From positions 1 to 62,587 of IMG/VR virus record IMGVR_UViG_3300025679_000008: a stretch of DNA of 62,587 nucleotides; one strand, given 5' to 3'. How positions within the stretch are numbered: the first letter of the stretch is position 1; each line of letters opens with the position of its first letter. This document shows, piece by piece, positions 1-62,587 of this stretch. Both the position numbers and the translations under genes were made by a program. The stretch comes from a virus. Below the pieces are notes generated by a model. The model ran no database searches. It was given only the letters and a program-made list of their open reading frames with translations, and had not been told where the DNA came from.

Positions 1-126
1 TCGACGGTGCCGTACACGTCGACCGAGCCCACTTTGGCGGTGGCGTACACGTCGACCGAGCCCACTTTGGCGGTGGCGTACACGTCGACCGAGCCCTCGA
101 CGGTGCCGTACACGTAGACCGAGCCC
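1..126. repeat. Terminal overlap, left copy
   Basis: These 126 bases are identical to 62452-62577 near the right end. The identity extends through several 30- and 33-base coding repeats and ends where the left side continues with another 30-base unit while the right end continues with actttggcgg. It shows the molecule is circular, terminally redundant or circularly permuted. The reading frame of the repeat gene is preserved when the two copies are superimposed (offset 62451, a multiple of three). Confidence 0.9.
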
Positions 127-300
127 TCGACGGTGCCGGACACGTAGACCGAGCCCTCGACGGTGCCGTACACGTCGACCGAGCCCTCGACGGTGCCGTA
201 CACGTCGACCGAGCCCTCGACGGTGCCGTACACGTCGACCGAGCCCTCGACGGTGCCGTACACGTAGACCGAGCCCTCGACGGTGCCGTACACGTCGACC
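1..300 (-). repeat. 30/33-base tandem coding repeats
   Basis: About ten tandem units alternate between a 30-base form (GSVDVYGTVE or GSVYVYGTVE) and a 33-base form (GSVDVYATAKV). The codons for Asp and Tyr differ by one base (gtcgac versus gtctac), so the units form a mixed series. There are no unique spacers, so this is not a CRISPR array. The array sits exactly at the assembly break, so the true copy number is uncertain. Confidence 0.9.
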
Positions 301-431
301 CTCTTGAGCTTTGCTCCTTCGGGTATGACGACATTATTCCACTTGCCGCGGATGTCGATCTGTTCGGCCTTCGCGGCCAGAGCTGCATCGAGCTCCGCCT
401 GGTTCTTAACTTTGACGATGTCTGTATTCAT
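1..431 (-). CDS. Beta-helix repeat protein, 5' part (spans the circular junction)
   Basis: This is the N-terminal part of a protein that continues at the right end of the window (62106-62587). The ATG at 431 is followed by about 45 ordinary residues beginning MNTDIVKVKNQAELDAAL, then about eleven 10- or 11-residue units of the form GSVDVYGTVE or GSVDVYATAKV. Merging the 126-base overlap (1-126 = 62452-62577) keeps the frame and gives 258 aa. Regular alternation of Val, Tyr and Gly suggests a beta-solenoid or trimeric beta-helix, as in repeat proteins of other phages. It is the most distal gene of the leftward run before the junction. An AGGA lies about 10 bases upstream. Function is unknown; decoration or adhesion is possible. 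Confidence 0.85.
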   Translation of the reverse strand, partial: MNTDIVKVKNQAELDAALAAKAEQIDIRGKWNNVVIPEGAKLKRVDVYGTVEGSVYVYGTVEGSVDVYGTVEGSVDVYGTVEGSVDVYGTVEGSVYVSGTVEGSVYVYGTVEGSVDVYATAKVGSVDVYATAKVGSVDVYGTV

Positions 432-442
432 GAAGATTTGTC

Positions 443-580
443 CTAGGGTTGGTTGCGGAGCCAGCGGATCACGGCGGCCCGCATGATGTCAAGCAATGAT
501 ATATTGACCGGCTTTGAAGGTGGCGGGAGTACCGCGGGGATCCTGGGCGACTCGATCGCCGCGAAGTCTGGGGACTTCAT
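443..580 (-). CDS. Small hypothetical protein (45 aa)
   Basis: I do not recognise this 45-residue protein. It starts at an ATG that overlaps the stop of the upstream gene (ATGA, 577-580), the arrangement used throughout this operon, which is the main reason to accept it. The first half is proline-rich and the second half is hydrophobic then basic (ISLLDIMRAAVIRWLRNQP), possibly a membrane-associated helix. It lies 11 bases upstream of the repeat-protein start. Confidence 0.55.
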   Translation of the reverse strand: MKSPDFAAIESPRIPAVLPPPSKPVNISLLDIMRAAVIRWLRNQP

Positions 581-819
581 ACCAGGACGCCGGCGCGCCG
601 GCGGTTGAGCGCCACGGACAGCTCGAGGTACTCGAGCCGCGCCTGGCGGTAGTGGTCGAACCTCCACTGCTTCAGGGGCTCGCCCTGGATCCGCGGTATA
701 GCGGTGACGGTGTACGCATGGCCGGTGGCGGCCGTACCGTGGATGTGGAGATCGTAGCGCTCGACAAGATCCGGATCCTGCCAGGGCTCGAGGGTGTTGG
801 TGGTGATGTTTGATATCAT
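577..819 (-). CDS. Hypothetical protein (80 aa)
   Basis: An 80-residue protein of unknown function. The ATG at 819 has an AAGGA about 9 bases upstream and overlaps the stop of the preceding gene by ATGA. The sequence is soluble-looking, with a YDLHIHGTAATGH stretch in the first half and a charged helical C-terminus (HYRQARLEYLELSVALNRR). No domain is recognised. Its position inside a tightly coupled run of small genes supports translation. Confidence 0.7.
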   Translation of the reverse strand: MISNITTNTLEPWQDPDLVERYDLHIHGTAATGHAYTVTAIPRIQGEPLKQWRFDHYRQARLEYLELSVALNRRRAGVLV

Positions 820-1271
820 AGCGTAATCCTTCCGTCGACTTTGTGTCCGTCCAGCCGCGCGCGGCGATTCCAATCTCCGACAGCCGCGCCGGCGGACAGT
901 CCGCGGCCCAGGACCGAGATAACCGATGCCGATATTTGCAGGCCCAGGGGTATCTTTGCTTTGGCGTAGAACTCGGTTTGTCCGGTCTCGACGCCGGCGT
1001 AGACCTGGGGGTGGCTCTCGACCTCGAGCAGTACCACCTGGGACGGCGGGTGCAGGTCGTAGAGCTTCGGACGGTGATTGCGCCAGCTCTCGAGGATCCT
1101 GTCGGCCTCGGCGCGCGTCTTGAACTTGCCGAAGTATTTTCGCTTTGTCCTGGTGAGACCTACGTTCTCGAGGATGGAGACGACGAACGGATAGTCTGTA
1201 GGGGTCGTGCCGTCGACCTTACAGGCTGCGGCGCGGTCGAGCGCGGCCGAGATGATGGTGTAGGAGCTCAC
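816..1271 (-). CDS. Hypothetical protein (151 aa)
   Basis: The start is taken as the GTG at 1271 because it overlaps the upstream stop by GTGA; a longer reading frame exists but would overlap the upstream gene extensively. The first half resembles short phage proteins that handle a user-supplied pattern of basic and aromatic residues (TRTKRKYFGKFKTRAEADRILESWR); the second half contains a beta-rich stretch ending in LDGHKVDGRITL. No catalytic motif is visible. Function unknown. Confidence 0.7.
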   Translation of the reverse strand: MSSYTIISAALDRAAACKVDGTTPTDYPFVVSILENVGLTRTKRKYFGKFKTRAEADRILESWRNHRPKLYDLHPPSQVVLLEVESHPQVYAGVETGQTEFYAKAKIPLGLQISASVISVLGRGLSAGAAVGDWNRRARLDGHKVDGRITL

Positions 1272-1606
1272 TGCGGGCCTTTCACCTTCTTTAGCGCGGC
1301 GTGGACAAACGCGCTCTCGAGGGTAGTTAGGGTCCGTTGCTCGATGTCGGCCTGGGCGGCCATCTTCAGGGCCATCAGCATATCGGGACCCGCGGCCATC
1401 AGTCGGCCGTTCGCGAGTTGCTCCTGGAAGGATCTGGCTCCAAGGCTCATGTTGATCGCGCAAATGAGCGTTCCGTCCAGGTCCTTTAGGCTCTTGTGGT
1501 CTGATACGATGACGATCGGAAAGCGGCCATCCTCGGTGCAGCTCCAGTTGCCGGGCGTGTGAGGATCCGCCGGCGCCGACCGAGTGTCGGAAAGGGTGGG
1601 ACTCAT
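1268..1606 (-). CDS. Hypothetical phage protein (112 aa)
   Basis: The ATG at 1606 has a GGGAGG about 8 bases upstream and overlaps the upstream stop by ATGA. It opens with a Ser/Pro/Asp-rich segment, then NWSCTEDG and a beta-type FPIVIV strand, and ends in a helical AGPDMLMALKMAAQ region. That last pattern is common in small phage proteins that list per-residue alpha-helical C-termini, but I cannot name a function. Reading is downstream of gene 1603-1749 in the same transcript. Confidence 0.7.
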   Translation of the reverse strand: MSPTLSDTRSAPADPHTPGNWSCTEDGRFPIVIVSDHKSLKDLDGTLICAINMSLGARSFQEQLANGRLMAAGPDMLMALKMAAQADIEQRTLTTLESAFVHAALKKVKGPQ

Positions 1607-1749
1607 GTCGCCCTCCCTTCCATCCTCTGCATCCGGAGCCACTGCGCCACCAGGCGCCTCCAGGCTCGGTATGTCCGCCGGCGATCGCCGGGCTTGTCGT
1701 TGGTAGTGGCGCGTAGGAACGCGCGCTCTGTCAGTGCGGGGGTAGTCAT
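1603..1749 (-). CDS. Small basic protein (48 aa)
   Basis: A 48-residue, arginine-rich protein with several aromatic residues (RRRTYRAWRRLVAQWLRMQR). Its stop overlaps the start of the next gene (ATGA at 1603-1606) and its own ATG at 1749 follows the upstream stop by one base, so it fills an otherwise empty slot in the operon exactly. The charge suggests nucleic-acid or membrane binding, but that is inference only. Confidence 0.6.
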   Translation of the reverse strand: MTTPALTERAFLRATTNDKPGDRRRTYRAWRRLVAQWLRMQRMEGRAT

Positions 1750-1750
1750 A

Positions 1751-2167
1751 TTATACGAATTTGGCGATCGCTGCGTTGGCTACGTCCAGCGTTCCCTGGA
1801 CCGAGGAGATCCCGTGCGAGCGCTGAACTCGCTCTATCGTTGCGATGGACACGCTGAGGGCATCCACAAGTTTCTTCACGTCCTCCGGCGCCGGCATGCC
1901 GTCTGTGTAGACGTGGGCATAGCTCCCGTCCGGAAGTTGTCCGGTGACATAATTCCTATTCCACGGATTTCCGTCGACCGGTGAGCCGTATAGGTTCAGG
2001 TCCTCGAGAGTGAATCCCTGGACAAGGCATCGGACCGCCTCGCGGTGCGCCTTGTCGTCGGACAGGTCCGGATAGCTGATCGTTATTGAGCCTCGAGCGC
2101 AGGTGGCCTTTATCCTGGTTCCGCGCGTGTTTGCGGTGGGTAGCACCTTTGTCTGTATCGCTTGCAT
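1751..2167 (-). CDS. Conserved phage protein (138 aa)
   Basis: The N-terminus MQAIQTKVLPTANTRGTR followed by IKATCARGSITISYP matches a widespread small phage protein family of unknown function that I recognise by this opening pattern. The remainder contains an LNLYGSPVDGNPWNRNY stretch and a helical C-terminus. The family is usually found among early or replication-linked phage genes, but the biochemical role is not established. Full length is plausible. Confidence 0.75.
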   Translation of the reverse strand: MQAIQTKVLPTANTRGTRIKATCARGSITISYPDLSDDKAHREAVRCLVQGFTLEDLNLYGSPVDGNPWNRNYVTGQLPDGSYAHVYTDGMPAPEDVKKLVDALSVSIATIERVQRSHGISSVQGTLDVANAAIAKFV

Positions 2168-2171
2168 GTTT

Positions 2172-2498
2172 TTAGTAGTTTGCTGCGTTGCTGATCTTCT
2201 TGTCCGCTCGGGCGATCGCCCGGCGTTCCCTGGCGGCCGCCTTGGCCGCTTTCTTTGTCCTGGCGTGCTCGAGGAGCTCGCGATTAACCCGGCACCTGAT
2301 TGCGAACCGGTAAACGTCCTGGAGCGCCACCAGCTCCGGGCGCCGGGTCCCGTGGGGCCGCAGCTCGAGGAGATCGTGGACGTCTACCCCGTTGCCAGGG
2401 ATGAACGCGCACACCAGGGGGCGCTTGTGATCCGGGCCGAAGGAGTGACCGAGGGGTTTCCTGGTGACCCGGGCGACCTTCTTTTTGAGGATCGTCAT
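2172..2498 (-). CDS. Hypothetical basic protein (108 aa)
   Basis: The ATG at 2498 overlaps the stop of the upstream gene by ATGA. The N-terminus is lysine-rich (MTILKKKVARVTRKPLGHSF) and the last 40 residues form a predicted charged helix rich in Ala, Arg and Lys. The middle has VCAFIPGN and an LELRPHGT segment. A nucleic-acid-binding role is possible from charge but no domain is recognised. Confidence 0.7.
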   Translation of the reverse strand: MTILKKKVARVTRKPLGHSFGPDHKRPLVCAFIPGNGVDVHDLLELRPHGTRRPELVALQDVYRFAIRCRVNRELLEHARTKKAAKAAARERRAIARADKKISNAANY

Positions 2499-2719
2499 GA
2501 TGCGACCTTTCCGGTCCTGCGGATCTCTGCCGCGGCCGCGTCCGCCAGGTTAAATGCCGTCCAGTGGATCTGGAGCGGAAGCGCCGCGCGCCTGAGCCTC
2601 ACCAGGGGAGACCATCCGGGCACCTTGACCAGGACGTCACGCTTGCCGGCGAGGGCGTACTCGGCGCCACCGAGGACAGCGACGATGTTTGGGAAATCTA
2701 TGCGGGTTGCGTTCTTCAC
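2495..2719 (-). CDS. Hypothetical protein (74 aa)
   Basis: I use the GTG at 2719, which overlaps the upstream stop by GTGA and has GGGGGT a few bases upstream; a GTG at 2725 is an alternative giving two more residues. The protein has the pattern IVAVLGGAEYALAGKRDVLVKVPGWSP in pieces, then LPLQIHWTAFNLADAAAAEI. Interestingly its neighbour 2716-2982 also contains a SLTIWKRA and LQIDIGGMNEFAV core, so the two may be distant paralogues. Function unknown. Confidence 0.65.
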   Translation of the reverse strand: MKNATRIDFPNIVAVLGGAEYALAGKRDVLVKVPGWSPLVRLRRAALPLQIHWTAFNLADAAAAEIRRTGKVAS

Positions 2720-2982
2720 CTGCACCCCCGTTTGATGAAGGCCTCAAGGTTGCCCTCGTTCGTGAAGAGGAACGCCCGGGCGCCGCGGGTGACCGCGAAC
2801 TCGTTCATTCCGCCGATGTCGATCTGGAGGAGGGTGGAGCTGGGACCGCCCCCGACGGCGCGCTTCCAGATCGTTAGGCTTGGTACCTGGACGAATGGAT
2901 CACTGCGGCCCTCGAGATCAGACCGGATCTCGTCGCTAGGCGGCCGGTCAAAGACCAGGGCGAGGATTAACTTTTGCTTCAT
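2716..2982 (-). CDS. Hypothetical protein (88 aa)
   Basis: An 88-residue protein starting at ATG 2982. The N-terminus (MKQKLILALVF) is hydrophobic but short and lacks a signal-peptide cleavage pattern. It ends 4 bases into the next gene. The central LQIDIGGMNEFAVTRGARAF stretch looks like a beta hairpin in a small fold and faintly resembles the downstream protein at 2495-2719. No function can be assigned. Confidence 0.65.
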   Translation of the reverse strand: MKQKLILALVFDRPPSDEIRSDLEGRSDPFVQVPSLTIWKRAVGGGPSSTLLQIDIGGMNEFAVTRGARAFLFTNEGNLEAFIKRGCR

Positions 2983-3001
2983 GGGTTCTTTCGTGGAGCG
3001 G

Positions 3002-3292
3002 TTACCAAAGGTTCCGCTGCTGGTTTCTGTACAACTGCTGCCGGATGTCGTCGGCTCGATTGGACGCCGCTTGCGCGGTCGTGAAAGTCTCGGCGAAGAG
3101 CACCTCTCCGCCTTTGTCCTGAACGCTCACCTGGTAAACCTCGCGGTTGTTGCCAAGCCTCCCGCGGTCCTCCTCGCCAACGTGGTCACGGATCGTGACC
3201 TGGTCGACGAACACGTAAGCCGCTTTCTCCGGGTCCAGGTGCGGCGGGTATGTCGGCGCTGCGCTGGCAAACATGTCGAGCTGGGCGGTCAT
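3002..3292 (-). CDS. Hypothetical protein (96 aa)
   Basis: The ATG at 3292 is chosen because it overlaps the upstream stop (ATGA, 3289-3292); an in-frame upstream extension is arginine-rich shadow sequence. The protein begins MTAQLDMFASAAPTYPPHL, a phage-type opening, then has a beta-rich core (YVFVDQVTIRD, YQVSVQDKGGEVLFAETF) and an acidic-basic helical end. No motif gives a function. Confidence 0.65.
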   Translation of the reverse strand: MTAQLDMFASAAPTYPPHLDPEKAAYVFVDQVTIRDHVGEEDRGRLGNNREVYQVSVQDKGGEVLFAETFTTAQAASNRADDIRQQLYRNQQRNLW

Positions 3293-3543
3293 GAGTACTC
3301 CTCCACGGCCGCGGCAATCTTGCCGTTCGGGACAAACTCCTCGCCGCGGTAGGCGCCGTCCTCGTAAGACCAGACCGCGGCCAAACAACGGTCCTCGCGG
3401 CCCTCGAGCTCGTATACCGGCCCGCTCATGGTGCAAATGCCCTCGATGGGGTCATTGACCACGAAACGAAACGTGTTCGGCCGGCCGCTGGCGATCACTA
3501 CCCGTTTGGCGCATTGCAGCGCGTGGGAATATCGGGCGCTCAT
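3289..3543 (-). CDS. Hypothetical protein (84 aa)
   Basis: An 84-residue protein directly downstream of RadC, with start overlapping the RadC stop by ATGA. It contains two cysteines outside any CxxC pair, a FRFVVND beta strand, and a WSYEDGAYRGEEF stretch. I recognise no family. Coupling to radC suggests co-expression, not necessarily shared function. Confidence 0.65.
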   Translation of the reverse strand: MSARYSHALQCAKRVVIASGRPNTFRFVVNDPIEGICTMSGPVYELEGREDRCLAAVWSYEDGAYRGEEFVPNGKIAAAVEEYS

Positions 3544-4082
3544 AGGAGACCCGCCTCCCTGAAGGAATAGTAGCCGCGGCCAAGGGGATCCGCCGTCTGC
3601 CGGCCAACGATTACGTGGTCGAGAATCGGAATCTCGAGCGTTACGCCCGCTTCCCGCATCTGCCGGGTCAGCTGGACATCCGCGGCGCTCGGGCTCGGAT
3701 CGCCGGACGGGTGATTGTGGGCGAGGATCACCGCTGACCCGGCCGCGATGATCGCCGCGCGGTATACTTCCCGGGGATGGGCGAGTGAAGCGGTGGCCGT
3801 TCCCAGGCTCACCATGTTGAAAGCTATCAGCCGATTTCGGCGGTTCAGGATGAACACCACGACCGCCTCCTTGTCCGGGTCAAACCAGCTCGAGGTCTCG
3901 ACGTTCTCACGCCAGAAAGCCGCGATCTTATCGGCCCGGTTTAGAACGTCGTCTGGGGAGTCCTCGCGGACCACCAGAGCCCGCACGATCTTAATCTCAT
4001 AGGCGCCGGCCTGGGCTTTGCGCTGCTCGAGCTCGGCCTCCTCGCGGCTCGCGATGCCCGGCATGATGTCCTGGGCGATCAT
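3540..4082 (-). CDS. radC: RadC-like JAB/MPN-domain protein
   Basis: The 180-residue protein carries the RadC JAMM metal site: H122, H124 and D135 in AHNHPSGDPSPSAAD, preceded by FILNRRNRLIAFNMVSLGT typical of the family. Cellular RadC proteins usually have an N-terminal helix-hairpin-helix region; here only about 65 residues of helical, non-HhH sequence precede the JAB domain, so it is the short form common in phages and genomic islands. The fold is that of JAB1/MPN metalloproteases; the historic link to DNA repair is weak, and anti-defence or recombination roles have been suggested for such proteins. It starts at ATG 4082, overlapped by the small gene upstream. Confidence 0.92.
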   Translation of the reverse strand: MIAQDIMPGIASREEAELEQRKAQAGAYEIKIVRALVVREDSPDDVLNRADKIAAFWRENVETSSWFDPDKEAVVVFILNRRNRLIAFNMVSLGTATASLAHPREVYRAAIIAAGSAVILAHNHPSGDPSPSAADVQLTRQMREAGVTLEIPILDHVIVGRQTADPLGRGYYSFREAGLL

Positions 4083-4237
4083 GCCGCCCTCCTGGTCATC
4101 TGCTCCACGCGCTGACGGATCATGCTCGCCGCATCAAGGAGCCGCACCTGCCGCTCCGTACCACGGGCGCTCTGCGCTGCCCGTACCAGAAGCGCCCGGT
4201 TCACCAGGAGCCTCTCAACTGTCGTCATTATCTTCAT
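4079..4237 (-). CDS. Small basic protein (52 aa), first gene of the leftward operon
   Basis: A 52-residue protein starting at ATG 4237 with AAAGGA about 7 bases upstream, ending in an ATGA overlap with radC. It is a single predicted amphipathic helix, arginine-rich (ERLLVNRALLVRAAQSARG), with no recognised family. As the most upstream gene on this strand it marks the 5' end of the long leftward transcript. Confidence 0.65.
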   Translation of the reverse strand: MKIMTTVERLLVNRALLVRAAQSARGTERQVRLLDAASMIRQRVEQMTRRAA

Positions 4238-4563
4238 CTCTAGTCCTTTGTTTTATCGGGTGGAACTCACCCGACACCGGCAAGTTGAGGGATCACTGCT
4301 CACGGGTCAAGCATGTAGAGCATAATAATATCAACTCTTCTGCACGCCGGATAGGCATCAACACTTTACGGCATGTTTATTTTTCGCCTTCATCTCTCAA
4401 TGTTACGGTAAAATGAATCAATAGTTGCGGATCATTGCTCCACAGGCCTCAATCCAATAAAGGAAGAGGAGAGACCAGCAGTACGCACCGCGGAGGGGTT
4501 GACGCCGCCCGGGGAAAGGGCAAATTTCGCGCGGTGCGCACGATTCACCTAGCCGAAACACCG
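4238..4563. promoter_or_regulatory. Divergent intergenic region before the leftward operon
   Basis: This 326-base stretch separates the leftward operon (start 4237) from the rightward gene at 4564 and is distinctly AT-richer than its surroundings between about 4320 and 4435. A hairpin TCGGGTG-N5-CACCCGA lies at 4256-4274, just upstream of the leftward ribosome-binding site, and could control the first message. Several TTGA- and TATTAT-like hexamers are present on the minus strand (for example around 4320-4345), but none forms a convincing promoter with correct spacing. I infer that the early leftward promoter lies here. Confidence 0.5.
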
Positions 4564-5016
4564 ATGCCTTCGGTCCTGCTCGAGAACCTGGACTCGAAGA
4601 GCGGTCGCAAGCGCGCGGAGGAGGGGCTCGAGCGCTTTCGTGATCTCTGCGCCGGCACCGATGACCTGGAAGTCATCCATCGCGAGCTCTTCGCCGCGCT
4701 GACCGGCGCCGTTACATCAACCCGGGTTCCGGACAAGGAGGCGCGCAACGGTTGGAGCTACGCTCTGCTGCCCGATGCCACTACCAGGATCACGGCCGCG
4801 CGGCTCTTGCTGTCGTACCTGGCGGGCCTGCCGCCGTCCCAGGCAGACATCCGGGTGCTTCCGTTGAGCGGAGGCGGGCAGCGGGACCGCGCTGCCATCG
4901 ACCAGCTCCGGGAGCTCGAGGCGATGGGGATCACGGCCGGCGAGATCCTCGAGGATCTCACGCGCCAGCGGCCGGCAATGCGTCTTGCGACTCGAGTTGA
5001 GACTGACGCGCCGTAG
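4564..5016 (+). CDS. Hypothetical protein, possibly small-terminase-like (150 aa)
   Basis: Start is uncertain: ATG 4564 is used, but an in-frame GTG at 4534 is possible; neither has a strong ribosome-binding site. The protein is helical, with EEGLERFRDLCAGTDDLEVIHRELFAALTG followed by a LLPDATTRITAARLLLSYLAGLPP segment. The latter resembles the helical pattern of some small terminase subunits and related phage proteins, where residues of the form DxxTRLxAAxxLL precede a conserved GxP. No small terminase is found beside the large subunit, so this is a candidate, but weakly supported. It is isolated between two regulatory regions. Confidence 0.6.
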   Translation: MPSVLLENLDSKSGRKRAEEGLERFRDLCAGTDDLEVIHRELFAALTGAVTSTRVPDKEARNGWSYALLPDATTRITAARLLLSYLAGLPPSQADIRVLPLSGGGQRDRAAIDQLRELEAMGITAGEILEDLTRQRPAMRLATRVETDAP

Positions 5017-5050
5017 CTGCGCAAGTTGTTGATCCATCGCATTGAGACTG

Positions 5051-5085
5051 AACGCAGTGAGACTGCGTTGCGCAAGTCGTTGCGC
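5051..5085. repeat. Two adjacent perfect hairpins
   Basis: AACGCAGT (5051-5058) pairs with ACTGCGTT (5062-5069) around a GAG loop, and GCGCAA (5070-5075) pairs with TTGCGC (5080-5085) around GTCG. The hairpins abut with no spacer. Related direct repeats occur just upstream: TTGAGACTGA at 4997-5006 and 5042-5051, and TGCGCAAGT-TGTTG at 5018-5031 against 5069-5082. They follow the stop of the gene at 4564-5016, so a transcription terminator is possible, but no T-run follows. Confidence 0.7.
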
Positions 5086-5158
5086 TACAAGATACATTAC
5101 ATAATGGTTATTGTCGTGCGCGCGCGGCTCGAGGTAGTACCGCAGCGGCCATTCCTTT

Positions 5159-5220
5159 TGTCCAGGTGGGGTTGAGGGGGTGCAGGGTGCCGGGTGAGGG
5201 TAGATCGCCTCACCTGGACA
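5159..5220. repeat. Inverted repeat enclosing a G-quadruplex motif
   Basis: TGTCCAGGTG (5159-5168) is the exact reverse complement of CACCTGGACA (5211-5220). The 42-base loop holds five G-runs (5168-5171, 5076+100-5180, 5185-5187, 5192-5194, 5198-5200) separated by 4, 4, 4 and 3 bases, which satisfies the usual four-run quadruplex rule with short loops. On this strand the structure could block a polymerase or act as a protein-binding landmark. The function is inferred. Confidence 0.65.
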
Positions 5221-5508
5221 GGCTGCGCGGCCGGCGCGGCGTGGTGGAGCGGCCGGCGCCATGCTCACCAGGACCTACCCCTGGGGTCGACCCCACCCTC
5301 CAAGAACACCCCCATTCCTATTCCCGCGAGCGCCCAGCACCCGCCCCCTCCTTTCTCCTTCCTGACCTATTCGGAGTGTTGTGACTACCCTCCCCTGGTG
5401 ATGGCTGGACCCGCCAGAAACAGAGGCTTGTCAGGGACTCCGGCTGGTGGTGTGGGAAAGTGGTCCGGTATTCGAGGGTACAGAACCAGACCGCGTCCGA
5501 AAATAAGC

Positions 5509-5574
5509 GTGGTACTGAAAAGGGGGAATAATTCCATTATCCCCCTTTTCAGACCACCTTACGGACCGGTGGTC
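5509..5574. promoter_or_regulatory. Competing hairpins, attenuator-like
   Basis: CTGAAAAGGGGGAATAAT (5515-5532) pairs with ATTATCCCCCTTTTCAG (5536-5552) with one bulged A and a TCC loop. The segment AGACCACC (5551-5558) can instead pair with GGTGGTCT (5567-5574), and it also extends the first stem through GTGGT at 5509-5513. The two foldings are mutually exclusive at 5551-5558, the geometry of an attenuator. No T-run follows either stem, so a site recognised by a protein is equally possible. Confidence 0.55.
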
Positions 5575-5614
5575 TGTATTCGTATTCCGGACCGATTACG
5601 GACCAATACGGACC
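5560..5614 (+). repeat. Four TACGGACC iterons
   Basis: TACGGACC occurs at 5560-5567, 5597-5604 and 5607-5614, with a one-mismatch copy TCCGGACC at 5586-5593, all in the same orientation. The last two are 10 bases apart, one helical turn. Iterons of this sort bind replication initiators or repressors. They lie about 55 bases upstream of the gene at 5671. Confidence 0.65.
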
Positions 5615-5670
5615 GGTCATGAAAAGCGGATAGGAATTGACGTGGGATCGGGCCGGTGATTCGGTAGATC

Positions 5671-6180
5671 ATGGATCCCGAAAAACTGGCGATCAGCGAA
5701 ACCACGGATGGCAAGCCCGCGAGGCCCGGGTTTGAAGACAAGGCGGCCCCGGCGCCGATCGACTCCCGGACCGGCATGCACGAGGCCTACTGGGTCCTGA
5801 GTGAGGTGGAGCGAGCGAAGGGTTTCGTCCGCCCGGTCCGCCGGAGCTACCGCCATGTCGGGGTTGCGAAGCCAAAGAATCCGGTGCGGGACCTGACGTC
5901 GACGGAGCTCGAGCGCCACGGGAATTATGGGTACGTGAAGTACGAGGAATACCCGCAGGAGGGTGACTCGCTGGTGTGCGGCCGCTTCTGGACCCAGAAG
6001 GACCTGGACGGCCGCGGCTGCGGGACCACGACGACGATGGGCCTGGCCCTGGCTGAGACCTACGCCAGGGACCCGAGCTACTACGGGTCGACCTTTTGCT
6101 GCGGCTGCGGCACGCACCTGCCCGTCGGCGTCGGCGGGGAGTTTGTCTGGGAGGGAACCCAGGAGCGCGTCGGCTCGTGA
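5671..6180 (+). CDS. Conserved phage protein with Cys-rich C-terminus (169 aa)
   Basis: The first 70 residues are variable; the second half contains a recognisable phage pattern: GNYGYVKYEEYPQ, then a cysteine (CGRFW), and near the C-terminus CCGCGTHLPVG followed by FVWEGTQERVGS. The Cys pair and His suggest a zinc ribbon. I have seen this arrangement in small proteins of unrelated phages, always without assigned function. The gene is preceded by the iteron region, so it may be one of the first genes transcribed rightward. Confidence 0.75.
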   Translation: MDPEKLAISETTDGKPARPGFEDKAAPAPIDSRTGMHEAYWVLSEVERAKGFVRPVRRSYRHVGVAKPKNPVRDLTSTELERHGNYGYVKYEEYPQEGDSLVCGRFWTQKDLDGRGCGTTTTMGLALAETYARDPSYYGSTFCCGCGTHLPVGVGGEFVWEGTQERVGS

Positions 6181-6521
6181 AGGGCTACGCGGATCTGGCG
6201 GAGCTGCCGGAGGACACCCGGATCCGCATCATAGGAGAGACGATGGCGACGAACCGCCACCAGACGGACTTCACGGTCGGCGTTGCGATCGACGACGAGA
6301 AGGAGAAGTACGATCGCTACATCAAAAAGATCCTCACGCGCTTCCCGGACGTCGTCGTCATCTCAAAGAAACCCCTATTCAAGGGAATCGTCCTAGTGAA
6401 GCTGGGCCACAAGCCGGTACCAGGAGATCCAGCGTGCCGTGGCGATACGTCCACCCCTGCTCCAGAGGGGACCGGACTAAATGGATCCGCCGGGCCGCAA
6501 ACTAGTCCACCTACGCCTTAG
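6177..6521 (+). CDS. Hypothetical protein (114 aa)
   Basis: The start is the GTG at 6177, overlapping the preceding stop by GTGA. Residues 20-75 form the likely fold (ETMATNRHQTDFTVGVAIDD, KYDRYIKKILTRFPDVVVI), with a KKPLFKGIVLVKLG strand; the last 40 residues are Pro/Gly/Thr-rich and probably unstructured. The 3' end overlaps the convergent helicase gene by 11 bases. No function is recognised. Confidence 0.65.
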   Translation: MKGYADLAELPEDTRIRIIGETMATNRHQTDFTVGVAIDDEKEKYDRYIKKILTRFPDVVVISKKPLFKGIVLVKLGHKPVPGDPACRGDTSTPAPEGTGLNGSAGPQTSPPTP

Positions 6522-8115
6522 CCAGGTGGTACTTCGGCGCGGACCCCTGCGGGGCGATCTTGATGACCTGGCCGGCCTGGACCGCGGAGTCGAGCATGAG
6601 GAAGAAAGCCCCCTTGCCGATGTCCCCGATCTCCTGGCACCGGCGAAACAGGGCGTTCGTGCGCTCCGCCTTGTCTGGGGCGAGTTGGAACGCGGTGCGG
6701 AAGGTGGCGAAGTCGTGGAGCCGCGGCCGACCGGGCCCGTCCTTCTTCTTCGTCTCCTCCGGATCCGGGGTGCGCGTGAGCCAGAAGGTGATCTTGAGCC
6801 GCTTCTTGCGGCCGGCTACCTCGAGCAGCTCGTCGCTCCAGCGCAGCGCGATCGTTGTGACGACCTCCTCCCTGAACCCGGCGCCCTGAGGGACCTGCTT
6901 CGTGACGTCGGCCTCGGTCCCGCGCTTCGACAGGACCAGGTTGAATTGCCCGCGGTCGGCCGTGGCCTTCAGGTTCATGATCGCCCGGGCCCAGTTGATG
7001 AGCTCGGCGCCGCCGGCGATCTGGTACATCTCCTCGCTCCAGGAGATCCCGACCTTGTTCGGGCCGGTCGGTGGCTTCGGGGTGTGGTGGACCAGGATGT
7101 AGGCGAAGCCCGAGTCCTCGTTCACGCCGTCGAGATCACGCCGCAGGAAGTTGCCCAGGTCCCGGCTATCCTTGATGTCGCCGTCCATGAAGGCCTGTAG
7201 GGGATTCACCCAGACCAGATCCGGCTTGTGCTTCGCCACCAGGCGCCGCAGCTCGTCGAGGAACGTCTGCCCGCGCATGCCCTTCTTGCTGACGATGAGG
7301 ACGCGCTCCTCGACCTGCTTTATCTCCTCAGGCGTCAGCTTCATCGAGTGGTAGATCGAGCGCCGGACCTTGCCGATATCCCCGCGGCTGTCCTCGGCCT
7401 GGAGCATGAGCGACGTCAGCGGCCCGTTCGGTTTTAGCCCATAGAAGTCCCTGCCCAGGGCGTAGCACACGGCTTTCTGGATCGCCATCGAGCTCTTGCC
7501 CATGCCGGAGGTTGACGAGAAGATCATGCCGTCGCCGCGGCAAAGGTACGAGTCGCCCAGGAGAATCGAGCGGTCCCCGTCCGGGACGATGTCGTAGGCG
7601 CCCAGACTCTCGGCCTGCGCCTGGCGGTGGGCCCCTTTTCCTATTCGCTCAAGCTGGCGCATCCACTCGAGGGGATCGTCGCCCTTGGAGTTCGCCATCA
7701 TCGCGCCGATCCTATGGATCTCTCGGCAGCGGTGCTGGGCCTCGACCTCCTCGAGGAATTGCGGGAAGCCGAGCCGCAGGCCTGCCATGTGGGAGATCTC
7801 GAAGATCCGGTCGACGGCCACTCCGGAGGCCTTCGCCAGCTGGAACACATCGTCCGGCATCTGCAGGCCCCCGAGTAAACACCCCCAGAGGGCGGCGCAT
7901 TCCTTGCTGGTGAAGGCGCTGGTCGGTAGGTGCCGGGCCTGGGGAAAGAGCAGGTACTCGCCGTCGCCCAGGATGCACGCGAGGAGGAGCAGCTCGGGAT
8001 CCGCGGAGCTTACAACCGCCGGCTTGACCTCGTGGATCTGCGGCGCGGCAGGCCTAGGCCGCGGAGTGGGTTTGGGCTCTGGCGCGGGTGCCGCGCCTAC
8101 ATTGAGCCGTCTCAT
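6511..8115 (-). CDS. RecA-fold replicative helicase/ATPase (AAA_25, RepA/DnaB-like)
   Basis: The 534-residue protein has a proline-rich leader, a DnaB-N-like helical segment around residues 35-160 (DPELLLLACILGDGEYL, FPQARHLPTSAF), and a RecA-type ATPase core. Walker A is SSTSGMGKSS at about 200-209; a Walker B-type strand is DLVWVNPLQAF; the HHTPK segment after YILV is typical of RepA/AAA_25 ATPases. It probably unwinds DNA at the fork or loads the host helicase. Start is ATG 8115. It is the last gene of the 9904-6511 leftward group and follows a 207-base leader with an operator-like site. Confidence 0.88.
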   Translation of the reverse strand: MRRLNVGAAPAPEPKPTPRPRPAAPQIHEVKPAVVSSADPELLLLACILGDGEYLLFPQARHLPTSAFTSKECAALWGCLLGGLQMPDDVFQLAKASGVAVDRIFEISHMAGLRLGFPQFLEEVEAQHRCREIHRIGAMMANSKGDDPLEWMRQLERIGKGAHRQAQAESLGAYDIVPDGDRSILLGDSYLCRGDGMIFSSTSGMGKSSMAIQKAVCYALGRDFYGLKPNGPLTSLMLQAEDSRGDIGKVRRSIYHSMKLTPEEIKQVEERVLIVSKKGMRGQTFLDELRRLVAKHKPDLVWVNPLQAFMDGDIKDSRDLGNFLRRDLDGVNEDSGFAYILVHHTPKPPTGPNKVGISWSEEMYQIAGGAELINWARAIMNLKATADRGQFNLVLSKRGTEADVTKQVPQGAGFREEVVTTIALRWSDELLEVAGRKKRLKITFWLTRTPDPEETKKKDGPGRPRLHDFATFRTAFQLAPDKAERTNALFRRCQEIGDIGKGAFFLMLDSAVQAGQVIKIAPQGSAPKYHLAKA

Positions 8116-8322
8116 GCTGTAAAGGATTCCCGTCCCCGCGCAGGCCCCCAAGAGTTTTGCAGCTCTGGCGCGGCTACCCCTAGACGCGCTGATTGCCCCG
8201 CGGAGACGGGAAAGTGTTGGGAAATGGGATTCAAGACGGGAGTGCCTGGAGGAGAGAGCTGCAAGAAATCTCCGCCGGCCGAGTGCGCAGCAAATGGGGT
8301 GTATACCCCACTTGTCAATATA
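8116..8322 (-). promoter_or_regulatory. Helicase leader with operator-like palindrome
   Basis: This 207-base gap precedes the helicase. It contains TGGGGT-GTAT-ACCCCA at 8295-8310. On the minus strand TTGACA (8318-8313) lies immediately upstream, with the palindrome filling the 17-base space before ATTTGC (8295-8290); that fits a repressed or activator-dependent promoter with a poor -10. An open frame running from TTG 8318 to a stop at 8112 exists but has no family resemblance and starts inside the palindrome. Confidence 0.5.
8295..8310. promoter_or_regulatory. Operator-like palindrome TGGGGT-N4-ACCCCA
   Basis: Six-base arms TGGGGT and ACCCCA flank GTAT. The same site with GAAT in the middle lies at 46733-46748, on the same strand, matching at 15 of 16 positions. 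Two intergenic copies nearly 39 kb apart suggest binding of one regulator at both. The protein that would bind is not identified. Confidence 0.55.
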
Positions 8323-8529
8323 TCAAAGGCCTGGGCGCTTCAGCACGGCTGTATGTTTGTTGTGGAGATCCACCAGGGCCCGCACGTCCTCCTGGTGCTC
8401 GCGATCGGCCCGGCCGCGGGCGATCGCCAGTCGGCGCGCAAGCCCGTCCTGCCGGCGATGCAAGATCCGCTCGAGCGCGACCGGTGTGAACGGCGACAGC
8501 TTCAGGCCCTTGCTCGAGATCCCGCTCAC
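8323..8529 (-). CDS. Small basic protein (68 aa)
   Basis: The GTG at 8529 overlaps the stop of the glycosyltransferase (GTGA), which argues for translation. The 68 residues form a probable long charged helix (VALERILHRRQDGLARRLAIARG, ADREHQEDVRALVDLHNKH) after an LKLSPFTP opening. No family is recognised. It is the last gene before the operator-containing leader. Confidence 0.6.
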   Translation of the reverse strand: MSGISSKGLKLSPFTPVALERILHRRQDGLARRLAIARGRADREHQEDVRALVDLHNKHTAVLKRPGL

Positions 8530-9674
8530 GGCAGGATGAGCTGCTGGATCTTCCGGCCGATCGCCTCGAGTTTGATGGAGTCGATCGCGTGGCAGTGGCC
8601 GGTCAAGGCACAGGGCCCGTTCTTCGGGAAGTGGATCCCGCCTCGAGGATGGAACCCGCAGGGAGCGATCGGGCAGCCGCCGGCCTCCAGGCTCCCGCTG
8701 TTCCCATGAAGCGCGAAGACCGAAAGATAGTAGGCAGTCCGGATCTTGTAGTCGATCGGCCCGAAGAGCGCCACGCACGGCACGTTTAGCGCGCCGGCGA
8801 TGTGCATCATCGAGGAGTCCGGGGCGACGATCACATCGCAGGTCTCGGCCACGGCCGCGCTCTGGCGGAATGTGAGCTCGGCCTGGGCGCAATCATGCAG
8901 GCGCTCCCGGACCTTGACCATGACCGGCTCCGGCACGCCCTTGAAAAGGGCGCCGGTGGATCCCTCGCTTCCGAAGATCATGATCTCCCAGTCCTCCATG
9001 TAGAGCGAGTGGATGAGGCTGCTCATCTTCTGGGCGCTCATCGTCCGGTTGAAGGCGGAGGCGGCGAGCTGGATCCCGATCCTCTTCCTCGGGACGGTCT
9101 CGATCCGGCCCTCATAGCTTTGCCTGGGGTACCGCGCGGCCGCGTCGGCTCGTTCCTGGTCGGTGACCTTGTACTCGACCTTGGTGTCGCCCTTGAGATC
9201 CACGCCGAGGATCTCGGCCCGCAGGTAGATGCCGTGGGCGGTGCGGCCGCGCTCGCCCTCGTTCATGTTCTCGGTGAGGATGATCCTCGAGTACCGGCCG
9301 AAGAGTCCGTCCATGTTGAGTGGGTAGTCGACGAAGGCGTCGGGATAGTCCAGGTGCTCGTAGACGATGCGGTGGCGCCGGCGGCAGCAGACGTGAATCG
9401 TGATTCCTGGGTAGTAGCGCTTGTGCGCCCGCAGCGCGGGCCCGAGCATCATCTGATCTCCGAGGCCGCCGGGATGGATGACTAGGATGGCGTTGGCCGC
9501 GGGATCCTGGAGCTGCCGGCGGTTGATGTCGGCGAAGTAGCGGACCACCGCGGTCCCGCGATCAGCCTCGACCATGATCTCGGCCGCGTTCAAGTCGTCG
9601 ACCAGGTAGGATCCGGCCTCGAGCTTAGTACCGTCGGCGCGGTCCAGGGCGGTGCTTAGAGTTACGATGTGCAT
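8526..9674 (-). CDS. GT9 family glycosyltransferase (heptosyltransferase-like)
   Basis: The 382-residue protein has the GT9 N-terminal signature IHPGGLGDQMMLGPALRAHK at residues 66-85 and the C-terminal nucleotide-sugar site CDVIVAPDSSMMHIAGALNV followed by CVALFGP. ADP-heptose:LPS heptosyltransferases share these motifs, so the donor is probably ADP-heptose or another nucleotide sugar. It could modify host lipopolysaccharide, DNA or a virion protein. Its C-terminus contains four clustered cysteines (GGCPIAPCGF, GPCALTGHC), possibly a metal site. It overlaps both neighbours, so it is co-translated with a zinc-finger protein and a small basic protein. Confidence 0.88.
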   Translation of the reverse strand: MHIVTLSTALDRADGTKLEAGSYLVDDLNAAEIMVEADRGTAVVRYFADINRRQLQDPAANAILVIHPGGLGDQMMLGPALRAHKRYYPGITIHVCCRRRHRIVYEHLDYPDAFVDYPLNMDGLFGRYSRIILTENMNEGERGRTAHGIYLRAEILGVDLKGDTKVEYKVTDQERADAAARYPRQSYEGRIETVPRKRIGIQLAASAFNRTMSAQKMSSLIHSLYMEDWEIMIFGSEGSTGALFKGVPEPVMVKVRERLHDCAQAELTFRQSAAVAETCDVIVAPDSSMMHIAGALNVPCVALFGPIDYKIRTAYYLSVFALHGNSGSLEAGGCPIAPCGFHPRGGIHFPKNGPCALTGHCHAIDSIKLEAIGRKIQQLILP

Positions 9675-9904
9675 TAGCGGTTCTCGTTGGTTGGTCGGCC
9701 GCGGCCGGTGAGCTCCCTGGACTTGTAGCCGCCGGCGGCGCGCGATCGCTCCCGGTTCTTCTTCAGGTGGACAGGGCAGAAAACCTTGCTGTATCTAGCC
9801 CTGGGCATGCCGCAAACGCGGCACAGGCCGTCCCGTAGACGCCGCTTCTGGTGCCGAAGCGCGCGGTCCTCGATATGGGTAAACTCGTCCAGGATCTTCT
9901 TCAC
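9674..9904 (-). CDS. Small zinc-finger protein (76 aa)
   Basis: CRVCGMPRARYSKVFCPVHLKKNRER is the core: C-x2-C, then C-x2-H, flanked by basic residues, followed by an RxxGRGRPT end. This looks like a DNA-binding zinc finger of the type found in small phage regulators and HNH-flanking domains, without an HNH catalytic motif. It is the first gene of this leftward group and could regulate it. Start is ATG 9904. Confidence 0.75.
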   Translation of the reverse strand: MKKILDEFTHIEDRALRHQKRRLRDGLCRVCGMPRARYSKVFCPVHLKKNRERSRAAGGYKSRELTGRGRPTNENR

Positions 9905-9993
9905 TACCTCGTGTAAGCATAATTATATCGAGCGTGGCGAGAGAAATATACAGACTTGCATTAGCGGGTTCGATTTGCTCTTAGGATGTATCC
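9905..9993. promoter_or_regulatory. Divergent promoter region
   Basis: This AT-rich 89-base gap lies between the leftward zinc-finger gene and the rightward late block. A consensus -10 hexamer TATAAT lies on the minus strand at 9927-9922, about 18 bases from the leftward start; no good -35 is seen at 16-18 bases. On the plus strand AGGA at 9985-9988 precedes the ATG at 9994. I infer a start point for the leftward group and probably for the late operon. Confidence 0.45.
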
Positions 9994-11151
9994 ATGCCTC
10001 CCGTAGAACCTGCGCAGGCCCCGGCCGCGCGATCTGAAGTCACACCTGATACACTCGCGGCCGACGCCGCCGGCTCCGCCCCCAAGGACCTGAATGCCCT
10101 CCTCGCCCACGATCCCAGGGGCAAGAAACTAACGGACCGAGGCGTCCTGGTCCCCGCTGTCCAGCCCGTACCGGGCGCGCCGGCGGCGCCCGCAGTGGCC
10201 CCCGTTGCCCCGGTTGTTCCGGCAGCCGTGGCGCCCGTCGTGCCGCCCCCCGCGGCCGTAGTCCCGCCTGCCGTTGCCCCGGTTGTTCCGCCGGTCGAAG
10301 GCGAAGGGGATTTGACGTTTACGAAAAACTGGCGGTTAGAGGCCAGTGACGCGAAGGACGCGCTATTTCTCTTGCTCAAGAAACAGGGCAAGACCACACA
10401 GGAGGCATACGCTGAGGTTTACGGCACGGCCAGTGCGCCTGCCGCGGCCCCAGCCGCAGAGCCGGTAAGAGGCGAGGCACCGCCCGCCCCGAATACGGCA
10501 GACATCGACGCCAAGATAACCGCGGCCGAGACAGCGCTCACAACGCTGGCCGGTCAGATTACCACGGCGCTCGACAAGGAGGCAGACACAAAGACCGCGT
10601 TCAACCTGAAGGACCAGCAGCTCGAGAAACGTCTCGAGCTCGAGAAGTTGAGGGGCGAGCGCGCGGCCATAGTCTCGCAGGCTGAAGCAGCAGTCGTCGA
10701 TGCGAGGGTGGCGAAATACCAGACAGCCAGGATTGCGAATACCACGAGAGCGTCAGAGGCCTTCCCGGCCCTGGCGGTCCAGACCAGTCCTGAAAGGGCG
10801 TTGTTCAACCAACGTGTCGAGCAGTTGAGGGGGGATGCGGAGAGATCCGCGATCTTCAACTCACCTGATTGGCCGTGGGCGATCGCGGCCCAGCTGGCTG
10901 TAGAGCATGGGTGGACCAAGGCAGCTCCGGGCGCACGCCCGCCGGCGGCCGCGGCTCCCCCGGCTGCACCCGCACCTCCAGCGCCAGCTCCCGCCCGGGC
11001 AACCGCGGCAGAGCTGATTACGCCAGGGGCCGCAGGCGCTCCATCCTTTGTGCCTACTTTGGATTCGCTCAGGGCCGATGCAGATTTGGCGGACCCCAAG
11101 GTCCTCAACAAGCTGCTCGCCGGGCCGACTCCGAGGATAGCGCGAAGGTAA
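9994..11151 (+). CDS. Putative scaffold or head-assembly protein (385 aa)
   Basis: The gene lies directly upstream of the capsid gene, the usual place for a scaffold. The first 100 residues and residues 310-345 are Pro/Ala/Val-rich and unstructured; the middle (about 165-290) is a charged helical region with repeated KLR/ELEKL segments, as expected of a coiled-coil scaffold. There is no enzyme motif. AGGATGTATCC precedes the ATG. The assignment rests on position and composition rather than on sequence similarity. Confidence 0.7.
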   Translation: MPPVEPAQAPAARSEVTPDTLAADAAGSAPKDLNALLAHDPRGKKLTDRGVLVPAVQPVPGAPAAPAVAPVAPVVPAAVAPVVPPPAAVVPPAVAPVVPPVEGEGDLTFTKNWRLEASDAKDALFLLLKKQGKTTQEAYAEVYGTASAPAAAPAAEPVRGEAPPAPNTADIDAKITAAETALTTLAGQITTALDKEADTKTAFNLKDQQLEKRLELEKLRGERAAIVSQAEAAVVDARVAKYQTARIANTTRASEAFPALAVQTSPERALFNQRVEQLRGDAERSAIFNSPDWPWAIAAQLAVEHGWTKAAPGARPPAAAAPPAAPAPPAPAPARATAAELITPGAAGAPSFVPTLDSLRADADLADPKVLNKLLAGPTPRIARR

Positions 11152-11193
11152 CCGCAACCCTCCAGTTCCAGGGGCCGTAAGGCCCTACCTTCG

Positions 11194-12675
11194 ATGTCAA
11201 CCAATAGCTCCCTCCTGAGCAATGCCGTCCTCTACGCCACGCTCGTTGCCAACAACAGCGACATGCGCGCAGTGGTCTGGAACGCCCAGGTTATCCAAAC
11301 GCAGCGCCTCAAGTCCAAGTGGCGCCACTTCGCCGGCGGTGAAATGTCCGGCATGCCCATCACCAAGAAGTCCGACCTGTCGGCCGGTATGGCGCAAGAC
11401 GTCGTCTTCACCACGATCGCCCCGATGCTCGGCCAGGGTGTGCTCGGTGAAACCCTCCTGCGGACGGCCACGCAGCAACTCAACTTCAACACGTTCCGGG
11501 TCCGCGTCGACGTGCTGCGCCAGGCCTTCGCCTACACGCAGCTCCTCCCGCTGCTCCGGCTCTCCGGCAAGACGATCGACCAGGTCGGCGCCGATCTGAC
11601 GTCCGACTGGTGGAACAACAAGTACGACGACGATATCACGATGACGTTGCGGGAATACTGCCGGCTGACGGCGCCCACGACGAACCTCTACCGTATCGGC
11701 GGCGCGACCACCACGAACGGCCTCCTCTCGGCGAACACCTGCACGCCGGGTATCATCGAGCAGTCCAAGGCGCTCCTGCAGGCCCTCGGTGCGCAGCCGA
11801 TGGCCGAGGACGTTGCGGAGAGCTCGGGCGCCACGACGGCCCGGTACCTGTTCAACACGACCGATACGTTCATCCGTCCCCTCCGGACGAATGCCACGTA
11901 CCTGGCGTCCCTCCAGCAGGGCGACATCCGGGGCAAGGACAACGCGCTCTTCACCGGCCAGTACAAGATGTGGGACGACAATGTCATCTATCCCGACATC
12001 ATCCGGACCAACGACGGAGACGGCCGCCAGGGCAGCCCTCTCATGCCGATCGCCTACCTGGGCACGGCCATCACCGACCAGACCACGACGCTGATCACCG
12101 GCGGCGGCCTTGCCTACCCGGCGGGCGGAGGGGATTACTTCGCGTACTTCCCCGGCTTCCAGTGGTTCGTGACCACGGCGCAGGCGCTCCCGGCCGACGC
12201 GGGCACCTACTACGCCATGATCTACAACGTCAGCGGCCCGGACGCCGGCAAGTACGAGATCGTGTCGTATGTCCAGGGCGGCATGGTGGCCGCGGGCAAC
12301 CAGCTCACGGTGACCCGCACGGGCACGAGCGACGGCGCGGGCAACGCGGCGGCACTCACCGCCGGCCGCTACTCGGGGAATCACCCCTCGGGTTCGGTCA
12401 TCGTTCCCTGCACCAACTGGGGCGTTCCCTACGGATGGTCCCTGCACATGGGCGCGGAGGCGTTGTTCTACGCCACCGGTTCGCTCGATGCGCAGCCGAT
12501 CTTCCAGGGGGACGACTTCCACGACTCGGCCGGCAACTACATGTTCGAGGGCCGGGGCATCATGGGCATCCGCGGGATGTCCGTGTTCGTGGACAAGCGC
12601 AACATCGGCAAGAACGTGACGATGGTGGAAGGTGCGCTCTCGCCGCATCCGCTCGTCTCGCCGCTGCCGCACTAA
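11194..12675 (+). CDS. Major capsid protein, N4-gp56/DUF4043-like (493 aa)
   Basis: Residues 50-120 carry the family pattern: GMPITKKSDLSAGMAQDVVFTTIAPM, then GQGVLGETLL and a QLNFNTFRVRVDVLRQA segment, as in DUF4043/N4-gp56 capsid proteins with the HK97 fold. The C-terminus (MGAEALFYATG, DFHDSAGNYMFEGRGIMGIRG) also fits. It follows the scaffold-like gene by 42 bases and is followed at once by a strong terminator, typical of a highly expressed capsid gene. A large open frame on the opposite strand is a composition artefact. Confidence 0.9.
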   Translation: MSTNSSLLSNAVLYATLVANNSDMRAVVWNAQVIQTQRLKSKWRHFAGGEMSGMPITKKSDLSAGMAQDVVFTTIAPMLGQGVLGETLLRTATQQLNFNTFRVRVDVLRQAFAYTQLLPLLRLSGKTIDQVGADLTSDWWNNKYDDDITMTLREYCRLTAPTTNLYRIGGATTTNGLLSANTCTPGIIEQSKALLQALGAQPMAEDVAESSGATTARYLFNTTDTFIRPLRTNATYLASLQQGDIRGKDNALFTGQYKMWDDNVIYPDIIRTNDGDGRQGSPLMPIAYLGTAITDQTTTLITGGGLAYPAGGGDYFAYFPGFQWFVTTAQALPADAGTYYAMIYNVSGPDAGKYEIVSYVQGGMVAAGNQLTVTRTGTSDGAGNAAALTAGRYSGNHPSGSVIVPCTNWGVPYGWSLHMGAEALFYATGSLDAQPIFQGDDFHDSAGNYMFEGRGIMGIRGMSVFVDKRNIGKNVTMVEGALSPHPLVSPLPH

Positions 12676-12702
12676 GCGCCGGCGCGAAATAGGTTAGACT
12701 CC

Positions 12703-12742
12703 GGGCGGGCAAGTGGTACAGATCACTTGCCCGCCCCTTTTT
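12703..12742 (+). terminator. Rho-independent terminator after the capsid gene
   Basis: GGGCGGGCAAGTG (12703-12715) pairs perfectly with CACTTGCCCGCCC (12724-12736) around an 8-base loop, and a five-T run follows (12738-12742). It lies 28 bases after the capsid stop. It would reduce transcription into the downstream tail genes. The next gene starts with ATG at 12743, directly after the T-run. Confidence 0.9.
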
Positions 12743-13462
12743 ATGGCCATCCTAATCAAGATCCTGAATGAGTCCCGCGAGGGCATGTCCCACAGGGACA
12801 TGGGAGGTATCTCCGGTATCAACTACCGATTCGACTGGAGCACGGCGCACGGGTCCTGGGTGTACGAGGCGAAGACCCAGGTTGAGATCGACGACATCAT
12901 CCAGGTCAACTTCCTGCCGAAGTTCCCCTGGCGGTTCTCCTTCATCATGCCGGACGGTGCGGCTCCTGGCGCCCCGAGCTCGAGCGAGCCTGGCGCGGAG
13001 GCCTACCGGCCGCTGCCGAACATCGCGCCCTGGGTGGCGCCGTCCAGGTACGCCAGCTATCCGGCGATCGACCTCCTCGACCTGGCCCGCAACTGCGGCT
13101 TCACGCCCCAGGGCAGTCACACGGACACCCTCAATCTCCGGATGCAGCTCGACGCCTACATGGTCGGCCGGGCCTTCGCGCTCGAGGAGAGCAAGCGCCT
13201 GAGGCGCGAGAACGAGGATCTGGTCAAGCGCTTCGAGGGGAAGCCGGAGATCGCGCCGGCGCCGGCCCTGGTGGTCACCGGATCATCGGTCACCGCGGAC
13301 ATCGTCTCGATCAGTGAGAACCTGAATGAGGTTCGCGGCGGAGATCCGGATGTGCGCACCGAAACGCCGCTCCCCGCGGCGCCGCGGGCCAAGTCCGGGC
13401 GTAAGCCCAAGGCCGCGCCGTCCCCGCAGGTCAGGAAACCGCGGAGGCTGCAACTCGCCTAG
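12743..13462 (+). CDS. Hypothetical structural-region protein (239 aa)
   Basis: The start is taken as ATG 12743, immediately after the terminator T-run; no ribosome-binding site is visible because the terminator stem occupies its place, so an in-frame ATG at 12785 is an alternative. Residues 1-75 are beta-rich (YRFDWSTAHGSWVYEAK, WRFSFIMP), the middle is helical with a short coiled coil, and the last 50 residues are Lys/Pro/Arg-rich (SGRKPKAAPSPQVRKPRRL). I do not recognise the family. Its place between capsid and adaptor suggests a head-completion role. Confidence 0.65.
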   Translation: MAILIKILNESREGMSHRDMGGISGINYRFDWSTAHGSWVYEAKTQVEIDDIIQVNFLPKFPWRFSFIMPDGAAPGAPSSSEPGAEAYRPLPNIAPWVAPSRYASYPAIDLLDLARNCGFTPQGSHTDTLNLRMQLDAYMVGRAFALEESKRLRRENEDLVKRFEGKPEIAPAPALVVTGSSVTADIVSISENLNEVRGGDPDVRTETPLPAAPRAKSGRKPKAAPSPQVRKPRRLQLA

Positions 13463-13465
13463 CGT

Positions 13466-14476
13466 ATGGCGAACGGCGACTTCGGTTGGCTCCAGCTGCA
13501 GCTCGCCTTCATGGCGGGGCGCAACGCCGTTGCGGAGCTGGACAATAATCCGAACGTCCCGAGCGACTCGCTCCTCGCCGCGCAGTGCGTGAACGAGGCG
13601 TACCTCGACTGCTACTTCCCTCAGCCTTGGTCGGGCAACCCGGACCCGAAGCGGCCGGCCTGGGCGCTCCGGACCTTTTCGATAGTCCTTCAGGCTCCGG
13701 TCACGATCGCCGGCGTCGGCGTAACCCAGGGATCCAACCTGGTGACCGGCGGCTTCACCGATGCGCAGATCGGTAGCATGGTCTCGCTCGGCTCGAGCTG
13801 GTACACCTATGCCGGCGCCGACACCACGGGCGCCAAGCGCTTCGTGGAGAACGTCGTCGAGTCGACGGGATCCTACGCTGTCACGCTCTACAACAACGCC
13901 ACGCCGATATCCCAGGCGATCGGTGAAGTCCAGGCGGCGCCTACCCTTCTCGGCTTCGGGGAGTTGATGCCCATGAACGGGCGGGCCGAGGAGATGCGCT
14001 GGAAGTCGATTCTCTACGGGGACTTCGCACCGGCCGCCGGCGGTGGCTCGATGGCCGGCGGATCCGTGTGGCCCGGCGGAATCAACTATCCGGTCGGGAC
14101 CCCTGAGTTCTACCGCATCGAGAACGCGCCTTTCATCCCGCAGCCCAACCCGTTGGGCCCCACGCCGACGCCGGCGCTCCGGTCCCTCTTTATCGTCGAG
14201 CCGATGCCGGACCGGGTCTACAATGTCCAGGTCTCGGGCTACGTGATCCCGGTCGAGCTGTCGCTATCCGCCGACCGGCCGATCCTGCCCGGAGATCTCT
14301 GCACTCGAGTCCTTCTTCCGCTCTGCCGGGAGAAGTGGGCGACGATCTACAAGAAGTACACCGGCACGAACCTTCAGGGCCTCATCCATAGCGCCGACGG
14401 CGCGCGCTCCATCCTCGAGCGACTGGGCTCGGGCCAGCGCGACCAGCCGGTGCGCATGACAAACCGGCGGTGCTAG
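13466..14476 (+). CDS. Putative head-tail adaptor or neck protein (336 aa)
   Basis: Three bases separate this gene from the previous stop. The N-terminus (LQLAFMAGRNAVAELDNNP, LAAQCVNEAYLDCYFP) resembles helical adaptor proteins, and the middle is beta-rich with a VTIAGVGVTQGSNLV segment. The C-terminal third has ELSLSADRPILPGDLCTRVLLPLCREKW, the pattern of phage adaptor proteins that mount on the portal. No direct family match can be claimed. Position three genes after the capsid supports a connector role. Confidence 0.65.
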   Translation: MANGDFGWLQLQLAFMAGRNAVAELDNNPNVPSDSLLAAQCVNEAYLDCYFPQPWSGNPDPKRPAWALRTFSIVLQAPVTIAGVGVTQGSNLVTGGFTDAQIGSMVSLGSSWYTYAGADTTGAKRFVENVVESTGSYAVTLYNNATPISQAIGEVQAAPTLLGFGELMPMNGRAEEMRWKSILYGDFAPAAGGGSMAGGSVWPGGINYPVGTPEFYRIENAPFIPQPNPLGPTPTPALRSLFIVEPMPDRVYNVQVSGYVIPVELSLSADRPILPGDLCTRVLLPLCREKWATIYKKYTGTNLQGLIHSADGARSILERLGSGQRDQPVRMTNRRC

Positions 14477-14480
14477 TCCC

Positions 14481-17138
14481 ATGCCGGCGATAACCGTATA
14501 CACGGATCCGACAAAGCCTGGTATCTGCAAGGTGCCGGTCTTCAGTGTTGGCGATAGCCAGGCCTGGACGTTCCAATTCAACAACGGGAGCGCGCTCTAC
14601 GATCCGAACGCCGGCAGCGCCGGCGCCGTGTCGGTGGTGCTCGGGTACAAGAACGGCCTGGAGAATATCAACTACCCTTCGGCGTTCCAGTGGGTCGACC
14701 GGTTCAACAACCGGCACATCGGATCCTTTGCCCTGGCCGCTGGGGTCCCTGGATCCCTGGCCTTCGATGAACCTCCCCTGGGCGGGATCTTGGGCAGCAA
14801 CGGCGCCTGGATGTTGGGCGGCGAGGCACCATCCATAGACCAGCGGCTGTCTTCGTATCGCAAGATCTACGCGGATATCGGTGGCGCTGGATATCAATCC
14901 CCACCGGCAATCGGATTCGCTGGATCAGGGACCCTTGCGGCCGCCACGGCAGTTCTCACCGGTCGGGACGGTGGAGTCCAGGCGGTGAATGTCACAACTC
15001 CGGGCACTGGCTATACCAGCGCACCGGCGGTAGGGTTCTCGGGCGGCGGTGGATCCGGAGCTGCAGGTACGGCCATCATCGCCGAGGGCGGCGTGGTCTT
15101 CGTTGTGATCACGAACCCGGGATCAGGCTACACCAGCGCGCCTGCGGTGGCGTTCACCGGCGGCGGCGGGTCTTCGGCCGCGGGAAGTTCCGCGTTGTTC
15201 ACCAATCAGATCATGGGCGCGGCCCTGAGTAACTTTGGCTCGGGATACACTTCAACGCCCGTCGTCAGCCTTTCCGGCGGCGGTGGATCTGGCGGCGTGG
15301 TGGAGGCGCAGATTCAAAACGGATCCGTGGTCGGCGTCGTCGTTGTAAACCCTGGCACCGGGTACAATGCCGGCGCCACCTATCAGCTGGCTTTCAGCGG
15401 CGGTGGTGGATCCGGAGCCGATGCCACGGTCCTGGCGCACATCACAACGGATACGAATCCGGGCACCTTGGGTGCCGTCACCCTGATAAGTGGCGGAGCT
15501 GGGTACACGTCGGCGCCTACGGTGACCGTGGTAGCGGTCGGTGGATCCGGAGCGGCCGCGTCCCTGATCATCTCCGGCGGAGCCATCGTCGGCGCCACCG
15601 TCACGAATCCCGGCAGCGGGTACACGAACCCCCCGCTCACCGTGGTCACCGGCGGCGGCGGATCCGGCGGCGCAATTCACGCGGTAGTGTCCGGAGGCGT
15701 AGTTGCAGCCATCATCGTCGACGTTCCCGGCAGCGGGTACGGAGCTCCGACTGTCGCCTTCACCAATTCGTTGGGCACGGGAGGCACCCTCGCTGCCGTG
15801 ATGCCTTACGCCGGCGTCGGCGGGATCAATTCGATAACCAAGGTCAGCGGCGGGGCTGGGTACACCGCGCCTCCGACGGTTACCTTGGTCGGTGGAGATG
15901 GTACCGGGGCAACCGCCGTGGCCACCTGGGTAGCCGTCGGAAGCACGCCGGTAGTCTCTTTCGTCGTCACGAACCCGGGCACTGGGTACACGATTCCTCC
16001 GGCCGTGGTGATCTCAGGGGCCTCCGGATCCGGGGCGGCGGGGACCGCCATCGTGACCTCGGCAGGGATTCAATCCCTCGTGGTTGTCGCCGGCGGATCC
16101 GGGTACGAGGTCAACGCGCTGCTCCCCCTGGTCTTCAGCGGATCTAATCTTTCGCCTGCCACCGGCTACGCCACAACCGATAGCACGGGCCGCGTCATCT
16201 CGGCTACACTGACCGGGCCCGGGATCTACGGCGGCCCGGGCCTTCCCACGATAACCGTGTCCACAGGTAGCGGCACGGGCGCCTCGGTGGTGGCTTCGTG
16301 GATGCCTGGGCTTGGAGTCTCCTTGTCGATCTCAGCGCTTACTCTGGTGAGTGGAGGCTCTGGATATCCGGCAGGAGTGTCTGGATTCCCGATCAACTTT
16401 GTCGGGCCCTCCATCACCCCGGCCCAGGCCACGATCGACACCAATGGAAGCGGTGTGATCACGTCGGTATCCCTGACGGTTCCCGGGCTATACACGCAAC
16501 TACCGACGATATTCATCCCCTACTTTGGCTCGGGCGCTGTGATTCAGATCCAAGGACCGCAGCCGATTACGCCTTTGGGATCAGTATCATCCCTGACCGT
16601 GATAAATCCCGGCACAGGATATACCTCCGCTCCTTCGCTCACGTTCACTAGAGGAGGAGGCGCCAACGCTGCGGGTTCGGTATCAGCCACGTCCACGACG
16701 ATCTCTTCAGTAACCATCCAATCGGCTGGCGATTCATATCAGGCGGCCATCGATATATCTCTCACCCCGAATTATAATTCCGTCCTCAGCCCAGCCGGCA
16801 TGCTCACGTATGACGTGCCGTTCCTGAAGAACCCGATCACCCTCGAGGTCCTGAAGTCGGTGACGGCAACGCCGGCGACGAATGAGAGGACGATCTTTGG
16901 GGGCACGTCGTCGATATACGACAACTCGCTTTTGATAATCCGGCCGAAGGTCCTGGTTCAACCGTCCCTCACCCTGCAGCCCGACAATGTCACCTATGCG
17001 GCAACCTTCAACCCGGTCACGCCTTTCGTCCTGGCATGCCTCAGGTTCCGTAGGAGTATGACGATGGATCTCCTGATCTACGGAGGAGGGAGGCTCCTCT
17101 TCAGCGGCTCGCTCACGGTCTACAACATCATCCAGTAA
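14481..17138 (+). CDS. Large glycine-rich repeat tail protein (885 aa)
   Basis: After about 130 residues that look like an N-terminal attachment domain (YTDPTKPGICKVPVFSVGDS), about a dozen imperfect copies of a 35-50 residue unit follow. Each has the form V-x-N-P-G-[ST]-G-Y-T-S-A-P followed by a strand and a FSGGGGSGA turn. Such GSGYTSAP repeats occur in tail fibres and surface proteins of many phages. The last 100 residues are non-repetitive and may close the fold. The protein is probably a tail or virion-surface component. Gly-Ser is usually encoded as GGATCC here. Confidence 0.8.
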   Translation: MPAITVYTDPTKPGICKVPVFSVGDSQAWTFQFNNGSALYDPNAGSAGAVSVVLGYKNGLENINYPSAFQWVDRFNNRHIGSFALAAGVPGSLAFDEPPLGGILGSNGAWMLGGEAPSIDQRLSSYRKIYADIGGAGYQSPPAIGFAGSGTLAAATAVLTGRDGGVQAVNVTTPGTGYTSAPAVGFSGGGGSGAAGTAIIAEGGVVFVVITNPGSGYTSAPAVAFTGGGGSSAAGSSALFTNQIMGAALSNFGSGYTSTPVVSLSGGGGSGGVVEAQIQNGSVVGVVVVNPGTGYNAGATYQLAFSGGGGSGADATVLAHITTDTNPGTLGAVTLISGGAGYTSAPTVTVVAVGGSGAAASLIISGGAIVGATVTNPGSGYTNPPLTVVTGGGGSGGAIHAVVSGGVVAAIIVDVPGSGYGAPTVAFTNSLGTGGTLAAVMPYAGVGGINSITKVSGGAGYTAPPTVTLVGGDGTGATAVATWVAVGSTPVVSFVVTNPGTGYTIPPAVVISGASGSGAAGTAIVTSAGIQSLVVVAGGSGYEVNALLPLVFSGSNLSPATGYATTDSTGRVISATLTGPGIYGGPGLPTITVSTGSGTGASVVASWMPGLGVSLSISALTLVSGGSGYPAGVSGFPINFVGPSITPAQATIDTNGSGVITSVSLTVPGLYTQLPTIFIPYFGSGAVIQIQGPQPITPLGSVSSLTVINPGTGYTSAPSLTFTRGGGANAAGSVSATSTTISSVTIQSAGDSYQAAIDISLTPNYNSVLSPAGMLTYDVPFLKNPITLEVLKSVTATPATNERTIFGGTSSIYDNSLLIIRPKVLVQPSLTLQPDNVTYAATFNPVTPFVLACLRFRRSMTMDLLIYGGGRLLFSGSLTVYNIIQ

Positions 17139-17800
17139 TGTCCTTCGTGCTAACCGACCTCGAGGAGATCGGCAGCGCCGAGGCCGGCCTCGGCGTGCGG
17201 CCTGCCATCCAGACCGCCGGAGGCGCCACCAACCTGGTCTTCAAGCGCCGCTTCAGGGTCAACGCCAACACCTACCAGAATTATCTCTTCCCGGTCCTGA
17301 ACCTGCCGAACGCCGCGGCGTACATCCAGGACAAGAAGTATAACGCTCTCGCGGGCCTGACGCCGGCGTACCTGGTGGGCCAGGATGTCGAACCGTTCAA
17401 CGAGGTCGACGTCGCCCTGGTGTGCGAGTTCGCGATGGTTCCGTCCTCCTGGAACGAGTACAACAACATGACGGTCAGCTTCCCTGGCGTGGCCCAGAGC
17501 AGCCTGTATGCCCCCGACGAGGCCCTCTTCCGCAGCTCGAATCTAACCGAGCGAACGCAGATCAGGATCTACCATCAATACTTCCTGGGCCAGCCGACCG
17601 GGATCCCGACCTACGATCTCTTCAACCCTGTCGATCAGTTCGGGAACCGGACCAACGTGATCGACGACAATTCGGATCCCAGCGCGGACGAGTACATTTC
17701 GATGATCAACGGCCGCCAGGAGATCGTTAAGGACTCCCCGGTCATCCCGTGGAAGGGCGATATCTGGGAGGTGCGAACGGTGTTCGCGCTGGCACAATGA
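17138..17800 (+). CDS. Hypothetical tail-region protein (220 aa)
   Basis: Start ATG overlaps the previous stop (TAATG). The protein has a mixed alpha-beta profile with FKRRFRVNANTYQNYLFPVLN, ALVCEFAMVPSSWNEYN and TRTQIRIYHQYFLGQP-type strands; the last 30 residues include DSPVIPWKGDIWEVR. It is a full-length structural-looking protein placed between the glycine-repeat protein and a small coiled-coil protein. The family is not recognised; tail completion or tube assembly would fit. Confidence 0.65.
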   Translation: MSFVLTDLEEIGSAEAGLGVRPAIQTAGGATNLVFKRRFRVNANTYQNYLFPVLNLPNAAAYIQDKKYNALAGLTPAYLVGQDVEPFNEVDVALVCEFAMVPSSWNEYNNMTVSFPGVAQSSLYAPDEALFRSSNLTERTQIRIYHQYFLGQPTGIPTYDLFNPVDQFGNRTNVIDDNSDPSADEYISMINGRQEIVKDSPVIPWKGDIWEVRTVFALAQ

Positions 17801-18000
17801 GCGACGACGACGCCAATAGGATCAAGGCCCTCGAGGACCGCCTGGCCAAGGCGGAGAAGAAGCTCGAGGAGCACGCGGCCAAGATCCTGCCCTGGAGCCA
17901 TGTCCAATTCTCTGCCGAATCCGGGGGAGGAGACGTGCAAATGGGCGTGGACAACGTGATCCTTAGGCCCTTCAGCTCCACCCCGGCGGGAAGCCGATAG
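17797..18000 (+). CDS. Small coiled-coil protein (67 aa)
   Basis: The ATG overlaps the upstream stop (ATGA, 17797-17800). The first 35 residues form a heptad-rich helix (ANRIKALEDRLAKAEKKLEEHAAK) and the rest is short and beta-like. Small coiled-coil proteins in tail operons often act as chaperones or trimerising domains. No family is recognised. The gene leads directly into the next (stop at 17998, start at 18002). Confidence 0.7.
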   Translation: MSDDDANRIKALEDRLAKAEKKLEEHAAKILPWSHVQFSAESGGGDVQMGVDNVILRPFSSTPAGSR

Positions 18001-18001
18001 C

Positions 18002-18664
18002 ATGCCACGCAAGAAATCACCACTCGAGTCCTTCCACATCCGACGCTTCACCGGCATCGAGACGAAGGTGGGCGCCATCGAGCAGCAGCTCGGGACGCTG
18101 CGCCGGGCGGACGCCACGAACGCCGTGCCGCTGGGCGAGATCTCCTTCGGCCCCAACTGGCAGTCGGCCTTCGGCCTCTCCAACCTGGCTACCCAGATCA
18201 CGGCCGCGCTGTCCGGGGCCGACGTAACCAAGGTTCACTTCGTCACCGTCGCCGGCGGCGGGTCGACCTTCCTGGTAGCCTGGGACCTGGCCAACGCCCG
18301 GCCGCAGGGGATCTGGAATGTCACCGGCAACGGCAGCCCATTCGCCGTGGCTCCTACGGTAAGCACGGTCGCGCCTCAATCCTCCAACCACACGGAGAAG
18401 ATCACCTTCACCGGCGGAGCAGTACCCAGGTCGGTGACGATCATCGACCTGGCGCGAAGCACCGGCGATCGCTGCGTCATCGACTGCATCCTGCCGGCGG
18501 TGGCGGGGATCGCGATCAGCTTCTTCGATAACGCGGCCTACACGGCCGCCGGCGCCGCGCTCGCTGTCTTCACCACGGATGGGAGCGCACTGTCCGCAAC
18601 GCTCGAGTTCGTCTTCAACAGCGCCGGAGCCTGGGAATACCTCGAGGCGCAGGCGCCCTCCTAA
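18002..18664 (+). CDS. Beta-sandwich-like tail protein, paralogue A (220 aa)
   Basis: The N-terminus has a coiled-coil segment (GIETKVGAIEQQLGTLRRA), the middle a beta-rich unit, and the C-terminal 90 residues (from HTEKITFTGGAV) match the next protein in order and spacing: EKITF, GDRCVIDCILP, GIAISFFD, AVFTTDG, LEFVFNSAGAWEYLEA. The two C-termini are clearly related by duplication. Likely a tail or fibre component, with the helical segment giving a trimer. Function is inferred from context only. Confidence 0.7.
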   Translation: MPRKKSPLESFHIRRFTGIETKVGAIEQQLGTLRRADATNAVPLGEISFGPNWQSAFGLSNLATQITAALSGADVTKVHFVTVAGGGSTFLVAWDLANARPQGIWNVTGNGSPFAVAPTVSTVAPQSSNHTEKITFTGGAVPRSVTIIDLARSTGDRCVIDCILPAVAGIAISFFDNAAYTAAGAALAVFTTDGSALSATLEFVFNSAGAWEYLEAQAPS

Positions 18665-18666
18665 CC

Positions 18667-19023
18667 ATGCCCCTTCCTTCAAATAGCTACCACAGCTCCA
18701 CGTTCTCGGCCGCCGGCACCCTGACCGTGACGCCCCCGGGCGAGAACCACGTCGAGCGCATCTCCTTCGCCGGCGCGGCCGCGGGCGCCTACAACATCGC
18801 CCTGGCGATCGACGGCCTGCACTTCCCTGGTGACCGCATTGTCCTGGCTATGACCTGGCCGATCATGACCGCGGGCATCGCAATCAGCATCTACTCGGGC
18901 ACAGTGACGGGATCTCCGATCGCCACGTTCACCCCGGACGGCGTCAACCTCACCGGCGCCTTCGAGTTCGTCTACAACAGCTCCTTCGCCTGGGAGTACC
19001 AGCGCTCCAAGGTTCCCGCCTAA
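18667..19023 (+). CDS. Beta-sandwich-like tail protein, paralogue B (118 aa)
   Basis: This protein is almost only the shared domain of the preceding gene: HVERISFAGAA, GDRIVLAMTWP, GIAISIYSG, ATFTPDG, AFEFVYNSSFAWEYQR align with paralogue A at about a third identity. It lacks the N-terminal coiled coil. Its opening (MPLPSNSYHSSTF) is echoed by the following protein (MPANSYNSQTN). It may be a decoration partner or a second-layer tail protein. Confidence 0.7.
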   Translation: MPLPSNSYHSSTFSAAGTLTVTPPGENHVERISFAGAAAGAYNIALAIDGLHFPGDRIVLAMTWPIMTAGIAISIYSGTVTGSPIATFTPDGVNLTGAFEFVYNSSFAWEYQRSKVPA

Positions 19024-20528
19024 TGCCGGCGAATAGCTACAACAGTCAGACTAACGCTCAGTCGGCGGTACCCGTTATCACGGCGAGCGCGTCGGCGCCG
19101 TGGCGCGGCTACACCGCGGGCCTGCCCTGGTACGGATCCCAGATCGAGGGCGAGATCTGGCTGGGCAACGGTACGGATACCAACCTGGTCTGGAAGCTCA
19201 ACAACACGCTCGCCGTCCTGGGCCCGGTCTCGACGCCGTCCGATCCCTACGATCCCTCCCAGTTTCAATTCCCGCCCCTCCTTGCCTGGGGCCAGGCGAT
19301 CGACGGCATCGTCTACGGCGTGGGGAACATCACCTTTCCGTTGAGGATCTGGGCCACGGAGCCGCCGAACATAAACTTCCCGGTCAACCAGGGAATTAAA
19401 ACGACCGCGTATTCCTGGAAGGACCTGCAGGTCCCGCCCGAAAGCACGGCGATCTCGGCCCTCAGCATCATCGGCGAGCGGATCGTGGCGCATCTCAATA
19501 TCGGATCCCCGATGGCACTCGCCCGGGTGAATGCCTCCTCCGGCGGCTGGAAGCTGGACCAGGTGCCGCTCGAGGCCAACGCCTCGGCGCTCACGCCGAA
19601 TTGCGTTCGGGATACCAAGTTCGCGCCGTTCTACCTGGGGACGGACCTCGAGATCTACAGCCCGAAGATGCAGCGGTCCTACAATAAGTCCGGGACCCGG
19701 GACGTCGACATCGTCACCGACAAGAGCAGCGGCGCCTGGAACCGCCAGGCCACGAAGCCGGCCGCCGGCACGGACTACTTCATCGTCTACGATGAGAAGA
19801 ACGGGCGCTTCTGGGTTTGGATGCAGATGGCGGCCACTGGGCGAAACATCCTCTACTGCTACGATCAGCGGGCCCACGCGATCAACGGGCCCTGGCACTA
19901 CCCTGACTTCCTCGCCGTCTGCCAGCTGAAGGACTCCCAGAAGGGGTGCATCGTCGCCGGCATCACAAGGGACGGGGCCTTCCTATGGGCCGACCTGGGC
20001 TCCGTCGGCAAGATGCCGGACGAGACGTACAGCGATCCCTTGGGCGTCAACTACGGGATCTTCGGATCCGCCCCCACGATCACGCCCGGGATACCATACG
20101 TCGGCGTCAGCGCGGACGGCACGCAGTTCATGGAGGTCCTGAACGGCGTTGCGATCAACATCTCGAATCCCTTTGGCGACTGGGCCTTGGGCCCGATCGT
20201 GGCGTCCATGTTCTTCATGAATGCGAAGGTCTCGATCATCGAGCTATCGGAGGCCGACTTCGGGCAGCCGGATCTCATGAAGGAGTTCGTCAACTGCCGC
20301 TCCCTCTGGAAGAAGAGCAGCCGCGTCTACGCCGGCTACTACGTGAACGCCAACGGCTACAACTACGGGGGGTTCCGCGGTCTGCAGTTCCCGAATGACA
20401 ACTGGGAGAATGCGATCGGCGGGATGGGGTCGACGGCGAAGCTGCGGGTGATAGCTATCACCTTCAACGACCAGCCGGCGCGGCTCTTAGCCCTGAGTCC
20501 TGAGTTCTTGGTAGCAGTTGAATCGTGA
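19023..20528 (+). CDS. Hypothetical tail protein (501 aa)
   Basis: Start ATG overlaps the preceding stop (TAATG). The protein is beta-rich throughout, with repeated WxxG-type strands (YGSQIEGEIWLGNG, DYFIVYDEKNGRFWVWMQMA, GAFLWADLGSVGK) suggestive of a beta-propeller-like or tail-tube fold. No transmembrane or enzymatic motif is seen. It is the last of the adjacent tail genes before the modification cassette. Position suggests a tail hub, tube or adhesion component. Confidence 0.65.
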   Translation: MPANSYNSQTNAQSAVPVITASASAPWRGYTAGLPWYGSQIEGEIWLGNGTDTNLVWKLNNTLAVLGPVSTPSDPYDPSQFQFPPLLAWGQAIDGIVYGVGNITFPLRIWATEPPNINFPVNQGIKTTAYSWKDLQVPPESTAISALSIIGERIVAHLNIGSPMALARVNASSGGWKLDQVPLEANASALTPNCVRDTKFAPFYLGTDLEIYSPKMQRSYNKSGTRDVDIVTDKSSGAWNRQATKPAAGTDYFIVYDEKNGRFWVWMQMAATGRNILYCYDQRAHAINGPWHYPDFLAVCQLKDSQKGCIVAGITRDGAFLWADLGSVGKMPDETYSDPLGVNYGIFGSAPTITPGIPYVGVSADGTQFMEVLNGVAINISNPFGDWALGPIVASMFFMNAKVSIIELSEADFGQPDLMKEFVNCRSLWKKSSRVYAGYYVNANGYNYGGFRGLQFPNDNWENAIGGMGSTAKLRVIAITFNDQPARLLALSPEFLVAVES

Positions 20529-20621
20529 TTGACGCCAGCCTGCGCGGTTCCATCACCCTTCCGTCCGAGAACCAGGAGGAATTAGCTTGCGGACTATATC
20601 GGGCGTATATTGGTTGCCCGA

Positions 20622-20840
20622 ATGGCTACCATCGTACGCAAGGCCCTGTTCGTCCAGATCCCCGAGAAGGAGCACAAGAAGGTAACTGACGAGTGCAAGC
20701 GCCTGGAGATCCCGCAGTGGCAGTTTATCGCGCACGCCATCCGCCATGCACCGAAGCTCACCAGGGGAAAGGGTGACGCGGCCCACGTCATCGTGTCGGG
20801 TCTCGAGCCGCGGAATCGCAAGAGCATCGGGCGTGGCTAA
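20622..20840 (+). CDS. Small basic regulator-like protein (72 aa)
   Basis: The ATG at 20622 opens a 72-residue protein with ALFVQIPEKEHKKVTDECKRLEIPQWQFIAHAIRHA, which resembles the helix-turn-helix end of small ribbon or RHH-type regulators, but I cannot identify the family. The best ribosome-binding site (AGGAGG at 20575-20580) is too far upstream, so the start is uncertain. The final 8 bases overlap the glycosyltransferase start. Confidence 0.55.
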   Translation: MATIVRKALFVQIPEKEHKKVTDECKRLEIPQWQFIAHAIRHAPKLTRGKGDAAHVIVSGLEPRNRKSIGRG

Positions 20841-22359
20841 GTTTCTGGTCAGCGTGCTTTCCCTCAACCGGGTTGAGGGAGTCAAGAAGTGTCTATCCGC
20901 GGTCCTCGCCGGCGGTGGCGACTTCATCCTGCGCCTGGTGGACAACGCCTCGAGTGACGGCACCGGCCGATACTTTGAGCAGCTGTCGGCGTCGGATCCC
21001 AGGGTGATATCGCCGACGATCGAGAAGGAAAACCAGGGGTTCCAGATCCCGAATGAGGAGTCATTGCGGCATGCCATTGCCCGCGAGATCCCCTACCTGG
21101 TCCTCCTGAATGACGACACGCGGCCGCCGGCGGGGTGGCTGGACCGCATGGCGGCCGTCTTCGATCGGGATCCTGGAGTTGCGGCCGTCGGCGCACTGGG
21201 CGGATGCAACGAGATCACACCGGCGTTTCACGGCACAGGCGGGGTTCGCCTCGAGTACATCGAGGGGTCCTGCCTCATGATCGACATCAAGAAGCTGCTG
21301 CGGGTTCGCTCAACACTCTTCGATCCGAACCTGACCTTCATGTACGGGGAGGACGCGGACCTTAGCCTCGAGCTGCGCCGGGCCGGTTGGCGGATCGCCC
21401 AGGTGAACATGAATATCGAGCACCTGGGGGCCGCGAGCCGCCTCGCCAATCCTGAGCTCAAGGCCCGGTGCGAGGCGGCCGAAGCCAAGAACCACAAGTA
21501 CCTTCTAAGGAAGTGGGCGCACTACCTGAAGGTCCGGCGCTTTGACCACAGGATCGTGGTGCGCCGGCGGCACGCCTCGGGGGACGTCGTCCTGATCACC
21601 CCTTTCCTGCGGGCCCTGGCGAAGCAGAACCCGCTCTCGCCGCTCTTCGTCGAGACGATGTTCCCGGATCTCTTCTACGGAAACCCGCACGTCTCGTATG
21701 CCGCCCAGAAGGTTCACCCGCTGGCCGATGATCTTACGATCGACCTGGACATGGTCAGCGAGAACGGCCCGATGCGGCACTTTGTCTCGAGCTACTTCAG
21801 CGCCGGACCAATCGACCTGCCCCGGCCCAAGAAGTATGTGACCGAGATGCACTTTGACCAGGCCTGGCAGAAGCCGGCGCCCGGGCGCTGGTGCGCCATG
21901 CACGTCGGGCCGACTACCTGGAAGGCTAAGAATTGGCCGTACGATCGCTTCAACGCGGTGGCCGAGCTGCTCTCCGTGAAGGGATGGAAGATCGTCCTGG
22001 TGGGCAACGGATCCGACGGCGACGTCGTCCGCCACCAGGACTACCGCAACCAGACCACCACCCGCCAGCTGGCCGCGATCCTAGCCGGCTGCGATCTCTT
22101 CGTCGGCGTCGATAGCTTCCCGATGCACGTCGCCCAGGCCGTCGGTACGCCGACCGTGGGGATCTTCGGCGTCACTGAGGGCAAGTACATCATGACCGAT
22201 GGATCCCCGCACGTCTCATGTGACGCGGATCCCATGCACCCGCGCGCCGGCGAGCGCCACCGAGTAGCCGGGGTTTGTTATATTGACGAACCCGGGGACG
22301 TGATCAGGACTGTCTCGGTTACCCAGGTACTCAAAGCCATCGACTCCCTAACCAAATGA
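20833..22359 (+). CDS. GT2-GT9 fusion glycosyltransferase (508 aa)
   Basis: Two glycosyltransferase domains are fused. Residues 1-230 are GT2: VSVLSLNRVEG, VDNASSDGTG at 36-45, the metal-binding NDDT at 93-96, and ED at 173-174 in YGEDADLSLELRRAGW. Residues 245-505 are GT9: GDVVLITPFLRALAKQNP, and CDLFVGVDSFPMHVAQAVGT with VGIFG at about 420-446. GT2 enzymes use UDP- or dTDP-sugars; GT9 enzymes transfer heptose. The start is the GTG at 20833, since upstream codons belong to the previous gene. It could add two sugars in sequence to one acceptor. It begins a modification cassette within the structural operon. Confidence 0.85.
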   Translation: MAKFLVSVLSLNRVEGVKKCLSAVLAGGGDFILRLVDNASSDGTGRYFEQLSASDPRVISPTIEKENQGFQIPNEESLRHAIAREIPYLVLLNDDTRPPAGWLDRMAAVFDRDPGVAAVGALGGCNEITPAFHGTGGVRLEYIEGSCLMIDIKKLLRVRSTLFDPNLTFMYGEDADLSLELRRAGWRIAQVNMNIEHLGAASRLANPELKARCEAAEAKNHKYLLRKWAHYLKVRRFDHRIVVRRRHASGDVVLITPFLRALAKQNPLSPLFVETMFPDLFYGNPHVSYAAQKVHPLADDLTIDLDMVSENGPMRHFVSSYFSAGPIDLPRPKKYVTEMHFDQAWQKPAPGRWCAMHVGPTTWKAKNWPYDRFNAVAELLSVKGWKIVLVGNGSDGDVVRHQDYRNQTTTRQLAAILAGCDLFVGVDSFPMHVAQAVGTPTVGIFGVTEGKYIMTDGSPHVSCDADPMHPRAGERHRVAGVCYIDEPGDVIRTVSVTQVLKAIDSLTK

Positions 22360-22592
22360 GCATGTTCACAAAGACAGACCGCGCCGCCACGAGACCCCCA
22401 GGGAGCGGAGACAGGTACCCGCTCTGGCTCAACCTGAAGAGCGGCAACCGTGTTCGCGGCTGGTACGAACCCAAGTCCGGCCGCTACATGAAGTTCCCGG
22501 CCCCTGGTACCGATGGCCCCTCGGTGGATGTCCACGATGACGTCGATACCTGGGAGGTCGCCCGGGATCTCAGCTCCAGGACCGGGCAATGA
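22356..22592 (+). CDS. Hypothetical protein (78 aa)
   Basis: The ATG overlaps the preceding stop (ATGA). The 78 residues are charged and contain RYPLWLNLKSGNRVRGWYEPKSG and a DVHDDVDTWEVARDL end. No membrane segment. It lies between the GT2-GT9 fusion and a second GT2, so it may act with them, but there is no direct evidence. Confidence 0.6.
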   Translation: MSMFTKTDRAATRPPGSGDRYPLWLNLKSGNRVRGWYEPKSGRYMKFPAPGTDGPSVDVHDDVDTWEVARDLSSRTGQ

Positions 22593-23365
22593 GTGTTCCC
22601 CGCCAGCGCGGCTTGACCGGCATTGTCCCTGTACGCAACGGGGACGAGCTCGACTATTGCTGGCGCCTGGCTGTGGCGAGCCTCCTGCCGGTGTGCGACG
22701 AAGTCATTATCAGCGACGGCGAGTCCACCGACGGCACGTTCGAGGCGGCGGAGGCCCTGGCGGCCGCCAATCCCAAAATCAAGGTGGTGCGCTGGGAGTG
22801 GCCGGATCCCAAGGGCGATCACTGGTTCCTGACCAAGTGGCTCAACTGGACCCAGCAGCTCGCCGGCTACGACATGATCGTCCACCTGGACGCCGACGAG
22901 GCGATCGACCCCTGCAGCTACCCGCGCATGCGCGAGGCGGTCCAGCACCGGGAGGCGCTCTGGTTCCACCGGATCAACCTCTGGCTGGATCCCCAGCACG
23001 AGGCGCCGCACGGCACGGTTTGCGCTCACCGCGTCGTCTACATGGGCCCGGGCGAGTACAAGGCGATCTCCGACAATATCTACGTGGAGGGCGAACCGGA
23101 CATCAAGCAGGTCGCCAAGAGCGACGACTCGCTCCGGATCTGGCACCTGGGGTTTCTCCGGGACAAGGTGAAGTTCATTAAGAAGTGGAGGACCGAGGCT
23201 ACCTATCTCGTGAACACCGTGGATCCTCGCTGCGTGCAGTGCGAGCAGACGGGCGAGGACTGGGTCGCGCTGACCATGTGGAAGGATCGGGAGCTGATCG
23301 TCCACGGCCTCGAGATCCCGGAGTTCCTAAAGCCCTGGTTGAAGGAGAGAGGACACAGACCATGA
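22589..23365 (+). CDS. GT2 family glycosyltransferase (258 aa)
   Basis: Start overlaps the preceding stop by ATGA. The fold is GT-A: VPVRNGDELDYCWRLAVASL, EVIISDGESTDGTFEAAEAL at 38-57, and the metal-binding DADEA at 101-105 after DMIVHL. A WPDPKGDHWF segment lies between. Nothing identifies the sugar. It is probably a single-sugar transferase, downstream of the fused enzyme, and could extend the same glycan. Membrane segments are absent, so the acceptor is likely soluble or a virion or DNA component. Confidence 0.85.
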   Translation: MSVPRQRGLTGIVPVRNGDELDYCWRLAVASLLPVCDEVIISDGESTDGTFEAAEALAAANPKIKVVRWEWPDPKGDHWFLTKWLNWTQQLAGYDMIVHLDADEAIDPCSYPRMREAVQHREALWFHRINLWLDPQHEAPHGTVCAHRVVYMGPGEYKAISDNIYVEGEPDIKQVAKSDDSLRIWHLGFLRDKVKFIKKWRTEATYLVNTVDPRCVQCEQTGEDWVALTMWKDRELIVHGLEIPEFLKPWLKERGHRP

Positions 23366-23655
23366 ATATAAACTGGAAGGTGATAACAAAAGAGTCGACG
23401 TGCTGGCAATACGAGGTCGATGGGCTCGTGTGCCGGATCGAATACTGCGGCGCTTTCAATCCTAGCATAGAGCTCGCTAATGTCGGCTTCCATGCGCGGA
23501 CCGGTATGGGGCTATTCGATCATTCCTGGTATTCCTTCAGGATGTCCATGACAGGGTTCCGCACGCTCGAGTCCGCCCAGAAGTGGGTGGAGGCAAATAT
23601 ACAGTTCGCTATCATCAATATCGCCCCGTTAAAGAAGGCGATCGAAGCGCGATGA
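23362..23655 (+). CDS. Hypothetical protein (97 aa)
   Basis: ATG 23362 overlaps the glycosyltransferase stop (ATGA). It begins MNINWKVITKESTCWQYEVDG and has a VCRIEYCGAFNPSIELANVGF segment with two cysteines near each other, followed by a beta strand and a helix. The protein is alpha-beta in profile. I do not recognise a family. Co-translated with the acetyltransferase-like gene that follows. Confidence 0.6.
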   Translation: MNINWKVITKESTCWQYEVDGLVCRIEYCGAFNPSIELANVGFHARTGMGLFDHSWYSFRMSMTGFRTLESAQKWVEANIQFAIINIAPLKKAIEAR

Positions 23656-24074
23656 ACGAGAAGGAATTTGAAGTCTCGACCGATGACGCGCTGCTCGACC
23701 TGGACTGGGTTGTGCCGACCATCAAGGCCTCCTACTTCGGGGGCTGGCGTAGCGAGGACCTCATCCGGAAGTCCATCAAGGGATCGCTCAACTTCGGACT
23801 CTACTGGCGGCCGGCGGACCAGCCGCGGGTGTGCCACCAGGTCGGCTTCGCTCGAGTCATTACCGATGCCTGCACGTTCAACTACGTGTGCGACGTGATC
23901 ATCGACCAGGACCGCCGGCGTGACGGCCTCGGGCAATTCCTCATGCGGCACATCATAGCTCATCCGGATCTCGCCAGCGGCGTCAGCGTGCTAGGTACCA
24001 GGGATGCGCACGGGTTCTATTCCAAGTTCGGGTACAACCGCGTCGAGATGATGAAGAGGATCCCGCCGAAATGA
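23652..24074 (+). CDS. GNAT family acetyltransferase (140 aa)
   Basis: The 140-residue protein has the GNAT core: CQVGFARVITDACTFNYVCDVIIDQDRRRDGLG, with the acetyl-CoA binding RRDGLGQFLM loop (R/Q-x-x-G-x-G/A type), and the C-terminal GTRDAHGFYSKFGYNRV strand-turn-strand of GNATs. The substrate cannot be read. Within a glycosyltransferase cassette it could acetylate an amino sugar, or be an independent anti-host enzyme. ATG overlaps the previous stop. Confidence 0.82.
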   Translation: MNEKEFEVSTDDALLDLDWVVPTIKASYFGGWRSEDLIRKSIKGSLNFGLYWRPADQPRVCHQVGFARVITDACTFNYVCDVIIDQDRRRDGLGQFLMRHIIAHPDLASGVSVLGTRDAHGFYSKFGYNRVEMMKRIPPK

Positions 24075-24526
24075 AAAATAAAAAAAAGCTGTTGAGGCGT
24101 GGGTATCATGCACTTGGTCAGGGTGCGTTAGGAGCCAAGCCGCTCCGCCGTGGGATCCAGGTAATCGACACGGCTACGATAAAAGCATTAGGCGCCGACA
24201 AGGGAGGTTCCGTTCGTAAGAACAAACCCGCCGTAAGGGTAAAGCTACCTGGCCCGTGGAACACCCGGAGCAAGACGTTTAATCGTACTTTCTCTTGGTT
24301 TAACGCAAAGCGCATTGAAGAGACTATAGAAGCTGAGCTTAGGGCTGCCCTTGACCTCACTCACGATGCAACCCCATTCGACATAATCGAGAAGGTGCTG
24401 GCGCTGCGTGGCTTTAGTGACGCTCAAAAATTCACGTTCTATACCCGCAAGATGATGCCCCATGAAATAAATAAATTTCTGGGTGCTCCCAAAGGTCCGT
24501 ACGCATCATTCAAGGTAGGCAAATGA
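24071..24526 (+). CDS. Hypothetical protein with atypical composition (151 aa)
   Basis: Start ATG overlaps the previous stop. The opening MKNKKKLLRRGYHALGQGA is lysine-rich. Codon use is less GC-rich than that of its neighbours (for example runs such as aaaaataaaaaaaagc and aataaataaatttct), which suggests later acquisition. The middle has an RVKLPGPWNTRSKTFNRTF stretch and helical segments; no catalytic motif is recognised. It is inserted between a GNAT protein and a methyltransferase-like protein. Confidence 0.65.
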   Translation: MKNKKKLLRRGYHALGQGALGAKPLRRGIQVIDTATIKALGADKGGSVRKNKPAVRVKLPGPWNTRSKTFNRTFSWFNAKRIEETIEAELRAALDLTHDATPFDIIEKVLALRGFSDAQKFTFYTRKMMPHEINKFLGAPKGPYASFKVGK

Positions 24527-25167
24527 CCCCGACGCCCTACTACCTGGACAGCCTCTACCGCTGCACCAAGGCGGACCTGGATGCCTATCGGCGGTGGACG
24601 GACTTCCTTCCGCGGCGCGCGGAAGGGGAGCCGTACCACTCGGGTCCTCATAGCCTGCAGCGGTTCCGCCTGGTCTGGGAGCTCGTGAGGCCCACGGCAG
24701 TCCTTGAGATCGGATTCAACCTTGGCCACTCGGCTGTTATGTGGCTCGAGCTGGGCGCGAAGCAGGTTGTGAGTATGCAGCCGTGGCCCAACAAGGGCAC
24801 TCTGGAAGCCAAGGCTGCGATAGAAGGTAGGTATGGGAATCGGCACCGACTACTCCAAGGGGATTCGGAATTGGCGGCCGAAGATTTAATGCTCCGGAAT
24901 TACATCGGGGGCGGATTCGATCTGATCTTCATCGACGGATCCCATGAGCGCGCCTGGGCGGAGCTCGATATCGCCCTGGGTAAGGAGCTCGAGGCCCCCT
25001 ACTTCCTCATGGATGACTACGACACCCACCACGGGCCCGGAGTCGTCGACGCGGTCCAGGCGGCCGGCCTGATTCCTCTGGCGATCTTCGGCACGATGGC
25101 CCTGTGCGCTCCTCCAACGCGCTACACCCAACGCGCCGATCCGCTCGGCACCAACTACTATGAGTGA
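24523..25167 (+). CDS. Class I SAM-dependent methyltransferase-like protein (214 aa)
   Basis: AVLEIGFNLGHSAVMWLE (about residues 60-77) is the glycine-rich SAM-binding motif I; FDLIFIDGSHERAWAELDIAL is typical of the O-methyltransferase or methyltransf_24 group, with FIDGSH (about 130). The product lacks a membrane anchor. Substrate is unknown; a sugar, small molecule or protein are possible. It overlaps the next methyltransferase by 8 bases, so both are probably produced together. Confidence 0.78.
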   Translation: MTPTPYYLDSLYRCTKADLDAYRRWTDFLPRRAEGEPYHSGPHSLQRFRLVWELVRPTAVLEIGFNLGHSAVMWLELGAKQVVSMQPWPNKGTLEAKAAIEGRYGNRHRLLQGDSELAAEDLMLRNYIGGGFDLIFIDGSHERAWAELDIALGKELEAPYFLMDDYDTHHGPGVVDAVQAAGLIPLAIFGTMALCAPPTRYTQRADPLGTNYYE

Positions 25168-25711
25168 ATCCGCGAAGTACCTCCACCTGACCCGGCCGTA
25201 TCTCCAGGGTAACGGCATCGACTGCGGCAGCGGCAGCTGGCCGGTGATCCCGTCCGCCATCCAGGTCGAGCTCCCGCGCGATCGCTTCAAGGCCTACACG
25301 AGCCGGGATCTCCCTGATCACGTCGAGTGGCCGGGCGACATCATGGATCTCCCGTTCAAGGACAACGTCCTGGATTACGTCTACAGCTCCCATCTCATCG
25401 AGGACTTCAGCCGAGAGCCGCTTCCGGACAGGCCGCACATGCCGACCTGGCCCAAGCTCTTCAAGGAATGGAAGAGGGTGCTGAAGCCCGATGGCTACAT
25501 GGTAATCATCGTTCCGGAAGTCGCCAGGTGGAAGCGCACGATCGAGCTCGGCCAGGCGCCCAACTGTGCGCACTGGGCCCCCGAGCCCAGCCTGGGCGAC
25601 TGCACGAGGATCGCCACCGAGGCCGGCTTCCTGGTCCTGTTTGAACGCTTGACTGATCTCGATCCGAGGGACTACTCGATCCTGATGGTCGCGATCAAAC
25701 CCAGGGAATAG
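25160..25711 (+). CDS. Class I SAM-dependent methyltransferase-like protein (183 aa)
   Basis: The pattern is that of short methyltransf_11-type enzymes: GNGIDCGSGSWPV (motif I), VEWPGDIMDLPFKDNVLDYVYSSHLIEDF (motif post-I to II), and LKPDGYMVIIVPEVARWK (motif after PDG). The motif I sequence (DCGSG) is close to the classical DxGxG. It has no obvious target domain. It may modify a carbohydrate or the product of the neighbouring genes. It ends 2 bases before the terminase start. Confidence 0.8.
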   Translation: MSESAKYLHLTRPYLQGNGIDCGSGSWPVIPSAIQVELPRDRFKAYTSRDLPDHVEWPGDIMDLPFKDNVLDYVYSSHLIEDFSREPLPDRPHMPTWPKLFKEWKRVLKPDGYMVIIVPEVARWKRTIELGQAPNCAHWAPEPSLGDCTRIATEAGFLVLFERLTDLDPRDYSILMVAIKPRE

Positions 25712-25712
25712 C

Positions 25713-27500
25713 TTGCCCGAGCTGACCGAAGCGCAGCTGCAGGATAAGAAGGACCAGCTCACCCAGGCTGCGATCACGAGCTATTACAAGGACCACGTCG
25801 GCGCCTGGTTTCAGCGCTACGGGGTACTGAAGAATCCCGAGGGTATCGTCACCAGGTACCCGAACCTAAAGCCCCGGGTAGTCCAGAAGCGGATGTTTGC
25901 CGAGGCCGAGAAATGCCTCCTCGCCGGCAAGCCCTGTATGATGATGGTCCTGAAGCCCCGTAAGGACGGCGCGTCTACCGGCGCCCAGGCGATCATCTAT
26001 CACTGGCTCCGGCGCTGGCACGGCCGCAACGCGGCGATCATGGGAGACATCATCGGAACGTCCGACACCGTCTTCGAGCTCTTCAGGCACTTTGCCCAGA
26101 ACGATACCTTCGACTGGAAGGACGCCTTCGGGGGCCTGAGCCTCGATAACGATCAGACGGATGATATCACCCTAGGCAACAAGTCGACCTACAAGAAGGT
26201 CACGGCCGGATCCAACAACGCCGGCCGCTCCGGCACGATCCAGGTGGCGAACCTAACGGAGGTCGCCTACTACCCCGACGCCGGCGAGCGGGATCCCGCG
26301 CTGGGCTTCCTGGGATCCTGGCATGCCGACGGCGCCTCGAGTCTCGGCATCATGGACTCCACGGCGAACGGGCCCTACGGGACGTTCTATGACTACTGGA
26401 TGGCCGACAACTCCTGGACGAAGATCTTCGTCGCCTGGTTCGAGGAGCCTGAGCACGCGATCGCTTTCGAGGACGAGGAGATGCGCCGGGAGTTCCAGCG
26501 CTCAATGGGACCCGAGGAGCTCGAGGAGCAGGCCAAGTACAACGTCACGCTCGAGCAGCTGCGCTGGCGCCGCAAGATGATCGCCGACAAGTGCGGGGGT
26601 GACGACGACAAGTTCCGCCAGGAGTACCCGTCCGACGCGATCGAGGCCTTCCTGCGCAAGAGTCGCACCAGGTTTAAGGCGGAGACCTTGGCGTCAATGG
26701 AGCGCGCGGCCGCGGCGCTGCCGCCCAAGATCGTCAACCTATCGAAGCAGGATGACGGCACCGTGTCCCCGTACCCGGATCCCCTGGGCAGCGTTCACAT
26801 CTGGGAGATGCCGAAGATCGGCTGCAAGTACATCATGGCCGTCGACTCATGCACCGGCCGGGACCAGCAGTCCCAGGCCCGCGGTCAAAAGCCGGACTGG
26901 CATTCGGTCGGAGTTTGGCGCGACGAGTACCTGGACCTGGCCAACCATCGGCACTATCCGCCGATGCTGGTCGCTCACCACTGGAGCCAGCTCGAGGTCG
27001 ACGTCATGGTCGAGATCGCGGCCGCCATGTCGATCTTCTACGGCCTGTGCATGGCCATCCCGGAGGTCAACGGGTGTGGCCTCTATCCGGTCAAGAAGCT
27101 CCAGGAGCTCGAGATCCCGGTGTGGGAGAGAAAGCGGGACAACGCCCAGACCAACACCGTCGACGTGAGCGGGGGATGGATGACGACTGAGGGGGTAAGG
27201 AAGACGATCATCGACAATCTCGCCGGCCTGATCGCCAGGTGGAAGGTCGAGGATCCCACGTTCGAGTGCTTCAGTATGCACATGATAAACCAGCTCAAGA
27301 AGTTCATCCTGGACAAGACCGGCCACGCGGCCGCCATGCCAGGAGAGAACGACGACGACGTCCTGCAGGGGGCGATCGGCCTCTACAACCTGGGATCCGC
27401 TACCGAGATGAAGGAGCACAAGCGCCCGCGGGTGAACGTCGTGGACATGCTCCGCAAGCAGCACTGGGCCCTTGGTAGCAGTGGCAGCCGGCGGAATTGA
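25713..27500 (+). CDS. terL: Terminase large subunit (595 aa)
   Basis: The 595-residue protein has a terminase ATPase: a variant Walker A at KPRKDGASTG (81-90), Walker B-like VANLTEVAYYP (about 177-187), and then a RNase H-type nuclease with D in AVDSCTG (about 377), E in IPEVNG (about 451) and D in DDDVLQGAIGLYN (about 548). Those three acids are the metal-binding set. The start is TTG 25713, one base after the upstream stop. No small subunit is adjacent. It packages the genome and cuts concatemers. Confidence 0.9.
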   Translation: MPELTEAQLQDKKDQLTQAAITSYYKDHVGAWFQRYGVLKNPEGIVTRYPNLKPRVVQKRMFAEAEKCLLAGKPCMMMVLKPRKDGASTGAQAIIYHWLRRWHGRNAAIMGDIIGTSDTVFELFRHFAQNDTFDWKDAFGGLSLDNDQTDDITLGNKSTYKKVTAGSNNAGRSGTIQVANLTEVAYYPDAGERDPALGFLGSWHADGASSLGIMDSTANGPYGTFYDYWMADNSWTKIFVAWFEEPEHAIAFEDEEMRREFQRSMGPEELEEQAKYNVTLEQLRWRRKMIADKCGGDDDKFRQEYPSDAIEAFLRKSRTRFKAETLASMERAAAALPPKIVNLSKQDDGTVSPYPDPLGSVHIWEMPKIGCKYIMAVDSCTGRDQQSQARGQKPDWHSVGVWRDEYLDLANHRHYPPMLVAHHWSQLEVDVMVEIAAAMSIFYGLCMAIPEVNGCGLYPVKKLQELEIPVWERKRDNAQTNTVDVSGGWMTTEGVRKTIIDNLAGLIARWKVEDPTFECFSMHMINQLKKFILDKTGHAAAMPGENDDDVLQGAIGLYNLGSATEMKEHKRPRVNVVDMLRKQHWALGSSGSRRN

Positions 27501-27536
27501 TTGACCGTCCAGGGGATTGGTGTTTAACCGGGGATC

Positions 27537-28268
27537 ATGCCGCCCGCCGCCCGGGACTATCTCGACCCCGACGTACCCGTGGGAATGCTGCGCCGGTCCG
27601 ACTCCGAGCTCAACAGCTCCTACGACATGGGGACCGATCCGTACACCGGCAAGATCATCAACAGCTCGATCGCCACCGGCCGCAGCAACGCTCGGATGAT
27701 GGAGGGTCTGATCCCCAGCTACGCGGTCGGAGGTTTCGGATCGGTAAGGCCCCAGGACCAGGGGCGCGCGGTCGCCCTCAGGAACGGATCCGGATCCCCC
27801 TACGATGATCCGATCGCCGGCGGGGCTCACTACCAGGTCCCGCGGTCACTGTCGGGCGACGTCTTCGGCGGCCGGATCTCGGCTCCGGACATGAAGAAGT
27901 TCCTTGCCCCGAAGCGCGAGGCTCACCGGGACGAGCTGCTCGGCGCCGCCCACGATGCGGAGATGTCCTCGAGGAAGCAGCTCGGCACCTACCAGAGCAT
28001 GAGCGAGCAGGCCGGCCCGGAGCTCACCCAGTTCTTCAATACCCTGCCGTCGAACCAGCAGGCGGATCTTCTAACGAAGCCTTCAGCCGACATCGTTGCG
28101 GCGCTGCGCAACCATCCTCTCAGGAAGAAGCCTGCGGCCCCGGCCGCGCCCGCGGCGCCGGCTCCGACCATGTTTCCCACGATCACGCCCCAAGGTACCG
28201 GCGGTGAGCGCCCGCAGGCGGATCTCGACACCAGCGACTACTTCGAGCTCGCTGGATCCGAATCATGA
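27537..28268 (+). CDS. Hypothetical virion-region protein (243 aa)
   Basis: The first half is Gly/Ser/Asn-rich (MLRRSDSELNSSYDMGTDPYTG) and the C-terminal 60 residues are Pro/Ala-rich. Central helices (EAHRDELLGAAHDAEMSSRKQLGTYQSMSEQ) suggest a coiled coil. It resembles low-complexity internal virion proteins of podoviruses and ends by an ATGA overlap with the next gene. Function unknown. Confidence 0.6.
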   Translation: MPPAARDYLDPDVPVGMLRRSDSELNSSYDMGTDPYTGKIINSSIATGRSNARMMEGLIPSYAVGGFGSVRPQDQGRAVALRNGSGSPYDDPIAGGAHYQVPRSLSGDVFGGRISAPDMKKFLAPKREAHRDELLGAAHDAEMSSRKQLGTYQSMSEQAGPELTQFFNTLPSNQQADLLTKPSADIVAALRNHPLRKKPAAPAAPAAPAPTMFPTITPQGTGGERPQADLDTSDYFELAGSES

Positions 28269-28651
28269 GACAGACCTACGACTACTTCCAGCAGGCCGGC
28301 ATGACCGGGGGAAGCGGCGCGCCCCAGAGTTCAAACGATTGGGCGAGCAGCTACCAGACCGGGCTGCAGGAGCTCGGCCGCCAGGAGAAGCTCGATGAGA
28401 CGGATATCAACAACCAGTTCCCCATCGGCGGCGTCGGTACGGACATCAACGATCTCAGCTCACAGATGAATCGCCGGCAGACGGCCCTCGTCTCACGCCA
28501 GGCCCGCCTCGCCAGGCAGACCTCGGACTTCAAGGACTCGATGGGGAAATCATTCGGCAGCTGGAGGAAGCCGGCCGATCCGTGGGCCGGAGCGTCGGCG
28601 GCATTCGTCGCGAACAACAAGGCGCCCGGCATCGCGGGCTACACGTTCTAG
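28265..28651 (+). CDS. Hypothetical protein (128 aa)
   Basis: Start overlaps the previous stop. A soluble, helical, Gln/Ser/Asp-rich protein with TDINNQFPIGGVGTDINDLSSQMNRRQTAL and RQARLARQTSDFKDSMGKSF. Low complexity and position suggest an internal virion or ejection protein. No enzyme motif is seen. Confidence 0.6.
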   Translation: MRQTYDYFQQAGMTGGSGAPQSSNDWASSYQTGLQELGRQEKLDETDINNQFPIGGVGTDINDLSSQMNRRQTALVSRQARLARQTSDFKDSMGKSFGSWRKPADPWAGASAAFVANNKAPGIAGYTF

Positions 28652-28664
28652 GGCCCCCAACCTT

Positions 28665-30557
28665 GTGGCCGACCCCGACTACTTCGGTGACACCTACTCG
28701 GATCCATCCCTGCGGCGCCGCGGGGGTGCTGCGGTCGATGACGTAGAGGAAGCGCGGCATATCGGCCGCTCGAGGGCGTACATAAGCCAAGGCTTCCTGC
28801 CTCCAGCTCGAGACAGCCTGGGCGCCGGCGCCGACTATTTCAACGCGCCGACTGCTCCCAGGACCCGGCGGCCCGCTCCTGCAGGGCCCCTGGATAATCC
28901 AGTCTACAAGGATCTCCACGCCAAGCGCGAGGTCCTCACGCAGACCGAGGCGCTGTACCACAAGCAGCTCGAGGACTTCGACAAGGGTGAGGGCGCTGTG
29001 CTCCGCCCCGAGAGGGATCCCGCTACCGGCCGAGAGCTACGCCAGGGCGCCGCCCAGGCTCATGTCCAGTCCCTTGTGGACAAGTCCCAGGGTGATGCGA
29101 CGACGGGCATGGTCCCCAAGGAGGTCCGTGACGCCGAGAAGAACCTGCGCCTCCTGCAGGAGAAACGTCAGCGCATAGCCGACGAAGCGTCTCGGGTGTC
29201 CCAGGCGCGCCAGTCCTTCGACCAGGACGTCTACATGCCGGCCCGCAGTGCCATGCTAGGAGGCGACGGATCCGCGGCGCCGGCGGCAGCTGCAGTTCCG
29301 ACGCCGGCCTCGCCCGTCCAGGACTTCATGCAGCGCGACGGCGGGCCCGCCATCCGGATCCCTCAGGGCAGCATCTATGATCCGGCCGCGCCGCCGGGCC
29401 CTAAGAGCGGCGCCGGTGAGCCGACACCGACGCCGGCGGCCCCGAAGGTTGAGGCAGCTCCGAAGGCCCCGGCGCCACAGGATTCAGGATCAGACAGCCT
29501 GGAGCGGATCAAACAGCGCCACGATGAGTACCAGGCCACGCTCGATGCCGGCGGCGACAATCTCCGCCAGGATGTGCGCGATCGCCTCAAGGCCCAGGTC
29601 TCGATCCTCAACTCCAAGTTCCAGCAGGGAACGATGGAGCAGGCTGATCAAATCAATAGCCTGTTCGCCGGTCACATAACTGGTAAGGGCGCGGTCGGAG
29701 CGCCGGTGGATCCCAAGGCAGCTCAGGCCTACTTCGACAAGTACGCGGCGCTGGGAGATATCTATGCCCGCCACCAGGGCGCGGTGATCGACGCAGCCAA
29801 CAAGCCGGCACTCCAGATCCCGCACCTGAAGGATAACGCTTCGGATTCGGAGCTCATGGCCGCCACGAAAGGCGCGGTCGACGGTCTGTCCGACGTCGCC
29901 AGCGGCCTAACCTCGCCGTCCAATGCGGTGCTGATCGGATCCCTGGGCGTGCTCGGACGGGCCGCGAAAATAGGCTACGCTCCGGCGCGCGCGATCCTGA
30001 TCGCCGCCCAGGCTGAGTTCACGAAACAGATGGCCGAAGGCACCTACGAGGGAGGCAAGCAGTTCATCCAGGATATCCACGATCCCAACGTCTCGCTGCG
30101 GAAGGCGGCTGGCGATGCCACGAAGACCATCGCCAGCGCGGTCTTCACGGCCGGAACGGCTCATGGGATGGTAGGCGAGATCCGGGGCCCTGCAGGAGAT
30201 CCCGCGGTTGGCGATCAGCCCTCACGCCCGGGCGGTGGTGCGAAGCCTCCGGGAGATATAGGCACACCAACGCCTCCGCCGGCGCCGCGGCCGCCTACGG
30301 ATACGTCCGTGCCTCTGGACGATGAGCTCGGCTCGAGGATCTCGGCCCTGCGCAAGAAGGCCACAGATGCCGAGGCTCCGCCTCCTCCAGAGCCTCCTGG
30401 GACCCTGGATCACCGCGCGGCCGGCTACGATACCCGCGAGTCCTTCGACCAGGACTACCACGCCAAAGGCCAGCACGACGTCTTCGAGACGGCCGACGAG
30501 TTCCTGCGCCGGGTCTACTGCTCCAAGCTCGGCCGCGGCAACTTCTCAATCGCATGA
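28665..30557 (+). CDS. Putative internal virion protein (630 aa)
   Basis: A 630-residue protein, GTG start at 28665. Helical coiled-coil regions occur at about 85-190 and 270-330; the linker segments are Pro/Ala-rich. The segment around 390-470 (VDGLSDVASGLTSPSNAVLIGSLGVLGRAA, PARAILIAAQAEF) is hydrophobic-alternating as in membrane-penetrating ejection proteins, with no strict transmembrane helix. The last 40 residues (DTRESFDQDYHAKGQHDVFETADEFLRR) look folded. I infer a component of the ejection machinery, partner of the giant protein downstream. Confidence 0.65.
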   Translation: MADPDYFGDTYSDPSLRRRGGAAVDDVEEARHIGRSRAYISQGFLPPARDSLGAGADYFNAPTAPRTRRPAPAGPLDNPVYKDLHAKREVLTQTEALYHKQLEDFDKGEGAVLRPERDPATGRELRQGAAQAHVQSLVDKSQGDATTGMVPKEVRDAEKNLRLLQEKRQRIADEASRVSQARQSFDQDVYMPARSAMLGGDGSAAPAAAAVPTPASPVQDFMQRDGGPAIRIPQGSIYDPAAPPGPKSGAGEPTPTPAAPKVEAAPKAPAPQDSGSDSLERIKQRHDEYQATLDAGGDNLRQDVRDRLKAQVSILNSKFQQGTMEQADQINSLFAGHITGKGAVGAPVDPKAAQAYFDKYAALGDIYARHQGAVIDAANKPALQIPHLKDNASDSELMAATKGAVDGLSDVASGLTSPSNAVLIGSLGVLGRAAKIGYAPARAILIAAQAEFTKQMAEGTYEGGKQFIQDIHDPNVSLRKAAGDATKTIASAVFTAGTAHGMVGEIRGPAGDPAVGDQPSRPGGGAKPPGDIGTPTPPPAPRPPTDTSVPLDDELGSRISALRKKATDAEAPPPPEPPGTLDHRAAGYDTRESFDQDYHAKGQHDVFETADEFLRRVYCSKLGRGNFSIA

Positions 30558-30955
30558 AAGACAAATACGGATCCGAACATATAGCCTTCGACTGGGGTGG
30601 TGTCCTAAGTGATCGCCCGCTCATGTGGTTCCTGGCGGACAACCTCAGCTTTTGCGGCATCAAGGTTTCCATCATTTCGTGGTGTGGTCCCAATGATGCC
30701 GTCCGTTCTCAGGAGGGAAAGGATCGCCTGGCGGAAAGCGGGATCCCCTGGTCTAACATCATCGGCTTCGATCAATACGGTAGTGAGGACGGCATCATCG
30801 TCCCCGCCGACGCTCCCCGCTTCGACTACATGGTCGGTATCGGCAAGGTCCGGAAGATGCGGGAGATCGGGGCGACGGCGATCTTCGACGACAACCCCTG
30901 GGTCGTTCGTGCCGTCCAGGACTCCGGCCTCCAGGCGCTACAGGTCATTCGATGA
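30554..30955 (+). CDS. HAD-like protein (133 aa)
   Basis: FDWGGVLSD at 12-20 resembles HAD motif I (DxDGTLxD), with the second acidic residue replaced by glycine, and FDDNPWVVRAV at 111-121 is HAD motif IV. S42 may serve as motif II and K98 or K101 as motif III. A proper HAD phosphatase needs D-x-D; loss of the second Asp suggests it is a phosphotransferase variant or a non-catalytic relative. The length is less than the usual HAD with a cap domain. It overlaps the ATP-grasp-like gene, so the two probably act in one pathway. Confidence 0.7.
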   Translation: MKDKYGSEHIAFDWGGVLSDRPLMWFLADNLSFCGIKVSIISWCGPNDAVRSQEGKDRLAESGIPWSNIIGFDQYGSEDGIIVPADAPRFDYMVGIGKVRKMREIGATAIFDDNPWVVRAVQDSGLQALQVIR

Positions 30956-32220
30956 AGGATGTCCAACAAGTCGTCTGCATGGTCATTGACGGGGGCCTGC
31001 ACCCCGACTTCGCCGTGCGCCTAGCGCGAGACTTTGCGAAGGTGTATTACTACACGCCTCCGAGCGGCGGCGCATTTCAGACGATAAACGCCGCCACGAT
31101 CGGAAAGGGGCTCGAGGGAATCGAAGTGGTGGACACGCCCTTCATCGAGGAGTTTAACCAGATCGACCTGTTCGTCGTCACTGACATTCACTTTGGGCCG
31201 CTTCAGGTCCATCTCGAGAGCCTGGGCAAGAAGGTCTGGGGGTCAAGGATGGGTGAGGAGCTCGAGCTCGAGCGTGCCGGCACGAAGAAGGCCATGCAGC
31301 GCGTGGGCCTTCCCGTGAACAAGTACAAGGTGGTGCGCGGCCTGGATGAGCTCCGGGCGTACCTGAAGGACAAGAAGGACGTCCACGTCAAGGTGAGCCG
31401 GTACCGCGGGACGTTCGAGTCCTTCATGGTTACCAACTTCAAGAACGTGGAGCCGCTCCTGGACAGCGTCGAGATGGACATCGGCCCCCTGAAGAACGAG
31501 ATCGACTTCATCGTCGAGGATGATCTCCCAGACCGGATCGAGATCGGCATCGACGCCTGGACGGTCGACGGCGCCTGGCCGGAGAAGGTGCTCCTGGGTA
31601 TCGAGGTCAAGGACGCCGGCTACGTCGGGGTGTTCAAGCCCTGGGCCGAGATCCCTGAGCCGGTCCGCCGGTGGAACGAAAAGATGAGTCCGATCCTGGC
31701 GAAGTACGGATACAAGGGATCCATCTCCACAGAGAACCGGATCGGGAAGGACCTGGTGCCGCACATGATCGACGCCACCTGCAGGTTGCCGTCTCCTCCC
31801 AGCGAGCTCTTCGCGGAGTTCTACCTCAACATGCCGGAGATCGTTTGGAAGGCGGCCAACGGGATCATGGTGCTGGCGCGGCCGGCGGCCAAGTTCGGCG
31901 TCGAGGCGATCATCAAGTCCAGCTGGGCTGTCGACAAAAACTGGCAGCCGATCGACTTCCCGTCCCAGCACCGCAAGCGGATCAAGCTGCACTGCGGGTG
32001 CAAGATCGACGGCCGCTACTACATCGTCCCCCAGACCTACCAGCTCGAGGAGATCGGCGCCGTCGTGGGCTGGGGTGACACGATCGAGGACGCGATCGCC
32101 GACGTGAAGAAGATCGCCGACACGATCGAGGGCTACGGCATCAAGGTTCGCACGGACGCCTTTGCCGACGCTCAAGGGGAGATGGACAAAACGAATGAGA
32201 TAGGGCTAAAGATTTTCTAA
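30952..32220 (+). CDS. ATP-grasp-like ligase (422 aa)
   Basis: The protein has the layout of PurD/carboxylate-amine ligases: an N-terminal nucleotide-binding region, then a GTKKAMQRVGLPVNKYKVV segment followed by DELRAYLKDKKDVHVKVSRYRGTFES, typical of the substrate-binding subdomain, and FIVEDDLPDRIEIGIDAWTVDG (residues about 180-205), as in the ATP-grasp core. Downstream come GSISTENRIGKDLVPHMIDATCRLPSPPSELFAE with conserved acidic residues and N at the metal-binding position. No recognised family member is identical. It would ligate a carboxylate to an amine using ATP. Partner HAD protein overlaps upstream. Confidence 0.7.
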   Translation: MKDVQQVVCMVIDGGLHPDFAVRLARDFAKVYYYTPPSGGAFQTINAATIGKGLEGIEVVDTPFIEEFNQIDLFVVTDIHFGPLQVHLESLGKKVWGSRMGEELELERAGTKKAMQRVGLPVNKYKVVRGLDELRAYLKDKKDVHVKVSRYRGTFESFMVTNFKNVEPLLDSVEMDIGPLKNEIDFIVEDDLPDRIEIGIDAWTVDGAWPEKVLLGIEVKDAGYVGVFKPWAEIPEPVRRWNEKMSPILAKYGYKGSISTENRIGKDLVPHMIDATCRLPSPPSELFAEFYLNMPEIVWKAANGIMVLARPAAKFGVEAIIKSSWAVDKNWQPIDFPSQHRKRIKLHCGCKIDGRYYIVPQTYQLEEIGAVVGWGDTIEDAIADVKKIADTIEGYGIKVRTDAFADAQGEMDKTNEIGLKIF

Positions 32221-32345
32221 TGCCCGAGCTTTTCCTACCTGAAGTAGAGGTATCCCTGGATCCCAGCGAGACAGGGCTGCACGGCTGCCTAGAGCCTTTG
32301 CTCGACGATCCACCTGAAGGAGAGGAAGACGATGGCGAAGATTGA
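32220..32345 (+). CDS. Small acidic protein (41 aa)
   Basis: The ATG (32220) overlaps the ATP-grasp gene stop as TAATG. The 41 residues are strongly acidic (EVEVSLDPSETG, DDPPEGEEDDGED) and end in frame with the start of the giant protein 13 bases into it. Whether it is translated is unproven; it may serve as a leader. The acidic composition is unlike the surrounding basic proteins. Confidence 0.45.
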   Translation: MPELFLPEVEVSLDPSETGLHGCLEPLLDDPPEGEEDDGED

Positions 32346-35300
32346 TTGCCCGAATATCAGCCTGCCGGCCTGGAAGGGCCTGGTCGACCAGTTGGGCCCC
32401 GAGAAGGCCTATGCCGCCTATTTCCGTAACGGCAACGAGATCCCGGACCTGAGCAAAGCCCATAATGACCTGAGCAGCCGGCCCGGATCATACAACGGGC
32501 CGGCGGACGCGCGGCCGGTTGAGGAGCAGTACAAGGGCCTGCCCGCGTCTAAGGGAGGGAAATATATCTCAACCGACGTGGCCCGCAGGATCATCCCTGG
32601 CTATGATCCGATGAACCCCACGGCCACCAACGGTGTAGCCTCGGAGATCACCGAGAAGGCTTACACCCAAGCCCTGTCAGACCAGACCACCAAACAGGTT
32701 GAGATGTTTGCCGGAGGATCCGGATCGGGTAAGTCAGGAATGCTCGCGAAGATAACCGCGCCCAACACCCTCATCTACGACGGCCTGTTCTCGAGCAAAG
32801 ATTCCCTCGACCGTCTCGATCGTACGGTGGCCACGGGAAAGCCGGTAGCGCTCACTTATATCCACCGTCCCATCGAGGATGCGATCGGCGGTATGTTTCG
32901 GCGCGCGCGCAAGGATGGGGCCACTCAGCCGATCGTACCGGCCGACGTCGTCGCCAAGGGGCATTTCAACTCGGCCGATAACTTCCTTCAGGCTTACGAT
33001 AAATATAAGGACAACCCCAACGTGAGCTTCCGGGCGTTTGACAATGGCCGCGGAGAGGGTAAGGCTGACTTTGCCGATAGCCCGATCGACTTCGTAAGGA
33101 AGCTGGTGGCTGACCGGCCATCCCGAGAAGAGTATTATGAACGTGCCCGATCCCATCCTGAAGTCCCAGGCCTCTCCGACGCCGACCGAGCAACATACCT
33201 CGGAGCTAGACCCGTTCGGGAAGCTGCTCCTGGACAGCCTGAACAAGGCAACGCTGGAGGATCCGTCCCCGACGTACCCGGAGCGCCAGGTGATCGTCCC
33301 GCCGGCGACGTAGCGCCTGGCGTTGACACGCCCGCGCCAGCGGACCAGCCTCCGGCAAATGCACCACAAGCACCCACTCAAGGCGGCGGTGAAGCATCAC
33401 ACGATGGCGGCCGCGCCGGTGGATCGGCACGCGGTCAACCCGACAGCGAAGGGAACGCCGGCGTTCCAGGCGGCCCACACGGGGAGACCCCAGGGGTACT
33501 TCAACCAGGGCCAGCAGCCGGGCCGGGCAGCCTCGACGCTTCAGAACGATCCGACGTCCGATCCGGCGCAGTAAGCGGGGCTCCTGGGATATCACCAAGG
33601 AGCGTAGCCGGCGGGGTTCCAGTCGTCGAGTTCCCTGTCGAGAAACTCAAACTCTCGAAGGACGTACCCCAATTCAAGGCGAACGCCAATGAGCGGGGAG
33701 TTGTTGAGCCGCTGGCAGGATCCTACGATCGCCGCGGCGGTGGGGCCCTGCAGGTATGGCAGCGATTGAACGGGGATTACGAGGTCATCTCCGGAAGGCA
33801 CCGTTTTGACCTGGGGCTGCGGACAGGGGAGAAGACCCTGCCGGTCCAGATATATAGGGAGTCCGAGGGGTTTGACAAGATGTCGGCCGCGCGATTGGAT
33901 GCGGAGCTAAATATACGGGACGGAAATGGATCAATCGCCGACTACTCCAGCTACTTCAGGCACTCCGGCATCACCGACGCGGATGCCCAAGCCCGCGGAC
34001 TTCTGGCGCGAACAAAGGGCAAGACCGGATTTCAAATTGCGCGAGACTCGAGCGAGGACACTTTTGCTCTCCATCAGGCCGAGCGCCTCTCAGACGACGC
34101 AGCCAGCTCCATCTCCCGCGCCGCGCCCGGTGACGCAGGCCTCCAGGGCGTAGGCGCCAGGGCGGTCCTCGAGGGCAAGTCGGCCGCCTTCGCTGAGAAC
34201 CTGGTCCAGGCGGCCCGGCTGCGCTCCGGTGGATCCTCGGGAGCTGAGAGCGGCGATCTCTTCGCCTTCGATGATTCGGCGATGAAGGAGATGGAGGCCC
34301 AGGCCAAGCGCGCCCAGCAGGCCCAGCAGGCCATACGGGAGCAGATCTCGGCCGCCCAGGGCGCCGCCAGGAATCCCGTCATGGCGAAGAAGCTCGGGGT
34401 CGACGTGAAGGATCCGGCGGCCGTGCAGGGCAGGATCAACAAGCTGAAGGCCGACCTCGAGCGCTGGCTGCATTGGCCGACCCAGGAGGACCTGGTAGCC
34501 AAGACCCGGGATCCGATGTTCGACCCCAGGAGCGAGACGGCCGCCTTCCCAGGCCTGGTCTCTGGCCGGGCCGCGGAGGCCTGGGCTGACGACGTCATCA
34601 AGTCAAAGGCCGGTCAGGTGTCCGGCGGCATTGATCCCGAGTACATCGCGGCGTTCGCTATCAAGGGTGCGGCGATCATCGAGCGCGGGATCCGTGACTT
34701 CGCCTCCTGGTCCGCGGAGATGGTGAAGGAGTTTCCGACGCTCACGGCCGATGCCCTGCAGAAGATCTGGGCCCAGGTGAAGGCCAACGGCGCTGAGGTA
34801 CCGGACAATCCCAAGCCGCGGCCGACTGCAGAAGATGGGACTCGCTTCCGCAGCACACCGGACACCGAGCGCGAAGGGCAGCGCGCCGCCGGCGTGGATC
34901 CCACGGTCGATCGGCAGACCTACCAGGTGCGCGCAAAGAGCGAGGCTCGAGCGGCCGCGCGGGTCCTGATCGACCTCAGTGGCGCGGAGAAGGCCCGGGA
35001 GATGTCCAGGGATCCGGACTCGCAGCTGCCTCAGGATATCCGCGGTGGTATCTTCATTGAGCTCGCGGCCGATGCCGACAAGCGGATCCGGGAGGCCAAG
35101 AAACCCGAGGAGCGCGCGGCCGCGATCCGCGACCGCCAGGCCTTGAGCTCGAGCGAGGCTGTCGAGAATACTGGCCTCGGCCAGAGGATCTCCATGCTGG
35201 GGGAGCTCAACAAGAACACCCGCGCCGGCGTCACCCAGGAGTACCTGGACCAGACCGATCGACGCCAGCAAGGGGAGTTCGGCCAAGACGGTCAGAAGGC

Positions 35301-38049
35301 CGCCGGCGACTTCGCGAAGGCCACGAACGATATCAACGCCGGCGCCGTGGACCCGGCGATCGCCGCGGTGAAGCCCAGGATCGCAAAGGTGAAACTCAGC
35401 GGGCCGATCTGGGACAAGTACCGGGAGGATGCCGCCACGCGCCTTGCGGATCTCGTGGAGTCCAAGGCCGAGCCCCCGAAGGATAAGGCTCCCCTGCAGG
35501 AGTTCACCCAGCGCATCGTTGAGGAGATCCGCGGCCGCATCAAAGGCCTGCTCCCGAACAAGGAGCCGGTTGAGTCCGCCTCGCCGCTCGCCATCCTGGC
35601 CGAAGCCATGCGCAACCCGGAGAAGTACAAGCAGGTGGTGGACTCGGTGCGCAAGGAGTTCGTCGATCGCTTCGGTGAAGGCAGCCCGCCGGTCGACCTG
35701 ATCGACACGGAGCTGGGCAACATGGATCTGAGGCCGTACTCCAATCGGATCCTCGACCAGGTCACACGCCAGGCCCACGAGGAAATGCAGACCTCGGTAG
35801 CGAAGATCGCCCGCACACACTGGACAAAGGCGGACCGAGTCAACCGGGATCTTGCGGAGGCTCTCGTGACCGGCCTGAGGCTGAAGCCGGAGGATGCTCA
35901 CATGCTGGCCGATGACCTGCAGAAGAGGATGGACGAGCTCACGCAGGCGGCCAGGTCCAAGGCGATCTGGCAGCTCATCGAGCGCGCCCAGACTCCGCGG
36001 GCTAAGAAGATCCTCTCCACGCTCGAGAAGACGGTGAATCTAAACAACCTGGGCGCGCTCACCGAGGCCACGGCCAGGGACGCCGTGGCGAAGCAGCTGG
36101 GCCTACCTCACGTGGACAGCGCGGATCTCGATCGCCTGGGGCAGCTGGCAGACAAGGTCGAGACCGCTCCGAATGTCGCGGCGAAGGCCCGGGCGACGAT
36201 CAACCTGGCCAAGGAGCTCCGAGACCTGCAGCGGCCGGGAAAGTGGAAGGATGCGATAGACACCGGGTTCTCGATGCTCTACGCGAATCTCCTCTTCTCG
36301 AAGACGATCGCCGTGAAGTCGATCGCCGACGTGACGAACACGATCTCGCGCGTCGGCTCGGCCGCCCTGGCGAATCCTCTGGACGCCGGCACTGTCGTAC
36401 ACGCCTGGCTGGACAGCATGGGCATGGGATGGGAGCAGGCGAAGTCCGTGATCCAGCGCGGCAAGGGCGGCGCCGGCTACTCTCCAGAGATGGGCGGGTA
36501 CCGATCGGCCGGCTCGGATCCCTGGCATCTCAGCGGCCTCGAGGGGAAGAATCTACCCCTGACCGGCGGCCGCGTTCCGCTCCCGCACAAGTACGTCCCC
36601 CGGATCTACAAGGCGATCGAGTCGATCTTCTACTACCCCGCGCGAGAGGCCTACGCTCGCCTGGTGGCCACGAAGCTCCTGCAGAAGGATGGGTACCGCG
36701 GAGCGGAGCTCCGGCGCAAGGTGCGCGATACGCTCGGGATCTCCCCGGACCAGTTCCAAAACTTCCGGCTGCAGGCGGAGCGCGAAGGCTTCACTGGCGA
36801 CGACGTGGGCCTGCGGGTCGGCAGCCTGGTTGAGCAGCACCGGGTCAAGAACGCGCCGGAGGCCTCGGATCAGAGTCAGAGGTTTGCCGAGGAGACGGTC
36901 TTCAAGCAGGAGCCGAAGGGCATCGAGGGTGTGATCTACCGCAGCGGCCGCGACCTGGCGTCAAAGGTCACGATCGCCGGCGTGCCGGTCCTCAAGCCAT
37001 TCATGCTCTTCATGAAGATCCCGACGAACGCCTTCTCGATGTCGGCGGAATACACTCCGATCGGGATCAAGCGGGCGCTCATGGGGACCAGGGATGCCGG
37101 CACCGGCGAGAGGATCCCGCCGACTACCCAGGAGAGAAACCAGATGCTCATCCGCGGCACCGCGGGATCCCTCATGATGGGGGCGCTGGTGGCGGCCGTG
37201 GTCAACAAGAGCAACGACGGGCACTTCGATGTCACCGGCCGCGGGCCCAGCCAGCCGAACAAGCGCAAGCAGCTGCAGCAGGCCGGCTGGATCCCGTATA
37301 GCTTCCGTGTCGCCGGCGGGCCCTATATCAGCTACGCGCATAGCCCGCTCATGATCCCGCTGTCGTTTGTCGGCAACGTGGCGGACATGTACCGCTATGA
37401 GAAGGAGACGCCGCAGTCGGACTACCTCATGGGCTCGAGGCTGGCTCAGGCCGGAATGCGATCTGGATTCTCGGTCCTGGATCTCCCGATGCTTCAGGGC
37501 ATGTCCCAGCTCCTCGACGGGATCCGCGGCCGCTCGAGCGTCGCAACCTTCAACCGTTTCCTCGCCGGCACGGCAACGTCGACGGTCCTGCCGAAAGGCC
37601 TCATGGAGATCGACCAGGCCTTCGACCCGAAGGAGTACGATCCCACGCCCGGGCGCCTGGGGCAGCTCGAAAGCCAGGTCCCGTTTGCCCGGCGCCTGGG
37701 CGAGCAGCAGCTCGGGCCCACAGGCGAGCCGCTGACCTATAGCCCTATCCAGAGATTCATGAGCCTCGAGGTACCGGGGATCGCAAAGACCCTGTCAGAC
37801 AAAGGGGTCTTCATCACGAACGAGCCGCGGCCGTCGATAGGTTCGGGCAACTCCAAACGCCCGGCCACCGCGGCCGAGTACCAGCGCTACCAGAAGGAGG
37901 CCGGCGCCGAGATCCTCGAGAAGATCCGCGGCGCCATGCCGGAGTTGAATGGCATGGACCAGAAGCGGGCACAGGAGCGCGTGGACCAGATCGTCCGAGA
38001 TGCCAGGTACGCCGCCCGGATCAACCTGGAGAACGCCGGCACCCCTTAG
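32332..38049 (+). CDS. Giant polyvalent ejection protein with zeta-toxin-like and ParB-like domains (1905 aa)
   Basis: A 1905-residue protein, ribosome-binding site GAAGGAGAGGAAG. Residues 1-300: nucleotide-binding, zeta-toxin-like, P-loop GGSGSGKSG at 127-135. Residues 300-425: Gly/Pro-rich linker. Residues 430-600: ParB-like domain (VVEFPVEKLKLSK, VISGRHRFDLGLR). Residues 620-1250: long helical rod. Residues 1550-1745: LPD38-type region (KIPTNAFSM, TGRGPSQPNKRKQLQQAGWIPYSFRVAGG). LPD domains mark large polyvalent proteins that phages and other elements inject or carry. It lies between the terminase and portal genes, so it is probably a virion protein ejected with DNA, carrying enzymes into the host. 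Confidence 0.82.
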   Translation: MAKIDCPNISLPAWKGLVDQLGPEKAYAAYFRNGNEIPDLSKAHNDLSSRPGSYNGPADARPVEEQYKGLPASKGGKYISTDVARRIIPGYDPMNPTATNGVASEITEKAYTQALSDQTTKQVEMFAGGSGSGKSGMLAKITAPNTLIYDGLFSSKDSLDRLDRTVATGKPVALTYIHRPIEDAIGGMFRRARKDGATQPIVPADVVAKGHFNSADNFLQAYDKYKDNPNVSFRAFDNGRGEGKADFADSPIDFVRKLVADRPSREEYYERARSHPEVPGLSDADRATYLGARPVREAAPGQPEQGNAGGSVPDVPGAPGDRPAGDVAPGVDTPAPADQPPANAPQAPTQGGGEASHDGGRAGGSARGQPDSEGNAGVPGGPHGETPGVLQPGPAAGPGSLDASERSDVRSGAVSGAPGISPRSVAGGVPVVEFPVEKLKLSKDVPQFKANANERGVVEPLAGSYDRRGGGALQVWQRLNGDYEVISGRHRFDLGLRTGEKTLPVQIYRESEGFDKMSAARLDAELNIRDGNGSIADYSSYFRHSGITDADAQARGLLARTKGKTGFQIARDSSEDTFALHQAERLSDDAASSISRAAPGDAGLQGVGARAVLEGKSAAFAENLVQAARLRSGGSSGAESGDLFAFDDSAMKEMEAQAKRAQQAQQAIREQISAAQGAARNPVMAKKLGVDVKDPAAVQGRINKLKADLERWLHWPTQEDLVAKTRDPMFDPRSETAAFPGLVSGRAAEAWADDVIKSKAGQVSGGIDPEYIAAFAIKGAAIIERGIRDFASWSAEMVKEFPTLTADALQKIWAQVKANGAEVPDNPKPRPTAEDGTRFRSTPDTEREGQRAAGVDPTVDRQTYQVRAKSEARAAARVLIDLSGAEKAREMSRDPDSQLPQDIRGGIFIELAADADKRIREAKKPEERAAAIRDRQALSSSEAVENTGLGQRISMLGELNKNTRAGVTQEYLDQTDRRQQGEFGQDGQKAAGDFAKATNDINAGAVDPAIAAVKPRIAKVKLSGPIWDKYREDAATRLADLVESKAEPPKDKAPLQEFTQRIVEEIRGRIKGLLPNKEPVESASPLAILAEAMRNPEKYKQVVDSVRKEFVDRFGEGSPPVDLIDTELGNMDLRPYSNRILDQVTRQAHEEMQTSVAKIARTHWTKADRVNRDLAEALVTGLRLKPEDAHMLADDLQKRMDELTQAARSKAIWQLIERAQTPRAKKILSTLEKTVNLNNLGALTEATARDAVAKQLGLPHVDSADLDRLGQLADKVETAPNVAAKARATINLAKELRDLQRPGKWKDAIDTGFSMLYANLLFSKTIAVKSIADVTNTISRVGSAALANPLDAGTVVHAWLDSMGMGWEQAKSVIQRGKGGAGYSPEMGGYRSAGSDPWHLSGLEGKNLPLTGGRVPLPHKYVPRIYKAIESIFYYPAREAYARLVATKLLQKDGYRGAELRRKVRDTLGISPDQFQNFRLQAEREGFTGDDVGLRVGSLVEQHRVKNAPEASDQSQRFAEETVFKQEPKGIEGVIYRSGRDLASKVTIAGVPVLKPFMLFMKIPTNAFSMSAEYTPIGIKRALMGTRDAGTGERIPPTTQERNQMLIRGTAGSLMMGALVAAVVNKSNDGHFDVTGRGPSQPNKRKQLQQAGWIPYSFRVAGGPYISYAHSPLMIPLSFVGNVADMYRYEKETPQSDYLMGSRLAQAGMRSGFSVLDLPMLQGMSQLLDGIRGRSSVATFNRFLAGTATSTVLPKGLMEIDQAFDPKEYDPTPGRLGQLESQVPFARRLGEQQLGPTGEPLTYSPIQRFMSLEVPGIAKTLSDKGVFITNEPRPSIGSGNSKRPATAAEYQRYQKEAGAEILEKIRGAMPELNGMDQKRAQERVDQIVRDARYAARINLENAGTP

Positions 38050-38086
38050 GCTTGAAATTGCTGGCCAATAGCGTAAGCCAAATCCG

Positions 38087-40150
38087 ATGCCCCGTACGAC
38101 AAACTTCGTCCTGAACCAGGAGCAGGAGAATCGGCTGACCCAGTTCATCGACAACAAGTACGAGGCGCTGAAGCAGGATAACCTCGAGCGCCTGGTCCTG
38201 GACGCCCAGGCCTGGAAGCGCTACAACCTCGAGGTCAAGGAGCGGGATTCGCTCAACCAGGAGATCTACAGCCTGTCGAATATCCCGGTGCCGGTGTACG
38301 CGATGATCATGGAGCATTTCGTTTCGCGCTCCGAGGACTCGACCACTGGCGACAAGCCCTACTTCCATTTCGACGCCGTCGGCGGATCCCAGGATCGGGC
38401 GATGGCCTATGACCGGTACTTCAACTGGAAGCTCGATGAGATGGGCCGGGTCCACGAGTCCCTCCAGGATGACCAGCTCCCCACCTTCATCCAGTGCGCG
38501 AGCTTCCTGAAGGCGGTATTCAAGCGGGAGACGATCGGATGGATCGACCACGACAAGCAGGTCCTCCACGATCGGAACACGAGGCAGCCGATCGAGATCC
38601 TGAATCACGGGCCGATAATCAAGGACGAGGACGGATTCACGCCGCAGCTGGATCCCGTTGGCGGCATCCGCGGCGCCTTCGGGGCGAAGCCTGAGGAGCG
38701 CCTCCATCTCAACGCGGATCCCACGTTCGTCATGGACGAGTCCAAGCACTACTGGGACAAGCCGCCGGCGGGGCTCAAGCGGACGGAGAACATCTACACC
38801 GGGGCGAAGAGCGAGAACATACCCTACGATCGGATGCTCGCCCCGATGGATGCCGAGTCCTTCGATGCGGCGGACACGGTGATCGAGATCCAGGACCGGG
38901 ACTTCAACTGGTTTCAAAATAACTGGATCGAGAGACCGTTCCTCAGGTGGGCGGATTTCGTAGGCAAGTTCAGCATCGGCGACACCACGTCGAAGGCAGC
39001 CAAGGACAGCCCGACCCAGAGCACTCAGACCGGCACCGTTACCCCGGTGGCCAACGACACGGTCAATCCCGTGCGCAAGGTCTATGAGTGCTGGATCCGC
39101 CGTGACGTAATGGGCAACGGGACACTGCCACCCCAGGACTTCGTTTGCTGGTACGACGTGGAGACCAAGGTGCTCGTGTACTACGAGTGGTTGGCGAAGG
39201 TCTGCCCGGACATGAAGCGGCCGTACACGGTCACGGCTATCCGCAAGATGCCGAAGCGCTGGTGGGGAAAGAGCATCTGGCAGGTGGGTAAGCCTATCTT
39301 CGAGTCGATCGACCGCCTGTTCAACGGCGAGTTCTTCCGCGCCATCCAGCAGGCCAACCCCCCGAAGGGCGGAGATCCGAACGCCGCGGTCGAGGAGCCG
39401 CGGGACATCGGCGCGGATCCCACGAAATACTGGGAGCTGAAGAAGGGCCGCAACATCAAGGAGCTCCTCGAGTACGCCACAGTCCCGGATACCAACGCCC
39501 GGAGCCAGATGATCCTCGAGTACCTGGTGTACTGGCTGCAGCTGTGGCTCGGGATCTCGAACCTGGCCCAGGGCGACTACCAGGCGGTCAACACGAACGC
39601 CACGAAGTACGGGATACAGAAGACGCTTGCGGAGAGCTCGATGCTCGGCCGGCGCTGGATCCGCCGGCTGATCTCATCCTGGGAAGAGCACATCACGAAG
39701 CTCGTCCTCATCACCGTTCAGACGCTCCCGCAGAACCAGAAGGAAACCTACGAGTACACCGAGGGTGACCAGCGCAAGAGCGCGCTGATCCAGGCGATCG
39801 ACATCAAGCAGCTGACGATTCACGTCTCGATAGTCATGGGCCAGAACCAGGAGGAGAAGGACATCGAGCGGGCCAAGACCGCCCTGGACGTCCAGGAGAA
39901 ATACTTTGGGCAGATCAACCCGCAGGTCCGGCTTGTCATGCGGCCGCTGCTCGTGGAGATCCTGGGCGACCTGGGGTACGACAATCCCGAGGACCTGCTA
40001 CCGATCACTGCGGCGCTGCCCGTGGATCCGGCGATGCTGGGCGGCGGCGAGGGTCAGCTGCACAAGGCCGTGGCTGTCGCCGCCGGCGCCGCGGATCCCA
40101 ACTCCGGGGTGCCGATCCCTCAACCCCCTGAAGCCGGAGGCAAGAAATGA
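38087..40150 (+). CDS. Portal protein (687 aa)
   Basis: The N-terminal YALKQDNLERLVLDAQAW and NIPVPVYAMIMEHFVSR segments, then the long alpha-beta middle and PFLRWADFVGKFSIGD, VYECWIRRDVMG and KRWWGKSIWQVGKPIFESIDRLFNG, follow a portal pattern. The C-terminal half (YWLQLWLGISNLAQGD, GRRWIRRLISSWEEH) supports it. The usual alternative, a tail-hub protein, lacks the helix-rich C-terminus. It is 687 residues, large as in N4-like podoviruses. Unusually it is about 11 kb downstream of the terminase. Confidence 0.85.
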   Translation: MPRTTNFVLNQEQENRLTQFIDNKYEALKQDNLERLVLDAQAWKRYNLEVKERDSLNQEIYSLSNIPVPVYAMIMEHFVSRSEDSTTGDKPYFHFDAVGGSQDRAMAYDRYFNWKLDEMGRVHESLQDDQLPTFIQCASFLKAVFKRETIGWIDHDKQVLHDRNTRQPIEILNHGPIIKDEDGFTPQLDPVGGIRGAFGAKPEERLHLNADPTFVMDESKHYWDKPPAGLKRTENIYTGAKSENIPYDRMLAPMDAESFDAADTVIEIQDRDFNWFQNNWIERPFLRWADFVGKFSIGDTTSKAAKDSPTQSTQTGTVTPVANDTVNPVRKVYECWIRRDVMGNGTLPPQDFVCWYDVETKVLVYYEWLAKVCPDMKRPYTVTAIRKMPKRWWGKSIWQVGKPIFESIDRLFNGEFFRAIQQANPPKGGDPNAAVEEPRDIGADPTKYWELKKGRNIKELLEYATVPDTNARSQMILEYLVYWLQLWLGISNLAQGDYQAVNTNATKYGIQKTLAESSMLGRRWIRRLISSWEEHITKLVLITVQTLPQNQKETYEYTEGDQRKSALIQAIDIKQLTIHVSIVMGQNQEEKDIERAKTALDVQEKYFGQINPQVRLVMRPLLVEILGDLGYDNPEDLLPITAALPVDPAMLGGGEGQLHKAVAVAAGAADPNSGVPIPQPPEAGGKK

Positions 40151-40440
40151 GCACACCGAAGGAAGAGCGAGACTACGTGAAGGACATGGCCGAGCTGCAG
40201 AAGCTCAAGGATTCCGACGGCTGGAAGCTCGTGAGCGCCACCGCCCAGGCTGCGTTTGTTGATTTGACAGCGATCATCCTCGACCCTAAGACCCCGATCA
40301 GCGAAGTCGACGGACTGAGGCAGGCAAGGGGCCGCCTCGAGGAAGACTTCCTTCCAGAAAAGCTCCTAACCAATCTCCTAAAACGAACCAGGCCCGCAGC
40401 TGAGGCTCAAACCCAGCAGGCCTTAGGACGCAAATCGTGA
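40147..40440 (+). CDS. Hypothetical protein (97 aa)
   Basis: Start overlaps the portal stop (ATGA). The 97-residue protein is helical (KEERDYVKDMAELQKLKDSD, GLRQARGRLEEDFLPEKLLTNLLKR) with no recognised domain. It may be a small head-completion or portal-associated protein by position only. Confidence 0.6.
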   Translation: MSTPKEERDYVKDMAELQKLKDSDGWKLVSATAQAAFVDLTAIILDPKTPISEVDGLRQARGRLEEDFLPEKLLTNLLKRTRPAAEAQTQQALGRKS

Positions 40441-40868
40441 GCACCCCTCCGCAAAACCAGGTCAAGTCCTACATCGGGTTCACGCCGACGGGTGGCAACC
40501 CGAGCTATAGGACGCAGCGCTCCAGCGACCAGGGCCGACTCGGCGGCGCCCCGTTGAATATCGGCAACGACCAGGAGGAGATCTCGATCTACGCCTATCT
40601 CTTCCGGAACCTGAATGCCGCGGCCGTATACATCAACATCTTCGCGTTGCCGGCGGAGCAGGTTAAGGCCGGATCCATCCCGATCGGCCGTATAGAAATA
40701 CCTGGCACGTCGAATCCCCCGAACCAGCTGATCGGTCCGATGCTCTTCACGCCGTACTACTACGGCCAGGCGGGTATGTCCATGACCGCCTCCACTATCG
40801 ACGCGGACGGAAGCGCCGTCGGCAACGCCCCCGCATCTCCCGTCTACTTCGAGCTCGTCATCGCCTAA
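40437..40868 (+). CDS. Hypothetical protein (143 aa)
   Basis: Starts with GTG at 40437, overlapping the previous stop. Beta-rich profile: EEISIYAYLFRNLNAAAVYINIFALPAEQV and MLFTPYYYGQAGMSMTAS. It has a jelly-roll-like appearance without a signal peptide, in contrast to the next gene. Possibly a head decoration or connector protein. Confidence 0.6.
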   Translation: MSTPPQNQVKSYIGFTPTGGNPSYRTQRSSDQGRLGGAPLNIGNDQEEISIYAYLFRNLNAAAVYINIFALPAEQVKAGSIPIGRIEIPGTSNPPNQLIGPMLFTPYYYGQAGMSMTASTIDADGSAVGNAPASPVYFELVIA

Positions 40869-40881
40869 CCATCCTCCACCC

Positions 40882-41664
40882 ATGAAAAATCGCCTCCTGT
40901 CCTTCCTGCTTCTCTTCGTCGTCCTGCTCTGCGCCTGGGTCACGCCGGCGCGCGCGCAGCTCACCCCGGTCAACATAACAACCGGCGGCACGTACCCGCT
41001 GACCGCCGGCGAGTTCGCCGTGGTCACGCCGGCTTGCTCCGGCGCCGTCACCTTTATCCTGCCCCTGCAGCCGGTGGGAAGCTCCGCCGTCAAGGTCAAG
41101 AACCAGAGCCAGCAGCAGGATACGATCTCCGGCCCGATCTACTCGACCGGCGCGGTTACGTCGATGTTCCTCAACCCGGGACAGATGGCCACCTTCGACT
41201 CGGACGGCGTCTACGAGGACACCTATCTGCCGCAGAACCTCATCGACACCTACACGCAGCGCCTCGGGGGTTCGGCCTACAATCTCACCGTCACGAACGC
41301 CGCGATCGTCGGCGGCACCACAAGCCCGGTGATCCAGATCGGAAACACCGACGCCGGTTGGTACTGGGTCTTCGCCTCGGTGGTGACCTACAAGAATGCC
41401 GCCACCTATGCCGCGCAGCAGTTCGAGACCTTCCAGGTGTTCCGAACGAACAACACGATCGGCGCGATCGCTGGCACCGGCGTCTCCAATCCTATCGGTC
41501 CGATCACGACGATCACCGACTCGGCCGGGGCGATCACGCTGCCGCCGGTCCTCGTCTACCTGAACGGCTTGGACATCCTCACTATCTACGGCCAGGTGAG
41601 CGCAACGCCGGCGGGCAACATCCAGGTCACGGCAGCGAATATCCTGGCGGTTAGGTGGCAGTAA
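40882..41664 (+). CDS. Exported beta-rich protein (260 aa)
   Basis: The N-terminus MKNRLLSFLLLFVVLLCAWVTPARA-Q is a classical Sec signal peptide with a cleavage site after ARA, so the mature protein begins QLTPVNI. The mature part is beta-rich with NITTGGTYPLTAGEFAVVTP, VKVKNQSQQQDTISG and an LPQNLIDTYTQRLGGSAYNLTVTNA stretch. The gene is followed by a second signal-peptide protein starting at the same stop codon (TAATG). The combination suggests a fibre-associated or host-envelope protein. Export of virion-type proteins is unusual, as phage tails assemble in the cytoplasm. Confidence 0.75.
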   Translation: MKNRLLSFLLLFVVLLCAWVTPARAQLTPVNITTGGTYPLTAGEFAVVTPACSGAVTFILPLQPVGSSAVKVKNQSQQQDTISGPIYSTGAVTSMFLNPGQMATFDSDGVYEDTYLPQNLIDTYTQRLGGSAYNLTVTNAAIVGGTTSPVIQIGNTDAGWYWVFASVVTYKNAATYAAQQFETFQVFRTNNTIGAIAGTGVSNPIGPITTITDSAGAITLPPVLVYLNGLDILTIYGQVSATPAGNIQVTAANILAVRWQ

Positions 41665-44408
41665 TGCGCTGGCTGCGGATAGCAGCGGCCGCGCTCCTGG
41701 GCGCCTGCGTGGCGCGGGCCCAGGTTGTAGTCCCGATCACCGTCACCAAGGCCTCGGGTACGAACGTACTCAACGGGCCGATCGTCATCCAGCCCAGCGG
41801 CACGGGCCTGCAGGCTGGCGTCGGGGCCACGGTTGATTTCACAGGCGCCACACTGTTGGGATTTCCAGGGGGCGGTACCGTGAACACCTTCTCGGCCGGG
41901 ACACTGTCTCCGCTCTTCACTACTAGCGTAGCGAATCCCACGACGGCGCCGGCACTGACATTCAACGCTTCCACCGCTGCTCAAAATGCCGTCCTGGTAG
42001 GCCCTGTCAGCGGCGGCACAGGAGCATACAGCTTCCGGCTTCTACAAGCTGCGGACATCCCGTCGCTATCCTACCAGCCCCTCGCCACGAACCTGACCAG
42101 CCTCGCCGGCCTGTCCTACGCCTCCCTGTCCTTCGTGAAGATGAGCGCGGCCGGCACGTTCTCCCTGGATACAAACACCTACCTGACCTCCAGCACGGGC
42201 GTCTCGTCGATCGCCGGGACGGCAAATCAGATTACCGCCTCTGGTTCCACCGGCTCGGTCACGCTCGCGCTCGCGTCGCCACTCCTCGCTCCCGGACTGA
42301 TAGAGCACACCAACGGCGGCAGCACGACGCCTTCCAGTGTATTTGCCGGAGCTACGACGACCGGCCTTTATTGGGCCAACCCCGGCATAGGGTTCACAGT
42401 GGCCGCAACGAGCATCGGCACTATGACGTCGACCGGCTTGAACGGCATGGCTGTAGGAGCGACGACGGCGAGCACGGGAGCGTTCACGAGCCTGTCAGCG
42501 TCGAGCGGGCTCACCGTGTCGTCGGGGAATGTCGGCATCACGTCCGGCAATGAGACGATCACCGCCGGGAACCTGACTATTTCGGCAGGCACGATCTCCG
42601 CAACTGACGTCTTGACGGTAACCAGTGGCACGACCAACGAGCTTTCAGCAACTATTAACAATTCTTCCACTGTTTCTAGTTTCACCGGGAGCATTAATGC
42701 GGGTTTATTCACGGCGGCTCCTGCGTCTACGAACACCCAGAATTGGACAGCTGGAGCCTTTAATTCCTCTAGTTTGGGAATGGCCGCGGTTGTAGCCAGG
42801 GTGGGATCAAATAGCGCGGCAAGCGGCACCGTCACGATGGCAGCGGCCTCAGTCGCCGTATTTGCGTTTGGTAGCAGTTTAACGACCACAAATTTAATTG
42901 GGTTCTTCAATCCGAGCGGGGCATTAACAAGTACCTTTGGTTCAATTTACGGCGCCTATATCGGCGCGCAGACGGGGACGATTACGAACGCCGTCGGCAT
43001 CGCTGTCGCCACGCAAACCGGAGGGGGCACCGGCAACGCTGACATCATCTTCGGCACCGCAGTCACGCCGTCACTCCCCAGCGGCAACGTCGGCCTCTAC
43101 CAGCAGGATGCCTACGCGAACACCCTTGCAGGTATCACGAATTTCACGAGCGGCACCGCCTCAACGACGACCGGCACAGGCTCAGTCGTTGTCACGGGGG
43201 GCGTCGGCATCAGCGGCGCAGTCAACATCGGGACGACGCTGACTGCGACCGGCGGCGCGTCCTCGCTCGCCAACACGTCCATCGCGGGTGCCGCGGCCAC
43301 GACCGCGTTAACGATCACCCAGACGGCCCGCACGTCCGGTGTGCTCCCTTACGTCAAATATACCATCCCGACCGACACCGCCCAGACCGCCTCCACGGAG
43401 TCGCCTGGGATTCAGGGCGTCACCGGGACGCGGACTTGGGCCACCACGGGCACAGTTGCCCTCCAGCGCGAAATCTACTGGCCCGGCCCGACCTACGCCA
43501 GCGCCTCAGCCTCTCAGACCTTCACCGATGTTTTCAACACCTATTGGGACAAGCCGATTCAGGGGTCGAATGCGGTATTTACTCGGTCTCACACGCTGGG
43601 AGTTGTCGATTCTACGTCGGCGGCTTCGTCGATCACGGGCGCCGTCGTAATCGCTACCACGCTCGGCACGACGGCCACGAGCGTCGGAATTGGCGGGGGC
43701 AACATCAACGCAGGAGGCGGGATTACGGGGGCAACGGTAACATCGACTGGAGCGTTGACTGCAGGGGCGACGGCGATCACAGGAGCAGCAGCAACTACGG
43801 CCCTGACGATAACCCAGACCGCCCGGACCTCCGGCGTCCTTCCCTACATCAAATGGACGATCCCGACCGACACGGCCCAGACGGCTTCGACGGAATCTCC
43901 AGGCTTGCAGGTCGTGACCGGCACGAGGACCTGGGCGACGACAGGCACCGTTGCCCTCCAGCGCGAGAACTTCTTTGCGGGCCCCACCTACGCCAGCGCC
44001 TCAGCCTCTCAGACCTTCACCGATACCTTCACGCTCTATGCCACGCCGCCCGTCGCAGGAGCCAACGCCATCTTCACGCGCGGGCACACGCTCGGCATCG
44101 TGGACCCGACCAGCGCCGCAAGCGCGATCACCGGAGGCCTGGTGGTGGCAACGACGCTCGGCACGGCGGCAACGTCGGTCGGTATCGGCGGCGGCAATGT
44201 GAATGCCGGCGGAACGATCACTAGCGGTACCACGATTACCGCAGGATCTACGATCACCACGGCCGCCGGCGTGACTAACGCTGCCGGCGTCTGGAACCTT
44301 GGAGCCCTTCGCTCGAGCACCGCCCTCGTGACGTCCACAACCCAAGTCATTCAGATTGCCGTGGGCGGCACCCTCTTCTCGCTCATGACCTGCACAACCA
44401 ATCCTTGA
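41664..44408 (+). CDS. Fibre-like protein with N-terminal signal peptide (914 aa)
   Basis: Start ATG 41664 is fused to the previous stop. MRWLRIAAAALLGACVARA-Q is a signal peptide with a cleavage site after ARA. The body has the repeats of phage tail fibres: QAADIPSLSYQPLATNLTSL, VVVTGGVGISGAVNIG, and two 165-residue copies (see repeat entry). The C-terminus ends SLMTCTTNP. It resembles host-recognition fibres, but export across the inner membrane would not fit tail assembly; possibly the start is used differently or the protein is an exported decoy. The central stretch at 42660-42960 has lower GC. Confidence 0.72.
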   Translation: MRWLRIAAAALLGACVARAQVVVPITVTKASGTNVLNGPIVIQPSGTGLQAGVGATVDFTGATLLGFPGGGTVNTFSAGTLSPLFTTSVANPTTAPALTFNASTAAQNAVLVGPVSGGTGAYSFRLLQAADIPSLSYQPLATNLTSLAGLSYASLSFVKMSAAGTFSLDTNTYLTSSTGVSSIAGTANQITASGSTGSVTLALASPLLAPGLIEHTNGGSTTPSSVFAGATTTGLYWANPGIGFTVAATSIGTMTSTGLNGMAVGATTASTGAFTSLSASSGLTVSSGNVGITSGNETITAGNLTISAGTISATDVLTVTSGTTNELSATINNSSTVSSFTGSINAGLFTAAPASTNTQNWTAGAFNSSSLGMAAVVARVGSNSAASGTVTMAAASVAVFAFGSSLTTTNLIGFFNPSGALTSTFGSIYGAYIGAQTGTITNAVGIAVATQTGGGTGNADIIFGTAVTPSLPSGNVGLYQQDAYANTLAGITNFTSGTASTTTGTGSVVVTGGVGISGAVNIGTTLTATGGASSLANTSIAGAAATTALTITQTARTSGVLPYVKYTIPTDTAQTASTESPGIQGVTGTRTWATTGTVALQREIYWPGPTYASASASQTFTDVFNTYWDKPIQGSNAVFTRSHTLGVVDSTSAASSITGAVVIATTLGTTATSVGIGGGNINAGGGITGATVTSTGALTAGATAITGAAATTALTITQTARTSGVLPYIKWTIPTDTAQTASTESPGLQVVTGTRTWATTGTVALQRENFFAGPTYASASASQTFTDTFTLYATPPVAGANAIFTRGHTLGIVDPTSAASAITGGLVVATTLGTAATSVGIGGGNVNAGGTITSGTTITAGSTITTAAGVTNAAGVWNLGALRSSTALVTSTTQVIQIAVGGTLFSLMTCTTNP
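43281..44270 (+). repeat. 495-base direct duplication inside the fibre-like gene
   Basis: The region from 43281 is repeated from 43776 at a spacing of 495 bases (165 codons). Both copies encode I-[AT]-GAAATTALTITQTARTSG, PTDTAQTASTESPG, TRTWATTGTVALQRE, PTYASASASQTFTD and a TSVGIGGGN[IV]NAGG end. A 36-base run covering TYASASASQTFTD is identical in nucleotides. It looks like a recent internal duplication of a fibre domain. Confidence 0.85.
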
Positions 44409-44412
44409 TGCC

Positions 44413-44793
44413 ATGAAAATCATCGCCCTCCTAGTGGCGCTTCTCGCCACCACGCTGGCCTCGGCCGGCCAAACGACTGTCACCAACCCCACCGCGCCGC
44501 AAGCTGCCACGCAGTCCGCAGCCTACCCGTTCCAGATCGTATTCAACATCAATACAACCAACGGCGCGATCACCGCCCTCACGGCGACGGAGTACTTCCG
44601 TACCGATGTTACAGTCGGCGGAGTGGTCACGGCGCAGCCCCCGGCGCCCTTGGCGTTGAACCTCGACTTCCTAGGCACCGGCTCCAAGACGATCACCGTC
44701 CTCGGTCAGACGTTCACCTACGCCCAAGTGTGGACCGCTCTCAATGCCGTGCTCAATCAGGAGCGCACCGCGCAGGTTGCCGCAGGGCCTTAA
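44413..44793 (+). CDS. Exported hypothetical protein (126 aa)
   Basis: MKIIALLVALLATTLASAGQ is a Sec signal peptide, with a likely cleavage near ASA. The mature domain is about 105 residues, beta then helical (FQIVFNINTTNGAITALTATEYF, TITVLGQTFTYAQVWTALNAVLNQE). It lies 4 bases after the fibre-like gene. No known family. Third consecutive exported protein in the run. Confidence 0.7.
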   Translation: MKIIALLVALLATTLASAGQTTVTNPTAPQAATQSAAYPFQIVFNINTTNGAITALTATEYFRTDVTVGGVVTAQPPAPLALNLDFLGTGSKTITVLGQTFTYAQVWTALNAVLNQERTAQVAAGP

Positions 44794-44799
44794 TAGGTG

Positions 44800-44827
44800 T
44801 TGACGCATATATCGGCCTCCATATAGA
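44800..44827 (+). promoter_or_regulatory. Candidate sigma70-like promoter
   Basis: TTGACG at 44800-44805 and TATAGA at 44822-44827 are 16 bases apart. The predicted start of transcription lies a few bases before the ATG at 44836, which would give a nearly leaderless message. It sits in the 42-base gap after 44793. It might drive the lysis-linked genes downstream. Confidence 0.4.
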
Positions 44828-44835
44828 TCGCGGGA

Positions 44836-45276
44836 ATGATCCGATATATTGCTACCCTCGCGCTGGCCCTAACCCTGTCCTTCACCGCCCGCGCTGCCGA
44901 TACGGTCAAGCTGCGGGCCCTCGAGCTGAAGGATCTCTCGGTATCCTTCACGGATCCGACCACCGGACACCAGGTCTCGATCCCCGTTCACTACGCCGAC
45001 CTGGTGCGCCAGGTGCTGCTCACGGCGCCGGCCAACGGCCGCGGCACCGACGACGTGGTCCGCTCCGTCGAGGTCTGGGAGCCGATTAAGAAGATCATCG
45101 ACCAGAAGGGCACCCGGGTCCTGCTCTCGGATTCCGACTACCAGTTTCTCCTCCAGCACATCAACGGCTTCAACTGGGGCGGAGCGCCCGACATCCAGGA
45201 GACGATCGCCGACTTCATCAAGTACGTGCGCGGCCTGAAAGAGGCTGAGTTTCCCGTGTCTGATCCCAAGACCTGA
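44836..45276 (+). CDS. Exported hypothetical protein (146 aa)
   Basis: MIRYIATLALALTLSFTARA-A is a signal peptide with cleavage after ARA. The mature protein is helical-beta: KLRALELKDLSVSFTD, HQVSIPVHYADLVRQVLLTAP and VLLSDSDYQFLLQHINGFN. I do not recognise the family. It precedes a membrane protein and a lipoprotein, so may interact with the periplasmic lysis components. Confidence 0.7.
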   Translation: MIRYIATLALALTLSFTARAADTVKLRALELKDLSVSFTDPTTGHQVSIPVHYADLVRQVLLTAPANGRGTDDVVRSVEVWEPIKKIIDQKGTRVLLSDSDYQFLLQHINGFNWGGAPDIQETIADFIKYVRGLKEAEFPVSDPKT

Positions 45277-45279
45277 GCC

Positions 45280-45480
45280 ATGAACTCCAACCAGCTCCGC
45301 ATCGCCGCAATGGCCGTCTACTTCGTGATTGGTGTCCTCGTTGCGTTGAACGTGCTCACCGAGAAGCAGGGCTTCGAGATCCTGGCGGCCGCGGTCGGCG
45401 CCAAGGAGTTTGGCCAGCAATACCTCACGCCGGCCACCAACCAGCGCACGCCGGACGTTGTACCGCCTAAGGCGCCCTGA
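45280..45480 (+). CDS. Small membrane protein (66 aa)
   Basis: One hydrophobic segment spans residues 8-26 (IAAMAVYFVIGVLVALNVL); the remaining C-terminus (EKQGFEILAAAVGAKEFGQQY) contains a second weakly hydrophobic helix. The size and location fit a class II holin or a small antiholin. Three bases separate it from the preceding gene. Assignment is by position and topology. Confidence 0.6.
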   Translation: MNSNQLRIAAMAVYFVIGVLVALNVLTEKQGFEILAAAVGAKEFGQQYLTPATNQRTPDVVPPKAP

Positions 45481-45490
45481 TCCCTTCCTC

Positions 45491-45904
45491 ATGAAAATCA
45501 AAACCATGCTAGTCCTCGCCGGGAGCCTCGTGCTCGTCGGCTGCGCCGGTATCGCCGCCGCCGAGTCCATCAAGGCCGTCTCCGAGATTGCCGCCACCAA
45601 TGCCGTCCAGAACGGCGACCTGACCGCGGCCCAGCTCTCGACGCTGGCCACGGATCTCGCCGCCCTCCCCCAGACGCCGCTCCCCACCGCGGACAACAAG
45701 CTGATCGCCGGCATCATCACGCAGGCCACGAAGCACAAGGCGGCCACGCCGACCGATGCGTCGGTGGTTGACGCGCTCAACGGTGTGCTCGGGGATATCC
45801 AGGGCAGCCGGCCGCCGACTCCCGCCGACGGCATCGCCTGGGCGAACCTTCAAGACGCCGTGCTAGGCTTCAAGAAGGCCGGTACGTTGCTCGCCACGCC
45901 GTAA
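45491..45904 (+). CDS. Small lipoprotein (137 aa)
   Basis: MKIKTMLVLAGSLVLVGC carries a lipobox LVGC with the acylated cysteine at position 18; the next residue is Ala, which favours the outer membrane. The mature region is helical and Ala/Thr-rich. In phages small outer-membrane lipoproteins next to lysis genes are often o-spanins, though the length is longer than usual and no partner i-spanin is overlapping. Alternative: superinfection exclusion lipoprotein. Confidence 0.7.
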   Translation: MKIKTMLVLAGSLVLVGCAGIAAAESIKAVSEIAATNAVQNGDLTAAQLSTLATDLAALPQTPLPTADNKLIAGIITQATKHKAATPTDASVVDALNGVLGDIQGSRPPTPADGIAWANLQDAVLGFKKAGTLLATP

Positions 45905-45905
45905 G

Positions 45906-46685
45906 GTGCCGGCATCGCCGCTCACGCTTCTTTGCGCCCGGCTCCAGGCGAAAGCCTACGATCCGGGCTTTTTAGCGACTGGTATACAGGATCTCAGCGA
46001 GTTTGGGCTGACCAAGACCCACACTATTTGGGCAGACGATCCGAGGGTTGGAAAGGTCCGCCACGGGCATATCAGCATGGCCGCGTTTGGCGTCACCGGC
46101 ATCCGCGTCTTCTGGACCTTTGACGGCACCCTGGTCCCCAAGGGATCCTTCGTGGAGTGGTTAGATGACTTCGATGTGTTCCTGGTGGCGAGTCCCTGGA
46201 ACCCCGGAGACCGTGTCCACCGGGGCATGCTGCGGTTTTTCCAGAGCATGAGCGTGGTCGACGACGCCACGGGGGTTGAGCTCCCCATCCTGGACTTCAT
46301 TGCGGCCAATCCTGGGCTCGCCAAGGGGGCCATCTACACCGGCCATAGCCTTGGGACCTTCACGGCGACATGCGCCTGCCTGGAGGGTTCCGGGGGCGCC
46401 CTGATCCTCTTCGCGCCGCCCAGGCCTGGGGACAAGCCCTTCCGGGAGTCGGTGTTCAATGCTCTGCGGGACGCCGGCGGGATCCTCGAGAGCTACGCCA
46501 ACCCCAACGACGCGGTCCCCAGGGTGCCGATCACCCTCAACTACCCCTGGCACTTCTTCGACTTCTGGCCGGTCGTCGACTCGACCCATCTGCGGCCGGA
46601 TCTTGTGGATCCTCCCATCCCCTCGGACTGGGCCTCGAGCCATCACATGCCCAACTACCTGGCGCTCCTCGAGGCGATGCCCTGA
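45906..46685 (+). CDS. Lipase class 3-like alpha/beta hydrolase (259 aa)
   Basis: The fungal-type class 3 lipase plan is visible: TFDGT (71-75, oxyanion region), VHRGMLRFF (104-112), GHSLG with the nucleophile S148, FAPPRPGD, NPNDAVPRVP with D202, and H246 or H247 in SSHHMPNYL. Those are the Ser-Asp-His triad elements in order. It has no signal peptide, so it would need holin or lysis to reach a membrane. GTG start at 45906, 1 base after the lipoprotein. Phage lipases of this class are rare; it could cut membrane or envelope lipids late in infection. Confidence 0.85.
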   Translation: MPASPLTLLCARLQAKAYDPGFLATGIQDLSEFGLTKTHTIWADDPRVGKVRHGHISMAAFGVTGIRVFWTFDGTLVPKGSFVEWLDDFDVFLVASPWNPGDRVHRGMLRFFQSMSVVDDATGVELPILDFIAANPGLAKGAIYTGHSLGTFTATCACLEGSGGALILFAPPRPGDKPFRESVFNALRDAGGILESYANPNDAVPRVPITLNYPWHFFDFWPVVDSTHLRPDLVDPPIPSDWASSHHMPNYLALLEAMP

Positions 46686-46687
46686 GA

Positions 46688-46705
46688 CTACGTCTTTTGA
46701 CGTAG
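46688..46705 (+). terminator. Hairpin after the lipase gene
   Basis: CTACGTC (46688-46694) pairs with GACGTAG (46699-46705) around TTTT. A five-T run begins 8 bases further on (46714-46718), too far for a classical terminator but possible for a weak one. It marks the boundary before the operator region. Confidence 0.45.
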
Positions 46706-46732
46706 CCGCCTAGTTTTTGCATCTTGCACGCC

Positions 46733-46792
46733 TGGGGTGAATACCCCATTGGTGGGGTATCTAAATGTCGCGCTCCCACGCACAATACCCCA
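46733..46792. promoter_or_regulatory. Operator-like cluster, second copy of TGGGGT-N4-ACCCCA
   Basis: TGGGGT-GAAT-ACCCCA (46733-46748) matches the site at 8295-8310 at 15 of 16 positions. It is followed by a half-site TGGGGTAT (46753-46760) and a complementary half-site ATACCCCA (46785-46792), which together form another inverted pair overlapping the start codon at 46765. A regulator binding here could block translation or transcription of the lysis-type gene that follows. Confidence 0.55.
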
Positions 46793-47199
46793 CGGAACGG
46801 GCGTACACGGAACGGGCGTACGAGGCCGGGGTCGTTCGTCGCATGATAGGATCGCGCGGATTCCTGTGGGTCCTGGGCGCCGTCGGAATGGTATTCCTGA
46901 CACTTCTCGCGCTCGGGGCCGAGGCTTGGGTCCAGAAGCAGGCGGCCCTCGCGCCGGAGATCGTCGCTGCCAAGGCCGACGTGGACACCCTGAAGGTGGC
47001 CGTGAACGTCCTCAAGAACCAGTCCGATGCCCACACCAGCCTTCTATCCCAGTCGGCCATCGAGCAGGCCCGGGCGGCCGCCCTACAGGAGAGGATCTTC
47101 ACCGCCATCAAGGGTGTCAGCGACGGCGTTCATGCCCTGGACGTGAAGATCGCCACGGTCGACCAGAAGGTCGATGACTTGAAGGACCAGCGGAAGTAG
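46765..47199 (+). CDS. Membrane-anchored coiled-coil protein (144 aa)
   Basis: A transmembrane helix at about 32-53 (GFLWVLGAVGMVFLTLLALGA) is followed by a long periplasmic helix with heptads (DVDTLKVAVNVLKNQSD, VDQKVDDLKDQ). This is the topology of an i-spanin or a pinholin-like regulator. The ATG at 46765 lies inside the operator cluster, with GGTGGGG as a possible ribosome-binding site. It probably spans the envelope during lysis. Confidence 0.65.
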   Translation: MSRSHAQYPTERAYTERAYEAGVVRRMIGSRGFLWVLGAVGMVFLTLLALGAEAWVQKQAALAPEIVAAKADVDTLKVAVNVLKNQSDAHTSLLSQSAIEQARAAALQERIFTAIKGVSDGVHALDVKIATVDQKVDDLKDQRK

Positions 47200-47232
47200 G
47201 GAACCAGCGCCCGGCCGGGCGTACAAAGGGGG

Positions 47233-47454
47233 ATGCTCACCCTTGCCGATATCAGCGGCCGAGATGTCGGCTCGCTCCTCATCCAGCTCCTTATCGCCGG
47301 CGTGGTCTTCTACCTGGTGGTGTGGCTGATCGGCTGGATCGGGATCCCGGCGCCCGTCGACAAGGTCATCAAGGCGATCATCGGGATCGCTCTGGTCATC
47401 TACCTGGTGAACGTCCTGGCCGGCCTAGGCGGCCATGCCTTCATCCACTGGTAA
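47233..47454 (+). CDS. Two-helix holin-like protein (73 aa)
   Basis: Residues 14-36 (GSLLIQLLIAGVVFYLVVWLI) and 45-65 (KAIIGIALVIYLVNVLAGLG) form two transmembrane helices, with the linker IPAPVDK and the end HAFIHW matching a recognisable small phage membrane family. Consistent with a class II holin. The final 14 bases overlap the convergent helicase gene. It is the last gene of the late block. Confidence 0.75.
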   Translation: MLTLADISGRDVGSLLIQLLIAGVVFYLVVWLIGWIGIPAPVDKVIKAIIGIALVIYLVNVLAGLGGHAFIHW

Positions 47455-49243
47455 GCTCGCGGTCCCTGAGGTCAGCCAGGCGCAGCTCGGTAGCCATCGA
47501 GGCCTCCTCCCTGGTGAGGTCCCGGACGTCCTCCATCGCCACCCCCAGCTTCCGCAGGAAGTTGAGCTGCCGCGGTGACCCCAAGTTGTCGCCCAGGCGC
47601 TTCAGGATCTTGACCGTCCAGGCCCGGGCGTGACCCCGGTACTTGATCGCGGAGGTATCGACGCCCTGCTCATGCAGGAAGCGCAGCTGCCCCTCAGTCG
47701 CCGGCAGTTGGTCCCATTCCGTAGCAGGCTCCCACAGGGCCAATTCCGTGTCTCCCAGGCCCGTCGCCAGAGCGAGGGGATCAAAGACCTGGGCCATCTT
47801 GTTCTGGTGCTTCCTGGCGGCATTGGCGAGGCCTACCAGTAGGTCCCTGGTTGCCTCGACCTCGAGATCCAGGAGGTCGGTGGCCTTGGAGGTATCGGCC
47901 GCCTTCATGAGATCCCGGACCTCAGGCCTGCCGGTCACGAACTCCACGGGGCTTGCCAGGTCGGCACGGTGCCAGAGGAAGTCGAGGATCAGCATGTTCG
48001 GCTTGGCCGACGCGGCGATCGCCGCCACGCGCTCGGCGGCCGTCTGCAGCCCGTCGATGACACCAGGGAGCACTCGAGTCCCGCGGCCGTAGGCCTGCTT
48101 TATGAGGCTCAGGATCTTGGTCACCCGGAGCATGCAGCAGCAGTCGACGTCTGGGATGTCGACGCCCTCTGTCATGAGCATTGCGTTGCAGGCCACGGAT
48201 CCAGGGCCCGCGGCCCGGAACGCTGCCATCTTCTCCGCGCGGTCCTCGCAGTAGCCGGAGATGAAGGTAGCATTCATGCCCTCGCGCTGCAGTGCGGCCG
48301 CGAGCTGCTTGGCCGAGTCGACGGACGGAAGCCAGATGATCGTCTTCCGGTCCCTGGCCTCGATCGCAACCTGGCGCGCGATCTCGCCCAGGAGCGGATT
48401 CAGGCGCTCGGCAATCTGCTTCGCATCGAGATCCTTTCCGGACATCTCGACGGTGGACATGTCGATCTTGAGCGGGAGCGTCTTCACCAGCGGCCGCACC
48501 AGGTACCCGTCCAGGACCGCCTCCTTGAGGCCGTAGCTGAAGGCCCGGACCTGGAAGAACCGGCCCAGGCTGCGGCCGTCGCCGCGGTCCGGCGTGGCCG
48601 TCACGCCCAGGATCTTCGCCTTGTGCTTAAACGGGACGCCAGGCTCCGGCATCCGCCAGGACTCCTCGAGCGAACATTCCCCAAAGTGGAAGTAGCAACA
48701 GATCTTCTGGTATCCCGGCGCCATGATCCGGTGGGCCTCGTCCACGATGACCAGGGCGAAGTGATCGTCTGGAAACCCGAGTAGCCTGGCGTCCTTCTGC
48801 AAGGTCTGGATCGACGCCACCACAACCATAGCGTCCAGACTCGCGCGGTTCTCCGCCTTCTCGAGATCCGACTCGAGGCCTGTGAACTTCATGAGCTTCT
48901 CCTGGGCCTGGCCGAGCAGCTCGTCGTTGTGAGCCAGGATGAGGACACGGCCGCCGCGCTTGACGACGGCCGCGGTGACCAGGCTGAAGAGAGCGGTCTT
49001 GCCCGTGCCGGTGGCCGCCTCCCCGAGCTGCCGGCTGTAGTCCTTCCAGCCGGCCTCGACCTTGTTGAACTGCGTGACCTGGTAGTCGCGGATCTCGATG
49101 CCCTCGGGCATCGGAAGATCTATGCCGTCGAAGTCCTCGATCGCGGCCGCAGCCGGCTCGACGGCCGGTTCCAGGCCCATGAGGCGCTGCCCTGCAGGGG
49201 TAAGGCCCTGGACGCCCTGGGGCGGTAGATACAGCCGGATCAC
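47441..49243 (-). CDS. SF2 helicase, DEAH-box (600 aa)
   Basis: Motif I AATGTGKTA at 76-84, motif II VDEAH at 168-172, motif III GVTATPDRGDG at about 212-222, and motif VI-like QAYGRGTRVLPG at about 388-399 define a superfamily 2 helicase of the DEAD/DEAH type similar to RecG or type I restriction helicase cores, followed by about 200 residues of C-terminal helical sequence. GTG start 49243 is adjacent to the upstream stop. It probably remodels replication or recombination forks. It is convergent with the holin-like gene. Confidence 0.85.
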   Translation of the reverse strand: MIRLYLPPQGVQGLTPAGQRLMGLEPAVEPAAAAIEDFDGIDLPMPEGIEIRDYQVTQFNKVEAGWKDYSRQLGEAATGTGKTALFSLVTAAVVKRGGRVLILAHNDELLGQAQEKLMKFTGLESDLEKAENRASLDAMVVVASIQTLQKDARLLGFPDDHFALVIVDEAHRIMAPGYQKICCYFHFGECSLEESWRMPEPGVPFKHKAKILGVTATPDRGDGRSLGRFFQVRAFSYGLKEAVLDGYLVRPLVKTLPLKIDMSTVEMSGKDLDAKQIAERLNPLLGEIARQVAIEARDRKTIIWLPSVDSAKQLAAALQREGMNATFISGYCEDRAEKMAAFRAAGPGSVACNAMLMTEGVDIPDVDCCCMLRVTKILSLIKQAYGRGTRVLPGVIDGLQTAAERVAAIAASAKPNMLILDFLWHRADLASPVEFVTGRPEVRDLMKAADTSKATDLLDLEVEATRDLLVGLANAARKHQNKMAQVFDPLALATGLGDTELALWEPATEWDQLPATEGQLRFLHEQGVDTSAIKYRGHARAWTVKILKRLGDNLGSPRQLNFLRKLGVAMEDVRDLTREEASMATELRLADLRDRELTSG

Positions 49244-49774
49244 CTACTGGAAGAAGCCCGAGGCGATCGGGTCCAGGTATAGGTTCTCGGCGCGCTGCGC
49301 GTAGTCCCGATCGGCTTCCGTGATGCGGCCGCGCTTGAAGTTGCCGTAGCCCACCTTCCAGATCAGCGCGAAGATATAGGCGGTCCGCGGGGTCTCGAGC
49401 GTCTCCATGCGATCCATGATCCAGGAGGCGTGCTCCTGGAGCACACGCTGCGCCTCTGTCCAATTACGCCAGCTGCGCTCGGAGTACGGCATGTTCTCCT
49501 TGCTGTACTGGTGCCAGGTCGAGGCCTTCATCTGCCAGGGGCCGCGCTCGCCGTCACGGCCGACAGTGCGGCCGTCCCAATCCTCGACCTTGTCGATCGC
49601 CTTCAGGAGGTACTTGGTACTGAGCAGGCGGTAGGACGCCGGCGCCGGCCGCATGAGATCGAGATCTCGGGCGTACGCCGGCTTCGGGAGGAACGTGAGG
49701 ATGACGAATACGACAAGCGCGATCGTCATTACCTCGAGGATGTAACCTAGGTTTTCGGTGCTCATGGGTTTCAT
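49244..49774 (-). CDS. Transglycosylase-like endolysin with signal anchor (176 aa)
   Basis: The ATG 49774 is chosen because it overlaps the upstream stop (ATGA). A hydrophobic segment at about 11-34 (YILEVMTIALVVFVILTFLPKPAYA) is a signal peptide or signal-anchor. The body has AIDKVEDWDGRTVG and GERGPWQMKASTWHQYS, matching the lysozyme-like/SLT pattern with E64 as likely catalytic acid and a GPWQ motif. Such phage enzymes cleave peptidoglycan. Its presence in the early leftward operon, far from the holin, is unusual. Confidence 0.75.
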   Translation of the reverse strand: MKPMSTENLGYILEVMTIALVVFVILTFLPKPAYARDLDLMRPAPASYRLLSTKYLLKAIDKVEDWDGRTVGRDGERGPWQMKASTWHQYSKENMPYSERSWRNWTEAQRVLQEHASWIMDRMETLETPRTAYIFALIWKVGYGNFKRGRITEADRDYAQRAENLYLDPIASGFFQ

Positions 49775-50229
49775 GGGAGGATCTTCTGCCGTTGCCAGCC
49801 ACCAGCGGCCTTGTCCCACCAGACCAGGTAGAACATGCACCAGGTATGGATCCTGGCGGCAACCTTCAGGTTCTCGAATCCACCGCGGAAGGCGTGGGGG
49901 CCTTTGACCTCGTAAGCCAACGCGAACTTACGGTTGGTGCCGAGATGAATGATGGCATCCGGGATGAAGAAATCGGGCTTGTACCAATGGCCGCGGGCCA
50001 GCTCGAGGCGGAGAGCCTGGCTGTAAATGGTGAGATCCGCGTAGTCGACCTTCAGCTTCTCCAGGAAGCGCTCCTCGAGCTTATTGAGTACCGGCTTCTG
50101 GGACTGGCTCAGGCGCTTGTTCTCCAGGTAGGGCTGCACTTCAACTTTATCACGAGCCTTCTCGTGATTCAAGATCCTCGCCTGGACATGGAGAGGGAGG
50201 CTGGAAAGCGGTATGCCTGAGTGCTTCAA
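49771..50229 (-). CDS. DUF1064-like PD-(D/E)XK endonuclease (152 aa)
   Basis: TTG start at 50229 overlaps the previous stop (TTGA). Core pattern: RLELARGHWYKPDFFIP with D86, and ALAYEVKGPHAF with E107 and K109, plus E53 in LEERF, as in DUF1064 phage nucleases of the PD-(D/E)XK fold. The C-terminus (MFYLVWWDKAAGGWQ) also fits that family. These proteins may process recombination or branched DNA. Length is full. Confidence 0.82.
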   Translation of the reverse strand: MKHSGIPLSSLPLHVQARILNHEKARDKVEVQPYLENKRLSQSQKPVLNKLEERFLEKLKVDYADLTIYSQALRLELARGHWYKPDFFIPDAIIHLGTNRKFALAYEVKGPHAFRGGFENLKVAARIHTWCMFYLVWWDKAAGGWQRQKILP

Positions 50230-50585
50230 TTCCTGGTGGGGTCGAAGGGTTTGACCTGGCCGTCCTCGCCGACGATCCCCAGCGGGCCCTTCAGGATCCC
50301 GGACTGGTTGGGGTCGACCTCGAGCGGGTTCTTGACCAGGGTGGCCGACGTCGGGAAGAACGCGACCAGGTCCTCGATGATCGCGTTCATGATATTCTGC
50401 ACGGCGTCGTCGTTTGGCAGCGCCGTCGCGTGCTGGATCGTGTGGTAGCACACCCGGTAGCCGGCGAAGAACATCTGCCGCATGACGTTCATGTCGTCCT
50501 TGGTGATCGGGTGTGCGGGCCCGAACATCTGCACTACGTAGCTCTGGAATTGGTCCTCGATCGTTTTTCTTTTGGTGTCGCTCAT
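50226..50585 (-). CDS. Hypothetical protein (119 aa)
   Basis: A helical protein with MFGPAHPITKDDMNVMRQMFFAGYRVCYHTIQ and AVQNIMNAIIEDLVAFF. The last 25 residues are polar. It is overlapped by both neighbours (ATGA, TTGA). A nuclease accessory or replication role is possible by context only. Confidence 0.65.
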   Translation of the reverse strand: MSDTKRKTIEDQFQSYVVQMFGPAHPITKDDMNVMRQMFFAGYRVCYHTIQHATALPNDDAVQNIMNAIIEDLVAFFPTSATLVKNPLEVDPNQSGILKGPLGIVGEDGQVKPFDPTRN

Positions 50586-51742
50586 TGGAATACAAGTTTG
50601 CTGCGGGTTCCCTGTTCAAGATACGGCCCGATGCGGGCGTCAAAGATCATCTCGGCCGTCTGCTCGCTCGAGCTGCCGGCCTTGGGCACGTCGAACTGTG
50701 CGGCGATCGCGTCCTCGATGCGGCCGCGGGAGAACTGCAGCGCCGGCGCCAGCCGGTCGACGTCGATCATGTCGAGCAGCTCCTCGAGGACCTTGACCGG
50801 ATCCAGGACCTTGTACTTGCCGCCCTCGAGCTTCTGGGAGATCCGGGTGCCGTCGCCGGCTACGATCGTACCAACGACACCCAGGCGCTCCTTGAGCAGC
50901 TCGCCGGCGTCCTTGATAGCCTTCTCCACCGTCTTGACCGAGATGATGATATCCCCGAGCAGCGCGTCGTCGGGCTCAGCGCGGATCCGGGCAAGGTTCT
51001 GGGGTGTAAGGAGGGTTCTCAAGTGGGTGAGCTCCGCTTGGATTGACGGGCACTGGATCCCGACCGGGCACCACTTGCATTGCTTGGGGCCGCTGTTGAG
51101 CGCGCCGGCGTCCTGGAGCGCTTCGCACACTCTCTCATCAAGCGATGACACCAGGCCCCGTAGAGCTCCACCTTCCCTTTCCAGCGTGGAGACCCTTTCA
51201 TATCCGTCCTCCTCGCTGACCAGCGGTTGAGCGATATCGAAGCGGCCGTACTCGATCCCATCGTTCATCACCTGCAGCACCAGGTATCCAAGGACCTGCT
51301 CGTTCCACTCCGCCGGCAGAACCGGATCGTTGCCCGTCTTCAGATCCTTGCCATGCCCGCGCTTGGAGTCGGCCGATGTCCCAATCACGTCCGGATGACC
51401 GTCCAAGATCCAATGTTTGAACTCCCACTCGAGCGTGGTCTCGACCTCGAGCGACCAGCTGACCGGGATGTCGAACTTCACCAGGTTGACGTACCAGTCG
51501 ACGATCCAGGCGGAGTTGCTCTTCAGCTTGTAGCCGGCCGCCGTGGGATCCACGAGGCCTCCTGGAGGCACCTGGGCGCCGAACTGCTCCACCAGGCGCT
51601 TCGCCGACAGGTAGTGCAGGACCTTGCCCTCGAGCGCCTCCTTGCCCGGCCGCGCCCGCACCCTGGGGATGAGGATCCTCGAGCCGTGGCAACTGAGGAG
51701 CTGGGGGAGTTGGCTGCATCGGATTCTAGGCTTTTGCCTCAC
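50582..51742 (-). CDS. DUF2800-like nuclease with Cys cluster (386 aa)
   Basis: The PD-(D/E)XK-type core is HWILDGHPDVIGTSADSK with an Asp, then a KDLKTGNDPVLPAEWNEQVLGY segment containing the Lys, followed by a Cys cluster CKWCPVGIQCP. That cluster resembles the C-terminal Fe-S or zinc site of AddB/Cas4-type enzymes. DUF2800 proteins are found near phage recombination genes. GTG start at 51742 overlaps the upstream stop. It probably resects DNA ends with a helicase or annealing partner. Confidence 0.8.
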   Translation of the reverse strand: MRQKPRIRCSQLPQLLSCHGSRILIPRVRARPGKEALEGKVLHYLSAKRLVEQFGAQVPPGGLVDPTAAGYKLKSNSAWIVDWYVNLVKFDIPVSWSLEVETTLEWEFKHWILDGHPDVIGTSADSKRGHGKDLKTGNDPVLPAEWNEQVLGYLVLQVMNDGIEYGRFDIAQPLVSEEDGYERVSTLEREGGALRGLVSSLDERVCEALQDAGALNSGPKQCKWCPVGIQCPSIQAELTHLRTLLTPQNLARIRAEPDDALLGDIIISVKTVEKAIKDAGELLKERLGVVGTIVAGDGTRISQKLEGGKYKVLDPVKVLEELLDMIDVDRLAPALQFSRGRIEDAIAAQFDVPKAGSSSEQTAEMIFDARIGPYLEQGTRSKLVFQ

Positions 51743-52047
51743 TTCCCCCCTCCTAACGCCTTCAAGACGGCGCGGGCTACCTCATAGCTGAGACGTAATT
51801 CTGTGACGCTGCCCTCTGGGCCGCATGACACGTTGTCCGTGATAACCTTTTGCAACCTCTCCACCAGCGCGGCCTGAGCGGGCGGTGACCACGGCAAAAC
51901 TAACACGGGAGAAGCCGACGTATCCCCCCGCTTCGTTTGGATGTGCTGGGTAACGATGCCCGTCTTTAGGTCGGTTATCGTGTGATTCGTGAGCCACATC
52001 TTGCAGCTCCTCCGCGCCCTCCTGCCCTTGGATGATGGGGGGTTCAT
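51739..52047 (-). CDS. Hypothetical protein (102 aa)
   Basis: ATG 52047 overlaps the upstream stop. Begins MNPPSSKGRRARRSCKMWLTNHTITDLKTG, with a mixed beta and helical body. It marks the start (as transcribed, the end) of a 3-kb stretch with different oligonucleotide composition from the rest of the window. Function unknown. Confidence 0.6.
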   Translation of the reverse strand: MNPPSSKGRRARRSCKMWLTNHTITDLKTGIVTQHIQTKRGDTSASPVLVLPWSPPAQAALVERLQKVITDNVSCGPEGSVTELRLSYEVARAVLKALGGGK

Positions 52048-52226
52048 GGGGTTTTGTCGATTAGACTGATGAATCCGAACAGGGTGCTTATCATCGCTAT
52101 AGACCCGCCAATGATGGCAACTCCGTCCCAACAGAACAGTCCCGCATGGTGCAGCAAAAACGCGATTACCATTGAGGAACCGACGACGAAGCCGGTGGCG
52201 AAAGGATGTTGTTTTATTTTGCTCAT
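52044..52226 (-). CDS. Small two-helix membrane protein (60 aa)
   Basis: ATG 52226 has GAGGGT immediately upstream. Two transmembrane segments (TGFVVGSSMVIAFLLHHAGLF, VAIIGGSIAMISTLFGFISLI) cover most of the protein. The 5-base gap to the preceding gene suits coupled translation. It could be a superinfection or holin-like protein, but nothing distinguishes these. Confidence 0.65.
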   Translation of the reverse strand: MSKIKQHPFATGFVVGSSMVIAFLLHHAGLFCWDGVAIIGGSIAMISTLFGFISLIDKTP

Positions 52227-52230
52227 ACCC

Positions 52231-52833
52231 TCATTCGGTTGCGCGATCAGGCGGGGTGGGTGGCTTCTTGAAGGTAATCGCCCACACCCACGGGTTGACG
52301 GACCATCCAAAGCCGCGCTTGGCGTTAAGGCTGTCCCAGAGGATTCGATATTCGCTTTTCCACATTTCGTCTGCGGTTTCGTCGAATATGGGCCCTGGCT
52401 TTACGCCCTCATTTTGGGCATCCCAACCGCTGATGGTTGCAACGCGCTCGACGCGAACGTCTGTGATTTCTAGGACGATGCGGCATTGAGCCTTGCGCAT
52501 GAAAATACTCGGCTTCCACATACCCGGGAAGGTGTCGTCGTCTGCCCTGTACCACGTAGAGGGCGATCCGTGAAAGTCTGTTTCGTGATAGAACGTCTCG
52601 CGCACCCAAAGGCGGTCGCCGACCTTTCCGTAGGGGCACTTGAAGTCCTGCCATTCACCGTGCGGGTTTCCGTCCAAGATTCCGAGCTGCACAGACCAGA
52701 ACTCATTGACGAGGTTTCGGACGCGCCCTCCTTCGCATGGCTGCGGTTTCACCACGCGCCGCGTCTGCGTTTTGGTGCCGTCAAGGATGGCGCGAACCAT
52801 TGCGCCGCTGAAAAGTATAGGTTTCTCGCTCAC
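52231..52833 (-). CDS. ASCH-like phage protein (200 aa)
   Basis: The opening PILFSGAMVRAILDGTKTQTRRVVKPQ is the phage version of the ASCH-domain pattern, followed by GDRLWVRETFYHETDF and an IVLEITDVRVERVATISG segment. ASCH proteins bind RNA and are related to PUA domains. The family is widespread in phages of gammaproteobacteria and others. GTG start at 52833 overlaps the upstream stop. The role in phages is unknown. Confidence 0.8.
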   Translation of the reverse strand: MSEKPILFSGAMVRAILDGTKTQTRRVVKPQPCEGGRVRNLVNEFWSVQLGILDGNPHGEWQDFKCPYGKVGDRLWVRETFYHETDFHGSPSTWYRADDDTFPGMWKPSIFMRKAQCRIVLEITDVRVERVATISGWDAQNEGVKPGPIFDETADEMWKSEYRILWDSLNAKRGFGWSVNPWVWAITFKKPPTPPDRATE

Positions 52834-53135
52834 GTCTGTTCCCCCCCGCCGCTGGAGTCCGCGTTGTGAAGGGCGGCGTTGCGCTCGTCGCACCATTGGC
52901 ATTGCACCTGATGGCTCTCGCGCGTGTCGTTCTCTCCGTCCTCGCTGCATCCCCCGGTTTCCTCGACGGTGAATCCTTGCCCGTCGCAATCAGGGCACTT
53001 GGCTCTGGTTAGAAGCCCCACCAGCGCCGTTTCTCGGGCTCGCAGGAGGTCCACTTCGGCGCAGGCTGTTGCTAAAGGTCCAGTGGGCTCGAAGGTAAAC
53101 CCCCAATATTCCCCAAGGTCGTCCAGGTAGCTCAT
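52830..53135 (-). CDS. Zinc-ribbon-like small protein (101 aa)
   Basis: ATG 53135 overlaps the preceding stop. The N-terminal half is acidic (YLDDLGEYWGFTFEPTGPLATACAEVDLLRARE), then CPDCDGQGFTVEETGG and CQWCDERNA form two CxxC knuckles like a DnaJ-type zinc ribbon. Such proteins often bind nucleic acid or act with a helicase. No exact family. Confidence 0.7.
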   Translation of the reverse strand: MSYLDDLGEYWGFTFEPTGPLATACAEVDLLRARETALVGLLTRAKCPDCDGQGFTVEETGGCSEDGENDTRESHQVQCQWCDERNAALHNADSSGGGEQT

Positions 53136-53482
53136 GGCAACACCGCCCCCTTCTTCAACGCTTCCGTGGCGGCTGGGAGCGGGAGCCAACGCGCCGGGAC
53201 GCAGCTATCAAATGAGTGGTGCATTCGCCAATAGCGTTCAACTTGCCCGCTATACCAGAAACAAAGCCTGTACTGATCGTCGTCATTCAGCGTCAGTATC
53301 AGCGTCCCATCCCTCGGCGCCGTCTCCATCGGCCTCCACTCCGTCAGCAGCGCGACTTCTCGCTGCAAGGCGGCTAGGGCGGATTCGGCTTTAGCACCAC
53401 GCTCCAATAGTGGCTTCGCTTCCTCGATCCATGATTGGCACTTCGCGATAGTCTCGTAGGCTCTTATTTCATCGTGTGTCAT
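53132..53482 (-). CDS. DUF551-like protein (116 aa)
   Basis: The pattern WRPMETAPRDGTLILTL and the ending PARWLPLP resembles DUF551-type phage proteins, which have the form W-x-x-[MV]-x-x-x-P-x-DG and [PT]-x-W-[LM]-PLP. The first 40 residues are a helix. The function of this family is not known. Overlaps both neighbours. Confidence 0.72.
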   Translation of the reverse strand: MTHDEIRAYETIAKCQSWIEEAKPLLERGAKAESALAALQREVALLTEWRPMETAPRDGTLILTLNDDDQYRLCFWYSGQVERYWRMHHSFDSCVPARWLPLPAATEALKKGAVLP

Positions 53483-54000
53483 AGTGATTTGAACTCCCGC
53501 TCACTGAGCTTTTGCAACCTGCCCCACTCCGCCTTATCCACCACGATCTTGCCGTCGAGCGAGGAGGTGTGGGAGAGGGCGGCGTTCCTGAGTGCTTCGA
53601 CCGCGCCGCAAGCGACTGAGCCGTTGTCGCCCACCGGGGATATGTTGTCGCAGTCCCAATGCTCAACGACATTTTCAACAGCCTCCCGCAAGCTGACGAC
53701 CTGCGCGGCGAGGGCGTCATGGGCCTCGCGGGCGTGCTCAAGCTCTGCCACGTAGTACAACTCCATGTCTGTCAGTTTTTCCACCCGCTGCCTCAACGCT
53801 GCGGATTCGGATGTGGCGGCGGTGAGGCGTGGCCCGACTACCTCGCGGATCATCTGTTGAGCCTCGACCACCGTCAGCAGGTTGGTCCCCGAACGGTGCT
53901 TGTAGTCGCGCATCGTCGCGCAAAGGTCGGCGCAGACCGAATCCGGCAGCGGCCAGCGGCAAAACTCGTCGGCCATTTGGTTGATTAGTTCTTCGTTCAT
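53479..54000 (-). CDS. Hypothetical protein with coiled coil (173 aa)
   Basis: Begins MNEELINQMADEFCRWPLPDSVCADLCATMRDY and contains a long heptad-rich helix (ALRQRVEKLTDMELYYVAELEHAREAHDALAAQVVSL). The C-terminus is short and polar. Phage proteins with this layout occur in gammaproteobacterial phage genomes but have no assigned role. Confidence 0.65.
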   Translation of the reverse strand: MNEELINQMADEFCRWPLPDSVCADLCATMRDYKHRSGTNLLTVVEAQQMIREVVGPRLTAATSESAALRQRVEKLTDMELYYVAELEHAREAHDALAAQVVSLREAVENVVEHWDCDNISPVGDNGSVACGAVEALRNAALSHTSSLDGKIVVDKAEWGRLQKLSEREFKSL

Positions 54001-54356
54001 AGAGCCTCCGGTGGATATTTGTCATAACCGAGTAGGCTGCATGTTCTGCATACCGCCACGGTGATCCCTATAGGGATGTTGTTTGCGATCGTCTGGACGT
54101 ACTTCTCGACCGGCAACAACTCGGCAAGCGCGTCAGCCTTCAACCGCGCAATCTCCGCGTCTTTCGCTGCGCAGGCTTGCGAGACGTGGGCGTCACGGTA
54201 CTTCCACACCATTTCCAATGCCTGCTTATGAGTGGCGAAATCCACGGTCGTGCCAAGAATTAGACCTATCAGGTCATTGGCGGTCATGTTGTGACTTGCT
54301 AAGCCTTCGTGGGCCTCGCTCGTCGGCGCAGGCGTTTGGGGGTCGGGGGTGGTCAT
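53997..54356 (-). CDS. Hypothetical protein (119 aa)
   Basis: The protein begins with a polar TPDPQTPAPTSE leader and then NDLIGLILGTTVDFATHKQALEMVWKYRDAHV and a coiled AEIARLKADALAELLPVEKYV. A cysteine pair occurs late (AVCRTCSLLG). Function unknown. ATG overlaps the previous stop by ATGA. Confidence 0.6.
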   Translation of the reverse strand: MTTPDPQTPAPTSEAHEGLASHNMTANDLIGLILGTTVDFATHKQALEMVWKYRDAHVSQACAAKDAEIARLKADALAELLPVEKYVQTIANNIPIGITVAVCRTCSLLGYDKYPPEAL

Positions 54357-55240
54357 GTGCTGACCGATCGGGTGTTTTCGGTGAACCTAACGCCGGCGAG
54401 CTCCGGGAGCGGAGATCCCTTCACATGGCCCACGCAGAACTGCTCCCGGATCTTCTTCTCGTCGGCCTTCCGGATCACGAACGGCTCAGGGAGGACCGCC
54501 ACGTCCAGGACCTCGAAGTCGAGCGTCGTCACGAACTTGACGCCGACCGGCATGGCAGCGGCCGCCGGCGCCGGCGCGTGCTGCAGGCGCTCGATCGCCA
54601 CCTGGGTCTCGGTCTTAGGTGGGGCCGGAGGCGGAGCGCCCAGGACGATCAGTCTCCGGACTGCAGGGGCGAGCGGCGCAGGGGCCGGCGCGTCCACCAC
54701 GAGGATCCGGCGCACCACTGGCGAGGCCGGCTGGGCCGGTGCGGGGGACATAGGGGCCGCCGCGGCCGTTTCCCTGGCCCTGGTGGCGTCCAGCACCCTC
54801 TGGGCCGTAGCGGCCGCCTGGCGGGTCTCCTCCTCAGCCTTGACCCGGAGACGCTGCAGCTCGGCCAGGCGATCGCGCTCGATCTGGGCCTGGCGCTCCT
54901 TCTCCTTGTTGGCCCAGCCCGCCAGCTTCGCCGACAGCCTGGCCTTGGCCGTCTCGATGCGGCCCAGGACAGGCTTTGCGGCCGCATTGATCTTCCGCTG
55001 GAACGCAACCAGGGGCGCCACAAGGCCCTCGCGGTCCGCCTCGAGCGCAATCCCGTCGTCCGTTATGAGCCTCTGCAGGTCCGCGGCCGCCTGGGCGCCG
55101 GCGGCGTCCGTGATCTCGAGCTCGAGGATCTTCCTCTCGCGCGCGGCCAACGTGGACATGAAGCCCTGGTTGGCCAGCATGTAGGGCGCCGGCGGCAGCT
55201 CGCCGGCGACCACCAGGTCAGCTGTGGGGGTGTCAGCCAT
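54353..55240 (-). CDS. Putative recombination-linked coiled-coil protein (295 aa)
   Basis: A helical region ADREGLVAPLVAFQRKINAAAKPVLGRIETAKARL, AGWANKEKERQAQIERDRLAELQRLRVKAEEE, then a Pro/Ala-rich linker and a C-terminal domain with VAVLPEPFVIRKADEKKI. This arrangement occurs beside single-strand annealing proteins in many phages. It directly follows the gene that resembles such a protein. It may be a mediator or an anchoring factor. No enzymatic motif. Confidence 0.65.
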   Translation of the reverse strand: MADTPTADLVVAGELPPAPYMLANQGFMSTLAARERKILELEITDAAGAQAAADLQRLITDDGIALEADREGLVAPLVAFQRKINAAAKPVLGRIETAKARLSAKLAGWANKEKERQAQIERDRLAELQRLRVKAEEETRQAAATAQRVLDATRARETAAAAPMSPAPAQPASPVVRRILVVDAPAPAPLAPAVRRLIVLGAPPPAPPKTETQVAIERLQHAPAPAAAAMPVGVKFVTTLDFEVLDVAVLPEPFVIRKADEKKIREQFCVGHVKGSPLPELAGVRFTENTRSVST

Positions 55241-56580
55241 TACAGAGTCCGGATCTTGCGGCCGATCGTCGCGGCCTTGTCGACAATGATCTCCTGGACG
55301 AACGGCATTACAGCGCCGTCGCTGACCTTCAAGCCCTTCAGCGTGACGTTGACCGGGCCTTCGGACTTCCAGGAGGGAGCCGCCTCGAGCTTGGGGTGCG
55401 CGGGATCCTTCATGTCGATCACGGTGGCTCCGCCGATGTGGTAGACCGTTCCCTCGAACGGTCCGCTGATCTTGGCGATGACACTCGGTTGGCCGGTCTG
55501 GTCGTTTGCGTCCATCGCGATCAGGTCGACCTCGACCTTCTCGACGGTGCAGCCCTTGAACAAGATCTCCTCGCCGTCCTTCAGCGACTTGATGACAGAA
55601 GGCGCCGCGGCCGCGGGGGGCGTTGCCAGGGTGATCTTCGTCTTGGGATCCTCGGCCGTAGGGGTCTCGGGATCCTTCTGCCCGTCGAGATCCGGGTGCT
55701 CGCCGGGTGTGGATCCATTGGACTTCTCGAGCGCGGCGCCGGCAGCTTGAGCTCCGGAGGGCCGGCGCTCGCGCTTGGGCCTGCCAGCGCCTTCTGCGGC
55801 CGCCTGCTCGCCGTCCTGGAGCGGGAAGGCCTCGTCGATCGTGGCCTCGCCGTCGTTGATGGCGGTCCGGATCCCGAGGAGCTCCGACAGCTCGCCGTCG
55901 CCCAGGTCGGCCGCACCCTTGATACCCAGGGCACCCCAGACCCTCTTCTCGTCCACGCCCAGGGACTTGATCCAGTCCTGGGCGGCCGTGCGGCGCTGCT
56001 CTATCGTGCGGCCGCCGGCCTCAACCTTGTAGGCCTCCTTCATGAGCGGCTTGCACAGGGCCCGCGGGATCACCGAGAAGGTGGCGTCACGCTGGGACTT
56101 CTTCAGGGCGGCCTTCGCCGTCACGATCCGCTGGCGCGCGCCGTACGGATTGCCGTGCTTGTCCAGGGTGGACTCGATGACCTCGGAGGCGATGAGGACG
56201 TTAGACTCGAGATCGTGGGCTACGGACCGGCACTTCACGAACTGCGGCGTCTGCTCGACGACCATCGACATGATCCGGATGTTTCCGTAGCAGGCGGCGA
56301 CGATCTCGGCCATCCGGATCGACATGCCCTCGGCGACCTTGCCGCCACCGACCGGGCGCCGGTAGATGCAGCTGGCGGCCGTCTCCTGGTCCAGGGCGAC
56401 CATGTCCAGGGCCCGCTTCTTGAAGGTCTCCATCGAGCGCGGGTACTTCTTGGCGGTGGATATCTGCACGTCGAAGGAGGCGCGCTCGAGCGCCTCGATT
56501 GCTGAAGGAGTCGTCCCCTCGAGGACGAGCTCTAATTCCTGGGTATCGCCGGGGGCCGGCGTTTCATTGGTGGTTTTCAT
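55240..56580 (-). CDS. Conserved phage protein in recombination locus (446 aa)
   Basis: The N-terminal 250 residues match a recognisable phage family: TPSAIEALERASFDVQISTAKKYPRS, ALDQETAASCIYRRPVGG, EGMSIRMAEIVAACYGNIRIMSMVVE, VAHDLESNVLIASEVIEST and RNDATFSVIPRALCKPLM. I have seen this pattern in phage gene clusters for DNA recombination, in the place usually held by ERF/RecT annealing proteins; identity as an annealing protein is inferred. The C-terminal 190 residues include a Pro-rich linker and a beta-type domain. ATG 56580. Confidence 0.78.
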   Translation of the reverse strand: MKTTNETPAPGDTQELELVLEGTTPSAIEALERASFDVQISTAKKYPRSMETFKKRALDMVALDQETAASCIYRRPVGGGKVAEGMSIRMAEIVAACYGNIRIMSMVVEQTPQFVKCRSVAHDLESNVLIASEVIESTLDKHGNPYGARQRIVTAKAALKKSQRDATFSVIPRALCKPLMKEAYKVEAGGRTIEQRRTAAQDWIKSLGVDEKRVWGALGIKGAADLGDGELSELLGIRTAINDGEATIDEAFPLQDGEQAAAEGAGRPKRERRPSGAQAAGAALEKSNGSTPGEHPDLDGQKDPETPTAEDPKTKITLATPPAAAAPSVIKSLKDGEEILFKGCTVEKVEVDLIAMDANDQTGQPSVIAKISGPFEGTVYHIGGATVIDMKDPAHPKLEAAPSWKSEGPVNVTLKGLKVSDGAVMPFVQEIIVDKAATIGRKIRTL

Positions 56581-56667
56581 ATTCGGAAATTGTCGATTAG
56601 AGTCGCCTGCAGGTGCTCCGTGAGGAGCTAACGATTTCAGCTTCTTGCCTGGACGTGCTCTAATCGT
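56581..56667 (-). promoter_or_regulatory. Intergenic inverted repeat before the recombination gene
   Basis: CGATTAGAG (56594-56602) is the reverse complement of CTCTAATCG (56658-56666), bracketing a 55-base segment that contains a smaller hairpin GCTCC-GTGA-GGAGC (56615-56628). The element sits between a ribbon-helix-helix gene and the recombination gene, as expected of an operator for the former. Confidence 0.5.
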
Positions 56668-56868
56668 TTAGCGCCGGATGCGATGGCCGTTAGGCGTATA
56701 CACCGGCGCTAAAGGTTTTGGTTTGGGAGAGGCGCGGACGATGTGGGCCTCTTTGAGAATGTGGACGATGTACGCCGACCGTGACCGCGTGGTCTCCTGA
56801 GCCTTCTTCTCGATGATTTCTGCCAACCAGTCGGGACAAGTTACGGTGATTTGCATGACGGCGGACAT
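56668..56868 (-). CDS. Ribbon-helix-helix-like regulator (66 aa)
   Basis: MQITVTCPDWLAEIIEKKAQETTRSRSAYIVHILKEAH is a ribbon followed by two helices, the CopG/Arc pattern, with basic residues after it. Start is ATG 56868, though ATG 56856 (MQITV) is possible; neither has a clear ribosome-binding site. It probably represses or activates by binding the inverted repeat 56594-56666 downstream. Confidence 0.7.
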   Translation of the reverse strand: MSAVMQITVTCPDWLAEIIEKKAQETTRSRSAYIVHILKEAHIVRASPKPKPLAPVYTPNGHRIRR

Positions 56869-56908
56869 GGGTTTTGGATGATCTTGGGTGACCTGGTCAA
56901 TATATATT

Positions 56909-57055
56909 TCAGCGTTCGCCCAACAATTTTCCCATCACCCTCTGGAAGCACTCGACGCAAGCGCCGTGGCTCACTGGAAGGGGATGCGCCCATCTCTCAG
57001 CGGCCGCCTTCTGGGGGCAATAGCTACAGATCCGGACGCCGATACCAGGGTGCAT
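56909..57055 (-). CDS. Small zinc-finger protein (48 aa)
   Basis: ICSYCPQKAAAERWAHPLPVSHGACVECFQRVMG contains CxxC then HGxCxxC, a knuckle common in small phage proteins. The ATG 57055 is the first good start; a GTG at 57124 would add 23 residues and overlap the upstream gene by 16 bases. It probably binds nucleic acid or metal only. Confidence 0.6.
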   Translation of the reverse strand: MHPGIGVRICSYCPQKAAAERWAHPLPVSHGACVECFQRVMGKLLGER

Positions 57056-57108
57056 AGCCTTGTAGCCGAGGACCGCCGGCGGGAAGCCTGGCTGCTGGGG
57101 TGAGACCT

Positions 57109-57348
57109 CTAGGGTGCGAACCACAGGTAGGATTCTTCGTCCACCACGTAGACCCGGAGGCCATGGTACTCGAGGCGGTTGCCGCCGGCGCTCTCGCGGG
57201 TGAACTTCGTCCCGGTCCGGATCCTGGCCTTCTCGAAGAGCAGCTCGGCCTCTTGGCGGCCGACCAGGATCTTCTTTGGCGGGATCCCCTGCAGGGGCTC
57301 ATGGTTGTAGGCGTGGAGCGTTTGCTCGATGCGGAGCTCGATGGTCAT
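57109..57348 (-). CDS. Hypothetical protein (79 aa)
   Basis: ATG 57348 overlaps the stop of the small gene upstream. The protein has MTIELRIEQTLHAYNHEPLQGIPPKKILVG and a YHGLRVYVVDEESYLWFAP beta-type end. No known family. Position is between a zinc finger and a clamp-loader-like gene. Confidence 0.65.
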   Translation of the reverse strand: MTIELRIEQTLHAYNHEPLQGIPPKKILVGRQEAELLFEKARIRTGTKFTRESAGGNRLEYHGLRVYVVDEESYLWFAP

Positions 57349-57485
57349 AAAAAGTGGCTGGAGGACGGTTGCAGGGGCGCCCAGCCGCACCCCAGGAGGA
57401 CTCTCCCGGAGACTTTCCCTTCTCCGGACTCAGGAGATCCCGACCGTCCCAGCGGTGGCTTCTCGAAAGACATGTAGGGTCGCAT
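57345..57485 (-). CDS. Small hypothetical protein (46 aa)
   Basis: This 46-residue frame fills the gap downstream of the AAA+ gene: ATG 57485, stop overlapping the start at 57348 (ATGA). Composition is Gly/Ser/Pro-rich and not clearly protein-like; the only support is the junction. No ribosome-binding site is seen, so an internal ATG at 57473 is possible. Confidence 0.4.
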   Translation of the reverse strand: MRPYMSFEKPPLGRSGSPESGEGKVSGRVLLGCGWAPLQPSSSHFL

Positions 57486-57501
57486 GGTAGGTTTTAGCTG
57501 C

Positions 57502-58152
57502 CTATGCGTTATCGCCGGATGCTTTCGCGGCCGGGAAAGGGATTACTTCTCTGCCAAAGGGCTTGATCATCTTCTCGGGATTGAAGTCGGCAAAGGTCCT
57601 GGCGTCGAGCAGCGCCGCGCGGACGTTGCCCTCGGCCGACAGAGCAATGTCCTCGGCCTCCTCGAGCGGGATCCCGAGATCCAGGAGCATCGCCGACATA
57701 GCCAGGTGCGGGACCTTCTCAAACGGGATCTGCTGGAACCTGGTCTGGAAGCGCTCCTGGAGGTTCTCGAGCTCCAGGTTGCTCGTCACGATCGCGAAGG
57801 CCTCGACCGGCAGGATGTCCAACCAGGACAGCATGAGATCCTGCGCGTCCCTGCTCGCCCGGTCGACCTCGTCGATGATCCAGACGATGTTGCCACCGTG
57901 GAGCGGCCGGCTCTGGGTCTGGTCGATCCACTGGCGCACCTGGGCGACGGTGACCTCCTTGCCGTTGTAGGTAAGCGTGGACCACTTGTGCGGATCCACG
58001 GCCGCGGCGATCTCCAGGGCGAGTGTTGACTTGCCTGTGCCGGCCGGGCCGTAAAAGAGGTACTTGTAGGGGCCGCGGGCGCGGTAGGCGGGATCCTGGA
58101 GGAGCGCCCGGAACTTGGCCTGCAGCTGGCCGGCTTTGCCGATTAGGTTCAT
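57502..58152 (-). CDS. AAA+ ATPase, clamp-loader-like (216 aa)
   Basis: YLFYGPAGTGKST (Walker A, 31-43), WIIDEVDRAS (Walker B with DEV, 91-100), VTSNLE (sensor 1), and an ERFQTRFQ arginine segment are the features of RFC/DNA polymerase III delta-prime-type loaders. Only the AAA+ domain and a small C-terminal helical domain are present. It may load the host sliding clamp or a host helicase. No phage polymerase or clamp is found in the window. Confidence 0.8.
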   Translation of the reverse strand: MNLIGKAGQLQAKFRALLQDPAYRARGPYKYLFYGPAGTGKSTLALEIAAAVDPHKWSTLTYNGKEVTVAQVRQWIDQTQSRPLHGGNIVWIIDEVDRASRDAQDLMLSWLDILPVEAFAIVTSNLELENLQERFQTRFQQIPFEKVPHLAMSAMLLDLGIPLEEAEDIALSAEGNVRAALLDARTFADFNPEKMIKPFGREVIPFPAAKASGDNA

Positions 58153-58592
58153 TTGTGGCCCCTCAATATTGCCTGGCGGCGCTGTTGTTTGTCGGCGAGC
58201 TGCGCGGGATCATCCATCCGGCGAGCGAACACCCACACGCCATTGAACTTGAACCGGACACTGCATTCGTGGCGCCGGGCATAGTCGACGGCCGCAATGC
58301 AAGCCTGCTCGATCTCGGATACGGCCGGCGCCGTCATCGTCATAGATTTTACCGGAAAGGGCGTCGCTGGGCCCTGCGCAGACTCCTTCTCCATGAGCTC
58401 GAGCATCTTCTTCAGTTTCTTGATGCTCTCCTCGATTGCCTCGCCGGGATAGAATCCGAATCCGTAGCCGTGAGGATTCCCAAAAGCATCCTCGAATTGA
58501 AACGTGACGCAGGTGTTGACCGCGCCAGGCGGAGAGTTGTGGCATAGCTCCACACCCTTGAATGTTACAAACCAAGACATGCTTTTACTCAC
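58149..58592 (-). CDS. Hypothetical protein (147 aa)
   Basis: The GTG at 58592 overlaps the upstream stop (GTGA); ATG 58580 is an alternative. It is beta-rich at first (FVTFKGVELCHNSP, CVTFQFEDAFGNPHGYGFGFYPG), then helical. No family known to me. The last bases overlap the AAA+ start. Confidence 0.65.
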   Translation of the reverse strand: MSKSMSWFVTFKGVELCHNSPPGAVNTCVTFQFEDAFGNPHGYGFGFYPGEAIEESIKKLKKMLELMEKESAQGPATPFPVKSMTMTAPAVSEIEQACIAAVDYARRHECSVRFKFNGVWVFARRMDDPAQLADKQQRRQAILRGHK

Positions 58593-58777
58593 GTCCGATC
58601 CCTCCTGCCGGAGCTGGCGGCCTTCTTGAGCTCCGCCAGCTCTTCCCGGGACTCGAACAGCGACCGGTTACACTTCGCGTTGATCTCGGAGAGCTTCCGA
58701 TTCTCCTGGGCGAGCGCGAGGTTTTGCCAGATGGACTCGGTCAGCTTGTCCTCGGTGGTCTTCTTGGTGTCGCTCAT
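58589..58777 (-). CDS. Small charged coiled-coil protein (62 aa)
   Basis: Begins MSDTKKTTEDKLTESIWQNLALAQENRKL. It is almost all charged helix with a heptad pattern. Overlaps both adjacent genes (ATGA, GTGA). A function as adaptor or leader is only a guess. Confidence 0.6.
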   Translation of the reverse strand: MSDTKKTTEDKLTESIWQNLALAQENRKLSEINAKCNRSLFESREELAELKKAASSGRRDRT

Positions 58778-59097
58778 TTCAGTAGGCTCCCGTATTTGGT
58801 CTTGAACTCGTTGAAGGCCTCCGAATGCCGGCGATACGCCACCGCCATTTGGTCCCGCAGGCGCTCGCGTACCAGGCAGGAGGGAGCCTGCTTGTATATC
58901 TCGTGCAGCCTCTCTGTCTCGGCCTTCCAGAACTTAACCTCGAGGCTGTCACGCTCGAGCTGCTCCATACGGGCCTTGTGCTTGCGGGTGTGGACCACGC
59001 AGGCCTTAAAGCATTCATAGATGACGTATCCAACCGCGCAGAGCGGGATCGCTAGTAGGACCAGGCCTACGACTGCTTCCAATGCGCGAGGGCTCAT
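58774..59097 (-). CDS. Membrane-anchored coiled-coil protein (107 aa)
   Basis: One transmembrane helix at residues 8-28 (VVGLVLLAIPLCAVGYVIY) followed by an amphipathic coiled-coil (HKARMEQLERDSLEVKFWKAETERLHE). Topology resembles i-spanins or membrane-exclusion proteins, but the location in the early operon argues for another role. ATG overlaps the previous stop. Confidence 0.65.
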   Translation of the reverse strand: MSPRALEAVVGLVLLAIPLCAVGYVIYECFKACVVHTRKHKARMEQLERDSLEVKFWKAETERLHEIYKQAPSCLVRERLRDQMAVAYRRHSEAFNEFKTKYGSLLK

Positions 59098-59444
59098 CCC
59101 GTGAGCCTCCTCCAGAACCCCTTTGGAGCCTCCTCCTCAATGATCCCTGGCACGTCGACCAGCTGCAGCGGCGCCGGCCTCAGGTTCACGATCGCGTCCA
59201 CGTCCAGCTCGACGCCGGCGAGCGCCTGGCGAATCAGGGCCGGCAGCTGCTTCCGGAGCTCCGGATCCATGTCCGAGAAGTTGACGCAGTGAAGGAGCCG
59301 GAGCCTGGCCATCGCATCACGATCGGGAATGGCCCGGGTGGCTGCGAGGATCTCGTCGATCGTGCAGATCGAGAACCAGCCCTTGCGAACCATGTTCGCG
59401 AGCGCGGCCTTGACCATGAGGGATGTGGTGGGATCGACGGTCAT
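59094..59444 (-). CDS. Hypothetical protein (116 aa)
   Basis: Helical protein with MVKAALANMVRKGWFSICTIDEILAATRAIPD and an ELRKQLPALIRQALAGVELDVDAI segment. This composition is common in small phage proteins of unknown function, some near replication genes. Coupled to both neighbours by ATGA. Confidence 0.65.
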   Translation of the reverse strand: MTVDPTTSLMVKAALANMVRKGWFSICTIDEILAATRAIPDRDAMARLRLLHCVNFSDMDPELRKQLPALIRQALAGVELDVDAIVNLRPAPLQLVDVPGIIEEEAPKGFWRRLTG

Positions 59445-59887
59445 ACCTTCTTCGGCTTGTCCGTCTCGGGCCCGCTGTTCTTCAGCATCTCGGCCATGTC
59501 CATCTTGACCAGCTCGAGCGTGCCGATCGTCTCAACGAAGGTCGCCTTCGGGAAGCGCGCGAGGACCGCGTGGATCTGATCTCTCATAGCCTCGGGATCC
59601 TCGGGCAGGTGCTCGACCTCGGGGTTAGGGAGGGCGGTGAGGGTAGGCACCGTCGGCTTCTTGAGCAACAGGTGGGCGTAAGTCTCCGGCTCGTCGAGCC
59701 GGTAGGATTTCCTCTCAAGGCTATCTCCCGGCCACGAGATGAAGACCGTACTAATGTGGTGAAATGGTTCTTCGGGACGACGTGGTGGTGCCACGGATGA
59801 TTGCCAGCGGTCGACCTTGCCCACGGCGCCGGTCGGCAAATAGACCCGGGCGAGGACCTTCAGGGATCTCAGTTGGTCGGGCGTCAT
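59441..59887 (-). CDS. Hypothetical protein (148 aa)
   Basis: Opens MTPDQLRSLKVLARVYLPTG and has a beta-rich first half with a FVETIGTLELVKMDM end. Several prolines in the middle. Not recognised. Overlap with the downstream gene is ATGA. Confidence 0.6.
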   Translation of the reverse strand: MTPDQLRSLKVLARVYLPTGAVGKVDRWQSSVAPPRRPEEPFHHISTVFISWPGDSLERKSYRLDEPETYAHLLLKKPTVPTLTALPNPEVEHLPEDPEAMRDQIHAVLARFPKATFVETIGTLELVKMDMAEMLKNSGPETDKPKKV

Positions 59888-60138
59888 ACTCGGGAGAGGA
59901 CCGCGGTGTAGATCTCGCGCTTTGCCGGCGCGCTGACAGATCCCTTCTCGGCCAGGTGGACGTTGATATTCACTCCGCGCGGAAGCGTCCCGAAATATTC
60001 GATGGCGGCACAGAACGCGGCGACCGCGCCGCTATTCGTCGAGCTGGCGATCTTGGCATCCTTGCCGGATCCGGCGCGCGCAATGTTGGTGGCGGCGCCC
60101 AGCTTGACCTTGATAGTGACCGTGTTGGCTTTCTTCAT
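59884..60138 (-). CDS. Small basic protein (84 aa)
   Basis: ATG 60138 overlaps the previous stop. MKKANTVTIKVKLGAATNIARAGSGKDAKIASSTNSG is basic with a mixed strand and helix character; a YFGTLPRGVNINVHLAEKG stretch ends it. Could bind nucleic acid; unknown. Confidence 0.6.
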   Translation of the reverse strand: MKKANTVTIKVKLGAATNIARAGSGKDAKIASSTNSGAVAAFCAAIEYFGTLPRGVNINVHLAEKGSVSAPAKREIYTAVLSRV

Positions 60139-60428
60139 GATTCGTCCACCAGGCGGTACCTCTCCCTGGTCTCGGCGTCGATCGGCGCGAAGCCCGTGAA
60201 GGCCTTGCCATCGTGCTTCATCTCGTCCCAATGGCCTTCCGAGTCCCGGTAGATGATCCGGCGGTAGTAGCCGTAGGCCCAGAGCAGGAACGGCACGATC
60301 CGCTCGGCGTCGTTGGTCACGCTTACGCTGCCCGTGTCGAGATCCGTGACCAGGCAGGCACCGTCGGCAAATTGTATCCCGTAGGCGCAGCGCAGCGGCT
60401 CGAGCTTGGGTTCGATGCGGGACTTCAT
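60135..60428 (-). CDS. Hypothetical protein (97 aa)
   Basis: Begins MKSRIEPKLEPLRCAYGIQFADG and continues with AERIVPFLLWAYGYYRRIIYRDSEGHW and TGFAPIDAETRERYR. Aromatic-rich in the middle. No family identified. It overlaps both neighbours by ATGA. Confidence 0.65.
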   Translation of the reverse strand: MKSRIEPKLEPLRCAYGIQFADGACLVTDLDTGSVSVTNDAERIVPFLLWAYGYYRRIIYRDSEGHWDEMKHDGKAFTGFAPIDAETRERYRLVDES

Positions 60429-60814
60429 TCCTTCTCCTCCAGGGCCGCCGGCAGCTCCACGCCGTCCTCACCAAAGCACGCCGAGCACTTGTCCTCGCCG
60501 ACCCAGTGACACGGGGCGCCGGTCTTGGCTACGCACTGGCTGCAGTCGTCCTGGGTGCATCCGCACTTCCTGCAGGTCCGGACGGCGGGAGGAGCTTCTG
60601 AAACCTCGCCGGTCTTTTTGTCGATCAGGATCCTCCTGGTCTTGAACCTGGGCACATCGAATCCGAGCTTGAGCAGCTCCACGCCCAGGATCCGGCCCTC
60701 CTTAGCCCGCTCCTGGTCCATCCTGGCAACCGCCCGGGATCCAACGCCAGGCTCACGCTTCCCCTGGGCGAAGCCGCCGGCTACGTGGGGATGCGCTCCG
60801 ATCATCTTGCTCAT
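60425..60814 (-). CDS. Phage zinc-ribbon-type protein (129 aa)
   Basis: The C-terminal third holds CRKCGCTQDDCSQCVAKTG followed by CHWVGEDKCSAC, the six-to-eight-cysteine arrangement seen in many small phage and prophage proteins (CxxCGCxxxDCxxC ... CxWVxxDxCSxC). The N-terminal part is basic. A zinc or Fe-S binding role is likely; the function is not known. Confidence 0.8.
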   Translation of the reverse strand: MSKMIGAHPHVAGGFAQGKREPGVGSRAVARMDQERAKEGRILGVELLKLGFDVPRFKTRRILIDKKTGEVSEAPPAVRTCRKCGCTQDDCSQCVAKTGAPCHWVGEDKCSACFGEDGVELPAALEEKE

Positions 60815-61191
60815 GCAACCTCCAGGTAGATCGGCCGGCCGCAGATGCCCTTCAAATGATCCGCGCGGCGGTATATCCGTCTCTTGTTCGGCTCATACTG
60901 GTAGGACGCTGGATATATCTCCATGCCCAGCTGGTGCTGTCCGGGTTTGCAGGGCAGCTGGATTTCCGGCGGAAACTCCAGCGCTGCGGCCATCGGCATG
61001 TAGCCCTCGAGGCCGTCGGCCGCCACAAATAGAGCTACGCCGTAGCCGGCAGGCAGGCGCCTCTGATTCTCCAGGATCTCGGCTTCGCGCTCGAGGACGA
61101 TCGCGTCTCCGGCTTTGGCTCGCTCGATGATCTTGTCGTAGTCCAGCCGGGTAAGGTGGATCTCGATGTCGTGGTCTCCGTAGTGGCTCAT
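60811..61191 (-). CDS. Hypothetical protein (126 aa)
   Basis: Begins MSHYGDHDIEIHLTRLDYDKIIERAKAG and includes a GVALFVAADGLEGYMPMAAALEF segment. The C-terminus has a run KPGQHQLGMEIYPASYQYEPNKRRIYRRADH. Not recognised. It overlaps the next gene by ATGA. Confidence 0.6.
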   Translation of the reverse strand: MSHYGDHDIEIHLTRLDYDKIIERAKAGDAIVLEREAEILENQRRLPAGYGVALFVAADGLEGYMPMAAALEFPPEIQLPCKPGQHQLGMEIYPASYQYEPNKRRIYRRADHLKGICGRPIYLEVA

Positions 61192-61403
61192 TTGTCGAAG
61201 AACCTCCGGCGCCTCTCTTCGTCCTCTCGGGCGTCATCATGCTCCTCGAGGCTGTCCTCCAGGTCCCGCTCCACTTCCTTCAGGAGCTCCTTGCAGCCGC
61301 CAGGATAGAACTCGTTCACGATCATCCCGGCCACCAGGCACAGGGCCACGATCGCAGCGATGAACCAGCCGAAGGCCCGGAGGAGTGAGAAGAGGAGGGT
61401 CAA
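61188..61403 (-). CDS. Small membrane protein with acidic tail (71 aa)
   Basis: A transmembrane helix at residues 10-30 (FGWFIAAIVALCLVAGMIV) is followed by a C-terminal acidic helix (EVERDLEDSLEEHDDAREDEERRRR). Membrane-tethered, cytoplasmic tail. Role unknown. Confidence 0.65.
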   Translation of the reverse strand: MTLLFSLLRAFGWFIAAIVALCLVAGMIVNEFYPGGCKELLKEVERDLEDSLEEHDDAREDEERRRRFFDK

Positions 61404-61768
61404 GGTGTGCCTTTACGGCCGGCGTCGTAGGCGGTAGCGGCCTTTTTCATGGACTCGAGCGCAACCAGGAGATGCTGTTCGGCTTCCTGGAAATGCCGGC
61501 TGTACGTGCGCCTCGCCCGGGCCTCGTCGCAGAAGTGGGTAACGATCTCGACCAATATCGGCATACCAAGATCCACGTTGCCGGACATCACCTGCAGATC
61601 CCTTAGCCGTTGCGCCAGGGATCCCGTGCCGCGGGCTGTCAGGATGATCCCCACCTGCCGCGGGATGTACTTCGCGCGCAGGCCCAGGATCTCATGCCAA
61701 TCGCTCCCGACCAGGGTTATGCTGCGGAACGTCTCCGGCGGCCGCTCGTTGATCTTGTCGGCGCTCAA
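61400..61768 (-). CDS. Hypothetical protein (122 aa)
   Basis: Helical protein with QVGIILTARGTGSLAQRLRDLQVM and FCDEARARRTYSRHFQEAEQHLLVALESMKKA. It might be a small signalling or structural helical bundle. No motif. Overlaps the upstream Pro-rich gene by ATGA. Confidence 0.6.
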   Translation of the reverse strand: MSADKINERPPETFRSITLVGSDWHEILGLRAKYIPRQVGIILTARGTGSLAQRLRDLQVMSGNVDLGMPILVEIVTHFCDEARARRTYSRHFQEAEQHLLVALESMKKAATAYDAGRKGTP

Positions 61769-62109
61769 GGTGTAGGAGTCGGCGTCGGGGCCCTGGTCGG
61801 CGCGGCCGTGGGATACGGCGGCGGTGTCGGGGTCGGCGTGGGACTAAGCGGCGGAGCGGCCGTCGGGTACGGTGGCGCCGTGGGCGTGGGCGTGGGGCTT
61901 ATGGGCGGTGCCACAGTGGGATATGGCGGAGCCGTGGGGGTCGGTGTCGGCGAAGGGAACGTAGCAAAGAGCGGCGTCGGCGTCACGAACGGGAGAAAGA
62001 AAGGCGTCGGCCGCGGCAGGAATGCCCGGAGCGGCGCCGGCGGCGGCGTTGGCCGCACGTACGCCAGGGCGGCCGCGGGGACCAGGAGGATCAGCAGTGC
62101 CCGCCTCAT
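61765..62109 (-). CDS. Exported Pro/Thr-rich repeat protein (114 aa)
   Basis: ATG 62109 overlaps the stop of the repeat protein. MRRALLILLVPAAALAYVRP looks like a signal peptide with a cleavage after ALA. The mature part is almost entirely Pro, Thr, Ala and Tyr, with three copies of an 18-residue unit built on PTPTPTAPPYPT-[VA]-APP. It resembles a rigid polyproline linker or glycosylated stalk. It is translated with the beta-helix protein and may be exposed on the cell or virion. Confidence 0.7.
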   Translation of the reverse strand: MRRALLILLVPAAALAYVRPTPPPAPLRAFLPRPTPFFLPFVTPTPLFATFPSPTPTPTAPPYPTVAPPISPTPTPTAPPYPTAAPPLSPTPTPTPPPYPTAAPTRAPTPTPTP

Positions 62110-62587
62110 GACTTCAAGCCCGACAGGTACTCGTCTATCCACGCCACGGCCTGCTTCGCGTAGGTGTTGTTCTCCGGGGTATGCCCCTTCGAGATCGGCA
62201 TGTACCACTTCTCGGAAAGCCGGCTCTGATCGTGCGGCATGGTCTTATCCTTGCGCCCCTTCTCGAGCGTTCCCACCAGGCATGCGCACTCGCCTTCGTA
62301 CATGTGGCCGTCGATCTTTCCGGCAACCAAGGCCTTCCTCAGCTCCTGGATCTCATCGACCGTAGCCATAGCCAGGATCGCAGCATGATCGGCCTTGGTG
62401 GCCTCGAGCGGATTGCTTGAATAGATCTTGCCGGACACGTAGACCGAGCCCTCGACGGTGCCGTACACGTCGACCGAGCCCACTTTGGCGGTGGCGTACA
62501 CGTCGACCGAGCCCACTTTGGCGGTGGCGTACACGTCGACCGAGCCCTCGACGGTGCCGTACACGTAGACCGAGCCCACTTTGGCGG
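62106..62587 (-). CDS. Beta-helix repeat protein, 3' part (spans the circular junction)
   Basis: This is the C-terminal part of the protein that starts at 431. The final repeat units (GSVDVYATAKV, GSVDVYGTVE, GSVYVSGKIYSS) lead into a non-repetitive end: ADHAAILAMATVDEIQELRKALVAGKIDGHMYEGECACLVGTLEKG and a DQSRLSEKWYMPISKGHTPEN segment. This end resembles the Cys- and Gly-containing C-terminal domains of repeat proteins in other phages. The last 10 bases (62578-62587) do not match the left end and may be a repeat-collapse artefact. Confidence 0.85.
   Translation of the reverse strand, partial: AKVGSVYVYGTVEGSVDVYATAKVGSVDVYATAKVGSVDVYGTVEGSVYVSGKIYSSNPLEATKADHAAILAMATVDEIQELRKALVAGKIDGHMYEGECACLVGTLEKGRKDKTMPHDQSRLSEKWYMPISKGHTPENNTYAKQAVAWIDEYLSGLKS
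62452..62577. repeat. Terminal overlap, right copy
   Basis: These 126 bases are identical to 1-126. They fall inside the tandem-repeat gene, so they could be an assembly overlap, a real terminal redundancy, or a consequence of repeat copy-number ambiguity. After 62577 the two ends diverge: actttggcgg here, against another 30-base unit (tcgacggtgcc) on the left. Confidence 0.9.

Follow-up and report, generated by a model that had tools for sequence, protein, structure and literature searches.

Phage proteins that act in the cell envelope include Llp of T5 and Cor of N15 and phi80, which are superinfection-exclusion proteins and belong to the small envelope proteins, often lipoproteins. Lambda Lom is an exported protein encoded within the tail-gene region (PMC12309495), and for Xanthomonas phage PBR31 it was proposed that an exported SGNH esterase helps lysis (PMC10975493). 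The described proteins closest to those considered here are gp19 of Burkholderia phage BcepC6B (YP_024939.1) and gp35 of phage PBR31 (QIN95346.1), annotated as tail fibre or structural protein; no report of exported tail fibres was found in the open-licence literature. The window, i.e., the whole stretch of DNA that was analysed, is the 62,587-nucleotide IMG/VR virus record IMGVR_UViG_3300025679_000008, and it carries a fibre-like gene with a predicted export leader between its portal and lysis genes.

Leader calls between the portal and lysis genes

The genes concerned all lie on the plus strand. The SU10-type portal gene (38087..40150; PF23899, 4.7e-11), the anchor of the conserved gene order, encodes a protein 44% identical to the portal of the L006 phage, a close relative, and is followed by a small gene weakly similar to its L006 counterpart (40147..40440; phmmer 1.4e-4) and by another small gene whose sequence shows no leader (40437..40868). 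Then come 40882 (40882..41664, 260 aa; predicted leader 40882-40956, cut between ARA and QLT), 41664 (41664..44408, 914 aa; predicted leader 41664-41720, cut between ARA and QVV), and two shorter genes with leader calls, 44413 (44413..44793, 126 aa) and 44836 (44836..45276, 146 aa).

Leaders were called with our own rule-based caller, not SignalP, which flagged seven of the 63 window genes scored, all of them inside 40882-47199: these four, together with 45280, 45491 and 46843. By the same caller, one of 156 genes was flagged across eleven more distant phages, namely a lipoprotein. The run of five exported proteins described in the original prediction thus stood, as 40882, 41664, 44413, 44836 and 45491 are all present as open reading frames, each beginning with an ATG when checked on the DNA, and the leader calls are confined to this region; the ATG of 41664 overlaps the TAA stop of the preceding gene (TAATG). 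The N-termini up to the predicted cut, with the residue that follows it, are MKNRLLSFLLLFVVLLCAWVTPARA and Q for 40882, MRWLRIAAAALLGACVARA and Q for 41664, MKIIALLVALLATTLASA and G for 44413, MIRYIATLALALTLSFTARA and A for 44836, and MKIKTMLVLAGSLVLVG and C for 45491. When the first 40 residues were shuffled, none of 5000 shuffles scored equally well for 40882 or for 44413, while 66/5000 did so for 44836, 86/5000 for 45491, and 282/5000 for 41664, which is the weakest call. The motif LGAC in the 41664 leader is also readable as a poor lipobox. According to the calls and shuffles, 40882, 41664, 44413 and 44836 carry predicted Sec leaders with the features of signal peptidase I substrates, i.e., a positive n-region, a hydrophobic core, and small residues at -3 and -1.

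Farther downstream, at 45280-47199, lie what are most probably ordinary lysis genes. They comprise a single-TM holin candidate (45280..45480; weak phrog_565 holin match, E 0.12), the lipoprotein gene 45491 (45491..45904), a class 3 lipase (45906..46685; PF01764, 1.5e-5; phrog_21992, 5.8e-8), and an i-spanin candidate with a TM segment plus a coiled-coil-like part (46843..47199). Despite their leader flags, 45280 and 46843 are better read, from their sequence, as lysis proteins with a single membrane helix. The lipoprotein status proposed for 45491 held: the caller labels it type I, and the type II reading comes from the lipobox LVGC seen by eye. With this lipobox and its holin-, lipase- and i-spanin-like neighbours, 45491 is an o-spanin candidate and most simply a lysis protein; the related phage L003 likewise has a lipoprotein followed by a class 3 lipase. 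Because lysis-region lipoproteins are ordinary and occur near the same place in related phages, 45491 falls outside the puzzle.

Gene 41664 and its leader-bearing counterparts

Of the five genes in the run, only 41664 was found to be fibre-like, as judged by module matches. Using tblastn, a fibre module was seen in common with the phages L002 (51%, 8e-15) and L003 (60%, 1e-9), a short match that full-length phmmer did not detect, and 41664 weakly matches a tail protein of HMSP1-Susan (E = 1). The phrog_11393 tip was not found in it. The second fibre-like protein of the original prediction, 40882, is an orphan without homologues in INPHARED, IMG/VR, PHROGs or Pfam; the single-sequence AlphaFold2 model of its mature part was unusable (pLDDT 33), as was that of mature 44836 (pLDDT 44), and it is not demonstrably a fibre. 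Other searches were likewise negative, including megablast of 28001-50000 and tblastn with 41664, 40882 and the portal as queries, both against INPHARED, scans of IMG/VR with patterns of 40882 and of the portal by itself, and phmmer with full-length 40437, 40882, 41664, 44413, 44836, 45491 and 45906 against the fetched loci of relatives.

By position, 41664 corresponds to leader-bearing genes in three close relatives (L006, L014 and L015): behind the portal, all three keep a leader in this slot although the bodies have been swapped. The four bodies are not similar to one another; no significant similarity was found when 41664 was aligned to its L006 counterpart, and homology of the bodies is not claimed. 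In the portal tree a single branch (support 93/93) sets the window phage and these three relatives apart, and 12 further relatives outside this clade have leaderless genes in the same slot. The L015 protein, itself fibre-like, contains a GDSL/SGNH hydrolase (PF13472, 1.2e-17). The original prediction would have been refuted by leaders missing from homologues, which is not the case for the three closest relatives, as all of them carry one. Leaderless homologues of the same modules do occur, in L003, marine relatives and cultured tail fibres, and they show that the leader is an added feature.

The tagged-fibre design was also observed in six other phage backgrounds, two of them cultured phages, in an opportunistic survey of homologues reached through fibre modules. 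Leader-bearing fibre-like genes were found in a distant portal relative (L090), in the baseplate-bearing phage L002, in Mu-like prophages of Verrucomicrobiota (L098 and L099), where the gene is flanked by the tail-tube region and the tape measure and is additional to the tail-tip genes, in siphophage-type prophages of Verrucomicrobiota (L114 and L115), which have three consecutive leader genes, and in BcepC6B (gp19) and PBR31 (gp35), with a predicted cut at about residue 18. In BcepC6B the leader gene directly follows a leaderless tail fibre gene and in PBR31 a leaderless tailspike gene, and in both it is directly followed by a holin gene. These leader-bearing relatives have modules in common with annotated tail fibres; in pairwise comparisons of fibre N-termini beyond the cut, L098 and L099 were the sole clearly alike pair. 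Retention in close relatives and recurrence in unrelated phages bear out the earlier claim that exported fibre-like proteins are real and unexpected, and the design is apparently an undescribed theme.

Possible roles of the leader-bearing fibre-like proteins

We tentatively favor, as quite possible, a reading of 41664-type proteins as late-made exported relatives of virion fibres that act at the receptor level outside the particle. On this view, the portal and the lysis genes are separated by a cassette (40882-45276) whose products would be made late and exported. Gene 41664 draws on the kind of interchangeable modules seen in virion fibres and adds a Sec leader, presumably cleavable. Instead of being assembled into the particle in the cytoplasm, the protein would be sent by its leader to the periplasm in soluble form and there, or once freed by lysis, would bind a surface structure serving as phage receptor, which in the relative with the esterase domain would also be chemically altered. 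The outcome would be less re-adsorption of progeny to debris and less entry by competing phages. It is domain resemblance that suggests this receptor role. Pfam recognised no surface-anchor domain in these proteins, which favours a soluble protein, periplasmic or released, over surface display; nor did 40882-45276 match an outer-membrane beta-barrel of the Lom kind in Pfam or PHROGs. That neither an export nor an anchor signal for the outer membrane was recognised counts against free exported fibres, as far as reaching the outside before lysis is concerned. With a little more reserve, several unrelated phage kinds may encode free Sec-exported fibres that occupy or alter receptors and exchange binding parts with virion fibres, the window being one instance.

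A plain virion fibre without export was rejected, as it leaves the conserved leaders unexplained: 41664 has modules common to annotated fibres and also a predicted export signal, which a virion fibre, assembled in the cytoplasm, should lack. The main rival is that these are genuine virion fibres, exported to the periplasm and attached late, once holin and endolysin open the inner membrane. P22 tailspikes can be added in vitro to finished tailless particles, the tips and modules are common to annotated virion fibres, and within the window's family the leader gene sits where relatives have leaderless genes that may be virion fibres. Nevertheless, we regard late attachment as unlikely given the separate leaderless fibre or tailspike next door in BcepC6B and PBR31, the additional gene within the Mu-like tail region, and the fact that no particle-binding domain was recognised after the cut site. 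Still less probable is a role as accessory lysis or envelope-weakening proteins that work from the periplasm against outer membrane, peptidoglycan or surface polysaccharide. In the window, L002, BcepC6B and PBR31, the leader genes have lysis genes as neighbours, the window has a class 3 lipase downstream, and both the L015 hydrolase and the lysis help suggested by the PBR31 authors for their esterase (PMC10975493) are in line with such a role; however, no enzyme domain was detected apart from that of L015, a lysis factor would hardly be expected to have a long, repetitive fibre body, and the Mu-like gene lies in a tail module.

The hydrophobic N-terminus could instead be a structural or membrane-anchoring segment that is not cleaved. 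Leaders were compared with the first 60 mature residues in four close pairs, the window genes having no close pair, and leader/mature identities were 50/85%, 44/65%, 68/70% and 71/73%. The general rule that leaders always diverge faster was dropped, since it is true of two of the four pairs. The two level pairs agree with an uncleaved segment, but the leader diverges clearly faster in the other two, both fibre-like, and the cut sites have good small residues, often then Gln; we consider this option very improbable. Finally, most window starts are without a Shine-Dalgarno-like sequence, as might be expected if start codons were wrongly chosen, genes miscalled or contigs misassembled. We give such an artefact hardly any credence: the same arrangement recurs in records independent of one another, among them cultured phage genomes whose starts are annotated, and in the leaderless homologues tested no in-frame start nearby would supply a leader. 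Chance and start-codon artefact were rejected on the background rate together with these independent genomes.

These observations suggest that not every protein annotated as a tail fibre need belong to the virion, a point of consequence for phage annotation and for predicting host range. If such proteins act on receptors outside the particle, this would amount to a secreted, fibre-derived control of superinfection or of progeny release. The cultured phages BcepC6B and PBR31 make the question testable at the bench.

Comparison with described systems

The likeness of the window proteins to Llp and Cor lies in the proposed effect, a receptor that is protected or hidden; no sequence link to either was found. 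Lambda Lom is an outer-membrane beta-barrel and not a fibre, unlike 41664. The PBR31 gp40-type SGNH esterase near the lysis genes is an exported hydrolase comparable to the SGNH domain of the L015 protein (PMC10975493), although it stands alone, without a fibre body. Tail fibre families of the phrog_11393 type have modules and the C-terminal tip in common with the leader-bearing relatives, whereas their ordinary members, including L107-L109, are leaderless. Where the window has a run of leader genes, BcepC6B and PBR31 each have just one, shorter (269-357 aa) and preceded by a leaderless tail fibre or tailspike gene, and its product bears the phrog_11393 tip that 41664 is without. No sequence similarity was found between gp19 or gp35 and 41664, but all three combine a leader with a fibre-type body and are encoded near lysis genes.

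Genome layout and predicted leaders

The window virus, a 62,587-base IMG/VR record, is podophage-like, with genes encoding a major head protein (11194-12675; phrog_334), a terminase-like protein (25713-27500), an internal-virion-protein-like product (32332-38049), and an SU10-type portal (38087-40150). The region of predicted exported genes lies between the portal and a lysis-type gene set, and all five predicted ORFs (40882, 41664, 44413, 44836, and 45491, named by their starts) were present, each starting at ATG. Leaders (predicted Sec signal peptides) were sought in 63 window genes by a rule-based procedure, not SignalP, requiring a charged start, a hydrophobic core, and small residues before the cut. 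The calls were confined to 40882-47199 and comprised all five genes, as originally predicted, together with 45280 and 46843, whose products resemble lysis proteins with a single helix. Applied to 156 genes of eleven more distant phages, the same caller picked out one, encoding a lipoprotein. When the first 40 residues were permuted 5000 times per gene, no shuffle scored as well as 40882 or 44413; 66 did so for 44836, 86 for 45491, and 282 for 41664, the weakest leader taken singly; the case for the 41664 leader rests on its relatives.

Most genes with starts from 38087 to 45491 have no Shine-Dalgarno-like sequence upstream, in keeping with a host not relying on Shine-Dalgarno. A possible tie of the window to Verrucomicrobiota as host depends on a single relative, L015, which is located inside a MAG of that phylum. 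Elsewhere, GT9 heptosyltransferase-type and GT2 glycosyltransferases are encoded at 20746-22359 and 8526-9674 and may modify host surface sugars. The genes at 18002-18664 and 19023-20528 both align to a single undivided gene in L015 and in L016; the former has in its second half what seems to be an additional domain, and one resembling it is free-standing at L006:2364-2717. The 885-aa product of the gene at 14481-17138 has no leader, contains numerous repeats of GSGYTSAP type, and has a 398-aa homologue in L006 (2e-71), a repeat expansion in a probable virion protein.

Leaders in close relatives and their divergence

Close relatives L006, L014, and L015, obtained by a head-protein search (46-48% identity to the window head), were followed by a wider set from head and portal profiles. 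Whether related phages carry leaders bears directly on the original prediction, and these were present in all three, in the same slot, which follows the portal and some small genes: MRLIRLIAFLLCSVAANA|QTA in L006 (965 aa), MRRIAFFIIALVPVLACA|APT in L014 (276 aa, with two more leader genes downstream), and MKRIATLVLLFIAALTPCFG|QRI in L015 (1011 aa, containing a GDSL/SGNH hydrolase; PF13472 1.2e-17). The bodies of these three slot genes had no detectable similarity to 41664. The four phages with leaders together made up one side of a branch in the portal tree (support 93/93); the slot genes were leaderless in 12 relatives of the neighbouring set and in L088, on a more distant branch and from a Verrucomicrobiota genome.

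For four close homologue pairs, leader identity was compared with that of the first 60 mature residues and, in brackets, the whole mature protein. The values were 50% and 85% (89%) for the fibre of siphophage-type prophages L114 and L115, and 44% and 65% (59%) for gp19 of Burkholderia phage BcepC6B and gp35 of Xanthomonas phage PBR31, as would be expected for a signal peptide that is cleaved off. The companion proteins of L114/L115 gave 68% and 70% (82%; 296 aa) and 71% and 73% (79%; 201 aa), leader and mature start being about equally conserved. In every one of the four pairs, the leader was less conserved than the mature protein taken as a whole. This divergence supports, short of proof, cleavage of the putative leaders.

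Fibre likeness and its recurrence

Two of the exported proteins had been described as fibre-like. This held for 41664, which has a module in common with L002 (51%) and L003 (60%) and weakly matches a tail protein of a Sinorhizobium phage (E = 1). The likeness of 40882 was left unconfirmed, with no match in INPHARED, IMG/VR, PHROGs, Pfam, or the fetched loci, and an unusable structure model of the mature protein (pLDDT 33).

Leader-bearing fibre-like genes recur outside the clade. They occur in L090, which lies in a Verrucomicrobiota genome and is more distantly related by its portal, the modules here matching tail proteins of mycobacteriophages and the tail fibre of a Rhizobium phage; in Mu-like prophages L098 and L099, ahead of the tape measure; in L114 and L115, followed by two further leader genes; and in the baseplate-bearing phage L002, immediately before an endolysin read from its sequence. 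In the cultured phages BcepC6B and PBR31, gp19 and gp35 are each flanked on one side by a tail fibre or tailspike that lacks a leader and on the other by a holin. L098 also has a second leader-bearing protein (14654-15703, minus strand; 349 aa) after a fused protease/head-protein gene. Many homologues of these modules have no leader: one comparison included 11, and another had three, which are Klebsiella, Pectobacterium, and Enterobacter phage fibres. The leader is therefore an added feature, not a general trait of these modules. Since the survey was guided by matches to fibre modules and by a single bacterial phylum, it provides instances rather than a frequency. Sampling of records was uneven, with 388 genomes of that phylum per search and pattern scans reaching some relatives only; gene calls in fetched loci came from simple ORF tiling, and some starts may be off.

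Lysis-type neighbours and a proposed role

The fifth protein, 45491, has a lipobox and holin-, lipase-, and i-spanin-like neighbours, and is taken as ordinary lysis machinery. In the otherwise different record L003, a lipoprotein gene precedes one for a class 3 lipase, adjoining a lysozyme-like gene, and in several marine relatives the corresponding place is taken by a lipoprotein or membrane protein about 160 aa long. The counterparts in L069 and L081 combine a lipobox-like start with a second hydrophobic stretch further on, by inference resembling a one-piece spanin. The product of 49244-49777 (minus strand), which is hydrophobic at its N-terminus and contains the motif GERGPWQM, resembles a lysozyme or transglycosylase by eye; a Pfam search gave no match.

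The most economical interpretation is a late exported cassette including a fibre-derived protein that would work outside the particle. A possible role in covering or altering the receptor fits the fibre modules, the L015 esterase, and the position beside lysis genes. Export of the fibre followed by its late addition to the virion is the main rival; it is less likely but stays plausible because the same slot in relatives holds leaderless fibres, possibly virion parts.

A full-text literature search found no report of exported or signal-peptide-bearing tail fibres; as most subscription journals lay outside its reach, this is weak evidence of novelty. For PBR31, the phage's authors noted a leader on the gp40 esterase, and gp35 goes unmentioned in the section consulted (PMC10975493). 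An exported product from within a tail-gene region is known in lambda Lom (PMC12309495).
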